Below are positions 1 to 64,000 of a stretch of DNA of 64,000 nt, piece by piece. Source of the DNA: Halogeometricum limi (GTDB lineage: Archaea; Halobacteriota; Halobacteria; Halobacteriales; Haloferacaceae). The DNA lies in assembly GCF_900115785.1 (NCBI RefSeq), contig NZ_FOYS01000004.1, forward strand, positions 1-64,000, in the 5' to 3' direction. The notes beneath the pieces were generated by a model. That model saw only the letters and a list, made by a program, of their open reading frames with translations. It was not told the origin of the DNA and made no database searches. How positions within the stretch are numbered: position 1 is the first letter of the stretch; every line of letters starts with the position of its first letter. The position numbers and the translations under genes were made by a program.

Positions 1-26
1 CGAGCACTAACAGTCCATAGCCACAT
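1..26 (+). rRNA. 23S rRNA, 3' tail (partial)
   Basis: The first bases fit the 3' end of an archaeal 23S rRNA (a CACTAACAG stretch near the end), and a 5S gene follows about 140 bases later in the usual rRNA order. Only the tail is in the window and the exact end is an estimate. The spacer between the two genes holds no tRNA that I can fold; its last 50 bases can form an imperfect stem just before the 5S, probably a processing stem. Confidence 0.5.
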
Positions 27-164
27 TCATACATCATCGGTCCGCGTCACGTGGACCGGTAAAGCGGGTTCAGGCGTTAACTGGATTGCACGCATTCACA
101 CATACGGTTAGAAGAACCACCAACGACTGGTGTTTAAACGATGGTTCGATTCCATCGGTTGGCG

Positions 165-286
165 TTAAGGCGGCCACAGCGGCGAGGCAACACCCGTACC
201 CATCTCGAACACGGAAGTTAAGCTCGCCAGCGTGGCAGTCAGTACTGGAGTGTGCGAACCTCTGGAAACGCTGCTTCGCCGCCTGC
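165..286 (+). rRNA. rrf: 5S ribosomal RNA
   Basis: About 122 nt with the typical 5S features: the 5' and 3' ends pair (AGGCGGC at 168-174 with GCCGCCT at 278-284), the core CCCGTACCCATCTCGAACACGG is near nt 30-50 and AGTACTGGAGTG is in the second half. It lies downstream of the 23S tail, in the order expected for a haloarchaeal rRNA operon. The ends are set by the closing helix and could be off by one or two bases. Confidence 0.94.
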
Positions 287-302
287 CACTCATACTATAG
301 TC

Positions 303-336
303 GACGCCCGCACGGGAGCGCCCGTGCGGGCGTCTT
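303..336 (+). terminator. rRNA operon hairpin terminator
   Basis: A perfect 14-bp stem (GACGCCCGCACGGG at 303-316 and its complement at 321-334) with the four-base loop AGCG, starting 17 bases after the 5S gene and followed by TTCCATTT. Its position and stability fit termination of the rRNA transcript or a 3' processing signal. No tRNA lies between the 5S and the hairpin. Confidence 0.75.
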
Positions 337-460
337 CCATTTCGAACGGCAGACTACGGAGAGCCGTAGGCTCGTCCGCGCCTCGACTCACGAACACGCA
401 GACCTGAAACAGCCCTCGCAGCGACGAAACCCGGATTCGGCGTTTTGAATGCACTCAAAC

Positions 461-529
461 ACCCGATTTAGCCCGAATTAAATCCGGGTAAAACGTCGAA
501 TAGTCGGATTCAGAGACGTTCTGTATTAT
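461..529 (+). promoter_or_regulatory. Promoter region of secreted protein, with inverted repeat
   Basis: An imperfect inverted repeat (ACCCGATTTA at 461-470, TAAATCCGGGT at 479-489, one base different) lies in an AT-rich patch. A TATA-like TATTAT is at 524-529, about 30 bases before the ATG at 558. The rest of the gap from the rRNA terminator to this point shows only a short 6-bp inverted repeat at 354-369. Confidence 0.4.
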
Positions 530-557
530 GTGTGTGTCGTCCGATGGTGAATCCGTA

Positions 558-1808
558 ATGCGCATCAACTCACTTGCGGTCGTCGTGGCGGTGCTGGTCG
601 TAACGGCGGGAATGCCGGGTGCGGCGAGTGCGGCGACGACGCTGGACGTGACGCTCGAACAAGACGGTGCGACTGGCGACGGCCTCGTCGTCGTCACCAC
701 GAACGGAACCGCGGCGGAGAACGTGACCGTCGAGGTCGGCGGCGAACGCGCGTACGCGGGTAACGGGACGTACCGGACCGACGCGAACGGGTCGGTCGTC
801 CTCGCGCAACCCGAGGACACGCAGAACGTCACCGTGACCGCGGTGGGCGCGAACGCGACTGCGACGACGACGGCCCTCTTGCAGGGTGACGACGACCTGA
901 CCGTCGACGCGACGCAGGCGACGGACGGACGAGTCGCCGTCGTCGTCGAACGCAACGGCACCGCCGTCGAGAACGCGACGGTGAACGTCACCAGCGAGAA
1001 CGAGACGTACGCGGCCGACGGCGACTACAGGACGGACGCGAACGGCACGGTCGAACTCGACGCGCCCGCGGAGAACGTCACCGTGACGTTCACCGCGGCC
1101 GCGGACGGCGAGTCGGCGACGGAGACGACGACGCTCGTCGCCGTCGAAGCGCCGTTAGCCGTGTCGGTCGAACAGACGACGGACGTGACCGTGACCGTCG
1201 CGCGGGGTGACGAGGCCGTCGAGAACGCGACGGTGAACGTCACCAGCGAGAACTACAGCGGTGCGGGAAGCTACCAGACGGGTGCGGACGGCACGGTGTC
1301 GCTTCCGGCCCCGACGGAGAACGTGAGCGTCACCGTCACCGCGACGGCCGACGGCGACACCGCCTCCGAGACGGTGACGCTGAGCACCGAGTTCGTCGAG
1401 GAGTCGAAGAACTTCGGACAAGCGGTCAAGCGGTTCGTCGACGCGCTTCGGTCGGCGGGCTTCAACGGACCGCCGGGTCGCATCATCTCGGACTTCGTGA
1501 CGGCGAACAACCCGGGTAACGCGGACGACGCCCCCGGACAGGCCAAGAAGAACGCAGTCGACGCCGCCGACGAGAACGAGACGGCCGAACGGGACGATTC
1601 GGAGAACCGACGAGGGCCGCCGGAACACGCGAAGGAGAAGAAGAACGGAGCGAAGGAAGACCGTGACGACCGGAAACGACCCGGTGACGACACCGAGGAC
1701 GCGGACGGCGAAGCAGAAGCGGAAGACGAGGAGGACGAAGACGACGAGAACGACGACGACCGCCCGGACCACGCGAAAGACAAGGGCGGAAAGAAGGACA
1801 AGAAGTAG
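558..1808 (+). CDS. Secreted repeat protein with Ig-like repeats and charged tail
   Basis: 416 residues. The N-terminus is a Sec signal peptide (MRINSLAVVVAV start, AASA cleavage-like site near residue 25). Three related beta-rich units of about 55-60 residues follow, starting near residues 52, 136 and 220; each has an ENxTV strand, a DG(D/S)Y(R/Q)T turn and a terminal TETTTL or similar. They are full of NxT/NxS sequons, so N-glycosylation is likely. From about residue 344 the protein turns into an acidic and lysine-rich tail with two PxHAKxK motifs. I chose the ATG at 558 over 528 because it starts the signal peptide and suits the TATA box at 524. Exported surface or matrix protein; no enzymatic domain is visible. 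Confidence 0.8.
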   Translation: MRINSLAVVVAVLVVTAGMPGAASAATTLDVTLEQDGATGDGLVVVTTNGTAAENVTVEVGGERAYAGNGTYRTDANGSVVLAQPEDTQNVTVTAVGANATATTTALLQGDDDLTVDATQATDGRVAVVVERNGTAVENATVNVTSENETYAADGDYRTDANGTVELDAPAENVTVTFTAAADGESATETTTLVAVEAPLAVSVEQTTDVTVTVARGDEAVENATVNVTSENYSGAGSYQTGADGTVSLPAPTENVSVTVTATADGDTASETVTLSTEFVEESKNFGQAVKRFVDALRSAGFNGPPGRIISDFVTANNPGNADDAPGQAKKNAVDAADENETAERDDSENRRGPPEHAKEKKNGAKEDRDDRKRPGDDTEDADGEAEAEDEEDEDDENDDDRPDHAKDKGGKKDKK

Positions 1809-1860
1809 CCGCGAACCCGAATCGTCGGCTTCCGGTGTCGATGCGCGACGGTCCGCGCTC

Positions 1861-2265
1861 CTATCGAGACCCTCTCGACTGTTCTTTCAGACGCGCTCGC
1901 AAATCGGAGAGTGGCAACCCTGCGTTCGCCGCGACCCGTTCGTCGGCCACGTCGAACCGTTGGGCGGCGGTGGCGGCACCGACGGCGACGAGTTCTCCCT
2001 GCGCCTCCGGCGGCGACCGGGTCGGAACCGGCGCAGACGAGTCCAGCGCGGCGACGGCCGCGGTACAGACGAGCGCGGCCGTCAACGGGTCCGTTTGCGG
2101 GTCGAACGTCTCCTCGCGGACGCGTTCGACGGCCCCCGCCAGCGCGAAGTAGCGTCGACCGTCCGTCTCGGCGAGCAGTGCGCGTTCGAGTGCGCCGTCG
2201 ACGACGGCCTCGAAGGCGTCGGGGTCGTCGACGGAGTCGCCAGCGTCGTCACCCTCGTCGGTCAC
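1861..2265 (-). CDS. Conserved haloarchaeal protein of unknown function
   Basis: 134 residues, acidic and helix-rich, starting with GTG. The start overlaps the stop of the gene upstream by four bases (GTGA), so the two are translationally coupled. The middle (residues about 55-75) is an alanine-rich hydrophobic helix, too short and interrupted to be a clear membrane segment; the end is basic (LRARLKEQSRGSR). I do not recognise the family. It ends 52 bases from the convergent secreted-protein gene. Confidence 0.65.
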   Translation of the reverse strand: MTDEGDDAGDSVDDPDAFEAVVDGALERALLAETDGRRYFALAGAVERVREETFDPQTDPLTAALVCTAAVAALDSSAPVPTRSPPEAQGELVAVGAATAAQRFDVADERVAANAGLPLSDLRARLKEQSRGSR

Positions 2266-2567
2266 GCGTCGGTCGTCGGAGGCGAGAGTTCGGCTTCGAC
2301 GACGGTACCGTCCGGGCGGAGGGTGACGCGGCCGAGCGTCACCGTCTCACCGGGCGACGAGTCCGCGGCGATGGCTCGAAGCACCGGCCGTTGCTCCAGG
2401 CGGTCCCAGACGACGCGTTCGACGAGTCGCTGAAACTCCTCCGGGTCGGTCCAGGCCGAGTCGATGTCCGAGGGGACGTGGACGACGAACTGGAGGTTCT
2501 CTTCGGTGACGTGGATGCCGACGCCGAACGTGTCTCCGTCGTCGGGGGCGTCAGCGTGGTCGGTCAT
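2262..2567 (-). CDS. Small conserved protein of unknown function
   Basis: 101 residues, ATG at 2567. Contains an alternating strand pattern (GVGIHVTEENLQFVVHVP), then a helix (DPEEFQRLVERVVWDRLEQ) and a final strand pair, so a small alpha/beta fold is likely. It is the first gene of a two-gene unit with the GTG-started gene at 1861-2265. A TATA-like element on the minus strand (GTATTTGT, about 2592-2599) lies at the right distance for a leaderless transcript. Divergent from the YchF-like gene. Function unknown. Confidence 0.7.
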   Translation of the reverse strand: MTDHADAPDDGDTFGVGIHVTEENLQFVVHVPSDIDSAWTDPEEFQRLVERVVWDRLEQRPVLRAIAADSSPGETVTLGRVTLRPDGTVVEAELSPPTTDA

Positions 2568-2711
2568 ACTCGCTTCTCGGGCGTGGCGGGACAAATACTC
2601 CGTGGTGAGAGACGACGAGCGAGATTCGAAGACGGCGTGTGGACTGCCAGCACACCGCTGAGACGACCCAGATAGGACACCTTTTGCCCGCCGAGTAACT
2701 TCGCAGACGCA

Positions 2712-3902
2712 ATGAGCTACAAGATCGGACTCGTCGGCAAGCCCTCTGTCGGCAAGTCTTCGTTCTTCAACGCGGCGACGATGAACGACGTCCCCGAGGG
2801 CGCGTACCCGTTCACGACTATCGACCCGTCCGTCGGAGAGGCGTACGTCCGCGTCGACTGCGCGGCACCCGAGTTCGACGAGACGTGCACGCCCTCCGTG
2901 GGCTTTTGCGACGACGGCACGCGGTTCGTCCCGGTGAAACTCGTCGACGTGGCCGGACTCATCCCCGGCGCGCACGAGGGGAAGGGACTCGGCAACCAGT
3001 TCCTCACCGACCTGAACGAGGCGGACGTCCTCGTCCACGTCGTCGACTTCTCGGGTGAGACAGACATCGAGGGCGAGGCGACGGAGGGGCACGACCCGCG
3101 CGACGACATCGACTTCCTCGAAGACGAACTCGACATGTGGTACCTCGACATCTTGGAGAAGGGCCTCGAACGGTATCGCTCGGGCTACAACGGCGAGGAG
3201 AAGAACGTCGAAGAGGACTTAGCGGAGCAGATGTCGGCGTTCAAGACGAACAAAGACGAGATAAAGCAGGTCATCCTGAGTCTGGGTCTCTCGTTGGACC
3301 CCGACGAGTGGGACGACGAGGACAAGGAGTCCATCGCCCGCGAGATTCGCAAGCGCACGAAACCGATGCTCATCGCGGCGAACAAGATGGACAAACCCGT
3401 CGCACAGGAGAACTTCGAGGAGATAACGTCGGACCCCGACTACGAGCACTTGACGTTCGTCCCCGCGAGCGCGCACGCGGAGAAGGCGCTGAAGAAGGCC
3501 GACGAGGCGGGCGTCGTCGACTACGAACCCGGCGAATCGACGTTCGAGATTCTCGGCGACGTGAGTGACGAACAGGAGGAGGGACTCGAACAGATACGCG
3601 GCTTCCTCGACGAGTACGACGGCGCGGGCGTCCAGCGGTCGCTCGAAGCGGCGTTGTTCGACGTGATGGGCGCGATGGCAATCTTCCCCGGGAGTGCGAA
3701 CGGGAGCAAAGACGAGAAGGGCGTGTTCCGCGACTGCTTCATCCTCCCCGAGGGGTCCACCACCGAGGACTTCGCGTACCATCTGCACTCGGACATCGGA
3801 GACGGCCTCTTGCACGGCATCGACTGCCACACGAACCGACAGGTCGGGTCGGACCACGAACTCGAACACCGCGACGTGGTCGAAATCGTGACGACCGGCT
3901 GA
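2712..3902 (+). CDS. ychF: YchF/OLA1-like GTP/ATP-binding protein
   Basis: 396 residues, the usual length. P-loop GKPSVGKSS at residues 8-16, switch II motif DVAGLIPGAHEGKGLGNQF near residue 78, base-recognition motif NKMD near residue 225, and a C-terminal TGS domain ending in the conserved His/Asp strand (HxxIGDG then HxxNRQVGSDHELEHRDVVEI). This is the archaeal form of the Obg-related YchF family, a cytosolic nucleotide hydrolase linked to ribosomes and translation. No neighbour on the same strand gives further context. Family call is firm; nucleotide preference cannot be read from sequence. Confidence 0.95.
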   Translation: MSYKIGLVGKPSVGKSSFFNAATMNDVPEGAYPFTTIDPSVGEAYVRVDCAAPEFDETCTPSVGFCDDGTRFVPVKLVDVAGLIPGAHEGKGLGNQFLTDLNEADVLVHVVDFSGETDIEGEATEGHDPRDDIDFLEDELDMWYLDILEKGLERYRSGYNGEEKNVEEDLAEQMSAFKTNKDEIKQVILSLGLSLDPDEWDDEDKESIAREIRKRTKPMLIAANKMDKPVAQENFEEITSDPDYEHLTFVPASAHAEKALKKADEAGVVDYEPGESTFEILGDVSDEQEEGLEQIRGFLDEYDGAGVQRSLEAALFDVMGAMAIFPGSANGSKDEKGVFRDCFILPEGSTTEDFAYHLHSDIGDGLLHGIDCHTNRQVGSDHELEHRDVVEIVTTG

Positions 3903-4038
3903 ACGACCCGTTTACTTCGTCTCCCGCACGCTCGCCGGAAATGTCGCTAACGTATACGTTCGTTAAATCCGACTAACGACACGATACGGGGTCGAGAATT
4001 CGCATAAGCTATGAAGGGGGAACCGCTACGAGGAGACG

Positions 4039-4377
4039 ATGCGGGAGACAAGCCCTGCTCTCGACGCCACCGTTTCGGGGGAAATCGGTGGCCTCGGAGG
4101 AGACGTAACGCTCGACGACCTCTTCGGGGACGAGTGGATGGCGGCGCATACAGACAGCGACTGTATCGCCGACTTCGTCCAGTCGTGCGGTCACGAGGTC
4201 GAAGACCAGGAATCGTTCGAGAACATCCCGGACAGAGAGTGGGACGACCACGTCGCCGCGCACTCTTCGTTCGACGACTGGCGGTCGATGCTCTCTGCGG
4301 CGGTCGAATCGTACGTCGGCGTCGGGCGGTCGCTGGCGGCCGACGGCGGCCACGACCCCGTCGAAGCGGACGAGTAG
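4039..4377 (+). CDS. Small acidic haloarchaeal protein of unknown function
   Basis: 112 residues. Aromatic and acidic, with FFGDEWMAAHT-like and DREWDDHVAAHSSFDDWRSML helices that suggest a compact helical domain. AGGAG at 4031-4035 precedes the ATG by a short spacer, so this may be one of the few genes here using a Shine-Dalgarno site. It stands alone between ychF and the hut regulator. The amino-acid composition fits a real haloarchaeal gene, but I cannot name a family. Confidence 0.6.
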   Translation: MRETSPALDATVSGEIGGLGGDVTLDDLFGDEWMAAHTDSDCIADFVQSCGHEVEDQESFENIPDREWDDHVAAHSSFDDWRSMLSAAVESYVGVGRSLAADGGHDPVEADE

Positions 4378-4503
4378 CGAGCGAGTAGCGAACCCCCCAT
4401 CCGAGCGACGACGAGAGGCGGCGAATCGATTCGTTCTCGACGAGTTTTCTGTCGGCCGTTCCAGCGCCAGGCGTTCCGGTGTCGACCGTTCGCCTCCGAG
4501 CGC

Positions 4504-5160
4504 TCAGCGACGGCCGCGGAGGTGTTCGAACACCGCGACGACCAGTTTGTTCTCCGCGCGCCGGAGGTGTTCGGCCACCGTCCGGCGGCCGATGCCCAAC
4601 TGCGCGGCCAGTTCGTCGGTGGTCGTCCGCCGCGGCATCTCGTAGTATCCGCCTTCGACGGCGAGTCTCAGCACCTCGTACTGTCGCGGACTGAGGTCCG
4701 GAAGGAGTCGCGACGGCGACAACGGGGCGTCCTCCGTGACGACGTTCACGTGACGTTTCGTCCGAACGTCGACGGAGAGGCCGTCGGCGACGAGTTCCCG
4801 GTACAGTCCCGTCAGCGACGCCGAGTCGAGTGCGAGGACGCGACAGACCTTCGCGCCGCGTTCGTAGCGAAGCGGTGGCAGAAGCAGGCAGTCGTGGCGG
4901 ACGAGGTACGCCTCGACGGCGCGCGTCTCGCGCTGACGGAGGCAGTCGTCGGTGATGAGGACGACTTCGTCGTCTCTGCCGAGTCGTTCGCGGACCCCGA
5001 CGAGGCGTTCGACGCGTTCGACGACGGCGTCTGCGGACGGGCCGCGGACGTGCAACAGGTCGCAGTGCTCGTTACACCAGAGTTCGACGGCGGCGTCCGT
5101 CTCCGCCGTCGCCAGCGTGTACCCGCCGTCTCCCGTTATCTCGAACGTCGCCTCGTACAC
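4504..5160 (-). CDS. HTH-10 (bacterioopsin-activator type) regulator, probably of hut
   Basis: 218 residues, GTG start. The C-terminus (about 150-218) is the HTH-10 domain: LSPRQYEVLRLAVEGGYYEMPRR followed by TTDELAAQLGIGRRTVAEHLRRAENKL. The N-terminal about 140 residues are a haloarchaeal sensor-type domain without recognisable PAS or GAF motifs. It is divergent from hutU with an 84-base gap, and the GTG lies 23-30 bases from a TATA box that also suits hutU, so the transcript would be leaderless. Position makes it the likely histidine-pathway regulator; that is inference. The inverted repeat around the TATA box could be its binding site. Confidence 0.85.
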   Translation of the reverse strand: MYEATFEITGDGGYTLATAETDAAVELWCNEHCDLLHVRGPSADAVVERVERLVGVRERLGRDDEVVLITDDCLRQRETRAVEAYLVRHDCLLLPPLRYERGAKVCRVLALDSASLTGLYRELVADGLSVDVRTKRHVNVVTEDAPLSPSRLLPDLSPRQYEVLRLAVEGGYYEMPRRTTTDELAAQLGIGRRTVAEHLRRAENKLVVAVFEHLRGRR

Positions 5161-5176
5161 GTGGCGGTGTCCGCGG

Positions 5177-5201
5177 CCGGAGTATATAAATCACGCTCCG
5201 G
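5177..5201. promoter_or_regulatory. Shared divergent hut promoter with flanking inverted repeat
   Basis: TATATAAA at 5183-5190 reads as a TATA box on both strands. It is 23-30 bases from the regulator's GTG (5160) and about 25-30 bases from the region just before the hutU start codons. It is framed by CCGGAG (5177-5182) and CTCCGG (5196-5201), a perfect 6-bp inverted repeat. A protein bound there would cover the TATA box and could control both directions. Confidence 0.55.
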
Positions 5202-5244
5202 ACGGAGGTGAATTCGGTATGTGTGTCGGGCGTCCACTAGGTCC

Positions 5245-7077
5245 ATGGACGAGACGACGAACGAGGCGGGGCGGCGAACGGTGGGCGACCCGTCCGCAGA
5301 GTGGCAGCGGTACCGAGGCGCTCCGACCGGAACCGACATCGAGTGTCGAGGCTGGCGGCAGGAGGCGGCGCTCCGGATGCTGAACAACAACCTCGACCCC
5401 GACGTGGCGGAGAAGCCGGAGCGGTTGGTCGTCTACGGCGGGACCGGACGCGCGGCCCGGTCGTGGGACGCATACGACGCCATCCTGAGCGAACTCCGCG
5501 AGCTGGCCGACGACGAGACGCTGTTGGTACAGTCGGGCAAACCGGTCGGTCGGTTCCGGACGCACGAACGCGCCCCGCGCGTCCTCGTCGCGAACTCCAA
5601 CCTCGTCGGCAAGTGGGACGACTGGGAACACTTCCACGAACTCGAAGCGGAGGGGAAGATGATGTACGGGCAGATGACCGCCGGGTCGTGGGCGTACATC
5701 GGCACGCAGGGCATCCTCCAGGGGACGTACGAGACGCTGGCGGAACTGGGCCGTCAGCACTTCCCCGAGAGCGAGGGCCTCCGAGGGAACATCGTCGTCA
5801 CCGGCGGACTCGGCGGGATGGGTGGCGCACAACCCCTCGCGGTGACGATGAACGGCGGCGTCTGTATCGCCGCCGAAGTCGACGAGTCTCGCATCGACCG
5901 GCGCATCGAGACGGGATACTGCATGGAGAAGACCGACTCGGTCGAAGAGGCCATCGAACGAGCGCGAGAGGCGGCGAACGCGGGTGAAGCCTACAGCGTC
6001 GGCGTCCACGGTAACGCCGCGGACGTTCTGGAGGAGATGCTCGAACGCGGCTTCGTCCCGGACGTGGTGACCGACCAGACCAGCGCGCACGACGAACTCG
6101 AAGGCTACTACCCGAGCGGATACACCGTCGCGGAGGCGGACGCCCTGCGCGAGGAGGACCCCGACCGGTACGTCGAGGAGAGTCTGAACACGATGGAGCG
6201 ACACGTCGAGGCCATCTTGGACCTGCAGCAGCAGGGTGCGGTGGCCTTCGAGTACGGTAACAACCTCCGTGGGCAGGTGGAGACTCACCGTGGGCTCGAT
6301 ACGGCGTTCGACTTCCCCGGGTTCGTGCCCGCGTACATCCGACCGCTGTTCTGTCGGGGGAAGGGACCGTTCCGGTGGGTCGCGCTCTCCGGCGACCCCG
6401 CGGACATCCACCGCACCGACGACGCCGTCCTCGAACTGTTCCCGGACGACGACCGACTCTCGCGGTGGATTCGGCTCGCTCGCGAGCAAGTGCAGTTCCA
6501 AGGACTCCCCTCGCGGGTGTGTTGGCTCGGCTCTCGAACCGACGAGGAGGGGGTGACCGAACGCGCTCGATTCGCCCTCCGAATCAACGAACTCGTCGCC
6601 GAGGGGGAGATTTCGGCACCCGTCGTCGTCACGCGCGACCACCTCGACGCCGGGAGCGTCGCCAGTCCGTACCGCGAGACGGAGGCGATGCGCGACGGGA
6701 CGGACGCCGTCGCGGACTGGCCCATCCTGAACGCCCTCCTCAACTGCGCCGCGGGCGCGGACATCGTGAGCGTCCACGACGGCGGCGGCGTCGGCATCGG
6801 CAACTCCCTGCACACGAACAACCACGTCGTCCTCGACGGGTCGGACCTCGCCGCGGAGAAGGCGCGCGCGGTGTTCACCACCGACCCCGGAATGGGCGTG
6901 ATTCGTCACGCCGACGCCGGGTACGACGAGGCACTGGACGAGGCCGACCGGTCGGGCGTCCACGTCCCGATACGACCCGAAGAGACGGGTCCGGCGGGGG
7001 TCGATGAGACGGCCGACGGCGCGTCGGAAGGCGACGCGTCCGAAGACGCCGACGAGACGGCGGGAGGGGGGCGATGA
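5245..7077 (+). CDS. hutU: Urocanate hydratase (HutU)
   Basis: 610 residues. Converts urocanate to imidazolonepropionate, the second step of histidine breakdown, in the cytosol with tightly bound NAD. Visible marks are VYGGTGRA near residue 65, the NAD-binding [10 protein letters not shown] near residue 187, YCMEKTDS near 230, and the conserved cysteine block [19 protein letters not shown] near residue 370. The C-terminus has a low-complexity acidic extension beyond about residue 585 that is longer than in bacterial enzymes. I chose ATG 5245; GTG 5221 is in frame but would add residues unlike the family. First gene of the hut operon; hutG starts inside its stop codon. Confidence 0.96.
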
Positions 7078-8018
7078 CGACGCTCGGCCCCGCGCCCGCG
7101 TGGTCGGGTCCCTCGGCGGACCCGAACGACGAACAGTTCGGGCACGTCGTCGAGGGAACGACGCTCGACGCGGCGGCGGAGTACGCCGCCGTCCTCGTGG
7201 GCGAACCGTACGACGGCGCAGTCATCGGGCGGCCGGGCGCGCGGGACGGCCCGACGGCTATCCGCGACGCACTGGCGGGCGTGAAGACGCACCGGTTCGG
7301 CCGACGCCCCGCCGGCACCGTCGGTCGAATCGGCGACGTCGGCGACGTGACGCTCGCCCGCGGGAGTGTTCGAGACGTGCAAGACTCGCTTCGCGAGACG
7401 GCGGCGAAACTGTACGACACCGGTGCGGTCCCGGTGTTCCTCGGCGGCGACAACTCCCTCACGTACCCGAACGTCGCCCCACTCCTCGGGGACGACGGGG
7501 ACGCGAACCGCGTCGGCGTCGTCAGTTTCGACGCGCACCTCGACTGCCGGGAGGTCCGCGAGGGGCCGACCAGCGGAACGCCCTACCGGCAACTTCACGA
7601 CGAGGGGTTGGAGACGCTCGTCGTCGTCGGCGCGCGCGACTTCGAGACGACCACGGCCTACGCCGACTACCTCGACGAACGGGGGGGAACCGTCGTGACC
7701 GCCGACGCAGTCGCCGACGGCGTCGACGCGACGCTCGACCGGATTCGGACGGCGCTCTCGGGTGTCGACAGCCTCTACGTCAGCGTCGACGTCGACGTGT
7801 TGGACGCGGCGGCCGCACCCGGCGTGAGTGCGCCGACGCCGGGCGGTCTCTCCTCGCGGGAACTGTTCGCCCTCGCGGGCGGTATCGCGGGCGACGACCG
7901 AGTCCGCGGGTTCGAGGTGGTCGAGTGCGCGCCGTCGCTGGACCCGACGCCCACCGGACTGACCGCGGCGACGGCCGCGCGCACCGTCGCGCGATTCCTC
8001 TCGGAGGTGTCGGCGTGA
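7074..8018 (+). CDS. hutG: Formimidoylglutamase (HutG), arginase family
   Basis: 314 residues. Expected to hydrolyse N-formimidoyl-L-glutamate to glutamate and formamide, the last step of the pathway. Arginase-family manganese motifs are present: SFDAHLD near residue 145 and SVDVDVLD near residue 238. The first motif reads GGDNS near residue 124, where most arginase-type enzymes have GGDHS, so one usual metal-ligand His is Asn. Overlaps hutU by 4 bases and hutI by 4 bases. Position in the operon and overall family make the assignment strong; the residue change is a point to check. Confidence 0.92.
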
Positions 8019-9232
8019 GCGACCTCCTGCTCGCCAACGCGTCGGAAGTCGTCACGTACGCCGACCACGCGCGTCTCGATAGCGTCGAAGACGCCGCCGT
8101 CGCCGTCGAGGACGGCCGAGTCGTCGCCGTCGGACCGACGGAGGAGGTGACCGCGGAGTACCCCGAATCGGACGCGGACCGGGTCGTCGACTGCGCGGGA
8201 CGCGCCGTCGTGCCGGGGTTCGTCGACCCGCACACCCACGCGCTGTTCGCGGGCGACCGGTCCGACGAGTTCGAGGCCAAACTCCGCGGGAAGACGTATC
8301 AGGAGATTCTCGCCGACGGCGGCGGTATCCTCAGAACCGTCGAGGCCGTCCGCGAGGCGACGACGGAGGAACTCGTCTCGAACCTCCGGGCCGAGTTGGA
8401 CGTGATGCTCGCGCACGGGACGACGACGGCCGAGGTGAAGTCGGGGTACGGACTCGACACCGAGACGGAACTGCGGATGCTGGCGGCCATCGACCGGGCG
8501 GCCGCCGACCACCCGATTCGCGTCGTCCCGACGTTCATGGGCGCGCACGCCGTCCCGCCGGGCCGCGACGCCGACGATTACGTCGAGGACGTCGTCGCCG
8601 AGCAGATTCCTGCCGTCGCCGAACAGGGCGTCGCCGAGTTCTGCGACGTGTTCTGCGAGGAGGGCGTCTTCTCGGTCGACCAGTCCCGGCGCGTCCTCGA
8701 AGCGGGGCGCGAGTACGGGATGCGGCCGAAGGTCCACGCCGAGGAGTTGAGTCACCTCGGCGGGACGAAGTTGGCCGCGGAACTGGGCGCGACGAGCGCC
8801 GACCACCTGCTCTACGCCGACGCCGCGGACGTCGATGCCCTCGTCGACGCCGGGGTGACGCCCGTCCTCCTCCCGGGGACGGCGTTCGGTCTCGGGGCGG
8901 GCTACGCCGACGCCGAGACGTTCCTCGCGCGCGACGCGCCGGTCGCACTCGCCACGGATTTGAACCCCAACTGCTACTCGCAGAGCATGCCGTTCGCGAT
9001 GACGCTCGGATGCGTGGAGATGGGACTGACGCCCGCGCAGGCACTCGGCGCGTCGACGGTGAACGCCGCGCGGGCCGTCGGACGCGAGGAGACGGGCGCG
9101 GGCCGACTCACCGTCGGGTCGCCCGCCGACTGCGCGATTCTCGACGCGCCCAGCTATCGGTATCTCTCGTACAACTTCGGCGTGAACGCCGTCGACACCG
9201 TCGTCGTCGGCGGGGAGGTGGCCCGTGACTGA
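8015..9232 (+). CDS. hutI: Imidazolonepropionase (HutI)
   Basis: 405 residues, GTG start overlapping the hutG stop (GTGA). Amidohydrolase-superfamily enzyme that opens the imidazolone ring to N-formimidoylglutamate. The metal-binding HTH lies in [12 protein letters not shown] near residue 73; further ligand motifs are [11 protein letters not shown] near residue 240 and ATDLNPNC near residue 315. Length and motifs match the family. Ends 8 bases inside hutH. Confidence 0.96.
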
Positions 9233-10787
9233 CCACGTCACCCTCGACGGCGACTCGCTGACGCCGAAGGCCGTCGAAGCCGTCGCGAGACACGGTGCGA
9301 CGGTGTCCATCTCGGACCGCGGCCGCGAGAACGTCGCCGCCTCCAGAGCACGCGTCGAGGAGATAGTCGACAGCGGACAGGCCGTCTACGGGCTGAACAC
9401 GGGGTTCGGCCAACTCGTGGACACCCGAATCGAGGGGTCGGAACTGGCCGACCTGCAGACGAACCTGCTTCGCAGTCACGCCTCGGGCGCGGGACGACAC
9501 CTCGACACCGAGGAGGTCCGCGCCCTCCTCCTGACCCGACTCAACGCCCTCGTGAAGGGCTACTCCGGCGTCAGAGAGGTCGTCGTCGACCACCTCGCCG
9601 CGATGCTGAACGAGCGCGTCCACCCCGTCGTCCGCTCGCGGGGGAGCCTCGGCGCGTCGGGCGATTTGGCACCGCTGGCCCACCTCGCACTCGTCCTCAT
9701 CGGTGAGGGCGAGGCGACGGTGGACGGCGAACGTCTGTCGGGCGCGGACGCCCTCGCGATGGCCGAACTCGACCCGTTGACGCTGGTTCCGAAGGAGGGG
9801 CTCGCGCTCATCAACGGGACGCAGTTGACGACCGGTATCGCCGCGTTGCTCGTCGTCGACGCCGAGCGTCTACTGGAGGCCGCAGACGCCGCCGGTGCGC
9901 TCACGACGGAGGTGACGATGGGGACGACGGCGAACTGCGACCCGGCTATCCACCGCGTCCGCCCGCACGCCGGGCAGGCGGCGGTGGCCGAACACGTCCG
10001 CGAACTCACCGCGGACTCCGAGATAGTCGAGTCGCACGCCAACTGCGACAGGGTGCAGGACGCCTACTCGCTGCGCTGTCTCCCGCAGGTTCACGGTGCC
10101 GCCCGCGACGCCGTCTCGCACCTCCGCGAGGCGGTGGAAGTCGAACTCAACAGCGCCACCGACAACCCCCTCGTATTCGCCGCGAGCGAGGCGGACAGCA
10201 GAGCGACGGGGACGGACGACGCCGTCGTCATCTCCGGCGGCAACTTCCACGGCGAACCGCTCGCACTCCGCCTCGACTACGCGGTGAGCGCGCTGACCGA
10301 ACTCGCCGCCATCTCCGAGCGTCGCGTCGACCGGATGGTGAACCCGAACCTCCAAGAGGACCACCTGCCGCCGTTTCTCGCCGAGAAGAGCGGTCTGCAC
10401 TCGGGCTTCATGATTCCGCAGTACACCGCCGCGTCACTGATAAACGAGATGCGCGCGACGGGCCGGCCGTCGATGGACAACACGCCCGTCAGCGGCGGGC
10501 AGGAGGACCACGTGAGCATGAGTGCAACGAGCGCGTACGCCGCGAAGTCGGCTCTGGAGAACGCCCGAACCGTCGTCGCCGTCGAACTCCTCACGGCGGC
10601 GCAGGCGTCGGAGTTCGTTTCCGACTCGCTGGCGCACGGCCGCGGAACCTCGGCGGCGTACGAACTCGTCCGCGAGGTGTCGCCGCCGGTGACCGAAGAC
10701 CGGAGCTTAGACGACGACATCGAAGCCGTCGCGGGCGTCGTCGCCGACGGGACGCTCGAATCGAGACTCGCGGTAGCCCTCGACTAG
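9225..10787 (+). CDS. hutH: Histidine ammonia-lyase (HutH)
   Basis: 520 residues, GTG start overlapping hutI by 8 bases; GGGGAGGTG at about 9211 may serve as a ribosome site. Removes ammonia from histidine to give urocanate, the first step of the pathway, although it is the last gene of the operon. The MIO-forming Ala-Ser-Gly is in SLGASGDLAPLAH near residue 143. YGLNTGFGQL near residue 54 and the NPNLQEDHLPPFL segment near residue 373 are also typical. Full length for the family. Confidence 0.97.
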   Translation: MTDHVTLDGDSLTPKAVEAVARHGATVSISDRGRENVAASRARVEEIVDSGQAVYGLNTGFGQLVDTRIEGSELADLQTNLLRSHASGAGRHLDTEEVRALLLTRLNALVKGYSGVREVVVDHLAAMLNERVHPVVRSRGSLGASGDLAPLAHLALVLIGEGEATVDGERLSGADALAMAELDPLTLVPKEGLALINGTQLTTGIAALLVVDAERLLEAADAAGALTTEVTMGTTANCDPAIHRVRPHAGQAAVAEHVRELTADSEIVESHANCDRVQDAYSLRCLPQVHGAARDAVSHLREAVEVELNSATDNPLVFAASEADSRATGTDDAVVISGGNFHGEPLALRLDYAVSALTELAAISERRVDRMVNPNLQEDHLPPFLAEKSGLHSGFMIPQYTAASLINEMRATGRPSMDNTPVSGGQEDHVSMSATSAYAAKSALENARTVVAVELLTAAQASEFVSDSLAHGRGTSAAYELVREVSPPVTEDRSLDDDIEAVAGVVADGTLESRLAVALD

Positions 10788-10980
10788 CGCCCTGCGACCC
10801 GCATCCTCGAATCCGAAGACGCGGCACCGCGTGCTCGCGTGTTCTTCTCCGCCCCTGCACCCGTGCGAGCGTGCCGGTCGACTATCACGAACGATTCACC
10901 GGAAACTCGGTGTGCGGAGGGACGGAGGCGAAAGACGGACGCAATAGTTTTCACGCTCGGTACAATACTGTGCAATACAG

Positions 10981-11991
10981 ATGGTCGAGAGTCGCGGGCA
11001 GTACCGGGGAGACGAGAGGGAGAGCAGAGACGGCGCTACCGGCGTGGGGAGTGGCGAGTCGGAGCCGAGACCCGGTCCCGCCGAGAACCCCTCGGGTGAC
11101 CCGTACGTCGGACGCGGACTCCTCGACGTCGACATGGGCCCGAGTTCGGCGATGGCACACCTCTACCGGGGCGAGATACACCGGATGAAGCTCTGGCGGG
11201 AACGCCTCGACCGGACGACCAACTGGGCGGTCATCCTGATGGCCGCCGTGTTGACGTGGGCGTTCTCGCAGTCGACGAACCCCCATTACGTCGTCCTCCT
11301 CGGTAACGCCGCCGTCGGCCTCTTTCTCACCATCGAAGCCCGACGCTACCGCGCGTACGACGTGTGGCGGTCCCGCGTGCGCTATCTCCAAGAACACGTC
11401 TGGGCACCCGGTCTGGACCCCTCCTCGCCCCTCCGGGACGAGAACTGGCGGAGCGAACTCGCGCGCGACTACCGCAACCCCACGCTGAAGATAACCTTCG
11501 AAGAAGCGCTCGCACACCGCCTCCGACGGGTGTATCTCCCCCTCTTCGGCGTGTTGAACGGCGCGTGGTTGCTCCGCGTGACGGCGTTCTCGGCGGACCC
11601 CTGGCCCGAGAGTGCGGCTATCGGGGGGATTCCGGGCGTCGTCGTCACCGCCGCCGTCGTCCTCGCGTTCACCGCCGCGACGGTCATCGCCTGCCGCCCC
11701 CGAACGTGGCACACGCGCGGCGAACTCCTCTCCGAAGAACTTCGCCGGGACCAGACGCCGAACCGAAACCCGCTTCGCACGGACCCCGAGTCGTTCGACG
11801 AGACCGGAGCGGAGACGGGAGACTCACCGGGAGACTCGTCGGGAGAGACGGCCGACGTCACCGACGGTACCGGCGGAACGGACACCGACGACGCGGACCG
11901 AGCAGACACCGACGCCACCGGTTCGACGGCCCAGTCCGCGTCCGCATCGCCGGAAGCGACTCGGGACGGGGACGACGGAGACGGCCGTTAG
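10981..11991 (+). CDS. DUF2270 family membrane protein
   Basis: 336 residues. An acidic soluble N-terminus of about 65 residues is followed by MAHLYRGEIHRMKLWRERLDRTTNWAV, the hallmark entry to the DUF2270 domain, with membrane segments near residues 82-98, 100-116, 185-200 and 215-240. The last 90 residues are low-complexity Thr/Asp/Glu. Function of the family is unknown. The ATG follows CAATAGTTTT (10942-10951), a TATA-like element, and two CAATAC direct repeats 10 bases apart that would lie across the transcription start. Confidence 0.88.
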   Translation: MVESRGQYRGDERESRDGATGVGSGESEPRPGPAENPSGDPYVGRGLLDVDMGPSSAMAHLYRGEIHRMKLWRERLDRTTNWAVILMAAVLTWAFSQSTNPHYVVLLGNAAVGLFLTIEARRYRAYDVWRSRVRYLQEHVWAPGLDPSSPLRDENWRSELARDYRNPTLKITFEEALAHRLRRVYLPLFGVLNGAWLLRVTAFSADPWPESAAIGGIPGVVVTAAVVLAFTAATVIACRPRTWHTRGELLSEELRRDQTPNRNPLRTDPESFDETGAETGDSPGDSSGETADVTDGTGGTDTDDADRADTDATGSTAQSASASPEATRDGDDGDGR

Positions 11992-12055
11992 TCGCCGGTT
12001 ACCGCGGTTATCCGGTTCGAAATTATGTAGTTCAGACTGGTAGCGGGCAGTGAAT

Positions 12056-13792
12056 ATGTATCGGCGTAGGTGGGCACCCGTCGTCGCCGTGGTCGCCGTC
12101 GGCGCGGCACTCCGTCTGTACGGTATCGGCTCGGAGAGTCTCTGGACGGACGAACTCATCACGCTCGCGTTCGTCCAGTCGATGACCGCCGGTGAACTGC
12201 TCACCACGATTCCGCGGGTGAATCCGCATCCGCCGCTCTACTACGTTCTGTTGGACCTGTGGGTCGGCGCGTTCGGAACGACCGAGACGGCGCTTCGACT
12301 CCCGTCGACGCTGTTCGGCGTCCTCTCGATACCGGCGCTCTACCTCCTCGGCCGTCGAATCGGCGACCACACCGTCGGACTCGTCGCCGCCCTGCTTCTC
12401 GCACTGTCGCCGTTCCACGTCCGTTACGCGCAGGAGGTGCGGATGTACGCGCTGTTCGTCTTTCTCGTCGTCGCCTCGTTCCTCCTCGTCCACGCCGTCG
12501 CCGACCGTCGGTCACGCCGACCACGACACCGGCGCGGACTCCTCGCCGCGTGGGTGCTCTCCTGTCTCCTCCTCGTGGGAACGCACTACTTCGGGGGGTT
12601 CGTCGTCGCCGCTCAGGTGACCTACCTCGTGATTCGACTGGACCGCGTCCTCCCCCGCGGAGTCGGGTCGTTCTCGACGCGCCGCATCCAGCGAGCGTAC
12701 GGCTTCGCGACGCTCGCGAGTCCGCTGTTTCTGCTCGCGCTCGGTGCGGTGTTCGACCTGCCGCACTACTTCTACATCCCGTTCCCGACGCCGCGGTTCG
12801 CCGCCGGAACGCTCGCGCGCTTCTTCGTCGGCTACGGGACCGTTCCGCTCGCCGTCTCCGTCGCCGTTCTCGTCCTCGTCGGGACCCTCGCGACGCTCGC
12901 GGCGGTTCGTTTCGACGCGACCACGCCGCTGGACTTCGACTCGTCGCTCCGCGCGACGCTCCGCCGCGCCCGCGTCGACGTCGGAGACGACGGACTCGCA
13001 CTCGCCGCCGTCGCCTTCCTCGTCCCGTTCTTCGGTCCGGTCCTCGTCTCCTACCTCGTCGTCCCCGTGTTCTGGCCGCGGTACGTCATCGCCGCCTCCG
13101 TCGGCCTCTTTCTCCTCGTCGGACTCGGCGTCCGAACCCTCCCGCGCGAATCGCTACAGGTCGCCGCCGTCGCCCTCCTCGTCGTCGCCGTCGTTCCGAT
13201 GACGGGCGTCTACCACACGACAGACCAGAAAGAGGAGTGGCGCGAAGCCGGGAACGTCGTCGAGGAGAACGCCCACTCCGGCGACTTGGTCCTCCTGATG
13301 GACCGGATAAGCGAGTACGCGCTGACGTACTACGTCGACCGCGAGGACGTCGAACGCGGGACCATCGTCGGCGCGAGTTCGGGAACCGGATACGACGCGA
13401 ACACCTCCGCGGAGATAGCCGAGAAGACGGTCGGTCACGACCGAGTCTGGCTGTTTCTCAACCACGGCACCGACGAGGAGCGAGAACGCGTCCTGACCGC
13501 CGTGCGCGGGTCGCGAACGCAGGTGTTCCACCGCCAGTTCTTCCAGGTCGAACTCTACCTGTTCGACCGGTCGCCGGACGCGGCGTCCGGGACCGACTCC
13601 GACTCGGCGGCCTCGACTGAACCGGCGGCGGGTGCGTCCGCGTCCGTGTCTACGTCCGCGTCCGCGTCGCCCGCGACGTTCGTCGCCGACCCCGGCGTGA
13701 CCGACTGGCGCTGGCGGTCGGTCTCGCGGACGACGGGGGGGTCGAACGCAGGCGCTGAATCTCGACGGCACCGTTTTGCCGTCGCAGACTGA
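12056..13792 (+). CDS. GT39-like membrane glycosyltransferase
   Basis: 578 residues with about ten membrane segments in the first 390 residues. The first extracytoplasmic loop carries ESLWTDELITL, the acidic catalytic-loop pattern of the PMT/ArnT-like (GT-C) fold, and HPPLYYVLLDLW follows, as in the family. Such enzymes move a sugar from a lipid phosphate carrier to an acceptor outside the membrane. The C-terminal 80 residues are soluble and include a Ser/Ala-rich low-complexity stretch (near 515-545). I chose ATG 12056 over GTG 12050. It opens the glycan locus and sits nine bases before the formyltransferase gene. Confidence 0.85.
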   Translation: MYRRRWAPVVAVVAVGAALRLYGIGSESLWTDELITLAFVQSMTAGELLTTIPRVNPHPPLYYVLLDLWVGAFGTTETALRLPSTLFGVLSIPALYLLGRRIGDHTVGLVAALLLALSPFHVRYAQEVRMYALFVFLVVASFLLVHAVADRRSRRPRHRRGLLAAWVLSCLLLVGTHYFGGFVVAAQVTYLVIRLDRVLPRGVGSFSTRRIQRAYGFATLASPLFLLALGAVFDLPHYFYIPFPTPRFAAGTLARFFVGYGTVPLAVSVAVLVLVGTLATLAAVRFDATTPLDFDSSLRATLRRARVDVGDDGLALAAVAFLVPFFGPVLVSYLVVPVFWPRYVIAASVGLFLLVGLGVRTLPRESLQVAAVALLVVAVVPMTGVYHTTDQKEEWREAGNVVEENAHSGDLVLLMDRISEYALTYYVDREDVERGTIVGASSGTGYDANTSAEIAEKTVGHDRVWLFLNHGTDEERERVLTAVRGSRTQVFHRQFFQVELYLFDRSPDAASGTDSDSAASTEPAAGASASVSTSASASPATFVADPGVTDWRWRSVSRTTGGSNAGAESRRHRFAVAD

Positions 13793-13801
13793 CCCTGTGG
13801 T

Positions 13802-14572
13802 ATGACGACAGTCGCCTTCTTCGGGAGCCACCCGCTCGGTGCCCGCTGTCTCGAACGCCTCCACGACCACGACGGAATCGACGTCTCCGTCGTCGTCACG
13901 TACCCGCCGGACCACGACGGCTGGTGGGACGAGTCGGTGAACGAACTGGCCCATCGGTTGGGCTACCCGGTGCTGACCCGCGAGGAGGCTCACCGCGCGA
14001 CCGAGTACCCCGTCGACTACCTCCTCAGCGTCTACTACCCGGACGTACTCGGCCCGAACCTGTTGGCACATCCCGACGTGGCACCGATAAACCTCCATCA
14101 GGCGGAACTGCCGCGCTACCGCGGGAGCAACGTCTTCAGCCACAGCATCATGAACGCCCGCGCCGACGACCACTGGAAGCACGGGACGACGATGCACGTC
14201 ATGGCCGAGTCCGTCGATGCGGGCGACGTGATAGCGCGACGGTTCGCCGAGATACGTCCGGACGACACGGCGCGGACCCTGTACGACCGCGTCCACGAGG
14301 TGTCCGTCGAACTGTTCGAGGAGATGCTCCCGAAGTTCGTCTCGGGCGAACTGCTGGCGATGGCCACGCCGCAAGCGGAGTTCGACGGCGAGCGCTACTT
14401 CTACAGTAAGGCGAGTCTGGACGGACTGAAGGAGATTCCCGCCGCGGAACTCGCGGACGAAGACGGCCAGACGGAACTGTACGACCGTATCCGCGCCCTC
14501 GACTTCCCACCTCACGAACCGGCCTACACGCGAGTCGACGGCGAGAAAGTGTATCTGACGCTCGGGCGGTGA
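13802..14572 (+). CDS. Formyltransferase-family protein, probably sugar N-formyltransferase
   Basis: 256 residues with the Fmt-type Rossmann fold. The Asn-His-Asp catalytic triad is visible: N97 and H99 in INLHQAELPRYRGSN, and D139 in VDAGD. The usual NxHxSLLP loop reads NLHQAELP. It is shorter than methionyl-tRNA formyltransferase and lacks its C-terminal tRNA-binding domain; archaea also do not formylate initiator tRNA. Together with the aminotransferase and oxidoreductase genes nearby, a role in N-formylating an amino sugar for surface glycan is likely. Nine bases after the membrane glycosyltransferase. Other formyl-transfer substrates remain possible. Confidence 0.82.
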   Translation: MTTVAFFGSHPLGARCLERLHDHDGIDVSVVVTYPPDHDGWWDESVNELAHRLGYPVLTREEAHRATEYPVDYLLSVYYPDVLGPNLLAHPDVAPINLHQAELPRYRGSNVFSHSIMNARADDHWKHGTTMHVMAESVDAGDVIARRFAEIRPDDTARTLYDRVHEVSVELFEEMLPKFVSGELLAMATPQAEFDGERYFYSKASLDGLKEIPAAELADEDGQTELYDRIRALDFPPHEPAYTRVDGEKVYLTLGR

Positions 14573-14652
14573 GTCGAGGACGCGCCGCACTCGCAGGCGA
14601 GGGGTGCGTCGACGTCTCGTGCCGAACCGTGCTCGCGAGCCGCGCTACCCTA

Positions 14653-14660
14653 CATATACA
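14653..14660 (+). promoter_or_regulatory. TATA-like element before VTT-domain gene
   Basis: CATATACA at 14653-14660, about 40 bases before the ATG at 14700, in an otherwise GC-rich gap. Suggests a separate transcript for the membrane protein with a short leader. Confidence 0.45.
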
Positions 14661-14699
14661 GGCATAACCCCCTTTCACACCCGTCGCGCACGAAACGGC

Positions 14700-15356
14700 A
14701 TGGATTCGCGTGTTCGGTCGGTCGGGAGTGCGCTCGTCGTCGCCATCGCGGCCGGTGCCCTGTTTCTCTTCTCGCCAGAGTGGGTACTCGAACGACTCGG
14801 ATGGCTCGCGGGCGACCCCGTGCGATTCGCCGTCGCGCTCGTCGTCCTCGCACTCGTCCGACCCCTGTTACTCTGGCCGGCGACGCTCGTGGCCGTCCTC
14901 GCGGGCTACGCCTGGGGGCTGATGGCGTTCCCCGTCGCACTCGTGCTGATGGTCGTCACCTGCACGCCGCCGTACCTCTTCGGTCGGTTCTCCGCCGACG
15001 GCGGCCGGTTCTCCGAGGTGGGCGAGAAGGCGATGGACGTCGCCGGCGACTTCCGCGGCATCGTCGCCGGACGCGTCTTCCCGGCGCCGTCCGACATCGT
15101 CTCCGTCGGGTCGGGACTCGCGGGCGTCCGGTCTCGGACGTACCTCGGCGCGACGGCCGTCGGCCAGATTCCGTGGGCGTTCGCGGGCGTCGCCGCCGGT
15201 GGCTCCATCTACCGCGTCGTCAACGAGGGTATCACCGCCGTCGTCAGCCCCTCGATACTCGCCGCAACCGTCGTCGTCGCGGCGCTGATGTTGGCGGGGC
15301 CGGCGTACAGTTACGCGACCGACGGGGGCGACATCGCGGACGTCGTCGCCGGATGA
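14700..15356 (+). CDS. VTT-domain (TVP38/TMEM64, DedA-like) membrane protein
   Basis: 218 residues, five or six membrane segments. The central block (RPLLLWPATLVAVLAGYAWG, then FGRFSADGGRF and GRVFPAPSDIVSVGSGLAGV, then the YLGATAVGQIPWAFAGVAAGG segment) is the pattern of the VTT domain. Members of this superfamily are membrane proteins, some of which flip or recycle lipids, including undecaprenyl phosphate. In a glycan locus a role in recycling the lipid carrier is conceivable but unproven. ATG 14700 is chosen because the reading frame upstream is arginine-rich and unlike a protein start. Confidence 0.82.
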   Translation: MDSRVRSVGSALVVAIAAGALFLFSPEWVLERLGWLAGDPVRFAVALVVLALVRPLLLWPATLVAVLAGYAWGLMAFPVALVLMVVTCTPPYLFGRFSADGGRFSEVGEKAMDVAGDFRGIVAGRVFPAPSDIVSVGSGLAGVRSRTYLGATAVGQIPWAFAGVAAGGSIYRVVNEGITAVVSPSILAATVVVAALMLAGPAYSYATDGGDIADVVAG

Positions 15357-15382
15357 GCGTCGGAAAGCGAGGAGAGAGGGCG

Positions 15383-16417
15383 TCAGTCGTCGGCCTGCGC
15401 CGGGACGGACTCAGGGTCGACGCCCGCCGGGAGCGAGACGGACTCACCGAGTTCGTCGGAGCGCTCTGCGGCCTCCAGTAGTTCGACCGTCTCCGCACCG
15501 ACGCGTCCGGTCGCGGGCGGGTCGGTTCGCGTCTCGCAGGCGTCGACGAACGCCTCGACTTCGAGACGGAGGGGTTCGCCGCCGTCGACTTCGTGTCGGC
15601 GGACGCCCTCGTCGCGGGCCTGTAACACGCCTTCCTCGCGAACCACCTCGGCGTCGTGTATCTCGACGACGGTGTCTTCGAGGTAGTCGATGTGTGCGGA
15701 ACGCTTCGACCCGACGACGGTCAGGTCCCGCCGCTTGTCGAAGACGGGGACGTGCCAGGACTCGTTGATGACGCCGGTGACGTCGCCGTACGAGAGCGTC
15801 AGCGTCGCCGTCTCGTCGATGCCGTCGCGGACGTTCGAGTCCAAGCGACAGTAGACGCTGTCGGGTCGGGCGTCGAGGAGATGCGAGTAGACGTCCACGT
15901 CGTGGACGGCCAGCGAGTAGAGCGCACCCGCGTCCGGTCGCGGCGTCCGGAAGGCGTATCGCGTCGTCGTGAGGTACCGTATCTCGCCGAGTTCGCCCCG
16001 GTCGATACGTCGTTTCAGGTCGCGGAGCGCAGGGTGTGAGCGGAAGATGTGCCCCACCCCCAGGACGCAGTCGTTCGCCTCGGCGCGTTCGACCAGCGAC
16101 CACGCGTCCCGACTCGTCGTCGCCAGCGGTTTCTCGACGAGGACGTCGACGCCGGCGTCGAGGAGTTCACAGCCCACCTCGTGATGCGTCACGGAGGGCG
16201 TGGCGACGACGACGGCGTCGACGCCGGAAGCGACGAGGTCCGAGATGCTGGTGACGTACGGCACGCCGTAGGAGTCGGCCATCTCGCTCGCGCGTTCCTC
16301 GTCGATGTCGCAGAGCGTCAGCGAGTCGATGTCTCCCGCTTCGACGAGTTCGGCGGCGACGCGGACGTGGTTGCTTCCCCAGTAGCCCGTGCCGACGACG
16401 CCGTACTCAAGCCCCAC
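15383..16417 (-). CDS. Gfo/Idh/MocA-type sugar oxidoreductase
   Basis: 344 residues. NAD(P)-binding GTGYWGSN at residues 9-16, the family Lys in VLVEKPLA (K96), and the His-Asp pair AVHDVDVY (H172, D173). This resembles the enzymes that oxidise C3 of a nucleotide sugar before transamination. Its start overlaps the end of the aminotransferase gene by 11 bases, so the two are read together, in the same pairing as WbpB/WbpE-like enzymes of bacterial and archaeal amino-sugar pathways. Substrate is inferred, not visible. Confidence 0.9.
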   Translation of the reverse strand: MGLEYGVVGTGYWGSNHVRVAAELVEAGDIDSLTLCDIDEERASEMADSYGVPYVTSISDLVASGVDAVVVATPSVTHHEVGCELLDAGVDVLVEKPLATTSRDAWSLVERAEANDCVLGVGHIFRSHPALRDLKRRIDRGELGEIRYLTTTRYAFRTPRPDAGALYSLAVHDVDVYSHLLDARPDSVYCRLDSNVRDGIDETATLTLSYGDVTGVINESWHVPVFDKRRDLTVVGSKRSAHIDYLEDTVVEIHDAEVVREEGVLQARDEGVRRHEVDGGEPLRLEVEAFVDACETRTDPPATGRVGAETVELLEAAERSDELGESVSLPAGVDPESVPAQADD

Positions 16418-17534
16418 GGCCGCCCTCCTCGAAGTACGACGCGACGGCGTCGCAGACGTGGCTGACGTCGCCGGGCGTCAGACGCGGATGCATCGGCAGC
16501 GACAGGATGCGGTCGTACAGGTTCTCCGTTACGGGGAGCGACGACTCCCCGACGCGTTCGAGGACCGCCGGGTGGCGGTGCGCCGGCGTCTCGTAGTGGA
16601 CGCCCGTCTGCACCCCGGCGTCTTCGAGATATCCGCGGAGGGCGTCGCGGTCCGCCGGCGGCACCTGCACGACGTAGAGGTGGTAGACGTGCGTCGCGTT
16701 CTCGGGGACGGCGGGGGTGACCACCTCGTCGACGTCCGCGAGGCAGTCGTCGTAGTGGGCGGCGGCGGAGACGCGGGCGTCGTTCCAGTCGCGGACCTGC
16801 CGCAGTTGCTCGCGTCCCACGACGGCTTTCACCTCGTCGAGACGGTAGTTCAACCCGAGCGCTCGGTGGACGCCGTCGCCGTCGCGGCCGTGGTTCCGAA
16901 GCCTTCGCGCGGACTCGGCGACGTCGTCTCGGTCGGTGACGAGCATCCCGCCGTCGCCGCCGACGGTCATGTTCTTCGAGGGGTAGAAGCTGAACGCGCC
17001 CGCGTCGCCCGCGGTTCCCGCGACGTGTCCGTCGCGTTCGGCGAAGTGCGCCTGACAGGCGTCTTCGACGACGACCAAATCGTAGTCGTCGGCGACGTCG
17101 GTGATGGCGTTCATATCCGCCATCGCGCCGTAGATGTGGACGGGCATCACTGCCGAGGGGTTCCCCGCGGCGGCGACCTTCTCTTCGAGGTCCGCGGGGT
17201 CCATCGTGTACGTCTCGGGGTCGACGTCGACGAACACGGGCGTCGCGTCCAGTGCGAGGACGGGCGAGGCCGTCGCGAAGAACGTGTTTCCGGGGACGAA
17301 CACCTGTTCGTCCTCGCTCCCCCCGACGCCAGCCGCTTCCAACGAGAGGAGGAGGGCGGCCGTCCCACTGCTGACGCCCACGGCGTGTTCGACGCCGCAC
17401 TCTTCGGTGAACTCTCGCTCGAACGCCTCCAGTTCCGGTCCCTTCACGTACCGCGTACTCCGCATCACCTCGCCCACCCGGTCGACGATGGTGTCGTCGA
17501 CGTAGACGTCGGTGAACGGAACTTCGGCTGTCAT
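16407..17534 (-). CDS. DegT/DnrJ/EryC1/StrS sugar aminotransferase
   Basis: 375 residues from the ATG at 17534; an in-frame extension to 17603 lacks family similarity. Fold type I PLP enzyme: PLP lysine K187 in SFYPSKNM, VVEDACQAHFAE near residue 160, and the GVHYETPAHRHP substrate loop near residue 307. Transfers an amino group to a keto-sugar nucleotide. First gene of a two-gene unit with the oxidoreductase; together they would turn a sugar hydroxyl into an amine. An AT-rich leader with GTTAC/GTAAC arms (17563-17579) precedes it. Soluble and cytosolic. Confidence 0.93.
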   Translation of the reverse strand: MTAEVPFTDVYVDDTIVDRVGEVMRSTRYVKGPELEAFEREFTEECGVEHAVGVSSGTAALLLSLEAAGVGGSEDEQVFVPGNTFFATASPVLALDATPVFVDVDPETYTMDPADLEEKVAAAGNPSAVMPVHIYGAMADMNAITDVADDYDLVVVEDACQAHFAERDGHVAGTAGDAGAFSFYPSKNMTVGGDGGMLVTDRDDVAESARRLRNHGRDGDGVHRALGLNYRLDEVKAVVGREQLRQVRDWNDARVSAAAHYDDCLADVDEVVTPAVPENATHVYHLYVVQVPPADRDALRGYLEDAGVQTGVHYETPAHRHPAVLERVGESSLPVTENLYDRILSLPMHPRLTPGDVSHVCDAVASYFEEGGRGA

Positions 17535-17588
17535 GGAATTATCGAAGATAACGAATTTCTTTGTTACCGCTCTTGTAACGTACCGTGA

Positions 17589-17606
17589 CCGTTGGTAAGC
17601 CAACGG
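17589..17606. repeat. Perfect inverted repeat in divergent glycan promoter
   Basis: CCGTTGG (17589-17595), loop TAAG, CCAACGG (17600-17606). It lies in the 148-base gap between the divergent aminotransferase and GT2 genes, close to the aminotransferase promoter. Could be a hairpin in RNA or a protein-binding palindrome. Confidence 0.5.
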
Positions 17607-17654
17607 CTACGCCGCGGTGAAACGGTAGTAGGAGTCTCAAAACACCCGTACGGC

Positions 17655-17659
17655 TATAT
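17655..17659 (+). promoter_or_regulatory. TATA box of GT2 gene
   Basis: CTATATC, 24-28 bases before the ATG at 17683, which fits a leaderless transcript. Confidence 0.5.
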
Positions 17660-17682
17660 CCGGTGACGACGACGGCCCGTCA

Positions 17683-18597
17683 ATGACGGTACTCGTGAGC
17701 GCGGTGATTCCGACGTACAATCGCGAGTCGTACGTGGGCGGTGCCATCGAGAGCGTTCTCGAACAGACGTACGAGAACGTGGAGGTGGTGGTCGTGAACG
17801 ACGGGTCGACGGACGGAACCGAGAGCGTCCTCGCCGAGTACGCGGACGACGACCGGGTTCGCGTCCTGCGCAACGACGAGAACCGGGGGATTCCGTACAC
17901 GATGAACCGCGGCGTCGAGGCGGCCCGCGGCGACTATATCGGCGTCTTCGGCGACGACGACCGCTGGTATCCGACGAAAGTCGAGAAACAGGTCGCGGTC
18001 CTCGAAGGACTCGGCGACGACTACTGCGGCGTCTACACCGGCGGCGTCATCCGCGACGGGTCGGGCGAGGTCGTCGACCGCGTCCGATGGGACCGCGGCG
18101 GCGACCGTTTCCCGGAGATTCTCGTCCGGAACACGGTGCTCCCGCACTCCAGTCACCTGGTCCGCGCGGAGTGTTTCGAGGCCGTCGGCGGGTTCGACGA
18201 GTCGTTCGACATCGCCTGCGACTGGGACCTCACCATCCGCCTGTCGAAGCGGTGGAAGTGGGCGTGCATCCCCGAAGAACTCGTCGAACGCACCCACCAC
18301 GACGGCAACGTGACCGGCGACCCCGACTACGACGTCCGGTGTCGGGCCGCCGTCCGCGAGAAGTACGCCGCCGAACTCGCGGCGAACCCGGACGCACGCC
18401 GACGGTTCGAGGCGGCGGCACACCGCGAACGCGGCGTCCGGGCGTTGGAGGCGGACGACCGAACCGAGGCGGTTCGCGAACTCTCGAACGCGTTCGTCCG
18501 CGAACGGCGCGGCGACCACGCGGCCCTCCTCGCACTCGCACCGTTCGGCCCGCGCGCGCTCTCTGCCGCCCGCGCACTCCGCGGCGTCCGCGGCTGA
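17683..18597 (+). CDS. Glycosyltransferase family 2
   Basis: 304 residues, GT-A fold. Nucleotide-binding start VSAVIPTYNRESYVGGAIESV, VVVNDGSTDGT near residue 35-45 and the DxD-like GDDDRW near residue 90; a WDLTIRLSK acceptor-side motif is near residue 185. Uses a nucleotide sugar in the cytosol. Residues after 260 are basic and alanine-rich. Ahead of it is its own TATA box; 117 bases separate it from the methyltransferase/toroid gene. Confidence 0.93.
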   Translation: MTVLVSAVIPTYNRESYVGGAIESVLEQTYENVEVVVVNDGSTDGTESVLAEYADDDRVRVLRNDENRGIPYTMNRGVEAARGDYIGVFGDDDRWYPTKVEKQVAVLEGLGDDYCGVYTGGVIRDGSGEVVDRVRWDRGGDRFPEILVRNTVLPHSSHLVRAECFEAVGGFDESFDIACDWDLTIRLSKRWKWACIPEELVERTHHDGNVTGDPDYDVRCRAAVREKYAAELAANPDARRRFEAAAHRERGVRALEADDRTEAVRELSNAFVRERRGDHAALLALAPFGPRALSAARALRGVRG

Positions 18598-18676
18598 TTC
18601 TCTCGGGCGCCGCTGAATTCGCGCGCTCCGTGACGAAGGCGTCCGCGTCGCGTTCTCGGCGGGGTTTACCCACCGT

Positions 18677-18684
18677 CTATTAAA
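18677..18684 (+). promoter_or_regulatory. TATA box of methyltransferase/toroid gene
   Basis: CTATTAAA at 18677-18684, 31-38 bases before the ATG at 18715; allows a transcript with a leader of a few bases. Confidence 0.5.
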
Positions 18685-18714
18685 GCGCTCGTCCGCCGAA
18701 CTGACGCGACACTG

Positions 18715-20514
18715 ATGCGAGACGAGGTACTCGAACGGTGGGTAAAGCAACCGGCGGCCGCTCCGATAGTGCAGTATCTCCGCGACGCGGAGAAGGAGTC
18801 CGCGTGGGAACTGTTGGGGCGGCGGGGTCGCGTCCTGGACCTCGCCTCGGAGGTGAACGTCACCCGCGGCCTCGATGCCGAACGCGTGACGCGACTCGAC
18901 TTCGCCGAGGGGGCCAGCGAGTCCGCCAGAGACGCGCTCGGTGACGACGTCGACGAGTACGCCTGGACCGACCCGGAGGCCCCGACGCTTCCGTTTCCGG
19001 ACGACCACTTCGACGGAGCGGTCTCGATCGGTCCGTACGACTGGCGCTTTCTGGACGTCGAACGCCTGACGGCGGAAGTCCGGCGCGTGGTCGGTTCCGA
19101 GGGGCGGTTCGTCTTCTCCGTCCCCACCCCGCGCTCGCCGTACTTCGCCGGCGGCAAACACCGGATGCGATACTACGACCCCGACGAGGCCCGCCGCCTG
19201 TTCGCTCCGCGGTGGCAGTTGGCCGACTACGACCTGGTCTACCAACTCCCGCAACGCGTCCACGCCCACGCCGGACACCTTCCGTGGTCCGTGCAGGGAC
19301 CGTTCGTCGACCTCTCGGAACGACTGTCGGAGCGTCTCTCGGCGCGCGACGCGTGGGAGGACGCCTCCTATCTCGTCCTCGCCGTCGAACCGTTCGACTA
19401 CGACGCGCACCTCGACGCCGCCCTCGACTGCCTCTTTCGGCCCACCCGAGAGAACGGCTTCTGGGACGGAGCGAACGAGCGGTTGCTTCGCGCACTCGAT
19501 TACCGGGTCGACGCGGACGGAGAGCAGATAGTCGAGTGGACGCCGAACGACGAGAACCAGTGGCGCTACGCGACGTTCGCTCTCGCGGGCCTCCTCCAGT
19601 GGCGCGTCTCCGACCGCGGAACCGACGCCTACGACGAGAGACTCCGCTCGCAGTTGGCGCACTTCCGCGAGGCCGTCTCCGACGAGACGACGCGCGAGGA
19701 GATGCCGAGTTACGGGCTCGGCCCCCTCGTGGCCGCGTTCTCGCTCGCGTCGGACGTGTTCGACTCGGACGACGAGAGCGGAGACCACCTCGCCGTCGCT
19801 CGCGACCTGCAGGCGTACACCGCGGACCGGTTCGACTTCTCGAACAGCGAGGACAGCCTCCTCCTCTACGGGTGGACGTACCTCTACGAACGCGACCCGA
19901 CCGACGCTCTTCGCGACGACGTCGTCCGCGCGATGGACGCCGTCGTCGACAGACAGGACGGCTGGGAGACGCTGTTTCTCTTCGACAACCCGACGACGCG
20001 TCGCCACCAGAATCAGATGTACACGCTGTGGGGACTCGCCCGAGCCATCGAGGTGACCGGGCTCACGGGCTATCTGGAGAACGTCGAACGCGTCCTCGAC
20101 TACACCGTCGAGAACCGGATGCGAGACGACGGCGCGTTCCTCTGGGAGGACCCGACGCGGCGGATGCTCGTTGGCAACGAACTCCGGCACAGACTCCGCG
20201 GAGAGCGTTCACCGCCGCACTGGGAGTTACTCTACGAGTGCCACCAGACGTTCTTCGTCAACGCCGTCGCGCACTACTACGCCGCCGGCGGCGAGAAGAA
20301 CTACGACCGCGAGGTGGGCGACGCGATGGGGTGGATATACGACGACAGCGACGGCCCCTCGCTGGTCGACCAGAGCGGTCTCGGCGTGCCGACGCGCTTC
20401 CAAACCGCCGACGGCCGAATCGACGTGCCCGGCCAGACGTTCAAGGGCGCGTACGAGGTTGGCTCGTACGTCGCCGCCCTGACGCACCTCGTCACCGGGA
20501 CGGCCGAGCGGTAA
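18715..20514 (+). CDS. Two-domain protein: methyltransferase-like fold plus alpha/alpha-toroid
   Basis: 599 residues. Residues about 35-225 look like a class I methyltransferase (VLDLAS near 40-45, then PFPDDHFDGAVSIG and EVRRVVGSEGRFVFSVPT), but the glycine-rich SAM loop is absent, reading DLASEVNVTRGL. From about residue 245 to the end the sequence is a run of paired helices with Trp/Tyr-rich motifs (FWDGANERLLRALDY, NQWRYATFALAGLLQW, LLLYGWTYLYER, NQMYTLWGLARAIEVTG), the pattern of six-hairpin glycosidase or polysaccharide-lyase toroids. No membrane segment or signal peptide. Its neighbours are glycosyltransferases, so it probably acts on a cytosolic glycan or lipid-linked sugar. Its last 23 bases overlap the convergent GT4 gene. 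Confidence 0.78.
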   Translation: MRDEVLERWVKQPAAAPIVQYLRDAEKESAWELLGRRGRVLDLASEVNVTRGLDAERVTRLDFAEGASESARDALGDDVDEYAWTDPEAPTLPFPDDHFDGAVSIGPYDWRFLDVERLTAEVRRVVGSEGRFVFSVPTPRSPYFAGGKHRMRYYDPDEARRLFAPRWQLADYDLVYQLPQRVHAHAGHLPWSVQGPFVDLSERLSERLSARDAWEDASYLVLAVEPFDYDAHLDAALDCLFRPTRENGFWDGANERLLRALDYRVDADGEQIVEWTPNDENQWRYATFALAGLLQWRVSDRGTDAYDERLRSQLAHFREAVSDETTREEMPSYGLGPLVAAFSLASDVFDSDDESGDHLAVARDLQAYTADRFDFSNSEDSLLLYGWTYLYERDPTDALRDDVVRAMDAVVDRQDGWETLFLFDNPTTRRHQNQMYTLWGLARAIEVTGLTGYLENVERVLDYTVENRMRDDGAFLWEDPTRRMLVGNELRHRLRGERSPPHWELLYECHQTFFVNAVAHYYAAGGEKNYDREVGDAMGWIYDDSDGPSLVDQSGLGVPTRFQTADGRIDVPGQTFKGAYEVGSYVAALTHLVTGTAER

Positions 20515-21733
20515 CCGGGCGGTTCTCGGATTCGTCTCCGTCCGGGAGCACTCCCCGTCGGACCAGTTCCCGATACTTCTCCTCGCAGAACTCGTCCCAC
20601 GTCGGCACGCGACTCGCGTCCGGCGTCTCACCGGTGTCGAGCAGCGATTCGAGCGCGTCGGCCCAACTCGCCGCGTCGGGGTCGGCGACGCGGACGGCGG
20701 GCGCGTCGCCGAGAATCTCCTTCACGTAGGTGTCCGTCGAGAGACCGACGGGCGTGCGCATCCCGTACGCCTCCAACGGCGCGAGACCGTACGACATCCA
20801 CGCCGGGCAGGCGAACGCGTCGGCCGACGTGTAGTAGGCGGGGAGGTCGGACTCGGCGACGTACCCCTCGAACCGCACGTGGTCGTCGAGTCCGCCGTCG
20901 GCGACGGCATCTCTGAGTCGCGCCTCGTCGTCCCCGGTGCCGCAGAGGACGAGTCCGACGTCGCGGCCGCGGTCACGCACGCGGCCGACCGCTTCGACGA
21001 GGACGCCGAGTCGCTTCCGCGAGTCGAGTCGGCTGACGCTCAAGACGGTGTGCTCGTGGTCGGTGAGCGTCCGCGTCTGCACCGCCTCGTATCGGTCGAG
21101 CCACGACCGAGAGACGCCGGGACGGACCACCTCGGGCGTCGCGCCGTACAGCCCTCGGAGTTCGGTCGCCACGCGGTTCGACCCGGTGAAGACGGCGTCG
21201 GTCTCGCGGAGGACGCGTCCTTTCACACGCTCCCAGCACTCGACTCTGAGGCGTTCTCGGACGCCCGGCCGGGGGTCGCCGTGGAACTCGCGGTGGCCGG
21301 GGACGGCGGCGACGAGTTCGTCGTACGTCCCGCGACGGCGGTGCGGAAGGTGACGGGCGTCTTCGGGGAACCAGAGGACGGAGCCGTGAACGTGCGAGAC
21401 GGTGGGCGGGTCCGTCGGGAGGGTGGCGAGGGCGACGCCCGTCTCCTGTTCCGTGTAGTGCGTGAAGACGACGTCCGGCGACGCCGCGCGGAGGACGCGT
21501 CGAATCCGGCGAGCGCCGGGCAGGCGGTGCCTCGGGTCGCCGTAGACGACGACGGTGACGGCGTCCGGGAGTCTCACTTCGGAGAGGTAGTCCTCGTCGT
21601 AGCGGGGCACCGCCAGCGTCACGTCGTGACCGCGGGCCGCCAGGAACCGGGCTTCTTCGAGAACGAGTCGTTCCGCGCCACCCGGCGGCGCGAGTTCGAG
21701 ACCGAAGACGACGCAGATTCGCGTTCGCGTCAT
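20492..21733 (-). CDS. Glycosyltransferase family 4
   Basis: 413 residues, GT-B fold. N-terminal glycine loop in LELAPPGGAERLVLEEARFLAARGHDV; the second domain begins with TVLSVSRLDSRKRLGVLVEAV near residue 228 and has VRFEGYVAESDLPAYYTSADAFACPAWMSYGLAPLEAYG near 285-325, the donor-binding region, where the first acidic residue of the usual EX7E pattern is not evident. Follows the GT2 gene at 21734 with no gap. Its 3' end overlaps the opposite-strand gene by 23 bases. Confidence 0.92.
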   Translation of the reverse strand: MTRTRICVVFGLELAPPGGAERLVLEEARFLAARGHDVTLAVPRYDEDYLSEVRLPDAVTVVVYGDPRHRLPGARRIRRVLRAASPDVVFTHYTEQETGVALATLPTDPPTVSHVHGSVLWFPEDARHLPHRRRGTYDELVAAVPGHREFHGDPRPGVRERLRVECWERVKGRVLRETDAVFTGSNRVATELRGLYGATPEVVRPGVSRSWLDRYEAVQTRTLTDHEHTVLSVSRLDSRKRLGVLVEAVGRVRDRGRDVGLVLCGTGDDEARLRDAVADGGLDDHVRFEGYVAESDLPAYYTSADAFACPAWMSYGLAPLEAYGMRTPVGLSTDTYVKEILGDAPAVRVADPDAASWADALESLLDTGETPDASRVPTWDEFCEEKYRELVRRGVLPDGDESENRPVTARPSR

Positions 21734-22642
21734 TCAGTTCACCCGACTCAGCACCCGGTCGGCGAACGTCAGTCCGGTGCGTCCGAAGAGCGACGCCGCG
21801 AGGAACGCGCCTCGCTCCGGTGACGGCTCTCCCCGGAAGGCGCGGAGAAACGCGCGTATCGCCCGCGGGTCCCACGCTCGCTCTCCGAGTCTGACGCGCC
21901 CTTCGAGGGCGTTCGTGGCGGCGACGGCGCGGCGCCGGGGCGCCGGGTGGAGACCGTACACGTGAGCGTACTCCCAGAGGATGTCCCGCCGCCCGCGGAC
22001 GACACCCCGAGACTTCCCGCGGGATTCCCCCGCTTCGCCGCGGGTGACCAACACCTCGTCCACGTAGTCGAACGCCGTCCGCCGCGCGAGGTCAATCATC
22101 AGGCCCAAGTCGTCGCCGCCGGGGCGGTTCGCGAGAGGGAGGACGGCGGCCAGTTCGTCGCTGTCGACGAGCATCGTCGAGGTGACGCAGGGCGAGAGGT
22201 CGAACGCGAGTGCTTGCGGGAGGACGTCGCCGCGACAGTCCGGATTCGGGAGGACGTCGTCGCCTCTTTCGAAGCACATCCCGCAGTAGGCGACGCCTAC
22301 CGCGCCCTCGTCGTCCGAGTTCGACGCCTCCAACAGCGCGACCTGTTTCGAGAGCTTCGTCGGGTGGAGTCGGTCGTCGTCGTCCAACAGTTGCACGTAC
22401 GCGCCGTCGGCGCGTTCGATACCGGCCATCCGGGCGGGGTTGCCGCCGCGGTTCTCCGGGAGGGCGACGTACTCGACTGGGTACTCCTCGGCGACGGGTT
22501 CGGCGTGCGCCTCCCCGGAGTCGTCCACGACCACAACCTCGACGGCGTCGTAGTCGCTCGCGAGGACGCTCTCGACGGCGTCGCGCAGTCTATCGTTTCG
22601 GTAGTAGGTGGGGACGACGACGGAGACCAGGGGGGCGGCCAT
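21734..22642 (-). CDS. Glycosyltransferase family 2
   Basis: 302 residues, GT-A fold: VSVVVPTYYRNDRLRDAVESV at the start, VVVDDSGEAH near residue 38, and the DDDD metal-binding run in QLLDDDDRLHP near residue 86. Cytosolic sugar transferase. First gene of a two-gene unit; the ATG of the GT4 follows its stop directly. Divergent from the flippase gene, with 126 bases between. Confidence 0.93.
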   Translation of the reverse strand: MAAPLVSVVVPTYYRNDRLRDAVESVLASDYDAVEVVVVDDSGEAHAEPVAEEYPVEYVALPENRGGNPARMAGIERADGAYVQLLDDDDRLHPTKLSKQVALLEASNSDDEGAVGVAYCGMCFERGDDVLPNPDCRGDVLPQALAFDLSPCVTSTMLVDSDELAAVLPLANRPGGDDLGLMIDLARRTAFDYVDEVLVTRGEAGESRGKSRGVVRGRRDILWEYAHVYGLHPAPRRRAVAATNALEGRVRLGERAWDPRAIRAFLRAFRGEPSPERGAFLAASLFGRTGLTFADRVLSRVN

Positions 22643-22768
22643 GTAGCAGGGACTGCCCGCGCGGAGGTACTGTCTCTTTCGGTCGTTTCGACCGACGGCG
22701 ACGGCGGCGGCGACCCGAACGACCGTTATCCGGCGCGTACCTTTGACCGGTGTCGCCGTCTCTCGACC

Positions 22769-24301
22769 GTGCGCTGGCCTCGCGATTTACTCTCGACGCT
22801 CCGGGGCGGTCCGCTTCCCTCCGGGTCGCTCGTCGAACGTGCCGTCAAGGGCGGCCTCTGGGCCGCCGGCACGAACGTCGGCGAACGACTCGTTCTCCTC
22901 GGGCGGTTCGTCGTCCTCGCGACGGTGCTTCCGCCCTCCGAGTTCGGCCTCTTGGGTATCGCCCTCCTCGTCGTCGCCATCTTCGAACGGCTCTCGGATT
23001 TGGGACTGGACGCCGCACTCGTCCAACGCGCCGAGGACGACGTGGACGACTACCTCGACACCGCACTCGCGATGCGCGCGGTTCGCGGCGCCGCCCTCCT
23101 CGCTCTCGGACTCGCCGTCGCCCCCCTCGCCGCCGACTTCTTCGGCGATTCGCGGCTGACTGACGTGATTCGGGTGCTGGCGCTCAGTCCGTTCCTGTTC
23201 GGCCTCCAGAACCCCGGCATGGTCTACCTCCAGAAGGAACTGGATTTCCGCAGGAAGGCCGTCTACCGGATGACCGGCGCGGTGGTCGACACCGCCGTCG
23301 CCGTCGGCTACACGTTCGTCGTCGCTCCCCTCCTGTTGAACAGAGACCCCACGGTGTGGGCGCTCGTGTTCGGCGTCGTCGCGGGTAACCTCACCCGCGT
23401 CCTCGTCTCGTACGTCGTCCACGACTACCGACCCGGACTCGGCGTCGACGTCGCGCGCGCCAGAGAACTCGTCACGTACGGCAAGTGGATGACCGGATTG
23501 AACGCGCTGGTCTTTCTCGTCACCGAGGGCGACGACATCTTCGTCGGGTGGGCGCTCGGAAGCACCGCCGTCGGGTTCTACCAGATGGCGTACCGCTTCT
23601 CGAACGCGCCGGCCACGGAGATAACGCACGTCGTCTCTGACGTGGTGTTCCCGACGTACTCGAAGCTTCAGAACGACGCCGCTCGACTCCGCGAGGCGTA
23701 CTTCCGGACCCTTCAGCTCACCACGTTCGTCGCGTTCCCCGTCGCCGTCGGCGTCGCGGCCATCGCGCCGACGTTCGTCCTCACCGTGTTCGGTCCCGAG
23801 TGGGAACCCGCCATCGACGTGATGCGCGTCTTGGCCGTCTTCGGTCTCCTCCGTTCCCTCGGCGCGACGACCGGGCCGCTGTTCCAAGCGGTCGGTCGCC
23901 CGGACCTCGGCACGAAAGTCCAGTTCGGCAAACTCGTCGTGTTGGCGGCGCTCGTCGTCCCCCTGACGGACGCGTACGGCCTCGTCGGAACCGCCCTCGC
24001 CGTCGTCGGCGCGTCCGTCTGCTTCTCGGAACCCGTCTCGGCGTACCTCGCCGTCGACATCGTCGACGGCCGGTTTCGGACGCTCGCCCGCGTCGTCGGC
24101 TATCCCGCGGTCGCAAGCGCTCTGATGGCCGCGGTGGTCGTCTCGCTACAGGCGCAGGTGGGCGTCGGCGTCCTCGGTCTCGCCTTCCTCGTCGCTTCCG
24201 GCGTGGTGACGTACGCCGCCGTCGTCCTCCTCTTCGAACTCCGCCTCGGCTACGACATGCGGACGGTGGCGCGGACGCTCGCGGGCGGGTTCGGAAACTG
24301 A
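22769..24301 (+). CDS. Oligosaccharide flippase (MOP superfamily)
   Basis: 510 residues with about 12-14 membrane segments. GGLWAAGTNVGERLVLLGRFVVLATVLPPSEFGLLGIA at the start is the Wzx/RfbX-like entry motif, and FRRKAVYRMTGAV and WALGSTAVGFYQMAYRF are further family marks. Moves lipid-linked sugar chains to the outer face of the membrane. The reading frame is open far upstream, but that part is arginine-rich shadow of the GT2 gene; GTG 22769 gives a family-like start. Its presence shows the locus exports a complete lipid-linked glycan. Confidence 0.92.
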   Translation: MRWPRDLLSTLRGGPLPSGSLVERAVKGGLWAAGTNVGERLVLLGRFVVLATVLPPSEFGLLGIALLVVAIFERLSDLGLDAALVQRAEDDVDDYLDTALAMRAVRGAALLALGLAVAPLAADFFGDSRLTDVIRVLALSPFLFGLQNPGMVYLQKELDFRRKAVYRMTGAVVDTAVAVGYTFVVAPLLLNRDPTVWALVFGVVAGNLTRVLVSYVVHDYRPGLGVDVARARELVTYGKWMTGLNALVFLVTEGDDIFVGWALGSTAVGFYQMAYRFSNAPATEITHVVSDVVFPTYSKLQNDAARLREAYFRTLQLTTFVAFPVAVGVAAIAPTFVLTVFGPEWEPAIDVMRVLAVFGLLRSLGATTGPLFQAVGRPDLGTKVQFGKLVVLAALVVPLTDAYGLVGTALAVVGASVCFSEPVSAYLAVDIVDGRFRTLARVVGYPAVASALMAAVVVSLQAQVGVGVLGLAFLVASGVVTYAAVVLLFELRLGYDMRTVARTLAGGFGN

Positions 24302-24312
24302 ACTGAGAAAAG

Positions 24313-25596
24313 CTACGCGCCGGTCAGGTCGTCGTAGAGCGCGACGAGCGTCTCCGCGTCGTCCGCCCACGCGTATCTGTCGACGACGGCGCGACGGGCG
24401 CTCTCGCCGAGTCGGTCTCGTAACTCCGCGTCGTCGCCGAGTGCCGCGAGTGCGGTGGCCATCGCTGCCGGGTCGCTGGCGGGGACGACGCGCCCGCCGC
24501 CCGCGTCGCGGACGATTCGACCGAGCGGTCCCACGTCAGTCGCGACGACGGGGACCGAGAGCGCCATGTACTGGAACAGTTTGTGCGGCACCGTCGTCTC
24601 GGTGTGGGCGTTCGAGACGTGGGGTACGAGCCCCACGTCGCACGCCGCCATGAAGCCGGGAACGTCGGCGGCGTCGACCCAACCGGTGAAGGTGATTCGG
24701 TCACCGACGCCCGTCTCCGCGGCGAGTTCGCGAAGTCCCTGGTCGTAGCCCGGTTCGTTCGACCCGCCGACGAGGAGGAGTCGCGCGTTCGGAACGGCGT
24801 CGACGACGGCCGGAAACGCGCGGATGGCCGTCTCGATGCCTCGGTGTGGACCGAAGCTCCCGACGTAGCCGACGACGAACTCGTCGTCCGCCGCGGCGTC
24901 CCCCCGACCCGACTCGATGGGGGCGACGCGCTCCGGGTCGTACACGTCCAAGTCGACGGTGTTCGAGACGACGCTCACCGTCCGCGGGTCCGCGCCGCAG
25001 TCGCGGAGGTAGTGCGCGCGCGCCTCCTCGGCGACGGTCAGGACGCGGTCGGCGCGGGCGACGGCCCGACGTTCGAGTCGTTTCAACCGCCACACCGGGG
25101 CGACGACCGTCTGGACTCCCCGTCGCCACCGGGGCATCCCGCGCCGCCACTGCCGCACCGCCTCGGGGTAGTTCTCGTGGAGGTCCGCGACGACCGGCAG
25201 GCCGTACTCGTCGGCGACGTCCTGCGCCGTCTGGACGAGTGGGAGGTCGTGGACGTGGAGGACGTCGACGTCGTCCGTCTCCACGAAGTCGACGAGTTCG
25301 CGCCGCCAGATTCGGTCCGAGAGCGTCGCCGTGTACGCGAGCGTCTTGACGCCTCGTTGGAGGAGGCCGTACTTCTCCTGCCGCCGAAACCGGGTTACCG
25401 TCGCGCCGCCGACGCGTTCTCGCTCCGGGTCGTCGTCGCCGCCGAGACAGAGGAGCGAGACGTCGTAGCCCGCGGCGACGAGGACTCTCACCTCCTTCTC
25501 GACGCGCACGTCGGGCGGATAGTGACCCTTGAGAACCATCCCGATACGCGGCCCCGAGCGACGTTGCGACGTCTCGGACTCCGTGTCTGCGCTCAT
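24313..25596 (-). CDS. Glycosyltransferase family 4
   Basis: 427 residues from ATG 25596. GT-B fold; MVLKGHYPPDVRVEKEVRVLVAAGYDV near the start, VLHVHDLPLVQTA near residue 100, VVGYVGSFGPHRGIETAIRA near 240 and the donor region HVSNAHTETTVPHKLFQYMALSVPVVATDVG near 325. This resembles WbuB/WcaI-like transferases. Overlaps the upstream GT4 gene by 4 bases (ATGA). The 11-base gap to the convergent flippase leaves no room for another gene. Confidence 0.93.
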   Translation of the reverse strand: MSADTESETSQRRSGPRIGMVLKGHYPPDVRVEKEVRVLVAAGYDVSLLCLGGDDDPERERVGGATVTRFRRQEKYGLLQRGVKTLAYTATLSDRIWRRELVDFVETDDVDVLHVHDLPLVQTAQDVADEYGLPVVADLHENYPEAVRQWRRGMPRWRRGVQTVVAPVWRLKRLERRAVARADRVLTVAEEARAHYLRDCGADPRTVSVVSNTVDLDVYDPERVAPIESGRGDAAADDEFVVGYVGSFGPHRGIETAIRAFPAVVDAVPNARLLLVGGSNEPGYDQGLRELAAETGVGDRITFTGWVDAADVPGFMAACDVGLVPHVSNAHTETTVPHKLFQYMALSVPVVATDVGPLGRIVRDAGGGRVVPASDPAAMATALAALGDDAELRDRLGESARRAVVDRYAWADDAETLVALYDDLTGA

Positions 25597-26765
25597 CTGC
25601 TCTGGACGCTCCGCACCGCACCGATGGCCGACTCGAACTGCGTCGGTTCGGTGTGACGAATCTCGTCTATCACCTCGAAGAACGACGCGCGGAACGCGTC
25701 GAGTCGAGTCGCCTCGTCGAAGCGGACGCCGCGTTCTCGCGCCGTCTCCGAGAGGCGTCGACGTTCGGCGACCGGTCGGTCGAAGTAGTCGACGACGCCC
25801 GAAGCGAGAGCGGACGGCGTCGCCTCGACGACCATCGAGGGGTCGACCCGTTCGACTTCGGACCGCGTCCCGACGGTGTCGGTGACGAGCGCCGGGAGTC
25901 CGGCGCACATCGCTTCGAGCGAACTCACGGGGAACGCGTCCATCCGCGACGGCTGAACGTACAGCGAGGCGTTCGAGAACGACTCCGCGAGCGAGTCCAC
26001 GTAGCCGTGGACTTCGACGCCCGCCGCGTCGCCGTAGGAGTCGGGATGCCCCGCGCCGACGAGGTGGAGTTCGGCCTCTGGGTGTCGTTCTCGAACCGTC
26101 GACCATGCCTCGACTAAGAGGTCGAACCCCTTGTACGGTTCGGGCCTGCCGACGGCGACGGCGACGGTCGATTCGAGGTCCGGGTCGGTCGCTTCGAGTT
26201 CGGGCTGAACCGACTCGTCGATGTACGGGTGCGCGACTCGAACCGGCGTTCGCGGACCGACGATGTCCGCGGTGAAGTCGGCGGCGAAGTCCGAGACGGC
26301 GACGACGCCGTCGATACCCCAGTCGGCGACGCGCCGGATGGCGGGGACGCCGAACCGACCCACCAGCGACTTGACGAACGACGTGCCGACGAAATCGTCG
26401 CTTCCGACGTGGTAGAGGCCGTGGTCCGCACAGAGGTAGACGACGGTGGTGTCGGTGACCGCGCGGCCGACGAGCGCCGCGTACAGCGGAACCGACCCCT
26501 CGACGAGACAGACGTCGTAGTTCGGGAGTCTGAGTCCGTTCACCACGTCGTCGGCGACGGTTCCCGAGAGGGGGCCGGCGGAGTGTTCGCGGTAGTCTAT
26601 CAGGTCCGCGCCGATGGCCTCGGCGAACCCTCTGTGGGCCGGGTGCGGGTCGAAGTACAGCATCGCGACGTCCAAGTCGAACAACTCGTCCGCCACTCCG
26701 ACGTCCGTCGTCTCGCTCTCTCTCTCGACCGAGCGTCGGTCTCGGCGAACGTGTTGGGAACTCAT
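25593..26765 (-). CDS. Glycosyltransferase family 4
   Basis: 390 residues, GT-B fold. The C-terminal donor domain has AVAVGRPEPYKGFDLLVEAW near residue 190, VEVHGYVDSLAESFSNASLYVQPSRMDAFPVSSLEAMCAGLPALVTD near 240-285 with the EX7E-like region. The first 30 residues are charged and unordered. First gene of a two-gene unit with the GT4 at 24313. It marks the right end of the glycan locus; a tRNA gene follows. Confidence 0.92.
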   Translation of the reverse strand: MSSQHVRRDRRSVERESETTDVGVADELFDLDVAMLYFDPHPAHRGFAEAIGADLIDYREHSAGPLSGTVADDVVNGLRLPNYDVCLVEGSVPLYAALVGRAVTDTTVVYLCADHGLYHVGSDDFVGTSFVKSLVGRFGVPAIRRVADWGIDGVVAVSDFAADFTADIVGPRTPVRVAHPYIDESVQPELEATDPDLESTVAVAVGRPEPYKGFDLLVEAWSTVRERHPEAELHLVGAGHPDSYGDAAGVEVHGYVDSLAESFSNASLYVQPSRMDAFPVSSLEAMCAGLPALVTDTVGTRSEVERVDPSMVVEATPSALASGVVDYFDRPVAERRRLSETARERGVRFDEATRLDAFRASFFEVIDEIRHTEPTQFESAIGAVRSVQSR

Positions 26766-26934
26766 TAGCTCGGCCGTACCGACACGTATCGGACGATTAG
26801 TTAGCTCCCGAGATACTGTGGGTTAATCGGAGAGTATCGAAAGAAAAACTATCTCAAACGCTGGACGGACGACGACCCTCGCTCGCTGATTCGAACTCCC
26901 ACGCTCCGCTCTTCGGTCGTTACGTTCGCGAAAA

Positions 26935-27009
26935 TGCTCCGGCAGGGATTCGAACCCTGGTCATCACCGTGAGAGGGTGATATGATTGGCCGGACTACAC
27001 CACCAGAGC
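26935..27009 (-). tRNA. tRNA-Glu (anticodon CUC)
   Basis: 75 nt on the minus strand. The acceptor stem GCTCTGG pairs with CCGGAGC plus discriminator A; the anticodon arm ATCACC-CTCTCAC-GGTGAT puts CTC at 34-36; the T arm CCAGGGTTCGAATCCCTG is canonical. No CCA is encoded and no intron is seen. A TTTTAT element at 27041-27048 on the minus strand is a possible promoter. Confidence 0.96.
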
Positions 27010-27101
27010 GCTTCTGCATACACTCGTATCGGATGAACGGATAAAACCATTCCGTTTCGGGACGCGTGTGCCGCACCGTGGCGCGGCACCCGCCGTCCCG
27101 T

Positions 27102-28289
27102 TCAGACGACGCGTTCGCCGTCCCGGTAGACGGCGTCGGCGTCGCGCCACGCCGTCACGTCCTCGTTCGGGTCCGCCTCCAGCAGCACCAGGTCCGCCCG
27201 GTAGTCCTCGGCGACGCGCCCCACGTCGTCGACGCCCAGCAACTCAGCGGCCGTCGCCGTCGCCGCTTCCAACGCCTCGGGCGCGGAGAGGCCGTACTCG
27301 GCCATCAACTCCATCTCGCGGAGGGCGTTCTCGCCGTGGAAGTTGAACGGCGTCCCGGCGTCCGTCCCCATCGCGATGGTCACGCCGGCGTCCAGCGCGT
27401 GCTCCCACGCTCGCTCGAATCGCTCTTGGGCGTCTTCGGCCTTCTCGACGGCCGATTCGGGGATTCCGGCCTCGACGCCGTTCTCGACGATTCCCTCTAA
27501 CGCGCTCGCCGTCGGCACCCAGTACGTCCCCTCGCGCGCCATCAGTTCCGCGGTGTCTTCGTCCATGAACGTCCCGTGTTCGACGCTCGTGATGCCCGCG
27601 CGGACGGCGTTCTCGATGCCTTCCTTGCCGTGGGCGTGCGCCGCCGTGGGAACGCCTTTCGTCGACGCCGCGTCCACGAGTACCGCGAGTTCCGCCTCCG
27701 TGAGTTCCGGCGCGCCGGTGACGGCACCCTCGGTGAGGACGCCGCCCGTCGCCATCGTCTTGACGACGCCCGCACCCCGTTTCAGTTGCTCGCGGGCGGC
27801 CTTTCTGACCTCGTCTTCGCCGTCCGCCTCGCGGCCGAACCAGTGGCCGTGGCCGCCGGTCATGACGACGTTCCGTCCGCAGGCGACGACGCGCGGGCCG
27901 ACGAGGACGCCCTCGTCGACCGCGCGCCCGGCGTCGAGCGCGAGACTTCCCGGCGCGCCGAGGTCGCGAACCGTCGTCACGCCCGCCTCGACGTTCGCGC
28001 GGAGGTTGGCGGCGGCGCGGTAACTCAGCAGTTCGCGGCTCTCGTCGTTCGCCGTCGCCACGTCGGGTCGGCCGTCCATCATCAGGTGGACGTGCGAGTC
28101 GACCAGTCCCGGCGCGACGTACGCTCCAGAAGCGTCGACCGTCTCGGTGTCGCCGTCCGCCTCCGCGCTCAGTTCCTCGCCGACCGCGAGAATTCGGCCC
28201 GTCTCGCCGTCCACTACCACGTCCGCGCGTCGCGTCCCGTCCACGTCGGCGACGTGGCCGCCCTCGAACACGAGTCGGTCTGCGTCCAT
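27102..28289 (-). CDS. Amidohydrolase family protein (imidazolonepropionase-like / prolidase-like)
   Basis: 395 residues. Metal-dependent TIM-barrel hydrolase: HVH in GLVDSHVHLMMD near residue 60, KTMATGG near 178 where the bridging lysine would lie, AHAHG near 222, EHG near 240 and TDAGTP near 315. The N- and C-terminal strands form the usual composite beta sandwich. The substrate cannot be read from sequence; annotated relatives include Xaa-Pro dipeptidase-like and amide hydrolases. Start is ATG 28289, with a TATA-like GTTTAGG at 28315-28321 giving a leaderless transcript. Divergent from the dehydrogenase gene. Confidence 0.88.
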   Translation of the reverse strand: MDADRLVFEGGHVADVDGTRRADVVVDGETGRILAVGEELSAEADGDTETVDASGAYVAPGLVDSHVHLMMDGRPDVATANDESRELLSYRAAANLRANVEAGVTTVRDLGAPGSLALDAGRAVDEGVLVGPRVVACGRNVVMTGGHGHWFGREADGEDEVRKAAREQLKRGAGVVKTMATGGVLTEGAVTGAPELTEAELAVLVDAASTKGVPTAAHAHGKEGIENAVRAGITSVEHGTFMDEDTAELMAREGTYWVPTASALEGIVENGVEAGIPESAVEKAEDAQERFERAWEHALDAGVTIAMGTDAGTPFNFHGENALREMELMAEYGLSAPEALEAATATAAELLGVDDVGRVAEDYRADLVLLEADPNEDVTAWRDADAVYRDGERVV

Positions 28290-28406
28290 AGCTCGCGGTT
28301 CGTCGCCTCCCCGCCTAAACGTCCGGGTAGCGGTAGGGTGAACGAAGTCCTCGCCGTCGCGTTCGGCGGTACGTACCGCTAAGTCGACGCCGTGAGAGAG
28401 ACGACT

Positions 28407-29141
28407 ATGCAGGAGCACTTGCGGGGACAGACCGCACTCGTGACGGGCGCGAGTTCGGGCATCGGCGCGGCGACGGCGCATCGGCTAGCCGACGAGGGAG
28501 CGAACGTCGCTCTCGTCGCGAGACGCGAGGACAGACTCGAAGCGCTGGCAGACGAACTCGAAGCCGGCCACGGCGTCGAGACGCTCGTCCACCCGGCCGA
28601 CGTACGCGAAGAGACGCGGGTCGACGACGCCGTCGACGCCGTTGCCGAGCGGTTCGGTCGCCTCGACGTCGTCGTGGTGAACGCGGGTCTCGCGCGCGGG
28701 TCGGACGTGACGTCGATGACGACGGAACAGTACCGGACGATGATGGATACGAACCTCGACGGGTCGTTCTTCCTCACCCGCGCCTCCATCCCGCACCTCG
28801 CCGAGAGCGAGGGCGTTCTCGTGTTCCTCGGGAGCTTCGCGGGCCACTACCCGCGTCCGTTCAATCCCGTCTACGCGGCGACGAAGTGGTGGGTCCGCGG
28901 CTTCGCTCACAGCGTCGCCGCGAGCGCCGGTGAGGACGGCGTCGCCGTCACCGTCGTCAACCCCTCGGAGGTCAGAACCGAGTTCGCCGTGGAGGGCGAG
29001 ACGTTCGCCGACCGGTTCGACGCCGGTGAGGTGACCGAGCCAGAGGAAGTCGCAGACGCCGTCGTCTTCGCGGCCAAACAGGACAACTCGGCGGTACAGG
29101 AACTGAACCTCTATCGGCGCGATAAGTTCAGCGGGTGGTGA
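28407..29141 (+). CDS. Short-chain dehydrogenase/reductase
   Basis: 244 residues. TGASSGIG cofactor loop at residues 14-21, NAG in VVVNAGLARG near residue 92, catalytic Ser in FLGSFAGH and YxxxK in VYAATK near residues 154-158. Arginine after the first strand (LVARREDRLEAL) suggests NADP(H). ATG 28407 puts the cofactor loop at the normal distance. Substrate unknown; the neighbours do not help. Confidence 0.92.
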   Translation: MQEHLRGQTALVTGASSGIGAATAHRLADEGANVALVARREDRLEALADELEAGHGVETLVHPADVREETRVDDAVDAVAERFGRLDVVVVNAGLARGSDVTSMTTEQYRTMMDTNLDGSFFLTRASIPHLAESEGVLVFLGSFAGHYPRPFNPVYAATKWWVRGFAHSVAASAGEDGVAVTVVNPSEVRTEFAVEGETFADRFDAGEVTEPEEVADAVVFAAKQDNSAVQELNLYRRDKFSGW

Positions 29142-29159
29142 CTGCGGTGGGTCGCGGCG

Positions 29160-30023
29160 TCAGTCGTCCGTCGGACGCGACGCGCCGACGCGAACCTCGT
29201 CGCCCACCGACAGCGTCTCGCCCCACGAGGGTTCCGGAACCGTCGTGTTCACCATGACGCGGAAGTCGTGGTCGAACCAGTCCGAGTCGGCCCACTCGGG
29301 CATCGTCTCGCGACGCCGTCGCACGAACGTCTCGCGGAACCCGTCGTACTCCGCGCCGGTATCCGGGTGCCGGGAGGGGACGACGCACCGTTGACAGGGG
29401 TTCACGCCGACGAACTCGACGTCGCCCGCGGCGAAGGGGACGACGCGTCCTCGCCGGTCGAACAGGCGGTCCTCCCAGAACGGCGGGAGCGACCCGTCCC
29501 TCCCCCCGAGTTCGACGTTCGCGCGGAGTCGGCGGCGCATCCCGTCGGCGTCGACGCCGTCGAACCACGACGCCACCTCGCGAAGCGTCGCCGTGCTGAC
29601 GACCGTCGGACCGGACGCCTCCGTGTCGTCGGGAAAGCCGCCCGCCCGGTTCTGTCGGAGCGACACGTCGTAGCCGAAGAACTCGGAGAGGAAGTCGGTG
29701 ACCGCGCCGCGTTCGTCGTCGACGTCGAACGTCTCGGTTCGGTTCGGGAGCGTCACGGCGAGCGTTCGGGCGTCCGGGTCGAACTCGGTTCGGACGCGGT
29801 GCGTGCGTCGCTCGCGCTTGCCGTTCACGTACTCGCCGTCAGAATCGAAGAGGGCGAACTCTCGGTCGCCCGCGAGGCCGCCGTTGCGGACGACTCGAAC
29901 CGAGTCGCGTTCGCAACCGTCGAGTGACTTCACCGGAAACGTCGTGAGGCGGCGCACGACGGCCACCGGGCCGTCGGCGTCTCGGTCCGCCGACTCGCCT
30001 CCGGGAGTCTGGTCTCTCGCCAT
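29160..30023 (-). CDS. MOSC domain protein (YcbX/mARC-like)
   Basis: 287 residues: an N-terminal beta-barrel (LTTFPVKSLDGCERDSVRV near residue 27) followed by the MOSC domain with the molybdenum-binding cysteine in VNPCQRCVVPSRHPDTGAEYDGF near residue 210. Family members reduce N-hydroxylated compounds with a molybdenum cofactor. Its start lies three bases after the stop of the proteasome gene, so the two may be cotranscribed. Confidence 0.9.
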   Translation of the reverse strand: MARDQTPGGESADRDADGPVAVVRRLTTFPVKSLDGCERDSVRVVRNGGLAGDREFALFDSDGEYVNGKRERRTHRVRTEFDPDARTLAVTLPNRTETFDVDDERGAVTDFLSEFFGYDVSLRQNRAGGFPDDTEASGPTVVSTATLREVASWFDGVDADGMRRRLRANVELGGRDGSLPPFWEDRLFDRRGRVVPFAAGDVEFVGVNPCQRCVVPSRHPDTGAEYDGFRETFVRRRRETMPEWADSDWFDHDFRVMVNTTVPEPSWGETLSVGDEVRVGASRPTDD

Positions 30024-30026
30024 CGC

Positions 30027-30779
30027 CTACTCGGCGTCGCCGTCGTCGTCGGCGCCGGGGACGTGGTCGGAGAGAACGGCGTCGACTTCGTCTTCGTCGA
30101 CTTCGCGGTAGCCGTCGGCCGAGACGGTGACGACGCTCAGTTCCGCGGCGTCCAGTTCCTCGTCGGGGACGAGAAGCGACCGAATCGCGAGGCTCACGCC
30201 GTCGGAGAGCGACAGTTCCTCGGACCACTCTGCTTCGAGGAACTCCTGGATGTCGCCGCGATTCGCGCCGATGGCGACGGCCTTCCACTCCTGCGGCGCG
30301 CCGGAGGGGTCCGTCTGGAACAGACGGGCGCTCGCCCCCTCGCCCTCGCCGTCCATCCCGCCGATGAGGAGGGAGGCGCCGAACGGGCGCGTCCCGCCGC
30401 GCTGGGTGCTCTCTTGAATCATGTCCGAGAGCGACTTCGTCAGCGTCTCGACGCGGACGGGTTCGCCGTAGCGGAGGTGGTTCACCTGCGCCTCCTGTCG
30501 GGCGTCGTCGACGAGTTGCCGGGCGTCCGCGACGTGACCGGCCGTCGCCGCGCCGAGGTAGTTGTCGAGTTTGTGAATCTTCTCGATGCTGTCGGCTTCC
30601 ATGAGCGAAGAACTCGTACGCCGTTGCGCGGCGAGGACGACGCCGTCGGCGGTTCGGATGCCGACGCTCGGCGCGCCTCGCTTGACCGCCTCGCGGGCGT
30701 ACTCGACCTGATAGATACGTCCGTCGGGAGAGAACAGCGACGTACCGCGGTCGTACGCCTGCTGGTCGTTCCGGTTCAT
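30027..30779 (-). CDS. psmC: Proteasome alpha subunit (alpha2-type)
   Basis: 250 residues. The alpha-specific N-terminus QAYDRGTSLFSPDGRIYQVEYAREAVKRG gates the 20S core channel, and RPFGASLLIGG near residue 120 is typical. Haloarchaea often have two alpha subunits; the MNRND start is closer to the alpha2 type as I recall it, so the symbol is less sure than the family. ATG 30779 lies 26-32 bases from a strong TATA box. The C-terminus is acidic and carries no obvious HbYX problem to note. Confidence 0.93.
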   Translation of the reverse strand: MNRNDQQAYDRGTSLFSPDGRIYQVEYAREAVKRGAPSVGIRTADGVVLAAQRRTSSSLMEADSIEKIHKLDNYLGAATAGHVADARQLVDDARQEAQVNHLRYGEPVRVETLTKSLSDMIQESTQRGGTRPFGASLLIGGMDGEGEGASARLFQTDPSGAPQEWKAVAIGANRGDIQEFLEAEWSEELSLSDGVSLAIRSLLVPDEELDAAELSVVTVSADGYREVDEDEVDAVLSDHVPGADDDGDAE

Positions 30780-30804
30780 CACCCCTACATCCGGTCCCCG
30801 GAGG

Positions 30805-30811
30805 TATAAAA
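30805..30811 (-). promoter_or_regulatory. TATA box of proteasome gene
   Basis: TTTTATA on the minus strand (TATAAAA as read on the plus strand), 26-32 bases before the ATG at 30779, fitting a leaderless transcript. Confidence 0.65.
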
Positions 30812-30899
30812 GCACCACCGTGGGACGATAGTACCGCATCCCGGCGACGTATTTAGGCTCGACGCGCCGACGCCGTCCCGGAACTCCCCGAACCCCGCC

Positions 30900-31079
30900 T
30901 CAGACCTCCTCGACGGCGGCGTCAGCGGCGTTTCGCTTCACGCTCTCGATACCTTGCTTCGCCTTCTGTTTCGTCGCGTAGCCCTCGCCGCTGTCGGCGA
31001 TGATGTTGCCGTTGTCGTGGACGAGACGCCAGCGGAACTTCTCGTCTCTGTCCTCGTAGAGTTCGAAGGTCGCGGCCAT
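30900..31079 (-). CDS. DUF1508 (YegP/HVO_2922-like) small protein
   Basis: 59 residues, MAATFELYEDRDEKFRWRLV at the start, then an NGNIIADSGEGYATKQKAKQGIESVKR core. This is a single copy of the DUF1508 repeat (bacterial YegP has two), a small alpha/beta domain of unknown function common in haloarchaea. A minus-strand TATA-like GCTTTTCTC (31104-31110 core) lies 25-31 bases before the ATG. Upstream of the proteasome gene in the same direction, 120 bases away. Confidence 0.88.
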   Translation of the reverse strand: MAATFELYEDRDEKFRWRLVHDNGNIIADSGEGYATKQKAKQGIESVKRNAADAAVEEV

Positions 31080-31243
31080 GTCGACTCCTTCACGCGCCGC
31101 CGAGAAAAGCGTACTCGCGACGGACCCGCCGCCGCCCGTTCACGGCGGAACCGCGAGACGTCGTGCCCGCGGCGAGAGTCGACACGACCGAACCCCAGAT
31201 ACCGCGGCACTCGAAGCCTGACACCCCCTGTCGCAGATGTGTT

Positions 31244-31249
31244 CATATC
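31244..31249 (+). promoter_or_regulatory. TATA-like element of sufB
   Basis: CATATC in GTTCATATCT, 23-28 bases before the ATG at 31272; fits a leaderless transcript. Confidence 0.4.
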
Positions 31250-31271
31250 TCCTCGGCCCCCCTCTACGAGT

Positions 31272-32705
31272 ATGAGCACTCGCGACGAGAAACACTTCGA
31301 GACGGCCGACGTACAGAACCGGTTCGACTTCAAGATGGACCAGAAGGCCGCACTCGTCGCCGAGAAAGGCCTCACCGAGGAGACGGTACGGCTCATCTCC
31401 GAGGACAAGGGCGAACCCGAGTGGATGCTCCGGCGTCGCCTCCGCGCCCTCGAACTGTTCGACGCGATGCCGATGCCGACGGGGTGGCCGGAGATGCCCG
31501 ACCTCTCGGAAGTCGACATCAACGAGATAATCCCGTACATCCGCCCCGACGTGGAGGTCCGCGGCGGCGCGAAGTCGTGGGAGGAACTCCCCGAAGAGAT
31601 TCGCGACACGTTCGACAAACTGGGCATCCCCGAGGCGGAACGGAACGCGCTCTCCGGCGTCGGCGCGCAGTACGAGTCCGAAATCGTCTATCAGAACATG
31701 CGCGAGGAGTGGGAGCGCGAAGGCGTGGTGTTCATGGACATGGACAAAGCGGTGCGCGAACATCCGGACCTCGTCGAAGAGTACTTCATGACGAAGTGCG
31801 TCCCCCCGTCCGACAACAAGTTCGCCGCGCTTCACGGGGCCATCTGGTCCGGCGGGTCGTTCGTCTACGTCCCCGAGGACACGACGGTCGACATGCCCAT
31901 CCAGGCGTACTTCAGAATGAACTCCGAGGGGATGGGCCAGTTCGAACACACCCTCATCGTCGCCGAGAAGGGTTCTGAGGTCCACTACATCGAGGGCTGT
32001 TCGGCACCGAAGTACTCCGCGTTCAACCTCCACTCGGGGTGTGTCGAGGTGTTCGTAAAGGAGGATGCACACGTCCAGTACTCCACGGTCCAGAACTGGT
32101 CGAAGAACACCTACAACCTCAACACGAAACGCGCTATCGTCGACAAGGGCGGTCGCATGGAGTGGATTTCGGGGTCGATGGGTTCGAAGGCGACGATGCT
32201 GTATCCGGCGACCATTCTCAACGGGAGAGGCGCGTCGGACAACCACATCACCATCGCGTTCGCCTCCGAGGGACAGGACATCGACACCGGCGCGAAGGTG
32301 TACCACAACGCGCCCGAGACGAAGTCGACCATCGTCTCGAAGTCCATCTCGCGCGGCGGCGGTCGGACGAACTACCGCGGACTCGTCCGTATCGCGCACG
32401 GCGCGACGGACTCCTCGTGCGCCGTCGAGTGCGACGCGCTCATGTTCGACAACGAGTCCACCTCGGACACGATGCCGCACATCGAGATTCACGAGTCGAA
32501 GGTCGACGTCGCCCACGAGGCGACGGTCGGTCGAATCGGCGACGACGACATCTTCTACCTCCAGTCGCGCGGACTCGGCGACGACGAGGCGAAACAGCTC
32601 ATCGTCTCGGGCTTCATCGAACCCATCACCTCGGAACTGCCCATCGAGTACGCGGTGGAACTCAACCGCCTCGTCGAGTTGGAGATGGAGGGAAGCCTCG
32701 GGTAG
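31272..32705 (+). CDS. sufB: Fe-S cluster assembly protein SufB
   Basis: 477 residues, family length. Core beta-helix marks: VYVPEDTTVDMPIQAYFRMN near residue 200, VHYIEGCSAP near 240, HVQYSTVQNWS near 275, GGRTNYRGLVRI near 360 and the end block IEYAVELNRLVELEMEGSLG. SufB builds iron-sulfur clusters on a SufBCD scaffold with the SufC ATPase. Neither sufC nor sufD is adjacent: a DUF1508 gene is upstream on the other strand and a winged-helix gene downstream on the other strand. ATG 31272 is chosen because it gives the family N-terminus; the open frame before it is arginine-rich. Confidence 0.95.
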   Translation: MSTRDEKHFETADVQNRFDFKMDQKAALVAEKGLTEETVRLISEDKGEPEWMLRRRLRALELFDAMPMPTGWPEMPDLSEVDINEIIPYIRPDVEVRGGAKSWEELPEEIRDTFDKLGIPEAERNALSGVGAQYESEIVYQNMREEWEREGVVFMDMDKAVREHPDLVEEYFMTKCVPPSDNKFAALHGAIWSGGSFVYVPEDTTVDMPIQAYFRMNSEGMGQFEHTLIVAEKGSEVHYIEGCSAPKYSAFNLHSGCVEVFVKEDAHVQYSTVQNWSKNTYNLNTKRAIVDKGGRMEWISGSMGSKATMLYPATILNGRGASDNHITIAFASEGQDIDTGAKVYHNAPETKSTIVSKSISRGGGRTNYRGLVRIAHGATDSSCAVECDALMFDNESTSDTMPHIEIHESKVDVAHEATVGRIGDDDIFYLQSRGLGDDEAKQLIVSGFIEPITSELPIEYAVELNRLVELEMEGSLG

Positions 32706-32750
32706 TCGGCGACGGACTCGGGCCGCGGACGCGGCGTCGTCGGGGTCGCC

Positions 32751-33128
32751 TCAGTCGACGACGGACAGTTCGTCGGGGTCGGGGTCGGGGTCAGAGTCGG
32801 GTCCGGGTCTCGCCTCCGATACCGTCCACACCGGTTCAAGCGGCGGCCACGCGACGACTTCCTTCTCGACCGGGTCGTACTCTACGATACCCGCGTTCTC
32901 GAGCACCGGGAGGTGGAGGTGGTGGAACGCGATTTCGAGCGCGCGCCGGTCCTCGACCGAGTAGTTCGCTCGTCGCCCGACCTGCGAGAGGTCTGCGACC
33001 TCTTCGGTCAACTCGTCGAGGGGAAGCGGCGGTTCCTCTCGGCTCAGGACCGCGAGGATGTCTCGCCGGCGGGGGTTGTCGGTGTGGTACACCGGTGACC
33101 GTTCGGGGACACGTTGGGCTGCATCCAT
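32751..33128 (-). CDS. DUF7344-type winged-helix protein
   Basis: 125 residues. SPVYHTDNPRRRDILAVLSREEPPLPLDELTEEV followed by AFHHLHLPVLENAGIVEYDP is the haloarchaeal winged-helix pattern often labelled DUF7344: a small DNA-binding regulator. The C-terminus is a short Asp/Pro repeat (PDSDPDPDPD). Lies 45 bases after the PAS/HTH-10 regulator's stop on the same strand order, so both may belong to one sensory unit. Confidence 0.78.
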   Translation of the reverse strand: MDAAQRVPERSPVYHTDNPRRRDILAVLSREEPPLPLDELTEEVADLSQVGRRANYSVEDRRALEIAFHHLHLPVLENAGIVEYDPVEKEVVAWPPLEPVWTVSEARPGPDSDPDPDPDELSVVD

Positions 33129-33173
33129 ACGCTCTCTCGTCTCCGAACCGGCCTGAATCGTCTACCTGACTGC

Positions 33174-35120
33174 TCAGGTAGCGCTCCGTCCGCCACGCCC
33201 GTTTCCTCCCGGCTCATCCCCTCGGTCGCCCGGTTCAGTCTCTAACCGGTCCGCCGCGCGGAGGTACGCACCGACGACCTTTCCCTCGCCGACGCGGAGA
33301 TGCTGGTGAAGCGTCGCCGACGAGACGCCGAACGTGTCGGCCAACTCCGTCCCCGTCGTCCGCCGTCTGGGCCAATCGTAGTACCCCGCCGAGTACGCCG
33401 CCCGGAGAACCGCCCGTTGCCGGGAGGTCACGTCGTCACCGCTCGCGTTCCACGGAGCGGACTCCTGCCGCGAGAGCGTCCGCTTTCGGACCACCGACGC
33501 CGACGGATATCGACTCTTCACGGCCGAGGCGAAGTGCTTGACGTTGTCTCCGGGGAGCACTTCGACGACGACGTCGCACCGTCCCGCGTCGGCCGTCACC
33601 GACCGGACGTGGGCACCCAACTCGGCCAACGAGCGGACGGGCGTGCCGCCGGAGACGACGAGTTCGAGCGTGGTGTGACCGCCGTCGTCGGAGACGGAGC
33701 GAACCCGTTCGACGCCGTCGAGCGAGGAAGCGGCGTCGACGGCTACCTCGGCCGGCGTCTCCCCGACGGTGACGTAGTGAATCGCGCGACCGGCGTCCGC
33801 CGGAACCACCTCGGCGACGGAGACGACGGCCCCGGTTTCGAGACTCACCCGACTGTAGAGGAGGTCCGGGTCGTCGAACCTGAACTGGAGGCGGACGACC
33901 CTGTCGGCCGCGAGGAGACGTCGGGCCTCCTGCCCCGCGAGGACCTGTCCGACCATCTGCCCGATTTCGGCGAGGACGTCGCGTTCCCGGTCGGTGAGTC
34001 GATCGACTCCGCACCCGAGGACGAGCGTTCCGGTCGGCGCTTCCCGGGACATCGAGACGGCGTAGACGGCGGCGACGGACGCGGGAGCGTTCGGCCACTC
34101 GACGCGTCCGACCGCTGGGAAGGCGTCGCCGTCTCCCCGCCGGTCCGTCTCGACGCGAGGCACCACGTCGTCGACGTCGTCCGGCGAGAGTCCGGCCCGA
34201 GCGAGGACGTCGCCGAACGCCGAGACGACGACCGCGAACTCGTAGTGCGGCGCGGCGACGAACGCCAGACAGACGGCGTCGAGCGTCTCCGATGGGGTCG
34301 TCCGATTCGACACCTGCCTCGTGACGCCGCGCAAGAGGTCGTCGAGGTCGACCAGTCGGGCGAGTTCGTCGCGCTGTCGTTCGAGCGTCCGTCGGTCCGC
34401 CTCTCTGTCCGTCACGTCTCTGAGGACGGCGAGGTGTTCGTGCGGGCGCACGTCCGCGACGGCGCTGAACTCGACGACCCGTCGCTCGCCGTCCGCGCGT
34501 CGGAGCGTGAACGTTCCGCTCTGCTCGCCCGCGTCGAGGAACGACGCCCACGCCGCGTCGAAGTCGAACGCCGGTGGCGCGAACGCCGCGATGGACTTCC
34601 CGAGGAGCGCGGCCCGCGAGAGACCGAACAGTTCGCACGCCGCGGGGTTGGCGTCGACGTACCGCCCGTCGTCGTCGGCCAGTACGAGAGCGTCGAGGGC
34701 TCCGTCGAACACGGCGCGGAACCGCGCTCTCTCGGCATCGGCCGTCGCCGCCGCGTCGACGAGATTCGTCACGTCGCGAGCGACGTAGAGGTAGTAGCCG
34801 TCGCCCGCGGGCGCTATCGTGAGACGGAACGTCCGGGTCTCTCCTGTCACGTCCGTCGTCGTCAGTCGCGCGTCGCTCGCGACGGCGTGTACCCGACCGG
34901 GGTCGTACGCGCCGCCCAGTACCGCGGTCACTCGCTCTCCGACGAGTGACCAGTCTGACGGACGGCCGAACGCGGGCCCGGCCGACGGAGTCGCCCACCG
35001 AATCACGCCCGTGTCGGTGACCAGGAGTACCGGGTCGGGGAGATGGTCAGCTACGAGCGACGGGAACGCCTCCGCCCCGCCGATACGGTCCTCGTGCGGG
35101 CGTTCTGTCTGCTCTCGCAT
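33174..35120 (-). CDS. PAS/GAF sensor with BAT and HTH-10 domains
   Basis: 648 residues, no membrane segment. PAS-like domain about 20-120 (PDPVLLVTDTGVIRWATPSAG), second PAS about 135-245 (FDGALDALVLADDDGRYVDANPAACELFG), a linker helix, a GAF-like domain about 265-400, the bacterioopsin-activator middle domain about 410-560, and HTH-10 at the end (SRQRAVLRAAYSAGYYDWPRRRTT then LADTFGVSSATLHQHLRVGEGKV). A one-component cytosolic sensor and transcription activator. Target genes and signal are unknown; no ligand or haem residues can be assigned. Confidence 0.93.
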   Translation of the reverse strand: MREQTERPHEDRIGGAEAFPSLVADHLPDPVLLVTDTGVIRWATPSAGPAFGRPSDWSLVGERVTAVLGGAYDPGRVHAVASDARLTTTDVTGETRTFRLTIAPAGDGYYLYVARDVTNLVDAAATADAERARFRAVFDGALDALVLADDDGRYVDANPAACELFGLSRAALLGKSIAAFAPPAFDFDAAWASFLDAGEQSGTFTLRRADGERRVVEFSAVADVRPHEHLAVLRDVTDREADRRTLERQRDELARLVDLDDLLRGVTRQVSNRTTPSETLDAVCLAFVAAPHYEFAVVVSAFGDVLARAGLSPDDVDDVVPRVETDRRGDGDAFPAVGRVEWPNAPASVAAVYAVSMSREAPTGTLVLGCGVDRLTDRERDVLAEIGQMVGQVLAGQEARRLLAADRVVRLQFRFDDPDLLYSRVSLETGAVVSVAEVVPADAGRAIHYVTVGETPAEVAVDAASSLDGVERVRSVSDDGGHTTLELVVSGGTPVRSLAELGAHVRSVTADAGRCDVVVEVLPGDNVKHFASAVKSRYPSASVVRKRTLSRQESAPWNASGDDVTSRQRAVLRAAYSAGYYDWPRRRTTGTELADTFGVSSATLHQHLRVGEGKVVGAYLRAADRLETEPGDRGDEPGGNGRGGRSAT

Positions 35121-35222
35121 ACCCGGGGTAGGCGGCGTGCGAGCAAAGGTGCTCTGTGTACCTAGGCATCATGTCTACCGAACTGTCTCTTTCTTTCCGA
35201 CAGTTTTCGACACACCCGTCGC

Positions 35223-36632
35223 TCAGTTCGTCACGAGGCCGTCGCGCGTCGCGTTCCTCGCGTTCGACACCCACGGCGGTTCGGTCACGGGGACGTCGCC
35301 GCGGTTCAGATACTGGATACTGACCGTCGCCGTCACGTCCGGATTGTCGGGCGTCTCGTAGCTTCGTTCGACCCACAGCACGATTCCCTCGCCGGTGACG
35401 AGTGCGCGACCGGTCGAGTTCTCGACGCCGGGGTACGAATCCGGCCCGAGACGGACCCAGTAGTAGGTGGTGCCGCTCTGTTCGACGCTATCTTCGACCG
35501 TCGAGTTCTCGACGGAGAGATACCAGCCGAGGTATCGCTCGATTCGGTCGGCGTAGTAGCCGTGTCGCGCCCGCGCGTCGCGAGTCGGCGTCGCGGTGTA
35601 GACGACGCCTCCCGGGAGGGGCGGACCGTCGACCCGTCGCTCCCACCGGGTCCCGCCGTCGGCGTACGCCTCCACGTCGGCGACGACGGAGGGCGGTGCC
35701 GCCACCACGCCGCTCCGGGTGACGTTCGTGACGTAGCGCGTCGGCGAGGCGACCTGAATGCGTTCTCGTCGCCACCCGGTCGCGGTCCCGTTTCTCGACT
35801 CCTGGTATCGAATCCGAACCGTGTACGACTGCGTGGTGACCCCGTCCGCGTGCGCCGCCGCGAGGCGGTAGGGGTCGGTGACGCCGTCGGTTCCCAGACC
35901 GGGCGGGAACCCGGACCCGGCGCGACCACCGGCCGCTGTCGCCGTCTCCGCCTCCGACTCGGTCGTCGGCCCCCGTTCTGCGGTCGTCGCTGTCGCCGAC
36001 GCCGTCGCCGTCGCCGACGCCGCGGTACCGACCGAACGGTCGCCGCCGAGACGTTCGCTCGCGTCACCCAACGCGATTCCGGGGTTCTGCCCGTCCGTCA
36101 TCCAGAACCCCCCGGCGGACCCGAGGACGGCGAGGAGGACGAGGACACCGACGAGGACCGCCGCCGAGGCGGGCAGCGGCTCGACCCACGAGAACCGGTC
36201 GGTCGAGAGCCGTTCCGCGACCGACGACGTCGCCCCGGAGTCCTCGACGAGAAGCGAGAGTCCGAGGTGCGTCGCCGCCACCTCGACTCCCCGGTCCCGA
36301 GGGAGCGCGTAGAGAAGTTGGTCGCGGAGGCCGTCGGGGTCGACGACGCGGACGCCGTCCGGTCGCGAGGAGACCGGTCTATCGACGACGAGCACGTCGA
36401 CGTCCGGCGACGGGGAGAGACGGCGGGTGGCCCACCGGCCGCAGACGACGCGCACGAACCGAGATTCTCCACCGTGAACGACGGTGAGTCCGTCTCGGCT
36501 CTCGCTTCCGCCGTCGTTGACGGTCACCTCGGCACCGCGTGCGCGCCACGCCGCGGCGACGAAGTCCCGCAGTTCTCCGGTGTCGAGGCGGCGTACCGAC
36601 CGTCGAAACTGCCGCCGGTCGACGGGGTGCAT
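35223..36632 (-). CDS. Membrane protein with cytosolic nuclease-like domain and exported domain
   Basis: 469 residues. Residues 1-130 are soluble (LDTGELRDFVAAAWRARGAEVTVND, then GLTVVHGGESRFVRVVCGR) and have the helix-strand-strand order of a restriction-endonuclease-like fold, but the usual catalytic Glu-x-Lys is not present. A single membrane helix lies at about 153-173. A Thr/Ala/Ser-rich linker follows (about 195-235), then an exported domain of about 230 residues with NxT/NxS sequons and conserved Trp/Tyr strands. I do not recognise a named family; the nuclease-like reading is tentative. Confidence 0.7.
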   Translation of the reverse strand: MHPVDRRQFRRSVRRLDTGELRDFVAAAWRARGAEVTVNDGGSESRDGLTVVHGGESRFVRVVCGRWATRRLSPSPDVDVLVVDRPVSSRPDGVRVVDPDGLRDQLLYALPRDRGVEVAATHLGLSLLVEDSGATSSVAERLSTDRFSWVEPLPASAAVLVGVLVLLAVLGSAGGFWMTDGQNPGIALGDASERLGGDRSVGTAASATATASATATTAERGPTTESEAETATAAGGRAGSGFPPGLGTDGVTDPYRLAAAHADGVTTQSYTVRIRYQESRNGTATGWRRERIQVASPTRYVTNVTRSGVVAAPPSVVADVEAYADGGTRWERRVDGPPLPGGVVYTATPTRDARARHGYYADRIERYLGWYLSVENSTVEDSVEQSGTTYYWVRLGPDSYPGVENSTGRALVTGEGIVLWVERSYETPDNPDVTATVSIQYLNRGDVPVTEPPWVSNARNATRDGLVTN

Positions 36633-36702
36633 ACCGAGACGTCGGGCGAGAACGAGTCAAGCGTTTCGGGGGGGTGATTCCGCCGGCGCACGGCCGCGAC
36701 GC

Positions 36703-37239
36703 TCACCCGTCGCGGTCGTAGGTGACGAAGTCGAACTCGCCGCCGCGTTCTCGGTCCGTCTCGGTCCACTCCGCTTCGTCCCACTCGGGAAACCGCGTGT
36801 CGCCCTCGTAGCCGTCGTGTACTTCGGTCAGAACCATCCGGGTCGCTCGCGGGAGGAACTGTTCGTAGACGCGCCCCCCGCCGGCGACGTACACCGTCCG
36901 GACGCCCATCTCCGCGGCGGCCGATTCGGCCCGCTCGGCCGCCGCTTCGACGGAGTTCGCGAGCACCGCTCCGTCCGGGAGTTCGAGGTCACGCGACGAG
37001 AGGACGACGCTCAGCCGACCCGGAAACGGTTCGCCGATGGCCGAGAGGACGCTCTCGTACGTCTTCCGCCCGAGAATCACCGGATGGCCCGTCGTCGTCT
37101 GCTTGAAGTGCGCCATGTCGTCGGGGAAGTGCCACGGCATCCCGCCGTCGCGGCCGATGACGCCGTTCTCCGCGACGGCGGCGACGAGGACGTAGTCGAC
37201 GCCGTCCGCCACCGTCGTTCGATTCTCGTCGGTCGTCAT
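36703..37239 (-). CDS. folA: Dihydrofolate reductase
   Basis: 178 residues. Start of the domain YVLVAAVAENGVIGRDGGMPWHFPDDMAHFKQTT carries the substrate-loop Trp and the catalytic Asp, ILGRKTYES near residue 57 and VAGGGRVYEQFL near 115 bind NADPH. The first 15 residues are an acidic extension. Overlaps thyA by 4 bases (ATGA), so both are made together: thyA turns dTMP out and oxidises folate, folA reduces it back. Confidence 0.95.
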   Translation of the reverse strand: MTTDENRTTVADGVDYVLVAAVAENGVIGRDGGMPWHFPDDMAHFKQTTTGHPVILGRKTYESVLSAIGEPFPGRLSVVLSSRDLELPDGAVLANSVEAAAERAESAAAEMGVRTVYVAGGGRVYEQFLPRATRMVLTEVHDGYEGDTRFPEWDEAEWTETDRERGGEFDFVTYDRDG

Positions 37240-38234
37240 TCGGCCACCGCGAATCGAATCCCTTCGTCGGGGTCGTAGTCGTGTAACTGGACGTCGTCGT
37301 AGGTGAGTTCGTCGAGGGGGACGTCGGCCACCTCGATAGTCGGCTTCTCGCCGGGTTCGCGGGCGCACTGCGCGAGGAGGCCGGGCACGTGGTCGTAGTC
37401 TTCCTTCCCCTCGGGTTCGGCGGGTGCCGTCTCGACCACCCAGTCCCGCACGTCGAGGTAGTCCGCCTTCGACTCCACGTCGGCGAGGCGAGCCTGGAGT
37501 TCCGAGAGGTTGTCGGCGTACCACGCGCCGCGGTCACCCTCGCCGCAGTAGACGTGCGCGTCGACGACGGTGTGCGCGAACGTCCCCACCTCGAAGCCCG
37601 TCCGCTGGGCGACGGCGGTGGCGAGGAGGGCGTACGCGGCGATGTTGAACGGGATGCCGAGGGCGATGTCGCCGGAGCGCTGGGTGAGATGGAGGTTCAA
37701 CCGGTCGCCCTGCACGTTGAACACGAACGAGTAGTGACACGGCGGGAGCGTCGAGACGGCGGCGTTGGCGGGGTGCCACGCGTTGACGACGATTCGCCGC
37801 GAGTTCGGGTTCTCGCGAAGCGTGTCGAGAACGTACTGAATCTGGTCGAACGTCCCCTCGTCGTTCAGCCATCGATTCGACTCGTCGGGCCACGCCTCGC
37901 CCGGCAGTCCCTCGTCGGGAACCGGGAAGCGTCGCCAGAAGCGGCCGTACGCCGTGTCGAGGTTCCCCTCGTCGTCGGCCCACGCGTCCCAGATGCCCGT
38001 CTCCTCGCCGAGCGTTCGGACGTGTTCCTCGCCGGAGAGATACCAGACGAACTCGTGGATGAGCGAGTTCCACCGGAAGCCCGAGAGGTCTTTCGTCGTG
38101 AGGAGCGGAAAGCCCTCCTGTAAGTCCACCTCGTAGTGTCGGCTGAACGCCGATATCGTGTCGACTCCGGTTCGGTTCGGCTTGTGCTGTCCGTCAGAGA
38201 GCACGTCGGTGACTAAGTCGAGGTACTGGCGCAT
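37236..38234 (-). CDS. thyA: Thymidylate synthase (ThyA)
   Basis: 332 residues. The active-site Cys is C166 in LPPCHYSFVFNV, dUMP-binding QRSGDIALGIPFNIA follows near residue 186, and HVYCGEGD and YDP are the later conserved parts. Makes dTMP from dUMP with methylenetetrahydrofolate. About 50 residues longer than the bacterial enzyme, mainly through an insert near residue 245-275, which is common in haloarchaea. First gene of the thyA-folA unit. CTATAG near 38271 may belong to its promoter. Confidence 0.97.
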   Translation of the reverse strand: MRQYLDLVTDVLSDGQHKPNRTGVDTISAFSRHYEVDLQEGFPLLTTKDLSGFRWNSLIHEFVWYLSGEEHVRTLGEETGIWDAWADDEGNLDTAYGRFWRRFPVPDEGLPGEAWPDESNRWLNDEGTFDQIQYVLDTLRENPNSRRIVVNAWHPANAAVSTLPPCHYSFVFNVQGDRLNLHLTQRSGDIALGIPFNIAAYALLATAVAQRTGFEVGTFAHTVVDAHVYCGEGDRGAWYADNLSELQARLADVESKADYLDVRDWVVETAPAEPEGKEDYDHVPGLLAQCAREPGEKPTIEVADVPLDELTYDDVQLHDYDPDEGIRFAVAE

Positions 38235-38308
38235 GGTGGACTCGGTTGGGTTGTTCTCCTCGGCACTGCCCTATAGATTGTAGCGTTCCGGGAAAATTCG
38301 AGACAACA

Positions 38309-38317
38309 GATATACAT
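38309..38317 (+). promoter_or_regulatory. TATA box of lipoprotein gene
   Basis: GATATACAT, 24-32 bases before the ATG at 38341; fits a leaderless transcript divergent from thyA. Confidence 0.5.
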
Positions 38318-38340
38318 GAACGGTCCGCGACGACAGAACG

Positions 38341-39321
38341 ATGCCCTCCCGCCGTGCCGTCCTCGCCCTCCTCGCCACCGCACCGCTCGCCGGATGCGGC
38401 GGCGACGCCGACCAATCCGACGAATCGCTGCTGGCCGGTCGAACGCTCGCCGCCGACGCCCGCGTGGAGTTCCCATCCGACACCGGCGTCGCCCTCACCG
38501 ACGACGTCGCGGACGCCGAAGCGTTCGTTCTCCCCGCAGACGCCGACGGTTACGACACCGCTCTCGACGCCCTCGACGTCGGGGTTCCGGTCGTTTTCGT
38601 CGGCCGGGGGAGTCCGGGGGACGCGATTCGTCTCTGTGAACAATCCGACCGCGCGTACGGCCTCCCGAGTCGAGCGTGGACGGCGGGCGAACGCGTCGCC
38701 GCCGTCGTCCCGTCGGGCGGACGACTCACCGCACAGTACCTCACACCCGGCACCGAGACGACCGGCGTCGAAGCGCTCCCGTGGGCCGTCAGCGAAGTAC
38801 TCGACGGTTCGGCTCCGGACCTCTCGCCGTCCCCTGTCGTCGGCATCGACCTCGGGTGGGTTCGGATGGGCGGTCGAACTGACGTGGGAATCTACGACCG
38901 CTGGGACCGGGTCGTTCTCCAACGAGCGAACGGCCGCGCCCTCGTACAGACGTTCGCACGCGTCGATACGGTCGACGCCCCGTTCTGGGACCAGTACTAC
39001 CTCGGCGACCTGTCGGTCGACACCGCTTTCGACGACGCTGTCGAGGCGACGGTGGCCCTTCCGGACGGAACTGAGAACTGGTCCGTGAGAACGATGCGGG
39101 GTGAAGACGGGACGAGCGTCAGTCGCGAGTTTCGGGTCGGCGGAACCGGACGGCGAACGCTCGCGTTCGGGACGAAAACGCTGGTCGAACTCGACTCGTC
39201 CTCGTCGTTCTCCTACGTCGGCAACGTCCGATTCGACTGGCGACGGAACGGGATTCTCCGAGACGACACGTGGACCGCGCACACGCCGGGGCGGCCCGTC
39301 TGGCGTCGACCGGACCAGTAG
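38341..39321 (+). CDS. Predicted lipoprotein of unknown function
   Basis: 326 residues. A short twin-arginine-type N-terminus (PSRRAVLALLATAPLAGCGG) ends in the lipobox LAGC with Cys19, so the protein is exported and lipid-anchored. The mature part is mixed alpha/beta with many Asp residues; VPVVFVGRGSPGD near residue 82 and VVGIDLGWVRMGGRTDVGIYDRWDR near 170 are the most conserved-looking parts. I recognise no enzyme family. Confidence 0.75.
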   Translation: MPSRRAVLALLATAPLAGCGGDADQSDESLLAGRTLAADARVEFPSDTGVALTDDVADAEAFVLPADADGYDTALDALDVGVPVVFVGRGSPGDAIRLCEQSDRAYGLPSRAWTAGERVAAVVPSGGRLTAQYLTPGTETTGVEALPWAVSEVLDGSAPDLSPSPVVGIDLGWVRMGGRTDVGIYDRWDRVVLQRANGRALVQTFARVDTVDAPFWDQYYLGDLSVDTAFDDAVEATVALPDGTENWSVRTMRGEDGTSVSREFRVGGTGRRTLAFGTKTLVELDSSSSFSYVGNVRFDWRRNGILRDDTWTAHTPGRPVWRRPDQ

Positions 39322-39356
39322 AAAGAGGAAAGTCGCGTTCGCGTCTACCCGAACGC

Positions 39357-39935
39357 GTGATAACCAACCTCGCGCAGGGCGTCCAAGCGTTCACGAGCAA
39401 CGTCTTTCTCGTCACCGGCGACGTCACCGCACTCGTCGACGTGGGCGCGAACTTCGACGTCGTCTCTCGAATCGGAGAACACACCGACGAACTGGACCGG
39501 GTCTACCTCACGCACACGCATCCGGACCACGTCGGCAACGTCGCCGCCGTGACGGACGGATTCGACGTGGCGGTGTGGGGGTTCGACGCCGACAACCCCG
39601 ACGTGGACCACGCCGTCGAAGACGGCGAGACGGTCGAAATCGGCGACGACTCCTACGTCGCCCTCCACACGCCGGGGCACAAGAACGACCACCTCTGTTT
39701 CTACTCGCGCGGCGCGGGCGTCCTGTTCGCGGGCGACCTGGTGTTCGCCAACGGCGGGTTCGGTCGGACCGACCTGGCAGAAGGTCACCGCCCGACGCTG
39801 ATAGAGAGCCTCGACAGACTCCGCGAGGCGATAGACGAGGAACTGTCGGAGATGCACGTCGGCCACGGACCGAGCGTCACCCAGCGACCGTACGACGACG
39901 TGGAACTGGCCGGGCGGGCCGCGCGGATGGGGTGA
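39357..39935 (+). CDS. MBL-fold metal-dependent hydrolase
   Basis: 192 residues from the GTG at 39357. Metallo-beta-lactamase fold with HTHPDHVGN (HxHxDH) near residue 56, HTPGHKNDHLC near 110 with the next His, GDLVF near 130 and VGHGPS near 172 for the last His. The family spans glyoxalase II-like hydrolases; the substrate is not visible. The upstream extension to 39270 is arginine-rich and probably not translated. Follows the lipoprotein gene by 35 bases. Confidence 0.88.
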   Translation: MITNLAQGVQAFTSNVFLVTGDVTALVDVGANFDVVSRIGEHTDELDRVYLTHTHPDHVGNVAAVTDGFDVAVWGFDADNPDVDHAVEDGETVEIGDDSYVALHTPGHKNDHLCFYSRGAGVLFAGDLVFANGGFGRTDLAEGHRPTLIESLDRLREAIDEELSEMHVGHGPSVTQRPYDDVELAGRAARMG

Positions 39936-39943
39936 GTACGACC

Positions 39944-39978
39944 GTGGACCGTGGACGGTGGACGGTGGACGGTGGACG
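39944..39978 (+). repeat. Five tandem copies of a 7-base unit
   Basis: GTGGACC once, then GTGGACG four times in a row (39944-39978). It lies in the 61-base gap between the convergent MBL-fold and DUF5827-like genes. A simple tandem repeat of this kind can change copy number. Confidence 0.85.
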
Positions 39979-39996
39979 TACGGACGACCGGCGAGA

Positions 39997-40302
39997 CTAC
40001 TCGTCGGCGCCCTCGGGGATGTCGTCGGCCGGACGCGACGACGACTGCACGCCGAAGTAGCCGGGTTCGTCGCCCTCCGGGTCGTTGATGACCAACTCGT
40101 CGGCGTGCGACATCAGCCACGGCACCGTCCAGACGACGATGCGGTCTTCGGTGTCCGCGTCGAGTTGCGTCTCCGGGTCGAGTCCCTGCAGGAGTCGCGC
40201 TATCTCGGGGACGGTGTACATCGTGTCCTCCGCTAAGACGTCCTCGGGGTCGTACAGGCGGTACGGGTAGAGCGTGTCGAAGTCGTCCTTCGGCCGGGGC
40301 AT
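39997..40302 (-). CDS. DUF5827-like haloarchaeal protein
   Basis: 101 residues, MPRPKDDFDTLYPYRLYDPED at the start and a helical core with VPEIARLLQGLDPETQLD and WTVPWLMSHADELV. It resembles the haloarchaeal family DUF5827 as I recall it; no function is known. A minus-strand AGTTTACG at 40326-40333 is 24-31 bases before the ATG at 40302. Longer in-frame starts to 41181 are shadows of the superoxide dismutase region. Confidence 0.75.
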   Translation of the reverse strand: MPRPKDDFDTLYPYRLYDPEDVLAEDTMYTVPEIARLLQGLDPETQLDADTEDRIVVWTVPWLMSHADELVINDPEGDEPGYFGVQSSSRPADDIPEGADE

Positions 40303-40380
40303 ACCGGACAGTCGCCGGCAGAACACGTAAACTCCGTGACTCGCTCTCAGCACAATCACAATAGTTAACACGCCCCTTCG

Positions 40381-40821
40381 ATGTCTGGAGGTATGGAACG
40401 ACCCTCCGACCAGTTGCTCGACGTCGTCCAGGAGTTCGGCGGTGACGCCCTCAGAGACGTGTGGCTCTTCGACGAACACACGTCCGAACGGGTGTACGTC
40501 CGGGCGGACGTCGCAGAGACGATATCGGAGGAGGGCCTCGACGTCGAGCGGTTCATCGACAACGAGCGCTACGGGTTCGTCACGCGCCGAACGTACGAGT
40601 CGCTGTACTACGCCGACTACGGCTACACCGTCCGGAGCCTCTCCTCTTTCGAACTGTTCCGGACGTTCCTCGGAGACGAACCGCTCGGCGTCTTCGTCAG
40701 CTTCGACCCAAAGGAGGGCTGCTACGACTACAACCGACTCAACGACTCGATTGGCTCGCTCGTCGACGAACTCGGTGCGACGGCGTTCTCGATTTCGGAC
40801 GAGAATCCGGAGCCGGTCTGA
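40381..40821 (+). CDS. Conserved haloarchaeal protein of unknown function
   Basis: 146 residues, or 142 from the second ATG at 40393. ERPSDQLLDVVQEFGGDALRDVWLFDEHTSERVYVRADVAE at the start and TRRTYESLYYADYGYTVRSLSSFELFRTFL in the middle suggest an alpha/beta fold with an acidic, aromatic surface. No motif of a known enzyme. AATAGTTAACA at about 40358-40368 could be its TATA region, but it is closer to the start than usual. Confidence 0.7.
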   Translation: MSGGMERPSDQLLDVVQEFGGDALRDVWLFDEHTSERVYVRADVAETISEEGLDVERFIDNERYGFVTRRTYESLYYADYGYTVRSLSSFELFRTFLGDEPLGVFVSFDPKEGCYDYNRLNDSIGSLVDELGATAFSISDENPEPV

Positions 40822-40901
40822 GAGAGACGGGCATCCGACGCCGTCGCTGCTGCTCGTCGGTGCGGCGTCGAAAGAAAGGTCGGGGTGTACGAAGTCGTCG
40901 C

Positions 40902-41501
40902 TTACTCGAACAGTTCGACGGCCTGGTCGTAGCGCGCGCTGGGTTCGTCCCAGTCGACGACGTCGAAGAACGCGTCGATGAAGTCGCCGCGGGCCGGGCC
41001 GTAGTCGTGGTAGTAGGAGTGTTCCCAGACGTCGAGCGCGAGAATCGGGTGCGAGCCCCAGAGTGCGCCCTGGTCGTGCTTGTCCACCACGACGTTGCGA
41101 AGCTGGTTCGAGAACGAGTCGTAGACGAGAAGCGCCCATCCGCCGGCGTTGCCGGCGGCGGCTTCGAACTCGCCCTTCCACGCCTCGTAGGAACCGAAGT
41201 CCTCGGCGATACGGTCCGCGAGGTCGCCGGAGGGTTCGTCGCCACCCTCGGGCGACATGGAGTTCCAGAAGAGGTCGTGGAGGATGTGTCCAGAGCCGTT
41301 GTGCGTGACGTTACGAATCGCACCGGGCGACGAGGAGAAGTCCTCGCTCTCGCGGTTCGACTCCAGCGTCTCCTCTGCACTGTTCCACCCGTTCACGTAG
41401 CCCTGATGGTGGGTGTCGTGATGCCACGTGAGCACCTGTTCGGAGATGCTGGGTTCGAGTGCGTCGTAGTCGTACGGCAGTGGGTCGAGTTCGTAGCTCA
41501 T
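40902..41501 (-). CDS. sod: Superoxide dismutase (Mn/Fe family)
   Basis: 199 residues from ATG 41501. Metal ligands are visible: His in LTWHHDTHHQGYVNGWN near residue 26, His in NGSGHILHDLFWNSM near 75, Asp and His in PILALDVWEHSYYHDYG near 160. Turns superoxide into oxygen and peroxide. Haloarchaeal members usually take manganese; the metal cannot be proven from sequence. A Shine-Dalgarno GGAGG is present on this gene, unusual in this window. Confidence 0.96.
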   Translation of the reverse strand: MSYELDPLPYDYDALEPSISEQVLTWHHDTHHQGYVNGWNSAEETLESNRESEDFSSSPGAIRNVTHNGSGHILHDLFWNSMSPEGGDEPSGDLADRIAEDFGSYEAWKGEFEAAAGNAGGWALLVYDSFSNQLRNVVVDKHDQGALWGSHPILALDVWEHSYYHDYGPARGDFIDAFFDVVDWDEPSARYDQAVELFE

Positions 41502-41509
41502 GGTAGATT

Positions 41510-41514
41510 CCTCC
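41510..41514 (-). promoter_or_regulatory. sod: Shine-Dalgarno site of superoxide dismutase
   Basis: GGAGG on the minus strand, eight bases before the ATG at 41501. It supports this start over an in-frame ATG/GTG-type start at 41516. Two possible TATA elements (about 41540-41548 and 41560-41570) lie upstream, so the transcript has a leader. Confidence 0.6.
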
Positions 41515-41603
41515 ACCTCATCATTCCTCCTGAGTGCTGTTAAACGTTGAGGAGAGGTATGTTAACAAACACCTTTCACGTCGGCTGACCGTCCCGCAGT
41601 CGG

Positions 41604-42203
41604 TCAGTTTCTGCCGGGCGCGTCGACGCGAACGTACTCGATTTCGGTCGCGACGCGGTCGGCCGCTTCCGCTCCGCACTCGCGTTCGACGAGGTGGAGT
41701 GCGAGGTCGATTCCCGACGTGACGCCGCCCGCCGTGAGCACGTCGCCGTCGTCGACGAACCGCGCGTCTCGAACGTCGACGTCCATCGCCCGAAGGTCGT
41801 CGAGTGCGCTCGCGTGGGTGACGGCCGGCCGTCCGTCCAACACGCCCGCGTGGGCGAGTAACATTCCACCGGTGCAGACGCCGGCGACGACGCCGCCCGC
41901 GTCGGCGTGCGCCGCGATTGCGTCGGGAACGTCACCCGCTTCGGCCTCCATCCCGGCACCCGGTTTCGAGGCGTCGCTCCACCCGCCGCCGGGGACGAGG
42001 AGGATTCGGGAGGGGTCGGAGTCGAAGACGCCGTCGACGCCGACGCGCAGGCCGTGACTCGCCGTCACCGTCGCTCGGTCGTCGAGGGCGACGAGTCGTG
42101 CGTCGCAGTCGGCACCGAACGCACCGGCGGTCTGGAACACCTCGTACGGACCGACCGCGTCCAGTTCGTCGAACCCGTCGTACAGGAGGATATCTACGTG
42201 CAT
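41604..42203 (-). CDS. DJ-1/PfpI family protein
   Basis: 199 residues from ATG 42203. The nucleophile elbow is VVAGVCTGGMLLAHAG with Cys near residue 106, preceded by ILLVPGGGWSD near 68 and followed by RPAVTHASALDDL. Family members include amidases, glyoxalase-like enzymes and stress proteins; the substrate is unknown. 39 bases upstream of it ends a secreted protein gene on the same strand. Confidence 0.9.
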   Translation of the reverse strand: MHVDILLYDGFDELDAVGPYEVFQTAGAFGADCDARLVALDDRATVTASHGLRVGVDGVFDSDPSRILLVPGGGWSDASKPGAGMEAEAGDVPDAIAAHADAGGVVAGVCTGGMLLAHAGVLDGRPAVTHASALDDLRAMDVDVRDARFVDDGDVLTAGGVTSGIDLALHLVERECGAEAADRVATEIEYVRVDAPGRN

Positions 42204-42242
42204 ACGCTCCCTTGCGCGGGCAGTCGACAAGAGCGTTCCCGG

Positions 42243-42794
42243 CTACGATGCCGCCGTCGCGTTCACGGGGTTCGGCAGTCGATAGAGGTCAGCGGTGGTG
42301 TCCGCGTTCTCGAACGTCAGTAGTTCGCGGTCGTCGACGGTGACGACGGCGCGTTCGTACTCCGTCGGCAGACCCGTCGCGAGGTCCAGCGTCGTCTCGG
42401 CGCGGTCACAGTTCGAGAGGGACTCCGCCATCCGGTCGTCCTCGTCCGCGTCCGGCGGCGTCGTCACGATTGCGAGTTCGTACGTTCCCGGCGTCCGTTC
42501 CGTGACGTTCACCGAGACGCGTCTGTCGGTGTCGTGAACGACTGTCGCGTTCAGCGTCACGCCGTAGTAGTCACCGTTGGCGACTTCGTGGACCCAGCCA
42601 GCGTTCGCCGTCGGCCCCTCGTAGCAGGACGGCCCAGCGGACGAGAGCGTGTAGCCGGGTGTGTCGTCCCTGTCGTCGTCGCCGTCGTTCGGTGTCGCGA
42701 ACGACCCGGCGGGCGCGCCACTCGCGAGAACGAGGCCGACGAGGAGGCCGACGGCGACGCCGGCGAGCAGTTCGGTGGAGGGCTTCGGTGCCAT
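42243..42794 (-). CDS. Exported protein of unknown function
   Basis: 183 residues. MAPKPSTELLAGVAVGLLVGLVLASGAPAGSFA is a signal peptide or N-terminal anchor; the mature domain is beta-rich and has NxT sequons (NAT, NVT) and two cysteines (SCYEG near residue 57 and SNCDRAE near 130) that could form a disulfide. No family recognised. Lies between the photolyase and DJ-1 genes on the same strand; a 71-base gap separates it from the photolyase. Confidence 0.72.
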   Translation of the reverse strand: MAPKPSTELLAGVAVGLLVGLVLASGAPAGSFATPNDGDDDRDDTPGYTLSSAGPSCYEGPTANAGWVHEVANGDYYGVTLNATVVHDTDRRVSVNVTERTPGTYELAIVTTPPDADEDDRMAESLSNCDRAETTLDLATGLPTEYERAVVTVDDRELLTFENADTTADLYRLPNPVNATAAS

Positions 42795-42865
42795 GGTCCG
42801 ACGACAGTCTTCGTCCGAAAAAGTGTTGTGAGAGTGACCGGTCGGGGGAGACTCGCGCCCGCGAC

Positions 42866-44275
42866 TCAGTCGTCCTCGTCGTCGCCGCGGGCGTCCTCGA
42901 ACATCGAGATGGCCGCCTCTCGACGTTCGGAGTGGTCGACGACGGGTTCGGGGTAGTCGGGCGCGGCCTTCTCGCGTTCGACCGGTGACAACTCGGGCCA
43001 GTCGTGAATCTCCTCTGCGGAGGCGTCCCGGAGTTCGGGGACGAACTTCTTGATGTACGTCGCGTCGGGGTCGTATCGCTCTCCCTGCGTCGTCGGGTTG
43101 AAGATGCGGAAGTACGGTTGCGCGTCCGTCCCCGTGGAGGCCGCCCACTGCCACCCGCCGTTGTCGTTTCCGGTGTCGTGGTCCGAGAGGTACTCGCGGA
43201 AGTGCGCGTAGCCCTCGCGCCAGTCCTGAAGCAGGTCCTTCGTCAGGAACGACGCGACGATCATCCGCACGCGGTTGTGCATGTACGCCTCCTCTCTCAA
43301 CTCCCGCATCCCGGCGTCGACGATAGGGTAGCCCGTCTCCCCGTCCTTCCACGCCCGCAACTCCTCGTCGTCGGTGCGCCACGCGATGTCGTTCTCGTAC
43401 TCCTTGTAGTTCTCCGTGACCACGTGCGGATTGAAGAAGAGGACGTGCGTGTAGAACTCCCGCCACGCCAACTGCGACTGGAACTCCTCGACGGACTCCG
43501 ACTCGTCGCCGTCGTCCGCGTCGCCGGCCGCGCGTTCGGTCGCTTCGTACACCTCGCGGATGCCGATGGTTCCCCACTTGAGGTCCGTGGAGAGGCGCGA
43601 GGTGGCGTCGCGTTCGGGGTAGTCGCGGTCCTCGGCGTAGCGGAAGATTCCGTCCTCGCAGAACGCCGCGAGTCGGTCTCTCGCCGCCTCGGTCCCCGCC
43701 TCCTGCACCGTCGCCGCCGGTTCCTCGAACCCGAGGTCCTCGATGGTCGGCATCGCCTCGCCGGAGACGTCGGCGAGTGCGTCGGCGTCCGGCGCGGGGA
43801 CCGACGCCTCCTTCTCTCTGTCGCGCCACTTCTTCCAGAAGTAGGTGTACACCGAGTACGGGTCGCCCGCGTTCGTCGTGATAGACCCCGGTTCGTGGTG
43901 GATGGCGTCGTGGACGGACTCGCGGGCGACGTCCGCCTCGTTCAGCGACTGTCTGACTCGCGCGTCCCGTTCGCGCGCGAGACCGGAGTAGTCCTTGTTC
44001 CACACCACTCGCTCGACCCCGTACTCGGCGGCGAGTCGGGGGAGTTCCTCCGACGGGTCGCCGCGGACGACGAGGAGGTCCGAGTCGCGTTCGCGGTACG
44101 ACTCGCGCAGTCGTTCGAGGGCGTCGAGCATGAATCGAACTCTGGACGCCCCGGCGTGCGCGAGAACGGCGTCGTCGAAGACGAACACCGGGACGACGTC
44201 ACCGGCGTCCGCGGCCGTCGCGAGGCCCCGGTTGTCGGCCACCCGCAGGTCGCGGCGGTGCCAGAACAGTTGCAT
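42866..44275 (-). CDS. phr: Deoxyribodipyrimidine photolyase
   Basis: 469 residues. N-terminal antenna domain (LFWHRRDLRVADNRGL), linker, and the helical FAD domain with the signature GYPIVDAGMRELREEAYMHNRVRMIVASFLTKDLLQDWREG near residue 310-350, and DHDTGNDNGGWQWAASTGTDAQPYFRIFNP near 365-395. Uses blue light to repair pyrimidine dimers. The class is CPD photolyase of class I, though cryptochrome-like use cannot be excluded. Longer in-frame products on this strand are shadows. Confidence 0.96.
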   Translation of the reverse strand: MQLFWHRRDLRVADNRGLATAADAGDVVPVFVFDDAVLAHAGASRVRFMLDALERLRESYRERDSDLLVVRGDPSEELPRLAAEYGVERVVWNKDYSGLARERDARVRQSLNEADVARESVHDAIHHEPGSITTNAGDPYSVYTYFWKKWRDREKEASVPAPDADALADVSGEAMPTIEDLGFEEPAATVQEAGTEAARDRLAAFCEDGIFRYAEDRDYPERDATSRLSTDLKWGTIGIREVYEATERAAGDADDGDESESVEEFQSQLAWREFYTHVLFFNPHVVTENYKEYENDIAWRTDDEELRAWKDGETGYPIVDAGMRELREEAYMHNRVRMIVASFLTKDLLQDWREGYAHFREYLSDHDTGNDNGGWQWAASTGTDAQPYFRIFNPTTQGERYDPDATYIKKFVPELRDASAEEIHDWPELSPVEREKAAPDYPEPVVDHSERREAAISMFEDARGDDEDD

Positions 44276-44477
44276 ACCGACAGCAAGGACGACGCGACCC
44301 TCAAGCTATCGGCACTGTTCGACGCCGACGACCCCGCTGAATCGGATTCGGACCGCGAACTGTCTTCTAACTCTGACTGTTTCGCGTCTCAGTCCCGTTT
44401 GTGAGAACTTTACACGCCGGTATCGTGTGATTAGCGCGTTGTCAAGTCCGGGTTACGGTACTTAACGAACGATAGGG

Positions 44478-44495
44478 ACGGCGAAAAAACGCCGT
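44478..44495. repeat. Hairpin with an all-A loop
   Basis: ACGGCG (44478-44483), AAAAAA, CGCCGT (44490-44495). It lies in the 283-base gap between the divergent photolyase and zinc-ribbon membrane protein genes. The rest of this gap is AT-richer than the surroundings, with a TATA-like element near 44524-44532 for the plus-strand gene and no clear further gene. Confidence 0.6.
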
Positions 44496-44558
44496 ACCTG
44501 TCGGGAATCGGTAGTAAGTGCCCCATACCTATCCCCGGACGTCTACTCATGTTCGATA

Positions 44559-45515
44559 GTGGCGAGAGCGCTTGACCGCGTCGTGAGACGCACCGTGGCA
44601 GTTGGCACATCGGTCCGTTCGACAGCCCTCGCTATGCGACGCCGGCGGGACCCTCGCGTGGTAGTCCTCGTCGTCGCCGCGTTCGCCGTCTTCTCCGGCA
44701 TCGCCGTCGGGATGACGGCACGCTGGCCCACCGCGGGCGTCGTCGTCTCGTTCGTCCTCGTGAGCACCGCGGCCGTCATCGTCGCCGACCACCCGTCGTC
44801 GCGTCGGCGAATCGACCGCTGCGCTGACCGGGTGTCGGCGCTGGCCCGTCGCCTCTTCTCCACCGACAGTCGGGCGCAACTGCCCGACGCCGTGGGGGTC
44901 GGCTCGGCGGAGGCGCACCTCCGACGGGCGGACGTGTTGGTCGACGACGAGAGCGGTGAGATTCCGCGCATCGCGTCCGACTTCGAACGGTCGTGGCGAC
45001 GACGCATCCTCTCGATGGGCCACCGAGAGGACGACCCGGCCGCTCTCGCGAACCTCCTCTCGATTCCCGAACGCGAAATCGACCTGCGGTGGGAGGCCGA
45101 AGAGGGCGTCCTCGTCGCGTCGGTCAGCAACGAACGCGCCGGCCAGTGGCCGTCGCGTGCGGCGTTCGTGGCCGACGTGACGGCGGTCGCCGAGTTCCGA
45201 GCGAAGTACCCCGAGTGGTGGACGCTCGACCCGCCGATGCGGACGCGCGTCCTCGCCGCACTCAGACTCTGTCTCGACCGGTGTCCGACGTGCGACGGCG
45301 ACGTGACGCTCTCGCGGTTCGACGCCGACCGCTTCGACACCGGCCGGCGTCGGTCGGCGGACGGTCGACCGTTCCTCGGCGACGCCGCCGCGAGAGACGG
45401 CGACTCAGTCCTCGCGGCGACGTGCGCCGGATGCGACGCGCGTCTGTTCGAGGCGGAAGTCGACCGGGTCGACTTCGACGCGTCGTACCAACCGGACGCC
45501 GACGCCGAAGCATAG
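44559..45515 (+). CDS. Membrane protein with C-terminal zinc-ribbon-like domain
   Basis: 318 residues from GTG 44559, or 293 from ATG 44634. Two close membrane helices lie at about residues 34-52 and 58-76. The cytosolic rest contains DLRWEAEEGVLVASVSNERAG and, near the end, CPTC (about residue 247) and CAGC (about 290), a likely zinc site. CATACCTATC at about 44523-44532 suits a start near 44559. Function unknown; I do not recognise the family. Confidence 0.68.
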   Translation: MARALDRVVRRTVAVGTSVRSTALAMRRRRDPRVVVLVVAAFAVFSGIAVGMTARWPTAGVVVSFVLVSTAAVIVADHPSSRRRIDRCADRVSALARRLFSTDSRAQLPDAVGVGSAEAHLRRADVLVDDESGEIPRIASDFERSWRRRILSMGHREDDPAALANLLSIPEREIDLRWEAEEGVLVASVSNERAGQWPSRAAFVADVTAVAEFRAKYPEWWTLDPPMRTRVLAALRLCLDRCPTCDGDVTLSRFDADRFDTGRRRSADGRPFLGDAAARDGDSVLAATCAGCDARLFEAEVDRVDFDASYQPDADAEA

Positions 45516-45547
45516 ACCGAAACCCAGACGGAAGTCCAGACCCGTTC

Positions 45548-46222
45548 TCAGCGGCGGTCTATCGCGTCACGTCGCCCGTCGAGGACCGCGAACCGTTCCC
45601 CACGCCGCCGCTCTAACACCCCGAGCAGTCGCTCCGCCCACCGGAGTTTCTCCGCCTTCGCTTCGTCCACCGTCGGGTCGTCGAAGTCCCACCCGACGAA
45701 CCGGAGGTCCGCGGCCCCGAACGCGTCGGCGAGAAACGCCGCGCGGTCGCCGTCGGTGAACCCGCCGAAGTTGTACACGTTCTCGACCGGTGCGGCCTGC
45801 GTCGTCGCGAGGACGTGCGCGGCGTCGAACCGCGGCATCCACTCGCGGACCGACGGGAGGTTGTCGCCGTGTGCGTGCGCCGCGACGGGGTCGCCCGCCC
45901 GCGTCCGGCGACGCGCCGTCTCGGGGTTCTTGTCCAAATCCGTCACCATCAGGTCCACGTCGTACCCTGCGTCGCGGACGACGTCCGCCGCCGTCGACGC
46001 GGCGAACACCGCGTCCGCGTCGGCGACGGCGTCCACCGTCTCCGGAAGCGACGGCGCGGCGCCGACGACGGCGACAGTCTCGCCAGTGCAGTCGAGTCGG
46101 GTCGTGTCGAACGGACGAGCGTACTCGGCCATCGCGTCGCGGGCGCGTTCGTCGCCCGCCCGCGGGTAGCCGAAATCCGCCAAAATCCGCTCGTACAGGG
46201 GTTCCCAGTCGTCGAACTCCAT
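45548..46222 (-). CDS. mptE: 6-hydroxymethylpterin diphosphokinase MptE-like
   Basis: 224 residues, DUF115 type. EFDDWEPLYERILADFGYPRAGDERARDAMAEY at the start, VAVVGAAPSLPETVDAV near residue 49, VTDLDKNPETARRR near 92, HAHGDNLPSVREWMPRF near 115 and NFGGFTDGDRAAFLADAFGA near 150 are the family marks. Archaeal MptE adds diphosphate to 6-hydroxymethyl-7,8-dihydropterin, an alternative to FolK. The folP gene lies just upstream on the same strand, which supports a folate role. Confidence 0.93.
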   Translation of the reverse strand: MEFDDWEPLYERILADFGYPRAGDERARDAMAEYARPFDTTRLDCTGETVAVVGAAPSLPETVDAVADADAVFAASTAADVVRDAGYDVDLMVTDLDKNPETARRRTRAGDPVAAHAHGDNLPSVREWMPRFDAAHVLATTQAAPVENVYNFGGFTDGDRAAFLADAFGAADLRFVGWDFDDPTVDEAKAEKLRWAERLLGVLERRRGERFAVLDGRRDAIDRR

Positions 46223-46295
46223 CGCTATCGCTCCTCGAAGAAAATACGGTGTGGGCCGGAGTGGCACCAAGTACCCCTACCCGCGTGCCCTTCCG

Positions 46296-46329
46296 GCTTA
46301 CAGTCGCCCGGTTCACGGGCGTCGGGTAT
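46296..46329. repeat. Nested inverted repeat between folP and mptE
   Basis: CGCCCG (46305-46310), loop GTTCA, CGGGCG (46316-46321), with outer arms GCTTA near 46296 and TAAGC near 46328. It stands in the 141-base gap between folP and mptE and could be a folP transcript end or a leader structure of mptE. The GTTCA loop looks like a T arm, but the loop is too short and the rest of a tRNA is missing. Confidence 0.45.
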
Positions 46330-46363
46330 AAGCTTTCTCTTACGCTGACGTGTTTCAGTCAGT

Positions 46364-47530
46364 TCACACGAACGAACCATCGACCACCTCGAGGGCTGTA
46401 CGGAGCGAATTCGAGCAGTCGGTCGCGAACGCCGGCATCTCCCTGAGGGCTCTCGGCGTCCCGACGAGGAGCACGCCGTGTCCGGCGCCGGTGTCCGCCG
46501 TCTTCCCGCGGGCGACGGTGGCCCCCGCGTTCCCCGCCGCGGTGGCCAGCGTTCGCACGTCGTCGTCGGAGAGGCCGGTCAACTCGAAGACGCGGACGAC
46601 GGACTCCGAGGCGACCGACTCGGGCGAGTCGACGCCGAGGCGGGCGAGGTGACGTTCGGCCTCCTTCGCGGTGGTCACGTCGAGTTCTTCGACGCTCACG
46701 TCGCCCTCTCCTCTGGTCCGGCGACGCGAGAACTCGTGGCCCACGAGAGCGGCGTCGCGCGTCTCTCGCACGTCGTGGGTTCGGACGACGTGTGCGCCGC
46801 GTTCGACGGCCATCGAGGTGGCGGCCAGCGAGACGGCGAGTGCGTCTTCGGTGCTCCGCCCAGCGACGTCGCGGAGGAAGTTCTTCCGGTTGATGGAGAC
46901 GAGAATCGGCTGACCGTAGCCGCGGAACTCGCGGAGTCGGTCGAACGTCTCTCTGTCGTGCGCCAGCGTCTTCTCCTCGGACCACCCGCCGAACGCCGGG
47001 TCGACGATGGTCTTGTCGGTGATGCCGTTCTGCGCGAGGGCGTCGTAGATGTCGTCTACGTCTTCGACGGCCCCCGGCCGTTCGAGGTCCGGCGGCGACG
47101 CCATCTTCGCGACGGCGGCGTCGTACTCCTCGCAGACGACGGGCATCTGCGGGTCGGCGAACCCGCAGATGTCGTTCACCATGTCGAACCCCCGCGAGAG
47201 CGCCTCGTCGGCGACTTCGTGGTAGCGCGTCTCGATGGAGAAGACGGCGTCGCCGGAGACGCTCTCCAGCACCTCGATAGCCGTGTCCAGTCGCTCCAGT
47301 TCGTCCTCGGCGGAGAGCACCTCGAACTTCTTGTTCGCCGACTCCAACCCCACGTCGACGATGTCCGCCCCCTCGTCGATGAGGGCCGTGTCGACGTAGT
47401 CGGCCGCTTCGCCGGCGTCGTCGAACACGCTCGGCTTGTACGGCGACTCCTTCGAGACGTTCAACACACCCATGATTCGCGGCGGATAGTCGTCGCCGAT
47501 ACCGAGTCCGGCCGCGTCGACGGTTCGCAT
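46364..47530 (-). CDS. folP: Dihydropteroate synthase (FolP)
   Basis: 388 residues from ATG 47530. Substrate motifs of the TIM-barrel domain: RIMGVLNVSKESPYKPS near residue 20, DIVDVGLESANKKFEVL near 57, FDMVNDICGF near 110 and VVRTHDVRETRDAAL near 248. Joins a pterin diphosphate to p-aminobenzoate. It has an extra domain of about 110 residues at the C-terminus (DVTTAKEAERHLARLG and on) typical of some haloarchaeal forms. Minus-strand CTATACTTA at 47551-47559 fits a leaderless start. Confidence 0.95.
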   Translation of the reverse strand: MRTVDAAGLGIGDDYPPRIMGVLNVSKESPYKPSVFDDAGEAADYVDTALIDEGADIVDVGLESANKKFEVLSAEDELERLDTAIEVLESVSGDAVFSIETRYHEVADEALSRGFDMVNDICGFADPQMPVVCEEYDAAVAKMASPPDLERPGAVEDVDDIYDALAQNGITDKTIVDPAFGGWSEEKTLAHDRETFDRLREFRGYGQPILVSINRKNFLRDVAGRSTEDALAVSLAATSMAVERGAHVVRTHDVRETRDAALVGHEFSRRRTRGEGDVSVEELDVTTAKEAERHLARLGVDSPESVASESVVRVFELTGLSDDDVRTLATAAGNAGATVARGKTADTGAGHGVLLVGTPRALREMPAFATDCSNSLRTALEVVDGSFV

Positions 47531-47550
47531 GTGTCGAGCGTAGGAGGCTG

Positions 47551-47560
47551 TAAGTATAGG
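47551..47560 (-). promoter_or_regulatory. TATA box of folP
   Basis: CCTATACTTA on the minus strand, 21-30 bases before the ATG at 47530; fits a leaderless transcript. Confidence 0.5.
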
Positions 47561-47643
47561 CCGTGCGGTCCCGGACGGCGCCTCCGTCGTCCCGTTTGGT
47601 GCGCCCGGCCGTGTCTCCCTCACCACTCCTCTCCTTCCGCCTC

Positions 47644-47666
47644 ACCGACCGCATTAGTCGGTCGGT
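47644..47666. repeat. Perfect inverted repeat between folP and Cys-protein genes
   Basis: ACCGACCG (47644-47651), loop CATTAGT, CGGTCGGT (47659-47666). It lies in the 255-base gap between the divergent folP gene and the gene at 47786. Apart from it and the two TATA boxes the gap shows nothing else. Confidence 0.6.
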
Positions 47667-47754
47667 ACTCCGATTAGGAGGCGGTTTCGACCTCCCATCT
47701 CGTCGATTCCCGCCGACGACGTCTCTGCGGTCCGCTGAGACCGGAGTCACGCTC

Positions 47755-47761
47755 TTTTTAT
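47755..47761 (+). promoter_or_regulatory. TATA box of the gene at 47786
   Basis: TTTTTAT, 25-31 bases before the ATG; fits a leaderless transcript that would also carry trmJ. Confidence 0.55.
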
Positions 47762-47785
47762 CCGCGCGTCCGCTATCTCGGGGCG

Positions 47786-48388
47786 ATGGCGAAGGTCAGT
47801 ATCGGGCTTCGCGGGTGGCGCTTCGACGAGGACGAGGTGTTCACCGACGAGGGGGAGTTCCGCCCCCTCGACGAGGTTCCAGACGACACGCGACGGCGAC
47901 TCATCCGACTCACCTACCTCCAGGGCAAGCCGTGCGACGCCTGTTATCTGATTCACGGGGAGGCAGAGAAGAAGCGCTGTAACGAGGCCGAACTCGTCTA
48001 CGGCGAACCGATGGAAGAGGTGCTTCTCTGTGCGGACCACGAGGCGGACTTCCTCTACTGGTTCCGCGAGGCCGGCGGGTCGGCCCACCGAGAGACCGAG
48101 GCGTTCCGCGACGAGTTCCACGAGTGGTTCGCGAGCGGCGAGCGTGCGCCCGAGGGCTACGGCGGCCTCGAACACGTCGACACCGACGTCGACGCTCTCC
48201 CCACCCCGCCGGACCCGGACGAACTCAACCGCCGTCTCAACGAGAGCCACGGCGGCACGCGAAAGCGCATCGACCTCCGGACCGGCGAGATAACGTACGA
48301 GGAGTGGAACGGCGGCGACGAGGACGACGAAGAGACGACAGACGACCTCGGCGACGTCGACCTCGGGCAGGACTACCCGACGAAGTAG
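47786..48388 (+). CDS. Conserved Cys-containing haloarchaeal protein
   Basis: 200 residues. [22 protein letters not shown] at the start, [20 protein letters not shown] near residue 50-69 and [19 protein letters not shown] near 82: cysteines and histidines that could bind zinc or an iron-sulfur cluster. The C-terminus is very acidic. The stop codon touches the ATG of the tRNA methyltransferase gene, so translation is coupled, which points to a role beside RNA modification or translation. Family not recognised. Confidence 0.75.
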
Positions 48389-49216
48389 ATGGCGCGGAGT
48401 CACAAACCGGTCGTCGTCGTCGTCGAACCCGAGACGCCGGGCAACGTCGGCACCATCGCGCGGGCGATGAAGAACTTCGGTCTCACTGACCTCAAACTCG
48501 TCAACCCGCCCGAACTGCATCCCGACGGCGAGGCGTACGGGTTCGCCGGCCACGCCCGCGAGGACGTCCTCCCGAACGCCGAAGAAGTCACGTTCGACGA
48601 CGTCGTCGCCGAGTACCACACGGTCGGGACGACGGCGATAACGAACGAAGACAGCAGAAAGCACGTCCGCTACCCGTACAAGACGCCCGTCGAGGTTCGC
48701 GAGAGTCTGGAGACGGTCGACACGAAGACGGCGCTGGTCTTCGGACGGGAGGGCCGCGGCCTCAACAACGACGAACTCTCCCGTCTAGACGAGGTGTGCT
48801 CGATTCCGGCCAGCGGCGAGTATCCCGTGTTGAACCTCGGGCAGGCGGCGACGATACTGTTCTACGAACTCCGCTCTCTCACCGTAGAAGAGACGCAGTT
48901 GCCCGACGTGGACCGCGACCGGGCCGCAGAAGAAGACATCGAACGCTTCTACGACTACTTCTCTCAGTTCCTCGAACGCGTCGAACACCGCGACCACAAG
49001 CGACCGAAGACGATGCGGATGATGCGCCGGGTCGTCGGACGGTCGCATCCAACCGACAGAGAGGTGTACACGCTGACCGGCCTGTTCCGTCGCGCCCGAG
49101 ACAGACTCGACGGCTTCGACGACGAGGACGACGGGGAGAACGAAGACGACGCGAAGAACGGGGGCGACGCGGAGAACGAGGACGACGAACGGACGGCCGT
49201 CGAGAACGAGGAGTAG
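48389..49216 (+). CDS. trmJ: TrmJ-type tRNA 2'-O-methyltransferase (SPOUT family)
   Basis: 275 residues. SPOUT knot marks: VVVEPETPGNVGTIARAMKNFG near residue 10, ALVFGREGRGLNNDELSRLD near 115 and IPASGEYPVLNLGQAATILFYEL near 138. After the catalytic domain comes a helical extension with KRPKTMRMMRRVVGRSHPTDREVYTLTGLFRR, typical of archaeal TrmJ. The end is a low-complexity Asp/Glu/Asn tail. Methylates a ribose in the anticodon loop (position 32 in known members). Starts directly after the Cys-protein stop. Confidence 0.9.
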   Translation: MARSHKPVVVVVEPETPGNVGTIARAMKNFGLTDLKLVNPPELHPDGEAYGFAGHAREDVLPNAEEVTFDDVVAEYHTVGTTAITNEDSRKHVRYPYKTPVEVRESLETVDTKTALVFGREGRGLNNDELSRLDEVCSIPASGEYPVLNLGQAATILFYELRSLTVEETQLPDVDRDRAAEEDIERFYDYFSQFLERVEHRDHKRPKTMRMMRRVVGRSHPTDREVYTLTGLFRRARDRLDGFDDEDDGENEDDAKNGGDAENEDDERTAVENEE

Positions 49217-49291
49217 TCGCCGGCGCGGCGTCGGCGGCGACACCGGACGACCGGGGAACGGTTTTGCCGCTGGACCGCGTACCGAGAGGCG

Positions 49292-50260
49292 ATGGCTGCG
49301 CCCTCCACCCGCGGCGGCGTTCGCCTCCTGATGGCGCTGGTTGGGGTGCTCGTGTTCGGCTTCTACACCGCCGTCGCCTACGCGAGTTACCTCGGTCTCA
49401 CCTACCTGTGGCGTCTGCAGTTCGACCCGGTAACGACGGCGCTCACCGTCCTCGTCGTCGCCGTCGCGTTCGGCTACCTGAGCATGCGCGTCGGAACGGT
49501 CCGTCTGCTCTCACGACTCGACGCCCGAGAACTCCCGAGAGCGCGCGTTCCGGGCGCGTACGAGGTGCTCGACGGTCTCACCGCGCGGATGGACCTCGAC
49601 GCGCCCCGACTGATGGTCGTCTCGCTCTCGACGCCGAACGCGTTCGCCCTCGACACCGCCGGCCGCGACACCGTCGTCGTCGACACGGCGCTGTTCGGAC
49701 TGCTGGACCGCGCGGAGTTCGAGGGGCTGCTGGCGCACGAGTTGGCGCACCTCGAACACCGAGACAGTCTCGTGCAGACGCTCACGTTCAGTACGCTCCA
49801 GACCGTCGCGAGCGTCGTCTACGCGCTGGTTTCGCCGCTCGTCTTCTTCGTGACGGGACTCGCGTTCGCCGCGGCGTGGTTCCGCGGCGACCCCCACTCG
49901 TGGCCCGAGACGATTCCCGGGCGCGTGCGGACGGCCCTCGAACGCGGCGTCGTCGTCGCGATGAGCGTCGTGACGTTGGCCGCTCGCGCGCACTCGCGCA
50001 AGCGAGAGTTCGCCGCCGACGCCCGCGCCGCGTCGGTCACGGGACGCCCCCTCGCACTCGCGCGGGCGTTGGAGAAGATAGAGCGTGCGACGACGCCGGA
50101 CGTCGGTCTCCTCTCGCCGCTTTGGATTCACGGCGAGGTGGAGTCTCCCGACGAGAGGCGGGTCCGGGACCTGTTCTCGACGCATCCGAGAACGGAGGAC
50201 CGCGTCGCCAGACTCCGTCGCCGCGCTGAAGAGGGCCGCGTCCGAATCGACGTGCAGTGA
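49292..50260 (+). CDS. M48 (HtpX-like) membrane metallopeptidase
   Basis: 322 residues with membrane helices near 10-35, 45-65, 170-200 and 220-235. The zinc site is HELAH (HExxH) in GLLAHELAHLEHRDSL near residue 148, and EFAADARAASVTG near 238 brings the third ligand. Cleaves misfolded membrane proteins in known relatives. CGGTTTTGCC near 49258 is a possible TATA region. The next gene starts inside its stop codon (GTGA). Confidence 0.93.
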   Translation: MAAPSTRGGVRLLMALVGVLVFGFYTAVAYASYLGLTYLWRLQFDPVTTALTVLVVAVAFGYLSMRVGTVRLLSRLDARELPRARVPGAYEVLDGLTARMDLDAPRLMVVSLSTPNAFALDTAGRDTVVVDTALFGLLDRAEFEGLLAHELAHLEHRDSLVQTLTFSTLQTVASVVYALVSPLVFFVTGLAFAAAWFRGDPHSWPETIPGRVRTALERGVVVAMSVVTLAARAHSRKREFAADARAASVTGRPLALARALEKIERATTPDVGLLSPLWIHGEVESPDERRVRDLFSTHPRTEDRVARLRRRAEEGRVRIDVQ

Positions 50261-50646
50261 TTTCCCCGATAGAAGGCGACGCGCACGTCGTCGAACGCGC
50301 GTTCTCGACCGAAGAGGTCCGACAGTTCGCTGCGCTCTCTCGCGACGACCAACCCCGACACACCGAGACGGACGAGGACGGGCGACTGCTCGTCCACGGC
50401 CTCTTGACCGCGACGCTCCCGACGGAGGTGGGCGGCGAACTCGGCGTCCTCGCTCGCTCGTTCTCCTTCGAGTTCCTCCGACCGGTCTACACCGGCGAGA
50501 CCGTCCGCTGTGAGTGCGTGCTCGACGACGTCCGCGAACGCGACGACCGGTACGACCTCTCGGTGGACGTGACCTGTACGCGCGAAGGCGACGAGAGGAC
50601 AGAGTCGGTGATGGTCGGGACGGTGACCGGACTGGTGTGGAAGTAG
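50257..50646 (+). CDS. MaoC-like / hotdog-fold protein
   Basis: 129 residues from the GTG overlapping the M48 stop. RAFSTEEVRQFAALSRDDQPRHTETDEDGRLLVHGLLTATLPTEVGG is the hydratase-2 (MaoC) pattern, where Asp and His of the motif DxNPxH correspond to DDQPRH here, followed by FSFEFLRPVYTGETVRCECVLDDV. Likely binds an acyl-CoA; catalytic activity is likely but not sure because one family residue (Asn) is Gln. Confidence 0.82.
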   Translation: MISPIEGDAHVVERAFSTEEVRQFAALSRDDQPRHTETDEDGRLLVHGLLTATLPTEVGGELGVLARSFSFEFLRPVYTGETVRCECVLDDVRERDDRYDLSVDVTCTREGDERTESVMVGTVTGLVWK

Positions 50647-50673
50647 CGTGGGAGCGCAGTCGGATACGAGCGA

Positions 50674-52542
50674 CTACGCGCGCTTTTGAATCTCTTCTCT
50701 GAGGACGCTGCTGACGACTTCGCCGTCCGCCTTCCCGCGGAGCGCACCCATCGCCTCGCCCATCAGACCGGAGAACGCGCCCATGCCCTGTTCTTCGACC
50801 TGCGCCGCGTTCCGTTCGACGACTTCGACGACGGCTTCGCGAACGTCCTCCTCGGAGACGCCGGAGAGGCCCGCCTCCTCGACCGCTTCCTCGGCCGACA
50901 GCGAGGGGTCCTCGGAGATGGTCGTCAGCACGTCGTTGACGCCCTCTTTCGCCAACTCGCCGTCCTCGACGAGGTGCATCACTGCGAGGAGGTGGTCTTC
51001 GGTGAGTTTCCCGACGGCCACGTCGTCGCGGCGCAGTTCCGTCAGCGTCGACTCCAAGAGACCGGCGGCGAACGTCGCGTCCACGCCCTCGTCGGTCGCA
51101 CGCTCGAACAACGGCATCCGGCGGCCGTAGGCGACCTGTTCTGCGAGGCCGGCGTTCAGACCGAACTCCGACTGGTAGCGCTCGACCTTCTCGGTGAGGA
51201 GTTCGGGCGTCTCCACGTCCGAGGGGTCGAGTTCGACCGGCGGCACGTCCGTCTCGGGGTACATCCGCGCCGCACCGGGGAGGGGGCGGAGATAGCGGGT
51301 GGTCCCGTCCTCGTTCGCGCCGCGCGTCTCCTCGGGGACGCCGGAGAGCGCCGTCTCCGCGCGCGCTTGCACGGCGTCGATGGCCAGCGCCGCCGTCTCG
51401 GGGTCGGTGGCGACGATAGCGACGGCGTCCTCCTCGCCCGCGCCGACGGCGTCTCTGAGGGCCGCGACCTCTTCTTCGGTGACGCCGTAAGCGGGCAGTT
51501 CGTCGGTGTGGAAGATGCCGCCCGCGCCGTGTCGCTTCGCGTGGTCGGAGAACTCCGTGCCGAGGCGGCGGTCCGGTTGAATCTCTCGGCCCACGAGGCC
51601 GTCGAAGCCGAAGAGGGGGACGGCCTGCACGACGCCGCCCGAGGAGAGTGCGCCGCCGATAACGCCGCTGTCGGTGTCCTCGAACACGTCGGTCACGTCC
51701 CGCGTCTCGCCGACGGACGCGCCTCGGTCGTCGAGTTCGTCGCGGATGGCGAGGAGTTCGACCTGGCGGCCGACCTCTTCGCGCACGATGTCGTCGATGG
51801 TGTCCAGCGCCTGCACGCCCTTTATCTCAACGCGCGCGCCGTCGGCGATGGAGACGTTCACGTCCTGTCGGATGGTGCCGAGGCCGCGCTTTACCTTCCC
51901 CGTCGAACGCAGGAGCATCCCGATGGTCTCGGCCGCCTCGCGGGCCTGTTCGGGCGAGGAGATGTCGGGTCGCGTGCCGATTTCGACGAGCGGGATGCCG
52001 AGTCGGTCCAACGAGAACAGCACGCCGTCGTCGCGTTCTTCGACTCGCTGGGCGGACTCCTCTTCGAGCATCAGGTCCTCGACGCCCACGGGGCCGTCGC
52101 TCGTCTGTATCTCGCCGTTCTGCGCGACGAGCGAGGAGCGCTGGAAGCCCGAGGTGTTCGAGCCGTCGATGACGAGTTTGCGCATGACGTGCGCCTGGTC
52201 GACGGCGTCCATGTCGAGGAGCGACGCGATCTGCATCACTACTTCGCGGGCCTCCCGGTCGAGTCGGTGCGGCGGTTCGTCGTCCTCTTCGACCAGACAG
52301 GTGGTGTCGTAGGCGAGGTACTCGAACTCGCGGTCGACGCGGCTCTCCTCTAAGGCGGCGTCGTCGAGTTCGCCGAGTTCGCTCTTCGTCGGGTGGAGAA
52401 AGCGGGTGAACGTCCGCGCGGCGTCGTCGGGGTCGCGAATCTCCGTCGGACAACCGCAGAACAGCTTCGTCGCGGTGTCGAGTTGCTGGTGAATCTCCAG
52501 CCCGGCGACGAGTCCTAACGCCTCGTAGTCGTGCGCACTCAT
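50674..52542 (-). CDS. gatE: Glu-tRNA(Gln) amidotransferase subunit E
   Basis: 622 residues, ATG 52542. GatB/E amidotransferase domain (GLEIHQQLDTATKLFCGCPTE near residue 16, KVKRGLGTIRQDVNVSI near 220), then an AspRS-like GAD insertion (about 300-420; FGFDGLVGREIQPDRRLGTEFSDHAKRHG), then the GatB tail that holds the tRNA. Works with GatD to turn Glu-tRNA(Gln) into Gln-tRNA(Gln), an archaea-specific route. gatD is not in the window. The frame extends upstream to 52752 but that part is not family-like. Confidence 0.96.
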   Translation of the reverse strand: MSAHDYEALGLVAGLEIHQQLDTATKLFCGCPTEIRDPDDAARTFTRFLHPTKSELGELDDAALEESRVDREFEYLAYDTTCLVEEDDEPPHRLDREAREVVMQIASLLDMDAVDQAHVMRKLVIDGSNTSGFQRSSLVAQNGEIQTSDGPVGVEDLMLEEESAQRVEERDDGVLFSLDRLGIPLVEIGTRPDISSPEQAREAAETIGMLLRSTGKVKRGLGTIRQDVNVSIADGARVEIKGVQALDTIDDIVREEVGRQVELLAIRDELDDRGASVGETRDVTDVFEDTDSGVIGGALSSGGVVQAVPLFGFDGLVGREIQPDRRLGTEFSDHAKRHGAGGIFHTDELPAYGVTEEEVAALRDAVGAGEEDAVAIVATDPETAALAIDAVQARAETALSGVPEETRGANEDGTTRYLRPLPGAARMYPETDVPPVELDPSDVETPELLTEKVERYQSEFGLNAGLAEQVAYGRRMPLFERATDEGVDATFAAGLLESTLTELRRDDVAVGKLTEDHLLAVMHLVEDGELAKEGVNDVLTTISEDPSLSAEEAVEEAGLSGVSEEDVREAVVEVVERNAAQVEEQGMGAFSGLMGEAMGALRGKADGEVVSSVLREEIQKRA

Positions 52543-52565
52543 TGGTAGCTCATGCGAGTGCGGGA

Positions 52566-52574
52566 GTAAAAAAG
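52566..52574 (-). promoter_or_regulatory. TATA box of gatE
   Basis: CTTTTTTAC on the minus strand, 24-32 bases before the ATG at 52542; fits a leaderless transcript. Confidence 0.5.
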
Positions 52575-52708
52575 GATTCATAAGGACGGGTGACGCCCTC
52601 GTGTCTCCGAGTCGGACGCGACCGGCCACCTCGCACGTCGCGGCCGCGTCCGGGCCGTCTCTTCCCGCATCTACCGTCTCGGGTCCGGGGACCCGCGCTG
52701 TTCGCCGC

Positions 52709-52873
52709 TCAGACGCGGCGCAAACCCTGACCGATGCCGTGAGCCTCCTCACACTCCGGACACTCGTAGTGCCAGCCGTCGTTCGTCGCTCTGCCTTCGG
52801 GGAACGTCGCTCCGCACCCTCGGCATTCCAACATGTCTCGGCCGCGTTCGCGCTGATACTGCAGGCTCGGCAT
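52709..52873 (-). CDS. Small zinc-ribbon protein
   Basis: 54 residues from ATG 52873. Four cysteines in two knuckles (CRGCG near residue 17 and CPECE near 38), the pattern of the many small zinc-finger proteins of haloarchaea. Earlier in-frame starts (52900) are possible, but a TATTTTG element near 52905 on the minus strand would start the transcript close to 52873. Function unknown. Confidence 0.75.
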   Translation of the reverse strand: MPSLQYQRERGRDMLECRGCGATFPEGRATNDGWHYECPECEEAHGIGQGLRRV

Positions 52874-52961
52874 GAGAGAAGATTCTACGGATTCAGGCAT
52901 CAAAATACCGATTTTCTACGGCGTTCGTGACTGTTCGCCACGGGAACGTCGCCGTCGTCGG

Positions 52962-52986
52962 GTTTCCACGGAAACGTTTCTGAAAC
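52962..52986. repeat. Cluster of GTTTC/GAAAC half-sites
   Basis: GTTTCC (52962-52967), GGAAAC (52970-52975), GTTTC (52976-52980) and GAAAC (52982-52986) form alternating inverted repeats in 25 bases. They lie in the 280-base gap between the zinc-ribbon gene and the fumC stop. The rest of the gap is GC-average with a GAGT/ACTC repeat near 52995 and no further gene that I can support. Confidence 0.6.
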
Positions 52987-53153
52987 AAACTATTGAGTGT
53001 GTGTAACTCACTCGTGATTCGGTTCCCCGTCGGTGACCACACGGTCGTCTCCGGTGTCCGTAGGTTGTATCTAAAATCAGACACGAATCCGCTCGCCCGG
53101 AGATGCTCGACCCTGGGAGACGACTCGGTTCCGGGAGGCTCCGGCGGTCCGTC

Positions 53154-54560
53154 TCAGTCGTCGCCGAGGATGCCGCGGCGCGTCATCTTCTCGGGGTCGA
53201 GAACGTCGTCGGCTTCGTCCTCCGTGAGGTAGCCCTTCTCGAGGACGACTTCTCGGACGGTCTTGCCCTCTTTCAGCGCCGCCTTCGCGACTTCGCTGGC
53301 CTTGTCGTAGCCGATGGTGGGGTTCAGCGCCGTCGCCAACGCCATGGAGCGTTCGACCTGTTCTTCGCAGACGTCCTCGTTCGCCTCCAGTTTGGCGACG
53401 AACTTGGACGCGAACACCTCGGAGGCGTTCGACAGCAGGTTCGCGGATTCGAGGAAGTTGTGCGCGAGGACCGGTTTGTACAGGTTGAGGTCTATCTGTC
53501 CCTCGGCGGCCCCGGCGGAGACGGCGGCGTCGTTGCCGACGACCTGTTTGTGGACCTGGTTCACCGCCTCGGCGACGACGGGGTTTATCTTCCCGGGCAT
53601 GATGGAACTGCCCGGTTGGTTCTCGGGTTGCTCTATCTCGCCGAGGCCGTTCCGCGGGCCGGACGCGAGCAGACGCAGGTCGTTGGCTATCTTGTTCAAA
53701 GAGCCCGCGATGGTGCGGAGAGCGCCGTGGGCCTCGCTCATCGCGTCGTGGGCCGCCTGCGCCTCGAAGTGGTCGTCGGCCTCGCGGAACGACACGCCCG
53801 TCTCCTCGGAGATGTACTCCGCGGCCTTCTCGGGGAAGTCGGGGTGCGTGTTCAGCCCGGTGCCGACGGCGGTGCCGCCGAGAGCGAGTTCCGAGAGGTG
53901 GTCGCGGACGTAGTCCAGTCGCGCGAGACCCTTCTCGACCTGCGTGCGGTAGCCGCCGAACTCCTGTCCGAGCGTGACCGGCGTGGCGTCCTGCAGGTGC
54001 GTCCGGCCCGTCTTGACGACGTGCGAGAACTCGGACTCCTTCGCTTCGAGCGCCTCGCGGAGGGTGTCGAGGGCGGGCAGGAGGTCCTTCTGGACGGCCT
54101 CCAGCGCGGAGACGTGCATCGCGGTCGGAATCACGTCGTTCGACGACTGCCCGTAGTTGACGTGGTCGTTCGGGTGGACGACTCTGTCACCGACCTCCTC
54201 GCCCATCAGTTCGGCGGCGCGGTTGGCGATGACCTCGTTCGCGTTCATGTTCGAGGAGGTGCCCGACCCCGTCTGGAACACGTCGACGGGGAACTGGTCG
54301 TCGTGTTCGCCCGCGATGACCTCGTCTGCGGCCTCGACGATGGCGTCGGCCACGTCTTCCTCGACGAGTCCGAGGTCGCGGTTCGCCTGCGCCGCGCCCT
54401 TCTTCACGACGCCGAGCGCGCGGACGAACCGCCGACTGAAGGTGATTCCCGAGATGGGGAAGTTCTCGACGGCGCGTTGGGTCTGCGCGCCCCAGTACGC
54501 GTCCGCGGGTACCTGCATCTCGCCGAGACTGTCCCGCTCAGTACGGAAGTCGTCGCTCAT
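53154..54560 (-). CDS. fumC: Fumarate hydratase, class II
   Basis: 468 residues from ATG 54560 (GTG at 54572 would add four residues). Fumarase/aspartase superfamily: signature GSSIMPGKINP near residue 315, TGRTHLQDATPVTLGQE near 185 and QTGSGTSSNMNANEV near 96. Interconverts fumarate and malate in the TCA cycle without an iron-sulfur cluster. GTTTTAC at 54586-54592 on the minus strand lies 26-32 bases before the ATG. Confidence 0.96.
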   Translation of the reverse strand: MSDDFRTERDSLGEMQVPADAYWGAQTQRAVENFPISGITFSRRFVRALGVVKKGAAQANRDLGLVEEDVADAIVEAADEVIAGEHDDQFPVDVFQTGSGTSSNMNANEVIANRAAELMGEEVGDRVVHPNDHVNYGQSSNDVIPTAMHVSALEAVQKDLLPALDTLREALEAKESEFSHVVKTGRTHLQDATPVTLGQEFGGYRTQVEKGLARLDYVRDHLSELALGGTAVGTGLNTHPDFPEKAAEYISEETGVSFREADDHFEAQAAHDAMSEAHGALRTIAGSLNKIANDLRLLASGPRNGLGEIEQPENQPGSSIMPGKINPVVAEAVNQVHKQVVGNDAAVSAGAAEGQIDLNLYKPVLAHNFLESANLLSNASEVFASKFVAKLEANEDVCEEQVERSMALATALNPTIGYDKASEVAKAALKEGKTVREVVLEKGYLTEDEADDVLDPEKMTRRGILGDD

Positions 54561-54894
54561 ATCCTGAGCCACGGGTGGCGGCCGCGTAAAACCCGTCGAT
54601 GTCCATCGACCGTGAACGAATCGGAAAATCTATCGCGAAATATAACAACAAACGTCGACAGCGGCCGACGATACGCGCCAGAATCCGACGAAATTGGACG
54701 AATTCGCACCGAAATCGAGCGCCGAGATTCGTGTAATTGCAGTTGCTAATAACGGAAAAATCGGCCGCAGTCGCCGTGTTTCGTCCGGTCAATTTTCCGT
54801 GTGATACCGATTCACTCGGGGTGCAGTAAATGCCACAAACATTTAAGTAAATAGTGTAGAATAGTTCAGTCGCAACTGTCAGCGGATAATTACC
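54561..54894. other. 334-base divergent intergenic region (fumC / sugar ABC operon)
   Basis: AT-rich gap without an ORF I can support. It holds a near-palindrome GTCGATG-TC-CATCGAC (54595-54610) just upstream of the fumC TATA box (GTTTTAC, minus strand, 54586-54592), and TTTAAGTAA (54842-54850), a TATA-like element about 45-50 bases before the transporter's first ATG, so that transcript probably has a leader of about 20 bases. Confidence 0.5.
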
Positions 54895-56280
54895 ATGAAC
54901 GACGAACACAACGACAGCGGTCTCTCTCGGCGCACGTATCTCCGTCTCAGTGGCCTCGCGAGCGTCGGAATGGCCGGATTAGCCGGCTGTTCCGGCGGCG
55001 GCGACGGCGAAGGGACGACGGAATCGGGCGGCGAAGAGACCACCGACGCCGGTGGCGAGGAGACGAGCGGCGAGTCCACAGAACAGAGCGGCGGGAGCAG
55101 GAACGCCCTCGAACTCGTCCACTGGTGGACGGCGGGTGGCGAACAGGACGCGCTGAACGCCCTCCTCGAAGGCTTCCGCGAGGAGTACCCCGACGTGGAG
55201 ATAACGAACAACCCCGCGCCGGGCGGTGCCGGGTCCGCACTCGACACCGTCGTCAAGAACCGCGTGCTCAACCAGAACCCGCCGAGCACGTTCCAGATAT
55301 GGCCGGGGAAGGCGCTCACCCAGTACGTCGAGGGCAACGTCCTGAACGACATCGGCGACTCGGTGTGGAGCCAAGAGATGCGCGACGCCTATCGACAGGG
55401 CGTACAGGACCTCGCGCAACCCGCGGGCAACTACGTCGCGGTTCCGCTGAACATCCACCGCCTCAACAACCTCTTCTACAACACCTCAGTCGTGGAGTCG
55501 GCGGGCGTCGACCCGTCGAGCATCTCCGACCCGGGAGCGCTGTTGGAGGCGATGAAGACCGTCGACAGCGAGACGGACGCCGTCCCGATGGCGCACCAGG
55601 TGCAGGCGCCGTGGTCGTCGGTCCAACTCTGGGAGACCATCTTCCTCGGCTACAACGGCGCGGACGCCTACCAGTCGGCCATCGTCGAGGGCAACGTCGC
55701 GGACCACGAGGACGCGGTTCGTCAGTCCCTCCAGACGCTCAAAGACTACCACGAGTACTTCAACGACGACGCCGGGTCCGTGTCGTGGGACCAGGCGAAC
55801 AGCAAAGTCGTCAACGGCAACGCGGCGTTCATCCACCAGGGCGACTGGGCCGCGGGCCAGTACAAGGCCGCCTCGGGCTTCGAGTACGAGTCGGACTGGA
55901 ACATGGTCCCGTTCCCGGGCACCGAGTCGATGTACTCCGTCGTCACCGACTCGTTCGTCTTCCCGAAGAACAACCCCTCGCCGGAGGCGACGCGGAAGTT
56001 CCTGAGTTACTGCGGCACCGTCGACGCACAGGAGCGGTTCAACCCCGTCAAGGGGTCGATTCCGCCGCGCACGGACGTGCCGACGGACCCGTTCGGGCCG
56101 TTCCTGCAGTCGCAGATTGAGGACTTCAAGAACTCCGAGACGCAACCGCCGACCATCGCGCACGGGACGGCGGTCACGCCCGACGTCCACGGCAACGTCG
56201 ACGAAGCGTTCGCGAGCTTCAACGAGCAGTGGAACGTCGACTCGGCGTACCAAGCGCTCGCAAACGCCTTCCCGAACTAA
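54895..56280 (+). CDS. Sugar-type ABC transporter substrate-binding lipoprotein
   Basis: 461 residues. A twin-arginine signal (SRRTYLRLSG, residues 11-20) ends in the lipobox LAGC (Cys32). A Gly/Glu/Thr-rich linker of about 35 residues, common in haloarchaeal lipoproteins, precedes an MBP-like fold: LVHWWTAGGEQDALNALLEGFREEYPDVE near residue 75, GNYVAVPLNIHRLNNLFYN near 178, AAFIHQGDWAAGQ near 305. Binds a sugar or sugar-like solute outside the cell. First gene of a four-gene importer. Confidence 0.93.
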   Translation: MNDEHNDSGLSRRTYLRLSGLASVGMAGLAGCSGGGDGEGTTESGGEETTDAGGEETSGESTEQSGGSRNALELVHWWTAGGEQDALNALLEGFREEYPDVEITNNPAPGGAGSALDTVVKNRVLNQNPPSTFQIWPGKALTQYVEGNVLNDIGDSVWSQEMRDAYRQGVQDLAQPAGNYVAVPLNIHRLNNLFYNTSVVESAGVDPSSISDPGALLEAMKTVDSETDAVPMAHQVQAPWSSVQLWETIFLGYNGADAYQSAIVEGNVADHEDAVRQSLQTLKDYHEYFNDDAGSVSWDQANSKVVNGNAAFIHQGDWAAGQYKAASGFEYESDWNMVPFPGTESMYSVVTDSFVFPKNNPSPEATRKFLSYCGTVDAQERFNPVKGSIPPRTDVPTDPFGPFLQSQIEDFKNSETQPPTIAHGTAVTPDVHGNVDEAFASFNEQWNVDSAYQALANAFPN

Positions 56281-56292
56281 CGGGGCCACACG

Positions 56293-57318
56293 ATGCCTCA
56301 CTCCATCTTTCGACGACTCGTGAGCCTCGGGAGCGACGGCGACGGCGACGCGAACGACGCGAACGAGGTGCGGACGGACGGCGGCACGGCGACGGCGACG
56401 GGCGAGGGGACGACCCGGTCGGACCAGTCCGACCGGTCGCTCCTCGACAGCGAGTTCGTCCGGTCGCTCCCGTTCTGGTTGCCGCCGGCGCTCCTGATGG
56501 GTCTGTTCGTCTACGGCGCAATCGGCTGGAACGCCGTCATCTCCTTGACCGAGTGGTCCGGGTTCGGCAGCCCCGACTACGGCGACCTGGACTTCTCGAT
56601 GTACGAGCAGATGCTCGGGGACCCGACGTTCGTCGTCGCCGCGCGCAACACCGTCGTCTTGCTCGTCGTGTTCACCGTCCTCTCGCTCGCGGTGGGACTC
56701 CTCCTCGCCATCCTCGTGGACCGAGACATCCGCTACGAGAACACCCTTCGGACCATCTACCTCCTGCCGATGAGCCTGTCGTTCGTCGTGACGGCCATCT
56801 TCTGGGCGTGGATGTACAACCCCGAAATCGGTCTCATCAACGTCGTCCTCCGGGGGGTCGGATTAGACTTCCTCGCGAACGACTGGATAAGCGACCCGTC
56901 GACGAAACTCGGCGCGGTCATCTTCGCGCTGATGTGGCAGTTCAGCGGCTACTGCATGGTCGTCTACCTCGCCGGACTCCGCGCGATTCCGAACGACCAG
57001 TTCGAGGCGGCGCGCATCGACGGCGCGTCGACGCTCCGGATGTATCGCCGCGTCATCATCCCGCAACTGCGCGCCTCGACGATGAGCGCCGCCGTCGTGC
57101 TGATGGTGTTCGCGCTGAAGGCGTTCGACTTCCTGTTCGTGCTGTTCGGCGACACCCCCGGTCCCTCGACCGACATCCTCGCGACGATGATGTTCCGCGA
57201 GGCGTTCAGTTCCTCGAACTGGGCGTACGGCGCGGCCATCGCGACGGTGCTCTTCCTCCTCGCGTTGGTGGTCATCGGTCCGTACCTCTACGTGCAGTAC
57301 CAGCGGGGTGACCTATGA
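56293..57318 (+). CDS. Sugar ABC transporter permease (MalF type)
   Basis: 341 residues with a 50-residue acidic N-terminal extension, then six membrane segments. The EAA loop FEAARIDGASTLRMYRRVIIPQLR near residue 235 contacts the ATPase. The last four bases overlap the second permease gene (ATGA). Forms half of the membrane channel. Confidence 0.94.
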   Translation: MPHSIFRRLVSLGSDGDGDANDANEVRTDGGTATATGEGTTRSDQSDRSLLDSEFVRSLPFWLPPALLMGLFVYGAIGWNAVISLTEWSGFGSPDYGDLDFSMYEQMLGDPTFVVAARNTVVLLVVFTVLSLAVGLLLAILVDRDIRYENTLRTIYLLPMSLSFVVTAIFWAWMYNPEIGLINVVLRGVGLDFLANDWISDPSTKLGAVIFALMWQFSGYCMVVYLAGLRAIPNDQFEAARIDGASTLRMYRRVIIPQLRASTMSAAVVLMVFALKAFDFLFVLFGDTPGPSTDILATMMFREAFSSSNWAYGAAIATVLFLLALVVIGPYLYVQYQRGDL

Positions 57319-58211
57319 GCGTCGCGGACGACCTCAGAGAACTCAGCCTCGGGCGGGCGGCGGTGTACGTCGTCCTCCTCCTCGTCGGCGCGTTCTACCT
57401 CGCGCCGTTGGAGAGCGGACTGATGACGGCCATCAAGACACAGGACGCGTTCTTCTCGTCGACGCCGTTCGTCCCACCATTCGGCGACGGTTTCACGCTC
57501 GAACCGTGGTACGAGGCGTGGGCGCAGATGCAGGGTCCGCTCTCGGACTTCTCCGGGGCGCTCTACAACAGCGCGTTCGTCGCCATCCCGGCGACGGTGC
57601 TGTCGGGCCTCATCGGCTCCGTCGCGGCGTACGGCCTCACGAATCTGAAGTGGCGCGGACAGGCGGGCGTGCTGATGCTGTTCGTCGCGGGGATGTTCGT
57701 CCCCTACCAGTCCGTCCTCGTCCCGCTGACGCGGTTTTGGACCATCGTGGGACTGCAGAACTACCTCGCGGCGGTGCCGTTCCTCCAGTCGCGCGTCGGT
57801 CTCATCGAACTCGTCGTCACGCACACCGCGTACGGGATTCCCATCTGTACCATCCTGTTCCGGTCGTACTACGCGAACTTCGACGAGTCGATGCTGGAGG
57901 CGGCGCGCATCGACGGCGCGACGTTCACGCGCATCTACCGGCGAATCATCTTCCCGCTGTCGAAGCCGATGTTCGCCGTCGTGCTCATCTACCAGTTCAC
58001 GCAGGTGTGGAACGACTTCCTGTTCGCTCTCGTGCTGGTGTCCTCGCCGACGAACGAAGTCGCGACCATCGCCCTGAACAAGCTTCAGGGGTCGATGGTC
58101 CAACAGTACAACGTCCAGATGGCCGCCGCGTTCATCGCGGCACTCCCGACGCTTCTCGTCTACGTCCTGTTCGGAGAACAGTTCGCAGAAGGCGTCGCAG
58201 GTGAATCATAA
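57315..58211 (+). CDS. Sugar ABC transporter permease (MalG type)
   Basis: 298 residues, six membrane segments; EAA loop LEAARIDGATFTRIYRRIIFPLSKP near residue 195, and the LAPLESGLMTAIKT N-terminal pattern of the MalG class. The stop TAA shares its last base with the ATG of the ATPase gene (TAATG). Confidence 0.95.
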   Translation: MSVADDLRELSLGRAAVYVVLLLVGAFYLAPLESGLMTAIKTQDAFFSSTPFVPPFGDGFTLEPWYEAWAQMQGPLSDFSGALYNSAFVAIPATVLSGLIGSVAAYGLTNLKWRGQAGVLMLFVAGMFVPYQSVLVPLTRFWTIVGLQNYLAAVPFLQSRVGLIELVVTHTAYGIPICTILFRSYYANFDESMLEAARIDGATFTRIYRRIIFPLSKPMFAVVLIYQFTQVWNDFLFALVLVSSPTNEVATIALNKLQGSMVQQYNVQMAAAFIAALPTLLVYVLFGEQFAEGVAGES

Positions 58212-59350
58212 TGGCAGAACTCACACTCGACAACGTCACGAAAGTATTCGACGACAACGGCTCGGACATCGTCGCGGTAGACGACGTCTCGATAGACATC
58301 GCGGACGGGGAGTTCCTCGTCCTCGTCGGCCCTTCGGGCTGTGGTAAGTCAACGACGCTCCGCATGATTGCGGGCTTAGAGACCATCTCCGGCGGGGAGA
58401 TTCGACTCGACGGCGACGTCGTCAACGGCAAACCGCCCCGCGACCGGGACATCGCGATGGTGTTTCAGTCGTACGCGCTCTACCCGCACATGACCGTCAA
58501 GCAGAACATGTCGTTCGGCCTCGAAGAGTCGACGGACATGTCCGACGGCGAGATATCCTCGCTCGTCACCGAGACGGCGGAGATGCTCAGTATCTCGCCG
58601 CTCTTAGAGCGCAAGCCCGGCGAACTCTCCGGCGGGCAACAGCAACGAGTCGCCCTCGGGCGCGCCATCGTGCGCGACCCGAAGGTGTTCCTGATGGACG
58701 AACCGCTGTCGAACCTCGACGCGAAACTCCGCTCGCAGATGCGAACGGAACTCCAGCGTCTCCAAGAGGACCTGGGCGTCACCACCGTCTACGTCACGCA
58801 CGACCAGACGGAGGCGATGACGATGGGCGACCGCATCGCCATCCTCAACGACGGCGTCCTCCAGCAGGTGGCGACGCCGTTGGAGGCGTACCACCAACCC
58901 GCGAACCTGTTCGTCGCGGGGTTCGTCGGCGAACCGTCGATGAACTTCTTCGAGATGGAGGTTCGAGACGGCCGCCTCGTCGGCGACCAGTTCGACTACC
59001 CGCTCTCAGAGGAGACGCTCGCCGCCGTCGGCGACGCCGACCGCGTCACGCTCGGTATCCGGCCCGAAGACGTGCAACTCGTCGACGAGGGCTCCGGTGA
59101 CCACGACTTCGGCACCGTCGTCGACGTGGTGGAACCGATGGGCAACGAGAACAACGTCTACCTCGGGTTCGCGACGGACGGCCCCGCGGACTTCGTGGCG
59201 ACTATCGACGGGATGCGTACGCTGGAGGCGGGTCAACCCGTCGTCGCGCGTATCCCCGAGTCCGCAATCCACCTGTTCGACACCGAGACGGGCGCCGCGC
59301 TCAGGAACCGTTCGCTCGACGAACTCGAAGAGACCGAACCGAACCTCTGA
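58211..59350 (+). CDS. Sugar ABC transporter ATP-binding protein (MalK/UgpC type)
   Basis: 379 residues. Walker A GPSGCGKST near residue 38, Q-loop VFQSYALYPHMTV, signature LSGGQQQRVALGRAI near 138, Walker B VFLMDEPLSNLDAK near 158 and H-loop VTHDQTEAMT near 195; from about residue 240 a TOBE-type regulatory domain. Drives the importer; one ATPase gene for two subunits. Complete, so the operon is probably functional. Confidence 0.96.
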   Translation: MAELTLDNVTKVFDDNGSDIVAVDDVSIDIADGEFLVLVGPSGCGKSTTLRMIAGLETISGGEIRLDGDVVNGKPPRDRDIAMVFQSYALYPHMTVKQNMSFGLEESTDMSDGEISSLVTETAEMLSISPLLERKPGELSGGQQQRVALGRAIVRDPKVFLMDEPLSNLDAKLRSQMRTELQRLQEDLGVTTVYVTHDQTEAMTMGDRIAILNDGVLQQVATPLEAYHQPANLFVAGFVGEPSMNFFEMEVRDGRLVGDQFDYPLSEETLAAVGDADRVTLGIRPEDVQLVDEGSGDHDFGTVVDVVEPMGNENNVYLGFATDGPADFVATIDGMRTLEAGQPVVARIPESAIHLFDTETGAALRNRSLDELEETEPNL

Positions 59351-59362
59351 GTCCTCGCGGAC

Positions 59363-59623
59363 TCAGTCCGCGGCGTCGTACTCCTCCGGGGTGTACGTCT
59401 TCAACTCCATCGCGTGGATGTCCGTCGTCATCGACTCGCCCAGCGCGTCGTACACCATCTGGTGCTGTTGCACGAGGCTCTTCCCCTCGAACGCGGGAGA
59501 GACGACGACGGCCGCGAAGTGCGCGTCCTCGTGGTTCTCGTCCGGGACGCGCGGGAGCGACACCGTCGCCTCCGCGTCCTCGATGCCCGATTCGATGAGA
59601 CGTTCGACCTCCGAAGTGTCCAT
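59363..59623 (-). CDS. bolA: BolA family protein
   Basis: 86 residues from ATG 59623. VERLIESGIEDAEATVSLPR and the class II-KH-like HFAAVVVSPAFEGKSLVQQHQMVYDALGE are the BolA fold, with the conserved His of HFAAVVVSP. BolA works with monothiol glutaredoxins in iron-sulfur trafficking in known cases. It converges on the transporter operon with a 12-base gap. Confidence 0.93.
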   Translation of the reverse strand: MDTSEVERLIESGIEDAEATVSLPRVPDENHEDAHFAAVVVSPAFEGKSLVQQHQMVYDALGESMTTDIHAMELKTYTPEEYDAAD

Positions 59624-59749
59624 ATGCGTCCGTGGGGCCGTCCTCGGATAAAAGACTCCGGAACGTCCCCGCCCCGTCGACACCGGCCCCGCGAGTTCGA
59701 ACAAACGGTACGAAACTTGCTATCCGTTCTTTCGTTGGTAGCGTGGTAC

Positions 59750-59815
59750 TGTTTTATTCAAAACGATAGGTAGAAAAATCAATGTTGATAACTGGAAGCC
59801 TAGGTATAACAATCT
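59750..59815 (+). promoter_or_regulatory. AT-rich promoter region of the first transducer
   Basis: GTTTT-ATTC-AAAAC (about 59750-59763) and GGTATAAC (about 59801-59809) stand before the ATG at 59840; the latter gives a TATA box at about 31-39 bases. The 216-base gap back to bolA is AT-rich and holds no other gene that I can support. Confidence 0.4.
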
Positions 59816-59839
59816 GGTATACTAAGTCGAGACGTTACG

Positions 59840-61447
59840 ATGAACATCGATACAGTCCCGGTGGTCGACACGCTCGAGCGAAGTCTCACACGAACGGTCG
59901 CGGCGCTGTTTCTCGCCGTCGCCGTATTCGTCGCCGGTGTCGGGGCGTACACGTATCTGAGTCTCAGCGCCGAGATAGAGAGACACACCGCCGCGGCGGC
60001 CGCGGCGTCGCTGGAACGGGCGCTGCTGTTGGACCTCGGAATCCTCGTCGGCGGCGTCTTGGTAGGCGTCGTCGGCATCGCACTCTTCTTCGGTCGGTAC
60101 GTCACCGGGCCCCTCGAACAGTTGGAACGAAGCGTCGAACGCATCCGCGCGGGCGACTTGGACGAACGCGCCGACCTGAACCGACGAGACGAACTCGGAC
60201 AGGTCGCGGACGGCATCGACGGCCTCCGGCGTGACCTGAGAGACCAAGAGAACGACGCCGAGGCGCACCTCGCGACGATTCGTGCGGGTGCGGAGGGCGA
60301 CCTGACCGCGCGGATGGACGACGGCGTGAACAGTCGCGACATGCGCCGCATCGCGACGGCGTTCAACGCGATGATGGACGACTTGGAGACGACGGTCCAC
60401 GCAGTCAAGCGATTCGGCGACGACGTCGCCGCGCAGAGCGAACAGGTCGCGACGAGTGCGACGGAGGTGAACCGCGCGAGTCAGGAGGTGGCCGAGTCCG
60501 TCGAGCAGATTTCGTCGGGCGCGCGCGACCAGTCCGACAGCGTCACCGTGCTCTCTTCGGAGATAGAGACGCTTTCGGCCGCGATACAACAGGTCGCCGC
60601 GGAGTCCGACCAGGTGGCGTCGCAGGCCGACGAGGCGGCGGCGCGGAGCGAACGGGGACAGCGGTTCGCGGAGGAGGCACTCGACGGCATCGAGACCATC
60701 GAACGGCAGACCACCGAGACGGTGGCGGCCGTCGAGACGTTAGACGAGAAACTGGTCGAAGTCGGCGAGATAACCGAACTCATCACCGGCCTCGCCGAGC
60801 AGACGAACATCCTCGCGCTGAACGCGAACATCGAGGCGGCGCGGGCGGGCGAGGCGGGCGAGGGCTTCGCCGTCGTCTCCAACGAGGTGAAGTCGCTCGC
60901 GGAGGAGACGCAGGCGTTCGCCGAGGACATCACGACGCTCGTCGACGAGGTGCGCGCGCAACGCGCGGCGGTTACGGACGGTATCGAAGAGATGCGTGAG
61001 TCTGTCTCCGAAGGGTCCGACGCCGTCTCGAACGCGCTCCGAACGCTCGACGATATCGACGCGGCCGTCGGCGAGACGAACGAGAGCGTCACCGAGATAT
61101 CGGCGGTCACCTCCGAACAGGCCGGGGCGGTCCAGGAGGTGCAGACGATGACCGACGACGTGGCCAGCATCGTCGAGGAGACGACGGCGGAGTCCGAAAA
61201 CGTCTCCGCGGCGGCCGAACAGCAGACGGCGTCGCTCGGCGAAGTGACCGACAGCGCCGTCACCTTGGCACAGCGAGTCGACGCCCTCCAACAGCATCTC
61301 GCCGAGTTCGCCGTCGACGCGGCGGCGGACGCGGACGACGTCGTGCGTGACGAGGCGGACGCCCTCTCCGGCGAAACCGAGACGGAACGGATGCTGGATG
61401 CCGAGGTGACCGACCGACTCGACGCCGCGTCGCCCGTACAGGGATAA
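59840..61447 (+). CDS. Methyl-accepting chemotaxis transducer with very short outer loop
   Basis: 535 residues. Membrane helices at about 20-42 and 66-88 leave an outer loop of only about 20 residues, so there is no classical extracellular sensor. HAMP about 89-140, then a second HAMP-like linker, and a signalling hairpin with [41 protein letters not shown] near residue 317. Glu/Gln pairs on the signalling helices are likely methylation sites. Signals to CheA/CheW. It may respond to an inside or membrane cue, or to a partner protein. Confidence 0.93.
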
Positions 61448-61511
61448 CATCTAACACGGCGCTGTCCCGTGGTTTTTGACTCAGAAATCAGATTCGATAA
61501 TCGGCGGCGAA

Positions 61512-61530
61512 GGGTTTTGAACCGAAACCC
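61512..61530. repeat. Inverted repeat before the second transducer
   Basis: GGGTTT (61512-61517) and AAACCC (61525-61530) lie 16-34 bases before the ATG at 61546, in the place where a TATA box would be expected. A bound protein would block initiation. Confidence 0.4.
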
Positions 61531-61545
61531 CATCGGTCGAACGAC

Positions 61546-63864
61546 ATGAAGGTCGCCCGAACGTTTGACGAACTCCTCCCCGAATCGCTCCGGCGAAGCT
61601 ACCTCGCCAAGTTGGCGTTGCTGTTCGCCGTCGTCTCCCTCGCCGTCGTCGCCATCGGCGGCTACACCTACGTCTCCGTTGCCGACGAGGTGAGCACCTC
61701 CGCACAGCGTGACCTGCAGTCGACCGCGACGCTACAGGCCGAGCAGTTGTCCGGATGGATGAACGCCCAGCGACAGACGGCCCGGATGATGTCGCGCTAC
61801 GACGTGTTCCAGACCGGCGACTACGACCGGATATCGCAGCAACTCCGCCGCGAGAAGGCGGTCCTCCCGGCGTCCGTCTCGAACGTCCACTACGTCGACA
61901 CGGAGGCGAACCGCATCGTCGCCAGTTCGACCCCCGACGCGGTCGGAAACGACCCCGTTCCGGAGGGCACGGCGTTCGTCGAGGGGTCGATGGAGATGGC
62001 CATCTCCGACCAGGTGTCGTTCACACGACCGTACGAACGCGACGGGCGAACGTTCATGGCGTTCGTTAGCCCCGTCCAACTGAAGTCCGACCGCGTGGTC
62101 GTCGTGGTCGCGGACCTGAGCTACGTCGAACTGACGCTCGACACCGCCGTCGAGGGGAGTTTCGCGCAGGTGCTCACCGGCGACGGTGCGGTCCAGTTCG
62201 ACGCCTCCGGAGGCGAGTACTACGGCGACTACGCCGAGGCGAACGCGACGGCGCTCACCGACGGCACCGCGGGCAACGCCGGCGTCTACGAGGAGACGTC
62301 CAACGGCGTGATGGACGAACGCCACCTCGTCGCCTACGCGCCCGTCGCCGGCACCGACCTCGTGACGGTCGTTCACGCGCCCGCCGCCGCGGTGTACAGC
62401 GTCGAACAGTCCGTCCTCACCAAACTCGGAGCGCTCCTCCTCGCCGTCGGCGGCGGCTTCGTCGCCCTCGGCGGCATCATCCACGGCACGACCGTCTCCC
62501 CGCTTTCCACGCTCGCGGGCCGCGTCGAACGCCTCCGCGACGGTGACCTCGACGTGTCGCTCCCCGGCGGTCGAACCGACGAGTTCGGCTCCGTCGTCGA
62601 CGGCGTCGACGCCCTCCGCGACGACCTGCAGTCTCAGCGCGCGGACGCCCGCCGCTACAGCGACGTGATGAGCGAAGCGGCGGACGGCGACCTGACGGTC
62701 CGCATGGACCGCGACTCCGACTCCGACGACATGGTGACTATCGCCACCGCGTTCAACGAGATGGTCGAGGAGCTAGAGACCACCCTCGTCGCCGTCACGG
62801 CGTTCGGCGAGACGGTGGCCGAGCGCAGTTCGGGCGTCGCCGACGGCGCGGCCGAGGTGAGCATCGCGAGCGACGAGATAGCCCGGTCGGTCGAGCAGAT
62901 ATCCGCCGGGGCGGGCGACCAGGCCGACCACCTCGCCGACCTCTCCGGCGAGATGGGCGACCTCTCGGCGTCCGTACAGGAGGTGTCGGCGACGACGGAC
63001 GACCTCGCGTCCGGGGCCGCCGCCGTCGCAGAGAAGGCGGACGACGGTCGCGAAGCGGCGAACGAAGCGCTCGACGGCGTCGAAGCCATCGAGGCGGAGA
63101 CGCACGAAGCGGTCGCTCTCGTGGAGGCGTTGGACGACGAGATAGCCCGCATCAGCAACGTCACCGGCGTCATCGCGGACCTCGCAGAGCAGACGAACAT
63201 CCTCGCGCTGAACGCGTCCATCGAGGCGTCGCGGGCGGGCGAGGCGGGCGCTGGCTTCGCCGTCGTCGCCGACGAGGTGAAACACCTCGCAGAGGAGACG
63301 GCGACGTACGCCGAGACCATCGAGGACCACGTGGCGACGCTGGAGACGAAGCGTGCGGACGTCGTCGCCGGCATCGAACAGATGCGCGAACAGGTGGAAC
63401 TGGGCGCGTCCGACGTGGACGAAGCGCTCTCGTCGTTCGACGAAATCGCCGCCGGAGTGAGTCAGAACAGCGCGAGCGTCGAACAGGTCGCCGCCGCGAC
63501 GGCCCAGCAAGCGAGCGCCACCGAAGAGGTGCTGTCGATGGCCGACGAACTCGCGGGCATCGGAGAGGAGACGACGGCCGAAGCCGAGAACGTCTCCGCG
63601 GCGGCCGAAGAACAGACCGCGACGCTGAGCGAAGTCTCCTCCGGCGCGAGTCGCCTCGCCGACCGTGCGGGCGAACTGACCGACCTCCTCGACGCGTTCG
63701 AGGTGTCCGCCGCGAACGCGGACGTAACAGACCTCACGGAACTCGACGCCGACACGGCCGAACTGCTCGAAGAGAACTTCGGTGACGATTCGACGGAGGC
63801 CGACCCGACGGGAGCGACCCGCTCTGTGGCCGCGCGGTCACCCGTCACCAGCGACGACGACTGA
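61546..63864 (+). CDS. Methyl-accepting chemotaxis transducer with large sensor domain
   Basis: 772 residues. Membrane helices at about 20-44 and 288-312 border an extracellular domain of about 240 residues that looks like a Cache-type sensor ([24 protein letters not shown] and [25 protein letters not shown]). HAMP about 313-370, another helical linker, and the signalling hairpin [45 protein letters not shown] near 545. A 98-base gap follows the first transducer. Cache domains usually bind small organic molecules; the ligand is unknown. Confidence 0.95.
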
Positions 63865-64000
63865 CGGCGATTGACGACTGAGGACGACCGACCGCGACGC
63901 GTCGGTGACCGACGACTCACCGCGCCTGACGGGGGCGAGTCGGCGTCCGACCGGCGTTCTTTTCCGTCGACTCTCGAATCCTCCTTCGTGTCCGAGACGA

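Follow-up and report, generated by a model that had tools for sequence, protein, structure and literature searches.

A putative 3-formamido sugar pathway in a glycan locus of Halogeometricum limi, with formyl- and acetyltransferases as alternative caps among haloarchaea

A glycan locus of Halogeometricum limi encodes a protein of the formyltransferase fold together with a Gfo/Idh oxidoreductase and a DegT aminotransferase, which raises the question of whether these three enzymes build an amino sugar and then cap it with a formyl group. We approached it from the gene content of the window (the whole stretch of 64,000 nt that was analysed), from the nearest relatives of each enzyme, and from the distribution and gene order of their orthologs in 391 Halobacteria genomes.

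Gene content of the locus and identity of the formyltransferase

An ORF check of the window found all three genes of the trio intact (Table 1). The genes for Gfo and DegT overlap by 11 bases (16407–16417), as the preliminary description had noted in assigning them to a glycan locus. That label is correct: besides glycosyltransferases of the PMT_2, GT2 and GT4 types, the locus encodes a protein carrying a methyltransferase domain, and a flippase of the Wzx type. The true start of the flippase lies downstream of the ORF start, and an apparently conserved ORF at 22787–23887 on the minus strand was dropped as antisense to it.

Table 1. Features of the glycan locus, in window coordinates
Feature	Position	Strand	Evidence and remarks
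PMT_2-type membrane glycosyltransferase, upstream of formyltransferase	12050..13792	+	PF13231, 52 bits
Sugar-type N-formyltransferase (predicted)	13802..14572	+	256 aa; N97, H99, D139; PF00551 and PF18216
VTT/DedA-like membrane protein, between formyltransferase and Gfo	14700..15356	+	PF09335
Gfo/Idh/MocA dehydrogenase, probable UDP-GlcNAc 3-dehydrogenase	15383..16417	-	NF040723, 213 bits (cut-off 450); 7bvj nearest
DegT-family PLP aminotransferase, probable 3-keto-sugar aminotransferase	16407..17534	-	PF01041, 373 bits; ATG at 17534
GT2 glycosyltransferase, divergent neighbour of DegT	17683..18597	+	PF00535, 125 bits
599-aa protein with small methyltransferase domain	18715..20514	+	PF08241, 30 bits
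GT4 glycosyltransferase	20492-21733	-	Pfam
GT2 glycosyltransferase	21734-22642	-	Pfam
Wzx-type flippase	21947..24301	+	PF13440, 246 bits; domain in C-terminal two thirds of ORF
GT4 glycosyltransferase	24313-26106	-	Pfam
GT4 glycosyltransferase	25593-26765	-	Pfam

Several of these genes accompany the trio elsewhere. The 599-aa protein is a recurrent neighbour, with tblastn relatives in loci L053, L061, L064, L068, L070, L073 and L075, among others, and the GT2 gene divergent from DegT is kept in part of the related loci, adjoining the pair in L053, L058, L059, L061, L064 and L067. Relatives of the PMT_2-type gene were found in only two other loci, adjoining the trio in L053 and inside the locus in L064. 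The VTT/DedA-like gene had no match at the corresponding place in other related loci and is therefore treated as a bystander. A lipid modification of the ArnT/ArnA kind, as the adjoining PMT_2 and DedA-like genes might suggest, is unsupported given this distribution of the two genes.

The formyltransferase matched Formyl_trans_N (PF00551) with 72 bits (cut-off 26.1), and no Pfam match was found in it to Formyl_trans_C, the tRNA-binding C-terminal domain of the Fmt type. It also matched N_formyltrans_C (PF18216), the sugar-type dimerisation domain, weakly but above the cut-off (31.3 bits against 25.8), and 15 of its 29 orthologs matched this domain at E<=0.01. The residues proposed earlier as catalytic are in place: N97 and H99 are invariant among the 29 orthologs, and D139 is more than 90% conserved. 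Formyl_trans_N with the N-x-H...D residues, PF18216 and the missing Fmt-type C-terminal domain are the marks of nucleotide-sugar N-formyltransferases, and on this sequence evidence the product of 13802–14572 is a predicted sugar-type N-formyltransferase. Identity with methionyl-tRNA Fmt or PurN was rejected: the two other PF00551 genes of the genome look like a PurN–PurH fusion and a PurU with ACT and formyltransferase parts, the window protein being distinct from either of them. Given these two genes, a supply of formyl-folate is to be expected in H. limi.

By sequence search of the PDB and by Foldseek with an AlphaFold model (pLDDT 87), the nearest solved relatives of the formyltransferase were ArnA, Fmt and WbkC. 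Identity to solved members was about 16–25% in the structural alignments, and since whole-chain Foldseek alignments had an rmsd near 7 Å, they establish the fold family and not the substrate. A structural resemblance to enzymes of the VioF, WlaRD and ArnA types, suggested earlier as a check, was thus borne out for ArnA, which is among the top Foldseek matches, but VioF and WlaRD are not the nearest, Fmt and WbkC being found instead. The protein lies nearer to ArnA and WbkC, which have 4-amine substrates, and to Fmt than to the 3-N enzymes WlaRD and QdtF.

The Gfo–DegT pair and the proposed product

The best NCBIfam model for Gfo was that of the archaeal UDP-GlcNAc 3-dehydrogenase, with a score below its curated cut-off (Table 1), so that the protein is not filed as a member. 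Its nearest solved protein by sequence, with both phmmer and a profile hmmsearch, was 7bvj, which was also ranked first by Foldseek (model pLDDT 91) and is named there as GnnA, UDP-GlcNAc 3-dehydrogenase. The EKP motif and H172 are invariant among the Gfo orthologs, as is the catalytic PLP lysine of DegT, K187, among the orthologs of the latter. In the profile ranking for DegT, the transaminase 7b0d came first, followed by DesV, QdtB and WbpE, which are C3 aminotransferases, while perosamine synthase and ArnB, both C4 enzymes, were lower. Because Gfo is nearest to GnnA and DegT nearest to C3 aminotransferases, a 3-amino derivative of a UDP-GlcNAc-type sugar is indicated; UDP-GlcNAc as the substrate is suggested by nearest neighbours, since both proteins score below every curated NCBIfam cut-off.

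In the pathway that we propose, the Gfo–DegT operon would oxidise and then transaminate C3 of a UDP-GlcNAc-type sugar to yield a UDP-3-amino sugar, most likely UDP-GlcNAc3N, and the formyltransferase would transfer a formyl group from N10-formyl-tetrahydrofolate to the C3 amine. The glycosyltransferases and the flippase encoded nearby would incorporate the resulting 3-formamido sugar into a surface glycan. Elsewhere among haloarchaea, a hexapeptide N-acetyltransferase would carry out the last step of this pathway, the capping enzymes having replaced each other repeatedly at one slot. We infer the substrate, regiochemistry, formyl donor and fate in the glycan from the relatives and context of the genes, and we give the proposal as a whole, from the 3-amino sugar and its formyl cap to the surface glycan and the repeated exchange of caps, a probability of roughly 0.78. 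The product of the trio is likely UDP-2-acetamido-3-formamido-2,3-dideoxyglucose, the substrate and the C3 position being those predicted from sequence. The scores of Gfo and DegT below the NCBIfam cut-offs and the closeness of the formyltransferase to 4-amine enzymes and Fmt are points against this proposal.

The trio might instead make a 3-formamido sugar from another nucleotide sugar, such as a UDP-hexuronic acid or a dTDP-hexose, in which case the product would not be a GlcNAc derivative. The low score of Gfo against the UDP-GlcNAc 3-dehydrogenase model would fit this, as would the likeness of its fold to glucuronide-3-dehydrogenase and WlbA; furthermore, the formyltransferase turns up together with Wbp-type pairs that have a linked UDP-sugar dehydrogenase, and it may therefore accept a broad range of substrates. 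However, GnnA ranks first for Gfo by both sequence and fold, and no 6-dehydrogenase, 4,6-dehydratase or ketoisomerase was found adjoining the trio in the window, and we consider a substrate of this kind possible but rather unlikely.

Exchange of the capping enzyme among haloarchaea

Orthologs of the formyltransferase were detected in 28 of the 391 genomes and the Gfo–DegT pair in 31, with Gfo and DegT occurring in exactly the same 31. Formyltransferase and pair were found together in 24 genomes against 2.2 expected (p about 4e-28, a value that ignores shared ancestry). As the trio recurs in many haloarchaea, among them the culturable Halorientalis sp. IM1011, its linkage is not due to chance, and chance co-location is ruled out by this co-occurrence together with the slot exclusivity described below. 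Four genomes from the genus of the window were sampled and the formyltransferase was found in none, while it is present in genomes of other families, including on a Halorientalis plasmid; this distribution is that of a cassette moving horizontally. A plasmid search with the formyltransferase detected two haloarchaeal relatives, one close and the other distant. Four genomes encode the formyltransferase without a pair of the orthologous type, two of them having a Wbp-type pair instead, and in two genomes it is located on a contig apart from their acetyltransferase-type pair. These cases, like a second pair in H. limi that carries no cap, are further points against the proposed pathway.

We compared the slot beside Gfo, defined as the gene beyond its 3' end and usually convergent to it, at 42 orthologous pairs; the second H. 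limi pair, with neither capping enzyme, and a decayed duplicate on a Halorientalis plasmid fall outside this set. The slot was occupied by the formyltransferase at 29 pairs and by a hexapeptide N-acetyltransferase at 13, and both were intact at none of the 42. At some of the 29 formyltransferase slots, Gfo and the formyltransferase are separated by a few kb or by at least one small gene. The nearest solved relatives of the slot acetyltransferase, which in locus L120 is encoded at 6235–6759, include the N-acetyltransferases WxcM, WlbB and QdtC, and one genome has, just past this gene, a formyltransferase pseudogene disrupted by stops and frameshifts. A whole-genome search detected the slot acetyltransferase in every one of the 13 acetyl-type genomes and in no formyl-only genome out of 28 (Fisher p 2.6e-7). 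When Gfo and DegT were concatenated for a tree, the orthologous pairs formed one clade, on which the formyl/acetyl label changes six times, at least four of these changes being forced by well-supported branches, and monophyly of the acetyltransferase rows was rejected (p-AU 3e-11). Several exchanges of the capping enzyme have thus taken place, with the two enzymes upstream of it retained. The slot holds either the formyltransferase or the hexapeptide N-acetyltransferase, the two having been repeatedly exchanged, and these archaea seem to switch the chemical cap by swapping a single gene.

Other haloarchaeal Gfo–DegT pairs form a separate clade, and several are linked to a UDP-sugar dehydrogenase. 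The gene order WbpD-like acetyltransferase–DegT–Gfo–dehydrogenase in genome G190 (L114) matches the bacterial route to UDP-GlcNAc3NAcA [PMC10622841]. Genome G051 (L077) has the order formyltransferase–DegT–Gfo–UDP-sugar dehydrogenase, with four-base overlaps, and a WbpD-like acetyltransferase was found nowhere in this genome or in G049 (L076). The two gene orders and the missing WbpD-like enzyme thus show this formyltransferase family standing in for the 3-N-acetyltransferase in another pathway as well. This replacement is the best available evidence that the formyltransferase would accept a 3-amine. The formyltransferase tree has support too weak for counting transfer events.

Comparative genomics, through both the shared slot and the Wbp-type operon, therefore supports the earlier supposition that a sugar formyltransferase may stand in for the usual acetyltransferase. 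The accompanying remark that no acetyltransferase is visible also stands: Pfam detected none in the locus genes that were scanned, and the H. limi genome as a whole lacks both sugar N-acetyltransferase families that accompany such pairs in relatives, the WbpD-like one included. It is quite improbable that the formyltransferase takes as its substrate a 4-amino sugar made elsewhere, as ArnA, WbkC and VioF do, with Gfo and DegT merely co-located in a glycan island. ArnA and WbkC, both 4-N-formyltransferases, are indeed among its closest solved relatives, but in several families the enzyme is tightly linked to a single orthologous pair, and it is replaced by an N-acetyltransferase, exclusively in the slot and in parallel in the Wbp-type operon. 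The pathway context points to a 3-amine despite ArnA, Fmt and WbkC being the nearest solved relatives. That the protein formylates a non-sugar amine (a peptide or hydroxyornithine) or hydrolyses formyl-folate is very improbable, for although its fold is common to LgrA, PurN, PurU and formyl-THF dehydrogenase, it carries the sugar-type dimerisation domain, lies in a glycan locus with no NRPS genes found nearby and is substituted by an acetyltransferase.

Relation to known systems and to N-formyl sugars of haloarchaea

The formyltransferase of the window shares the Formyl_trans_N fold, the N-x-H...D residues and the missing tRNA-binding domain with the N-terminal domain of ArnA and with WbkC, VioF and WlaRD, which cap the amine of a nucleotide sugar with N10-formyl-THF, as it presumably would too. 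Bacterial sugar N-formyltransferases are partnered by 4-keto- or 3-keto-sugar aminotransferases acting on dTDP-, UDP- or GDP-sugars and fed by dehydratases or decarboxylases, whereas the partner here is a Gfo/Idh 3-dehydrogenase with a C3-type DegT. This pair is like GnnA–GnnB of the lipid A GlcN3N route, where Gfo/Idh and DegT enzymes provide an amine of the UDP-GlcNAc3N type. On the GnnA route a fatty acid is subsequently attached to this amine, whereas that of the window would be capped by the adjacent formyltransferase, and in relatives by an acetyltransferase. The WbpB–WbpE–WbpD pathway to UDP-GlcNAc3NAcA combines a dehydrogenase, an aminotransferase and a hexapeptide 3-N-acetyltransferase, and Wbp-type operons exist in haloarchaea; the window pair, however, belongs to another clade and has neither a linked UDP-sugar 6-dehydrogenase nor an acetyltransferase among the scanned locus genes.

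The earlier statement that haloarchaeal surface glycans have no established N-formyl sugar has to be withdrawn. The N-glycan of the Halorubrum sp. PV6 S-layer glycoprotein and of HRPV-1 VP4 is capped by 5-N-formyl-legionaminic acid, with HrrPV6_1050 as the candidate formyltransferase gene of strain PV6 [PMC6137143]. The pL6-family plasmid pHILL-c2 encodes a sugar N-formyltransferase whose homologs connect it with glycan genes, with dTDP-4-formamido-4,6-dideoxyglucose as its predicted product [PMC11431627]. 5-N-formyl-legionaminic acid is a nine-carbon sugar made by Leg genes, and no member of the LegB/C/G/I/F families was found among the Pfam-scanned genes of the glycan locus (about 11–27 kb of the window). 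As N-formyl sugars are already known in haloarchaea, the novelty lies in the 3-formamido pathway and the repeated swap; the literature searched, which leaves most subscription journals outside, yielded no description of a Gfo–DegT–formyltransferase pathway in archaea or of a formyl/acetyl exchange.

If the proposed pathway is correct, it would represent a second class of N-formyl sugar in archaeal surface glycans and a natural experiment, with a single gene settling whether the same amine bears formyl or acetyl. More speculatively, haloarchaea might use the exchange of one gene, beside a two-gene pathway that otherwise stays constant, to toggle a surface sugar from 3-N-formyl to 3-N-acetyl and back, and do so in two different 3-amino-sugar pathways, probably because so small a change alters recognition by viruses or mating partners. 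Adsorption of HRPV-1 has been linked to the formylated terminal sugar of its host [PMC6137143], and, given the recurrent formyl/acetyl swap, a role in virus recognition could be tested by gene exchange in a culturable haloarchaeon.

Additional copies of the pair and the trio

Besides the pair in the window, the same genome carries a second Gfo-DegT pair, which neither a formyltransferase nor an acetyltransferase adjoins. Its DegT is nearly identical to the window DegT over long stretches, a pattern that, as read from sequence, resembles what gene conversion would leave. In the decayed trio copy on the Halorientalis plasmid, DegT and the formyltransferase are the broken genes; this copy and the intact one, both on pHOS100, share SMC-related and RdfA genes in their flanks.

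Additional features at the compared loci
Feature	Locus	Position	Strand	Remarks
Second Gfo-DegT pair	L121 (G000:C8)	9423-11560		Window's own genome
Second trio copy, partly decayed	L125	10671-14130		Halorientalis sp. IM1011 plasmid pHOS100
Formyltransferase	L054	9876-10655		Genome G340; 72% identical; no pair at this locus
BacA/UppP-family gene	L054	8901-9839	-	Adjoins G340 formyltransferase
VTT/DedA-like gene	Window	14700-15356	+	Between formyltransferase and Gfo
599-aa protein	Window	18715-20514	+	Only a small methyltransferase domain recognised

Separated genes and neighbours

In G340, the Gfo-DegT pair lies on a different contig from the formyltransferase and is accompanied by an acetyltransferase. 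No counterpart of the VTT/DedA-like gene was found in the related loci, and relatives of the 599-aa protein occur repeatedly close to the trio, at many loci.
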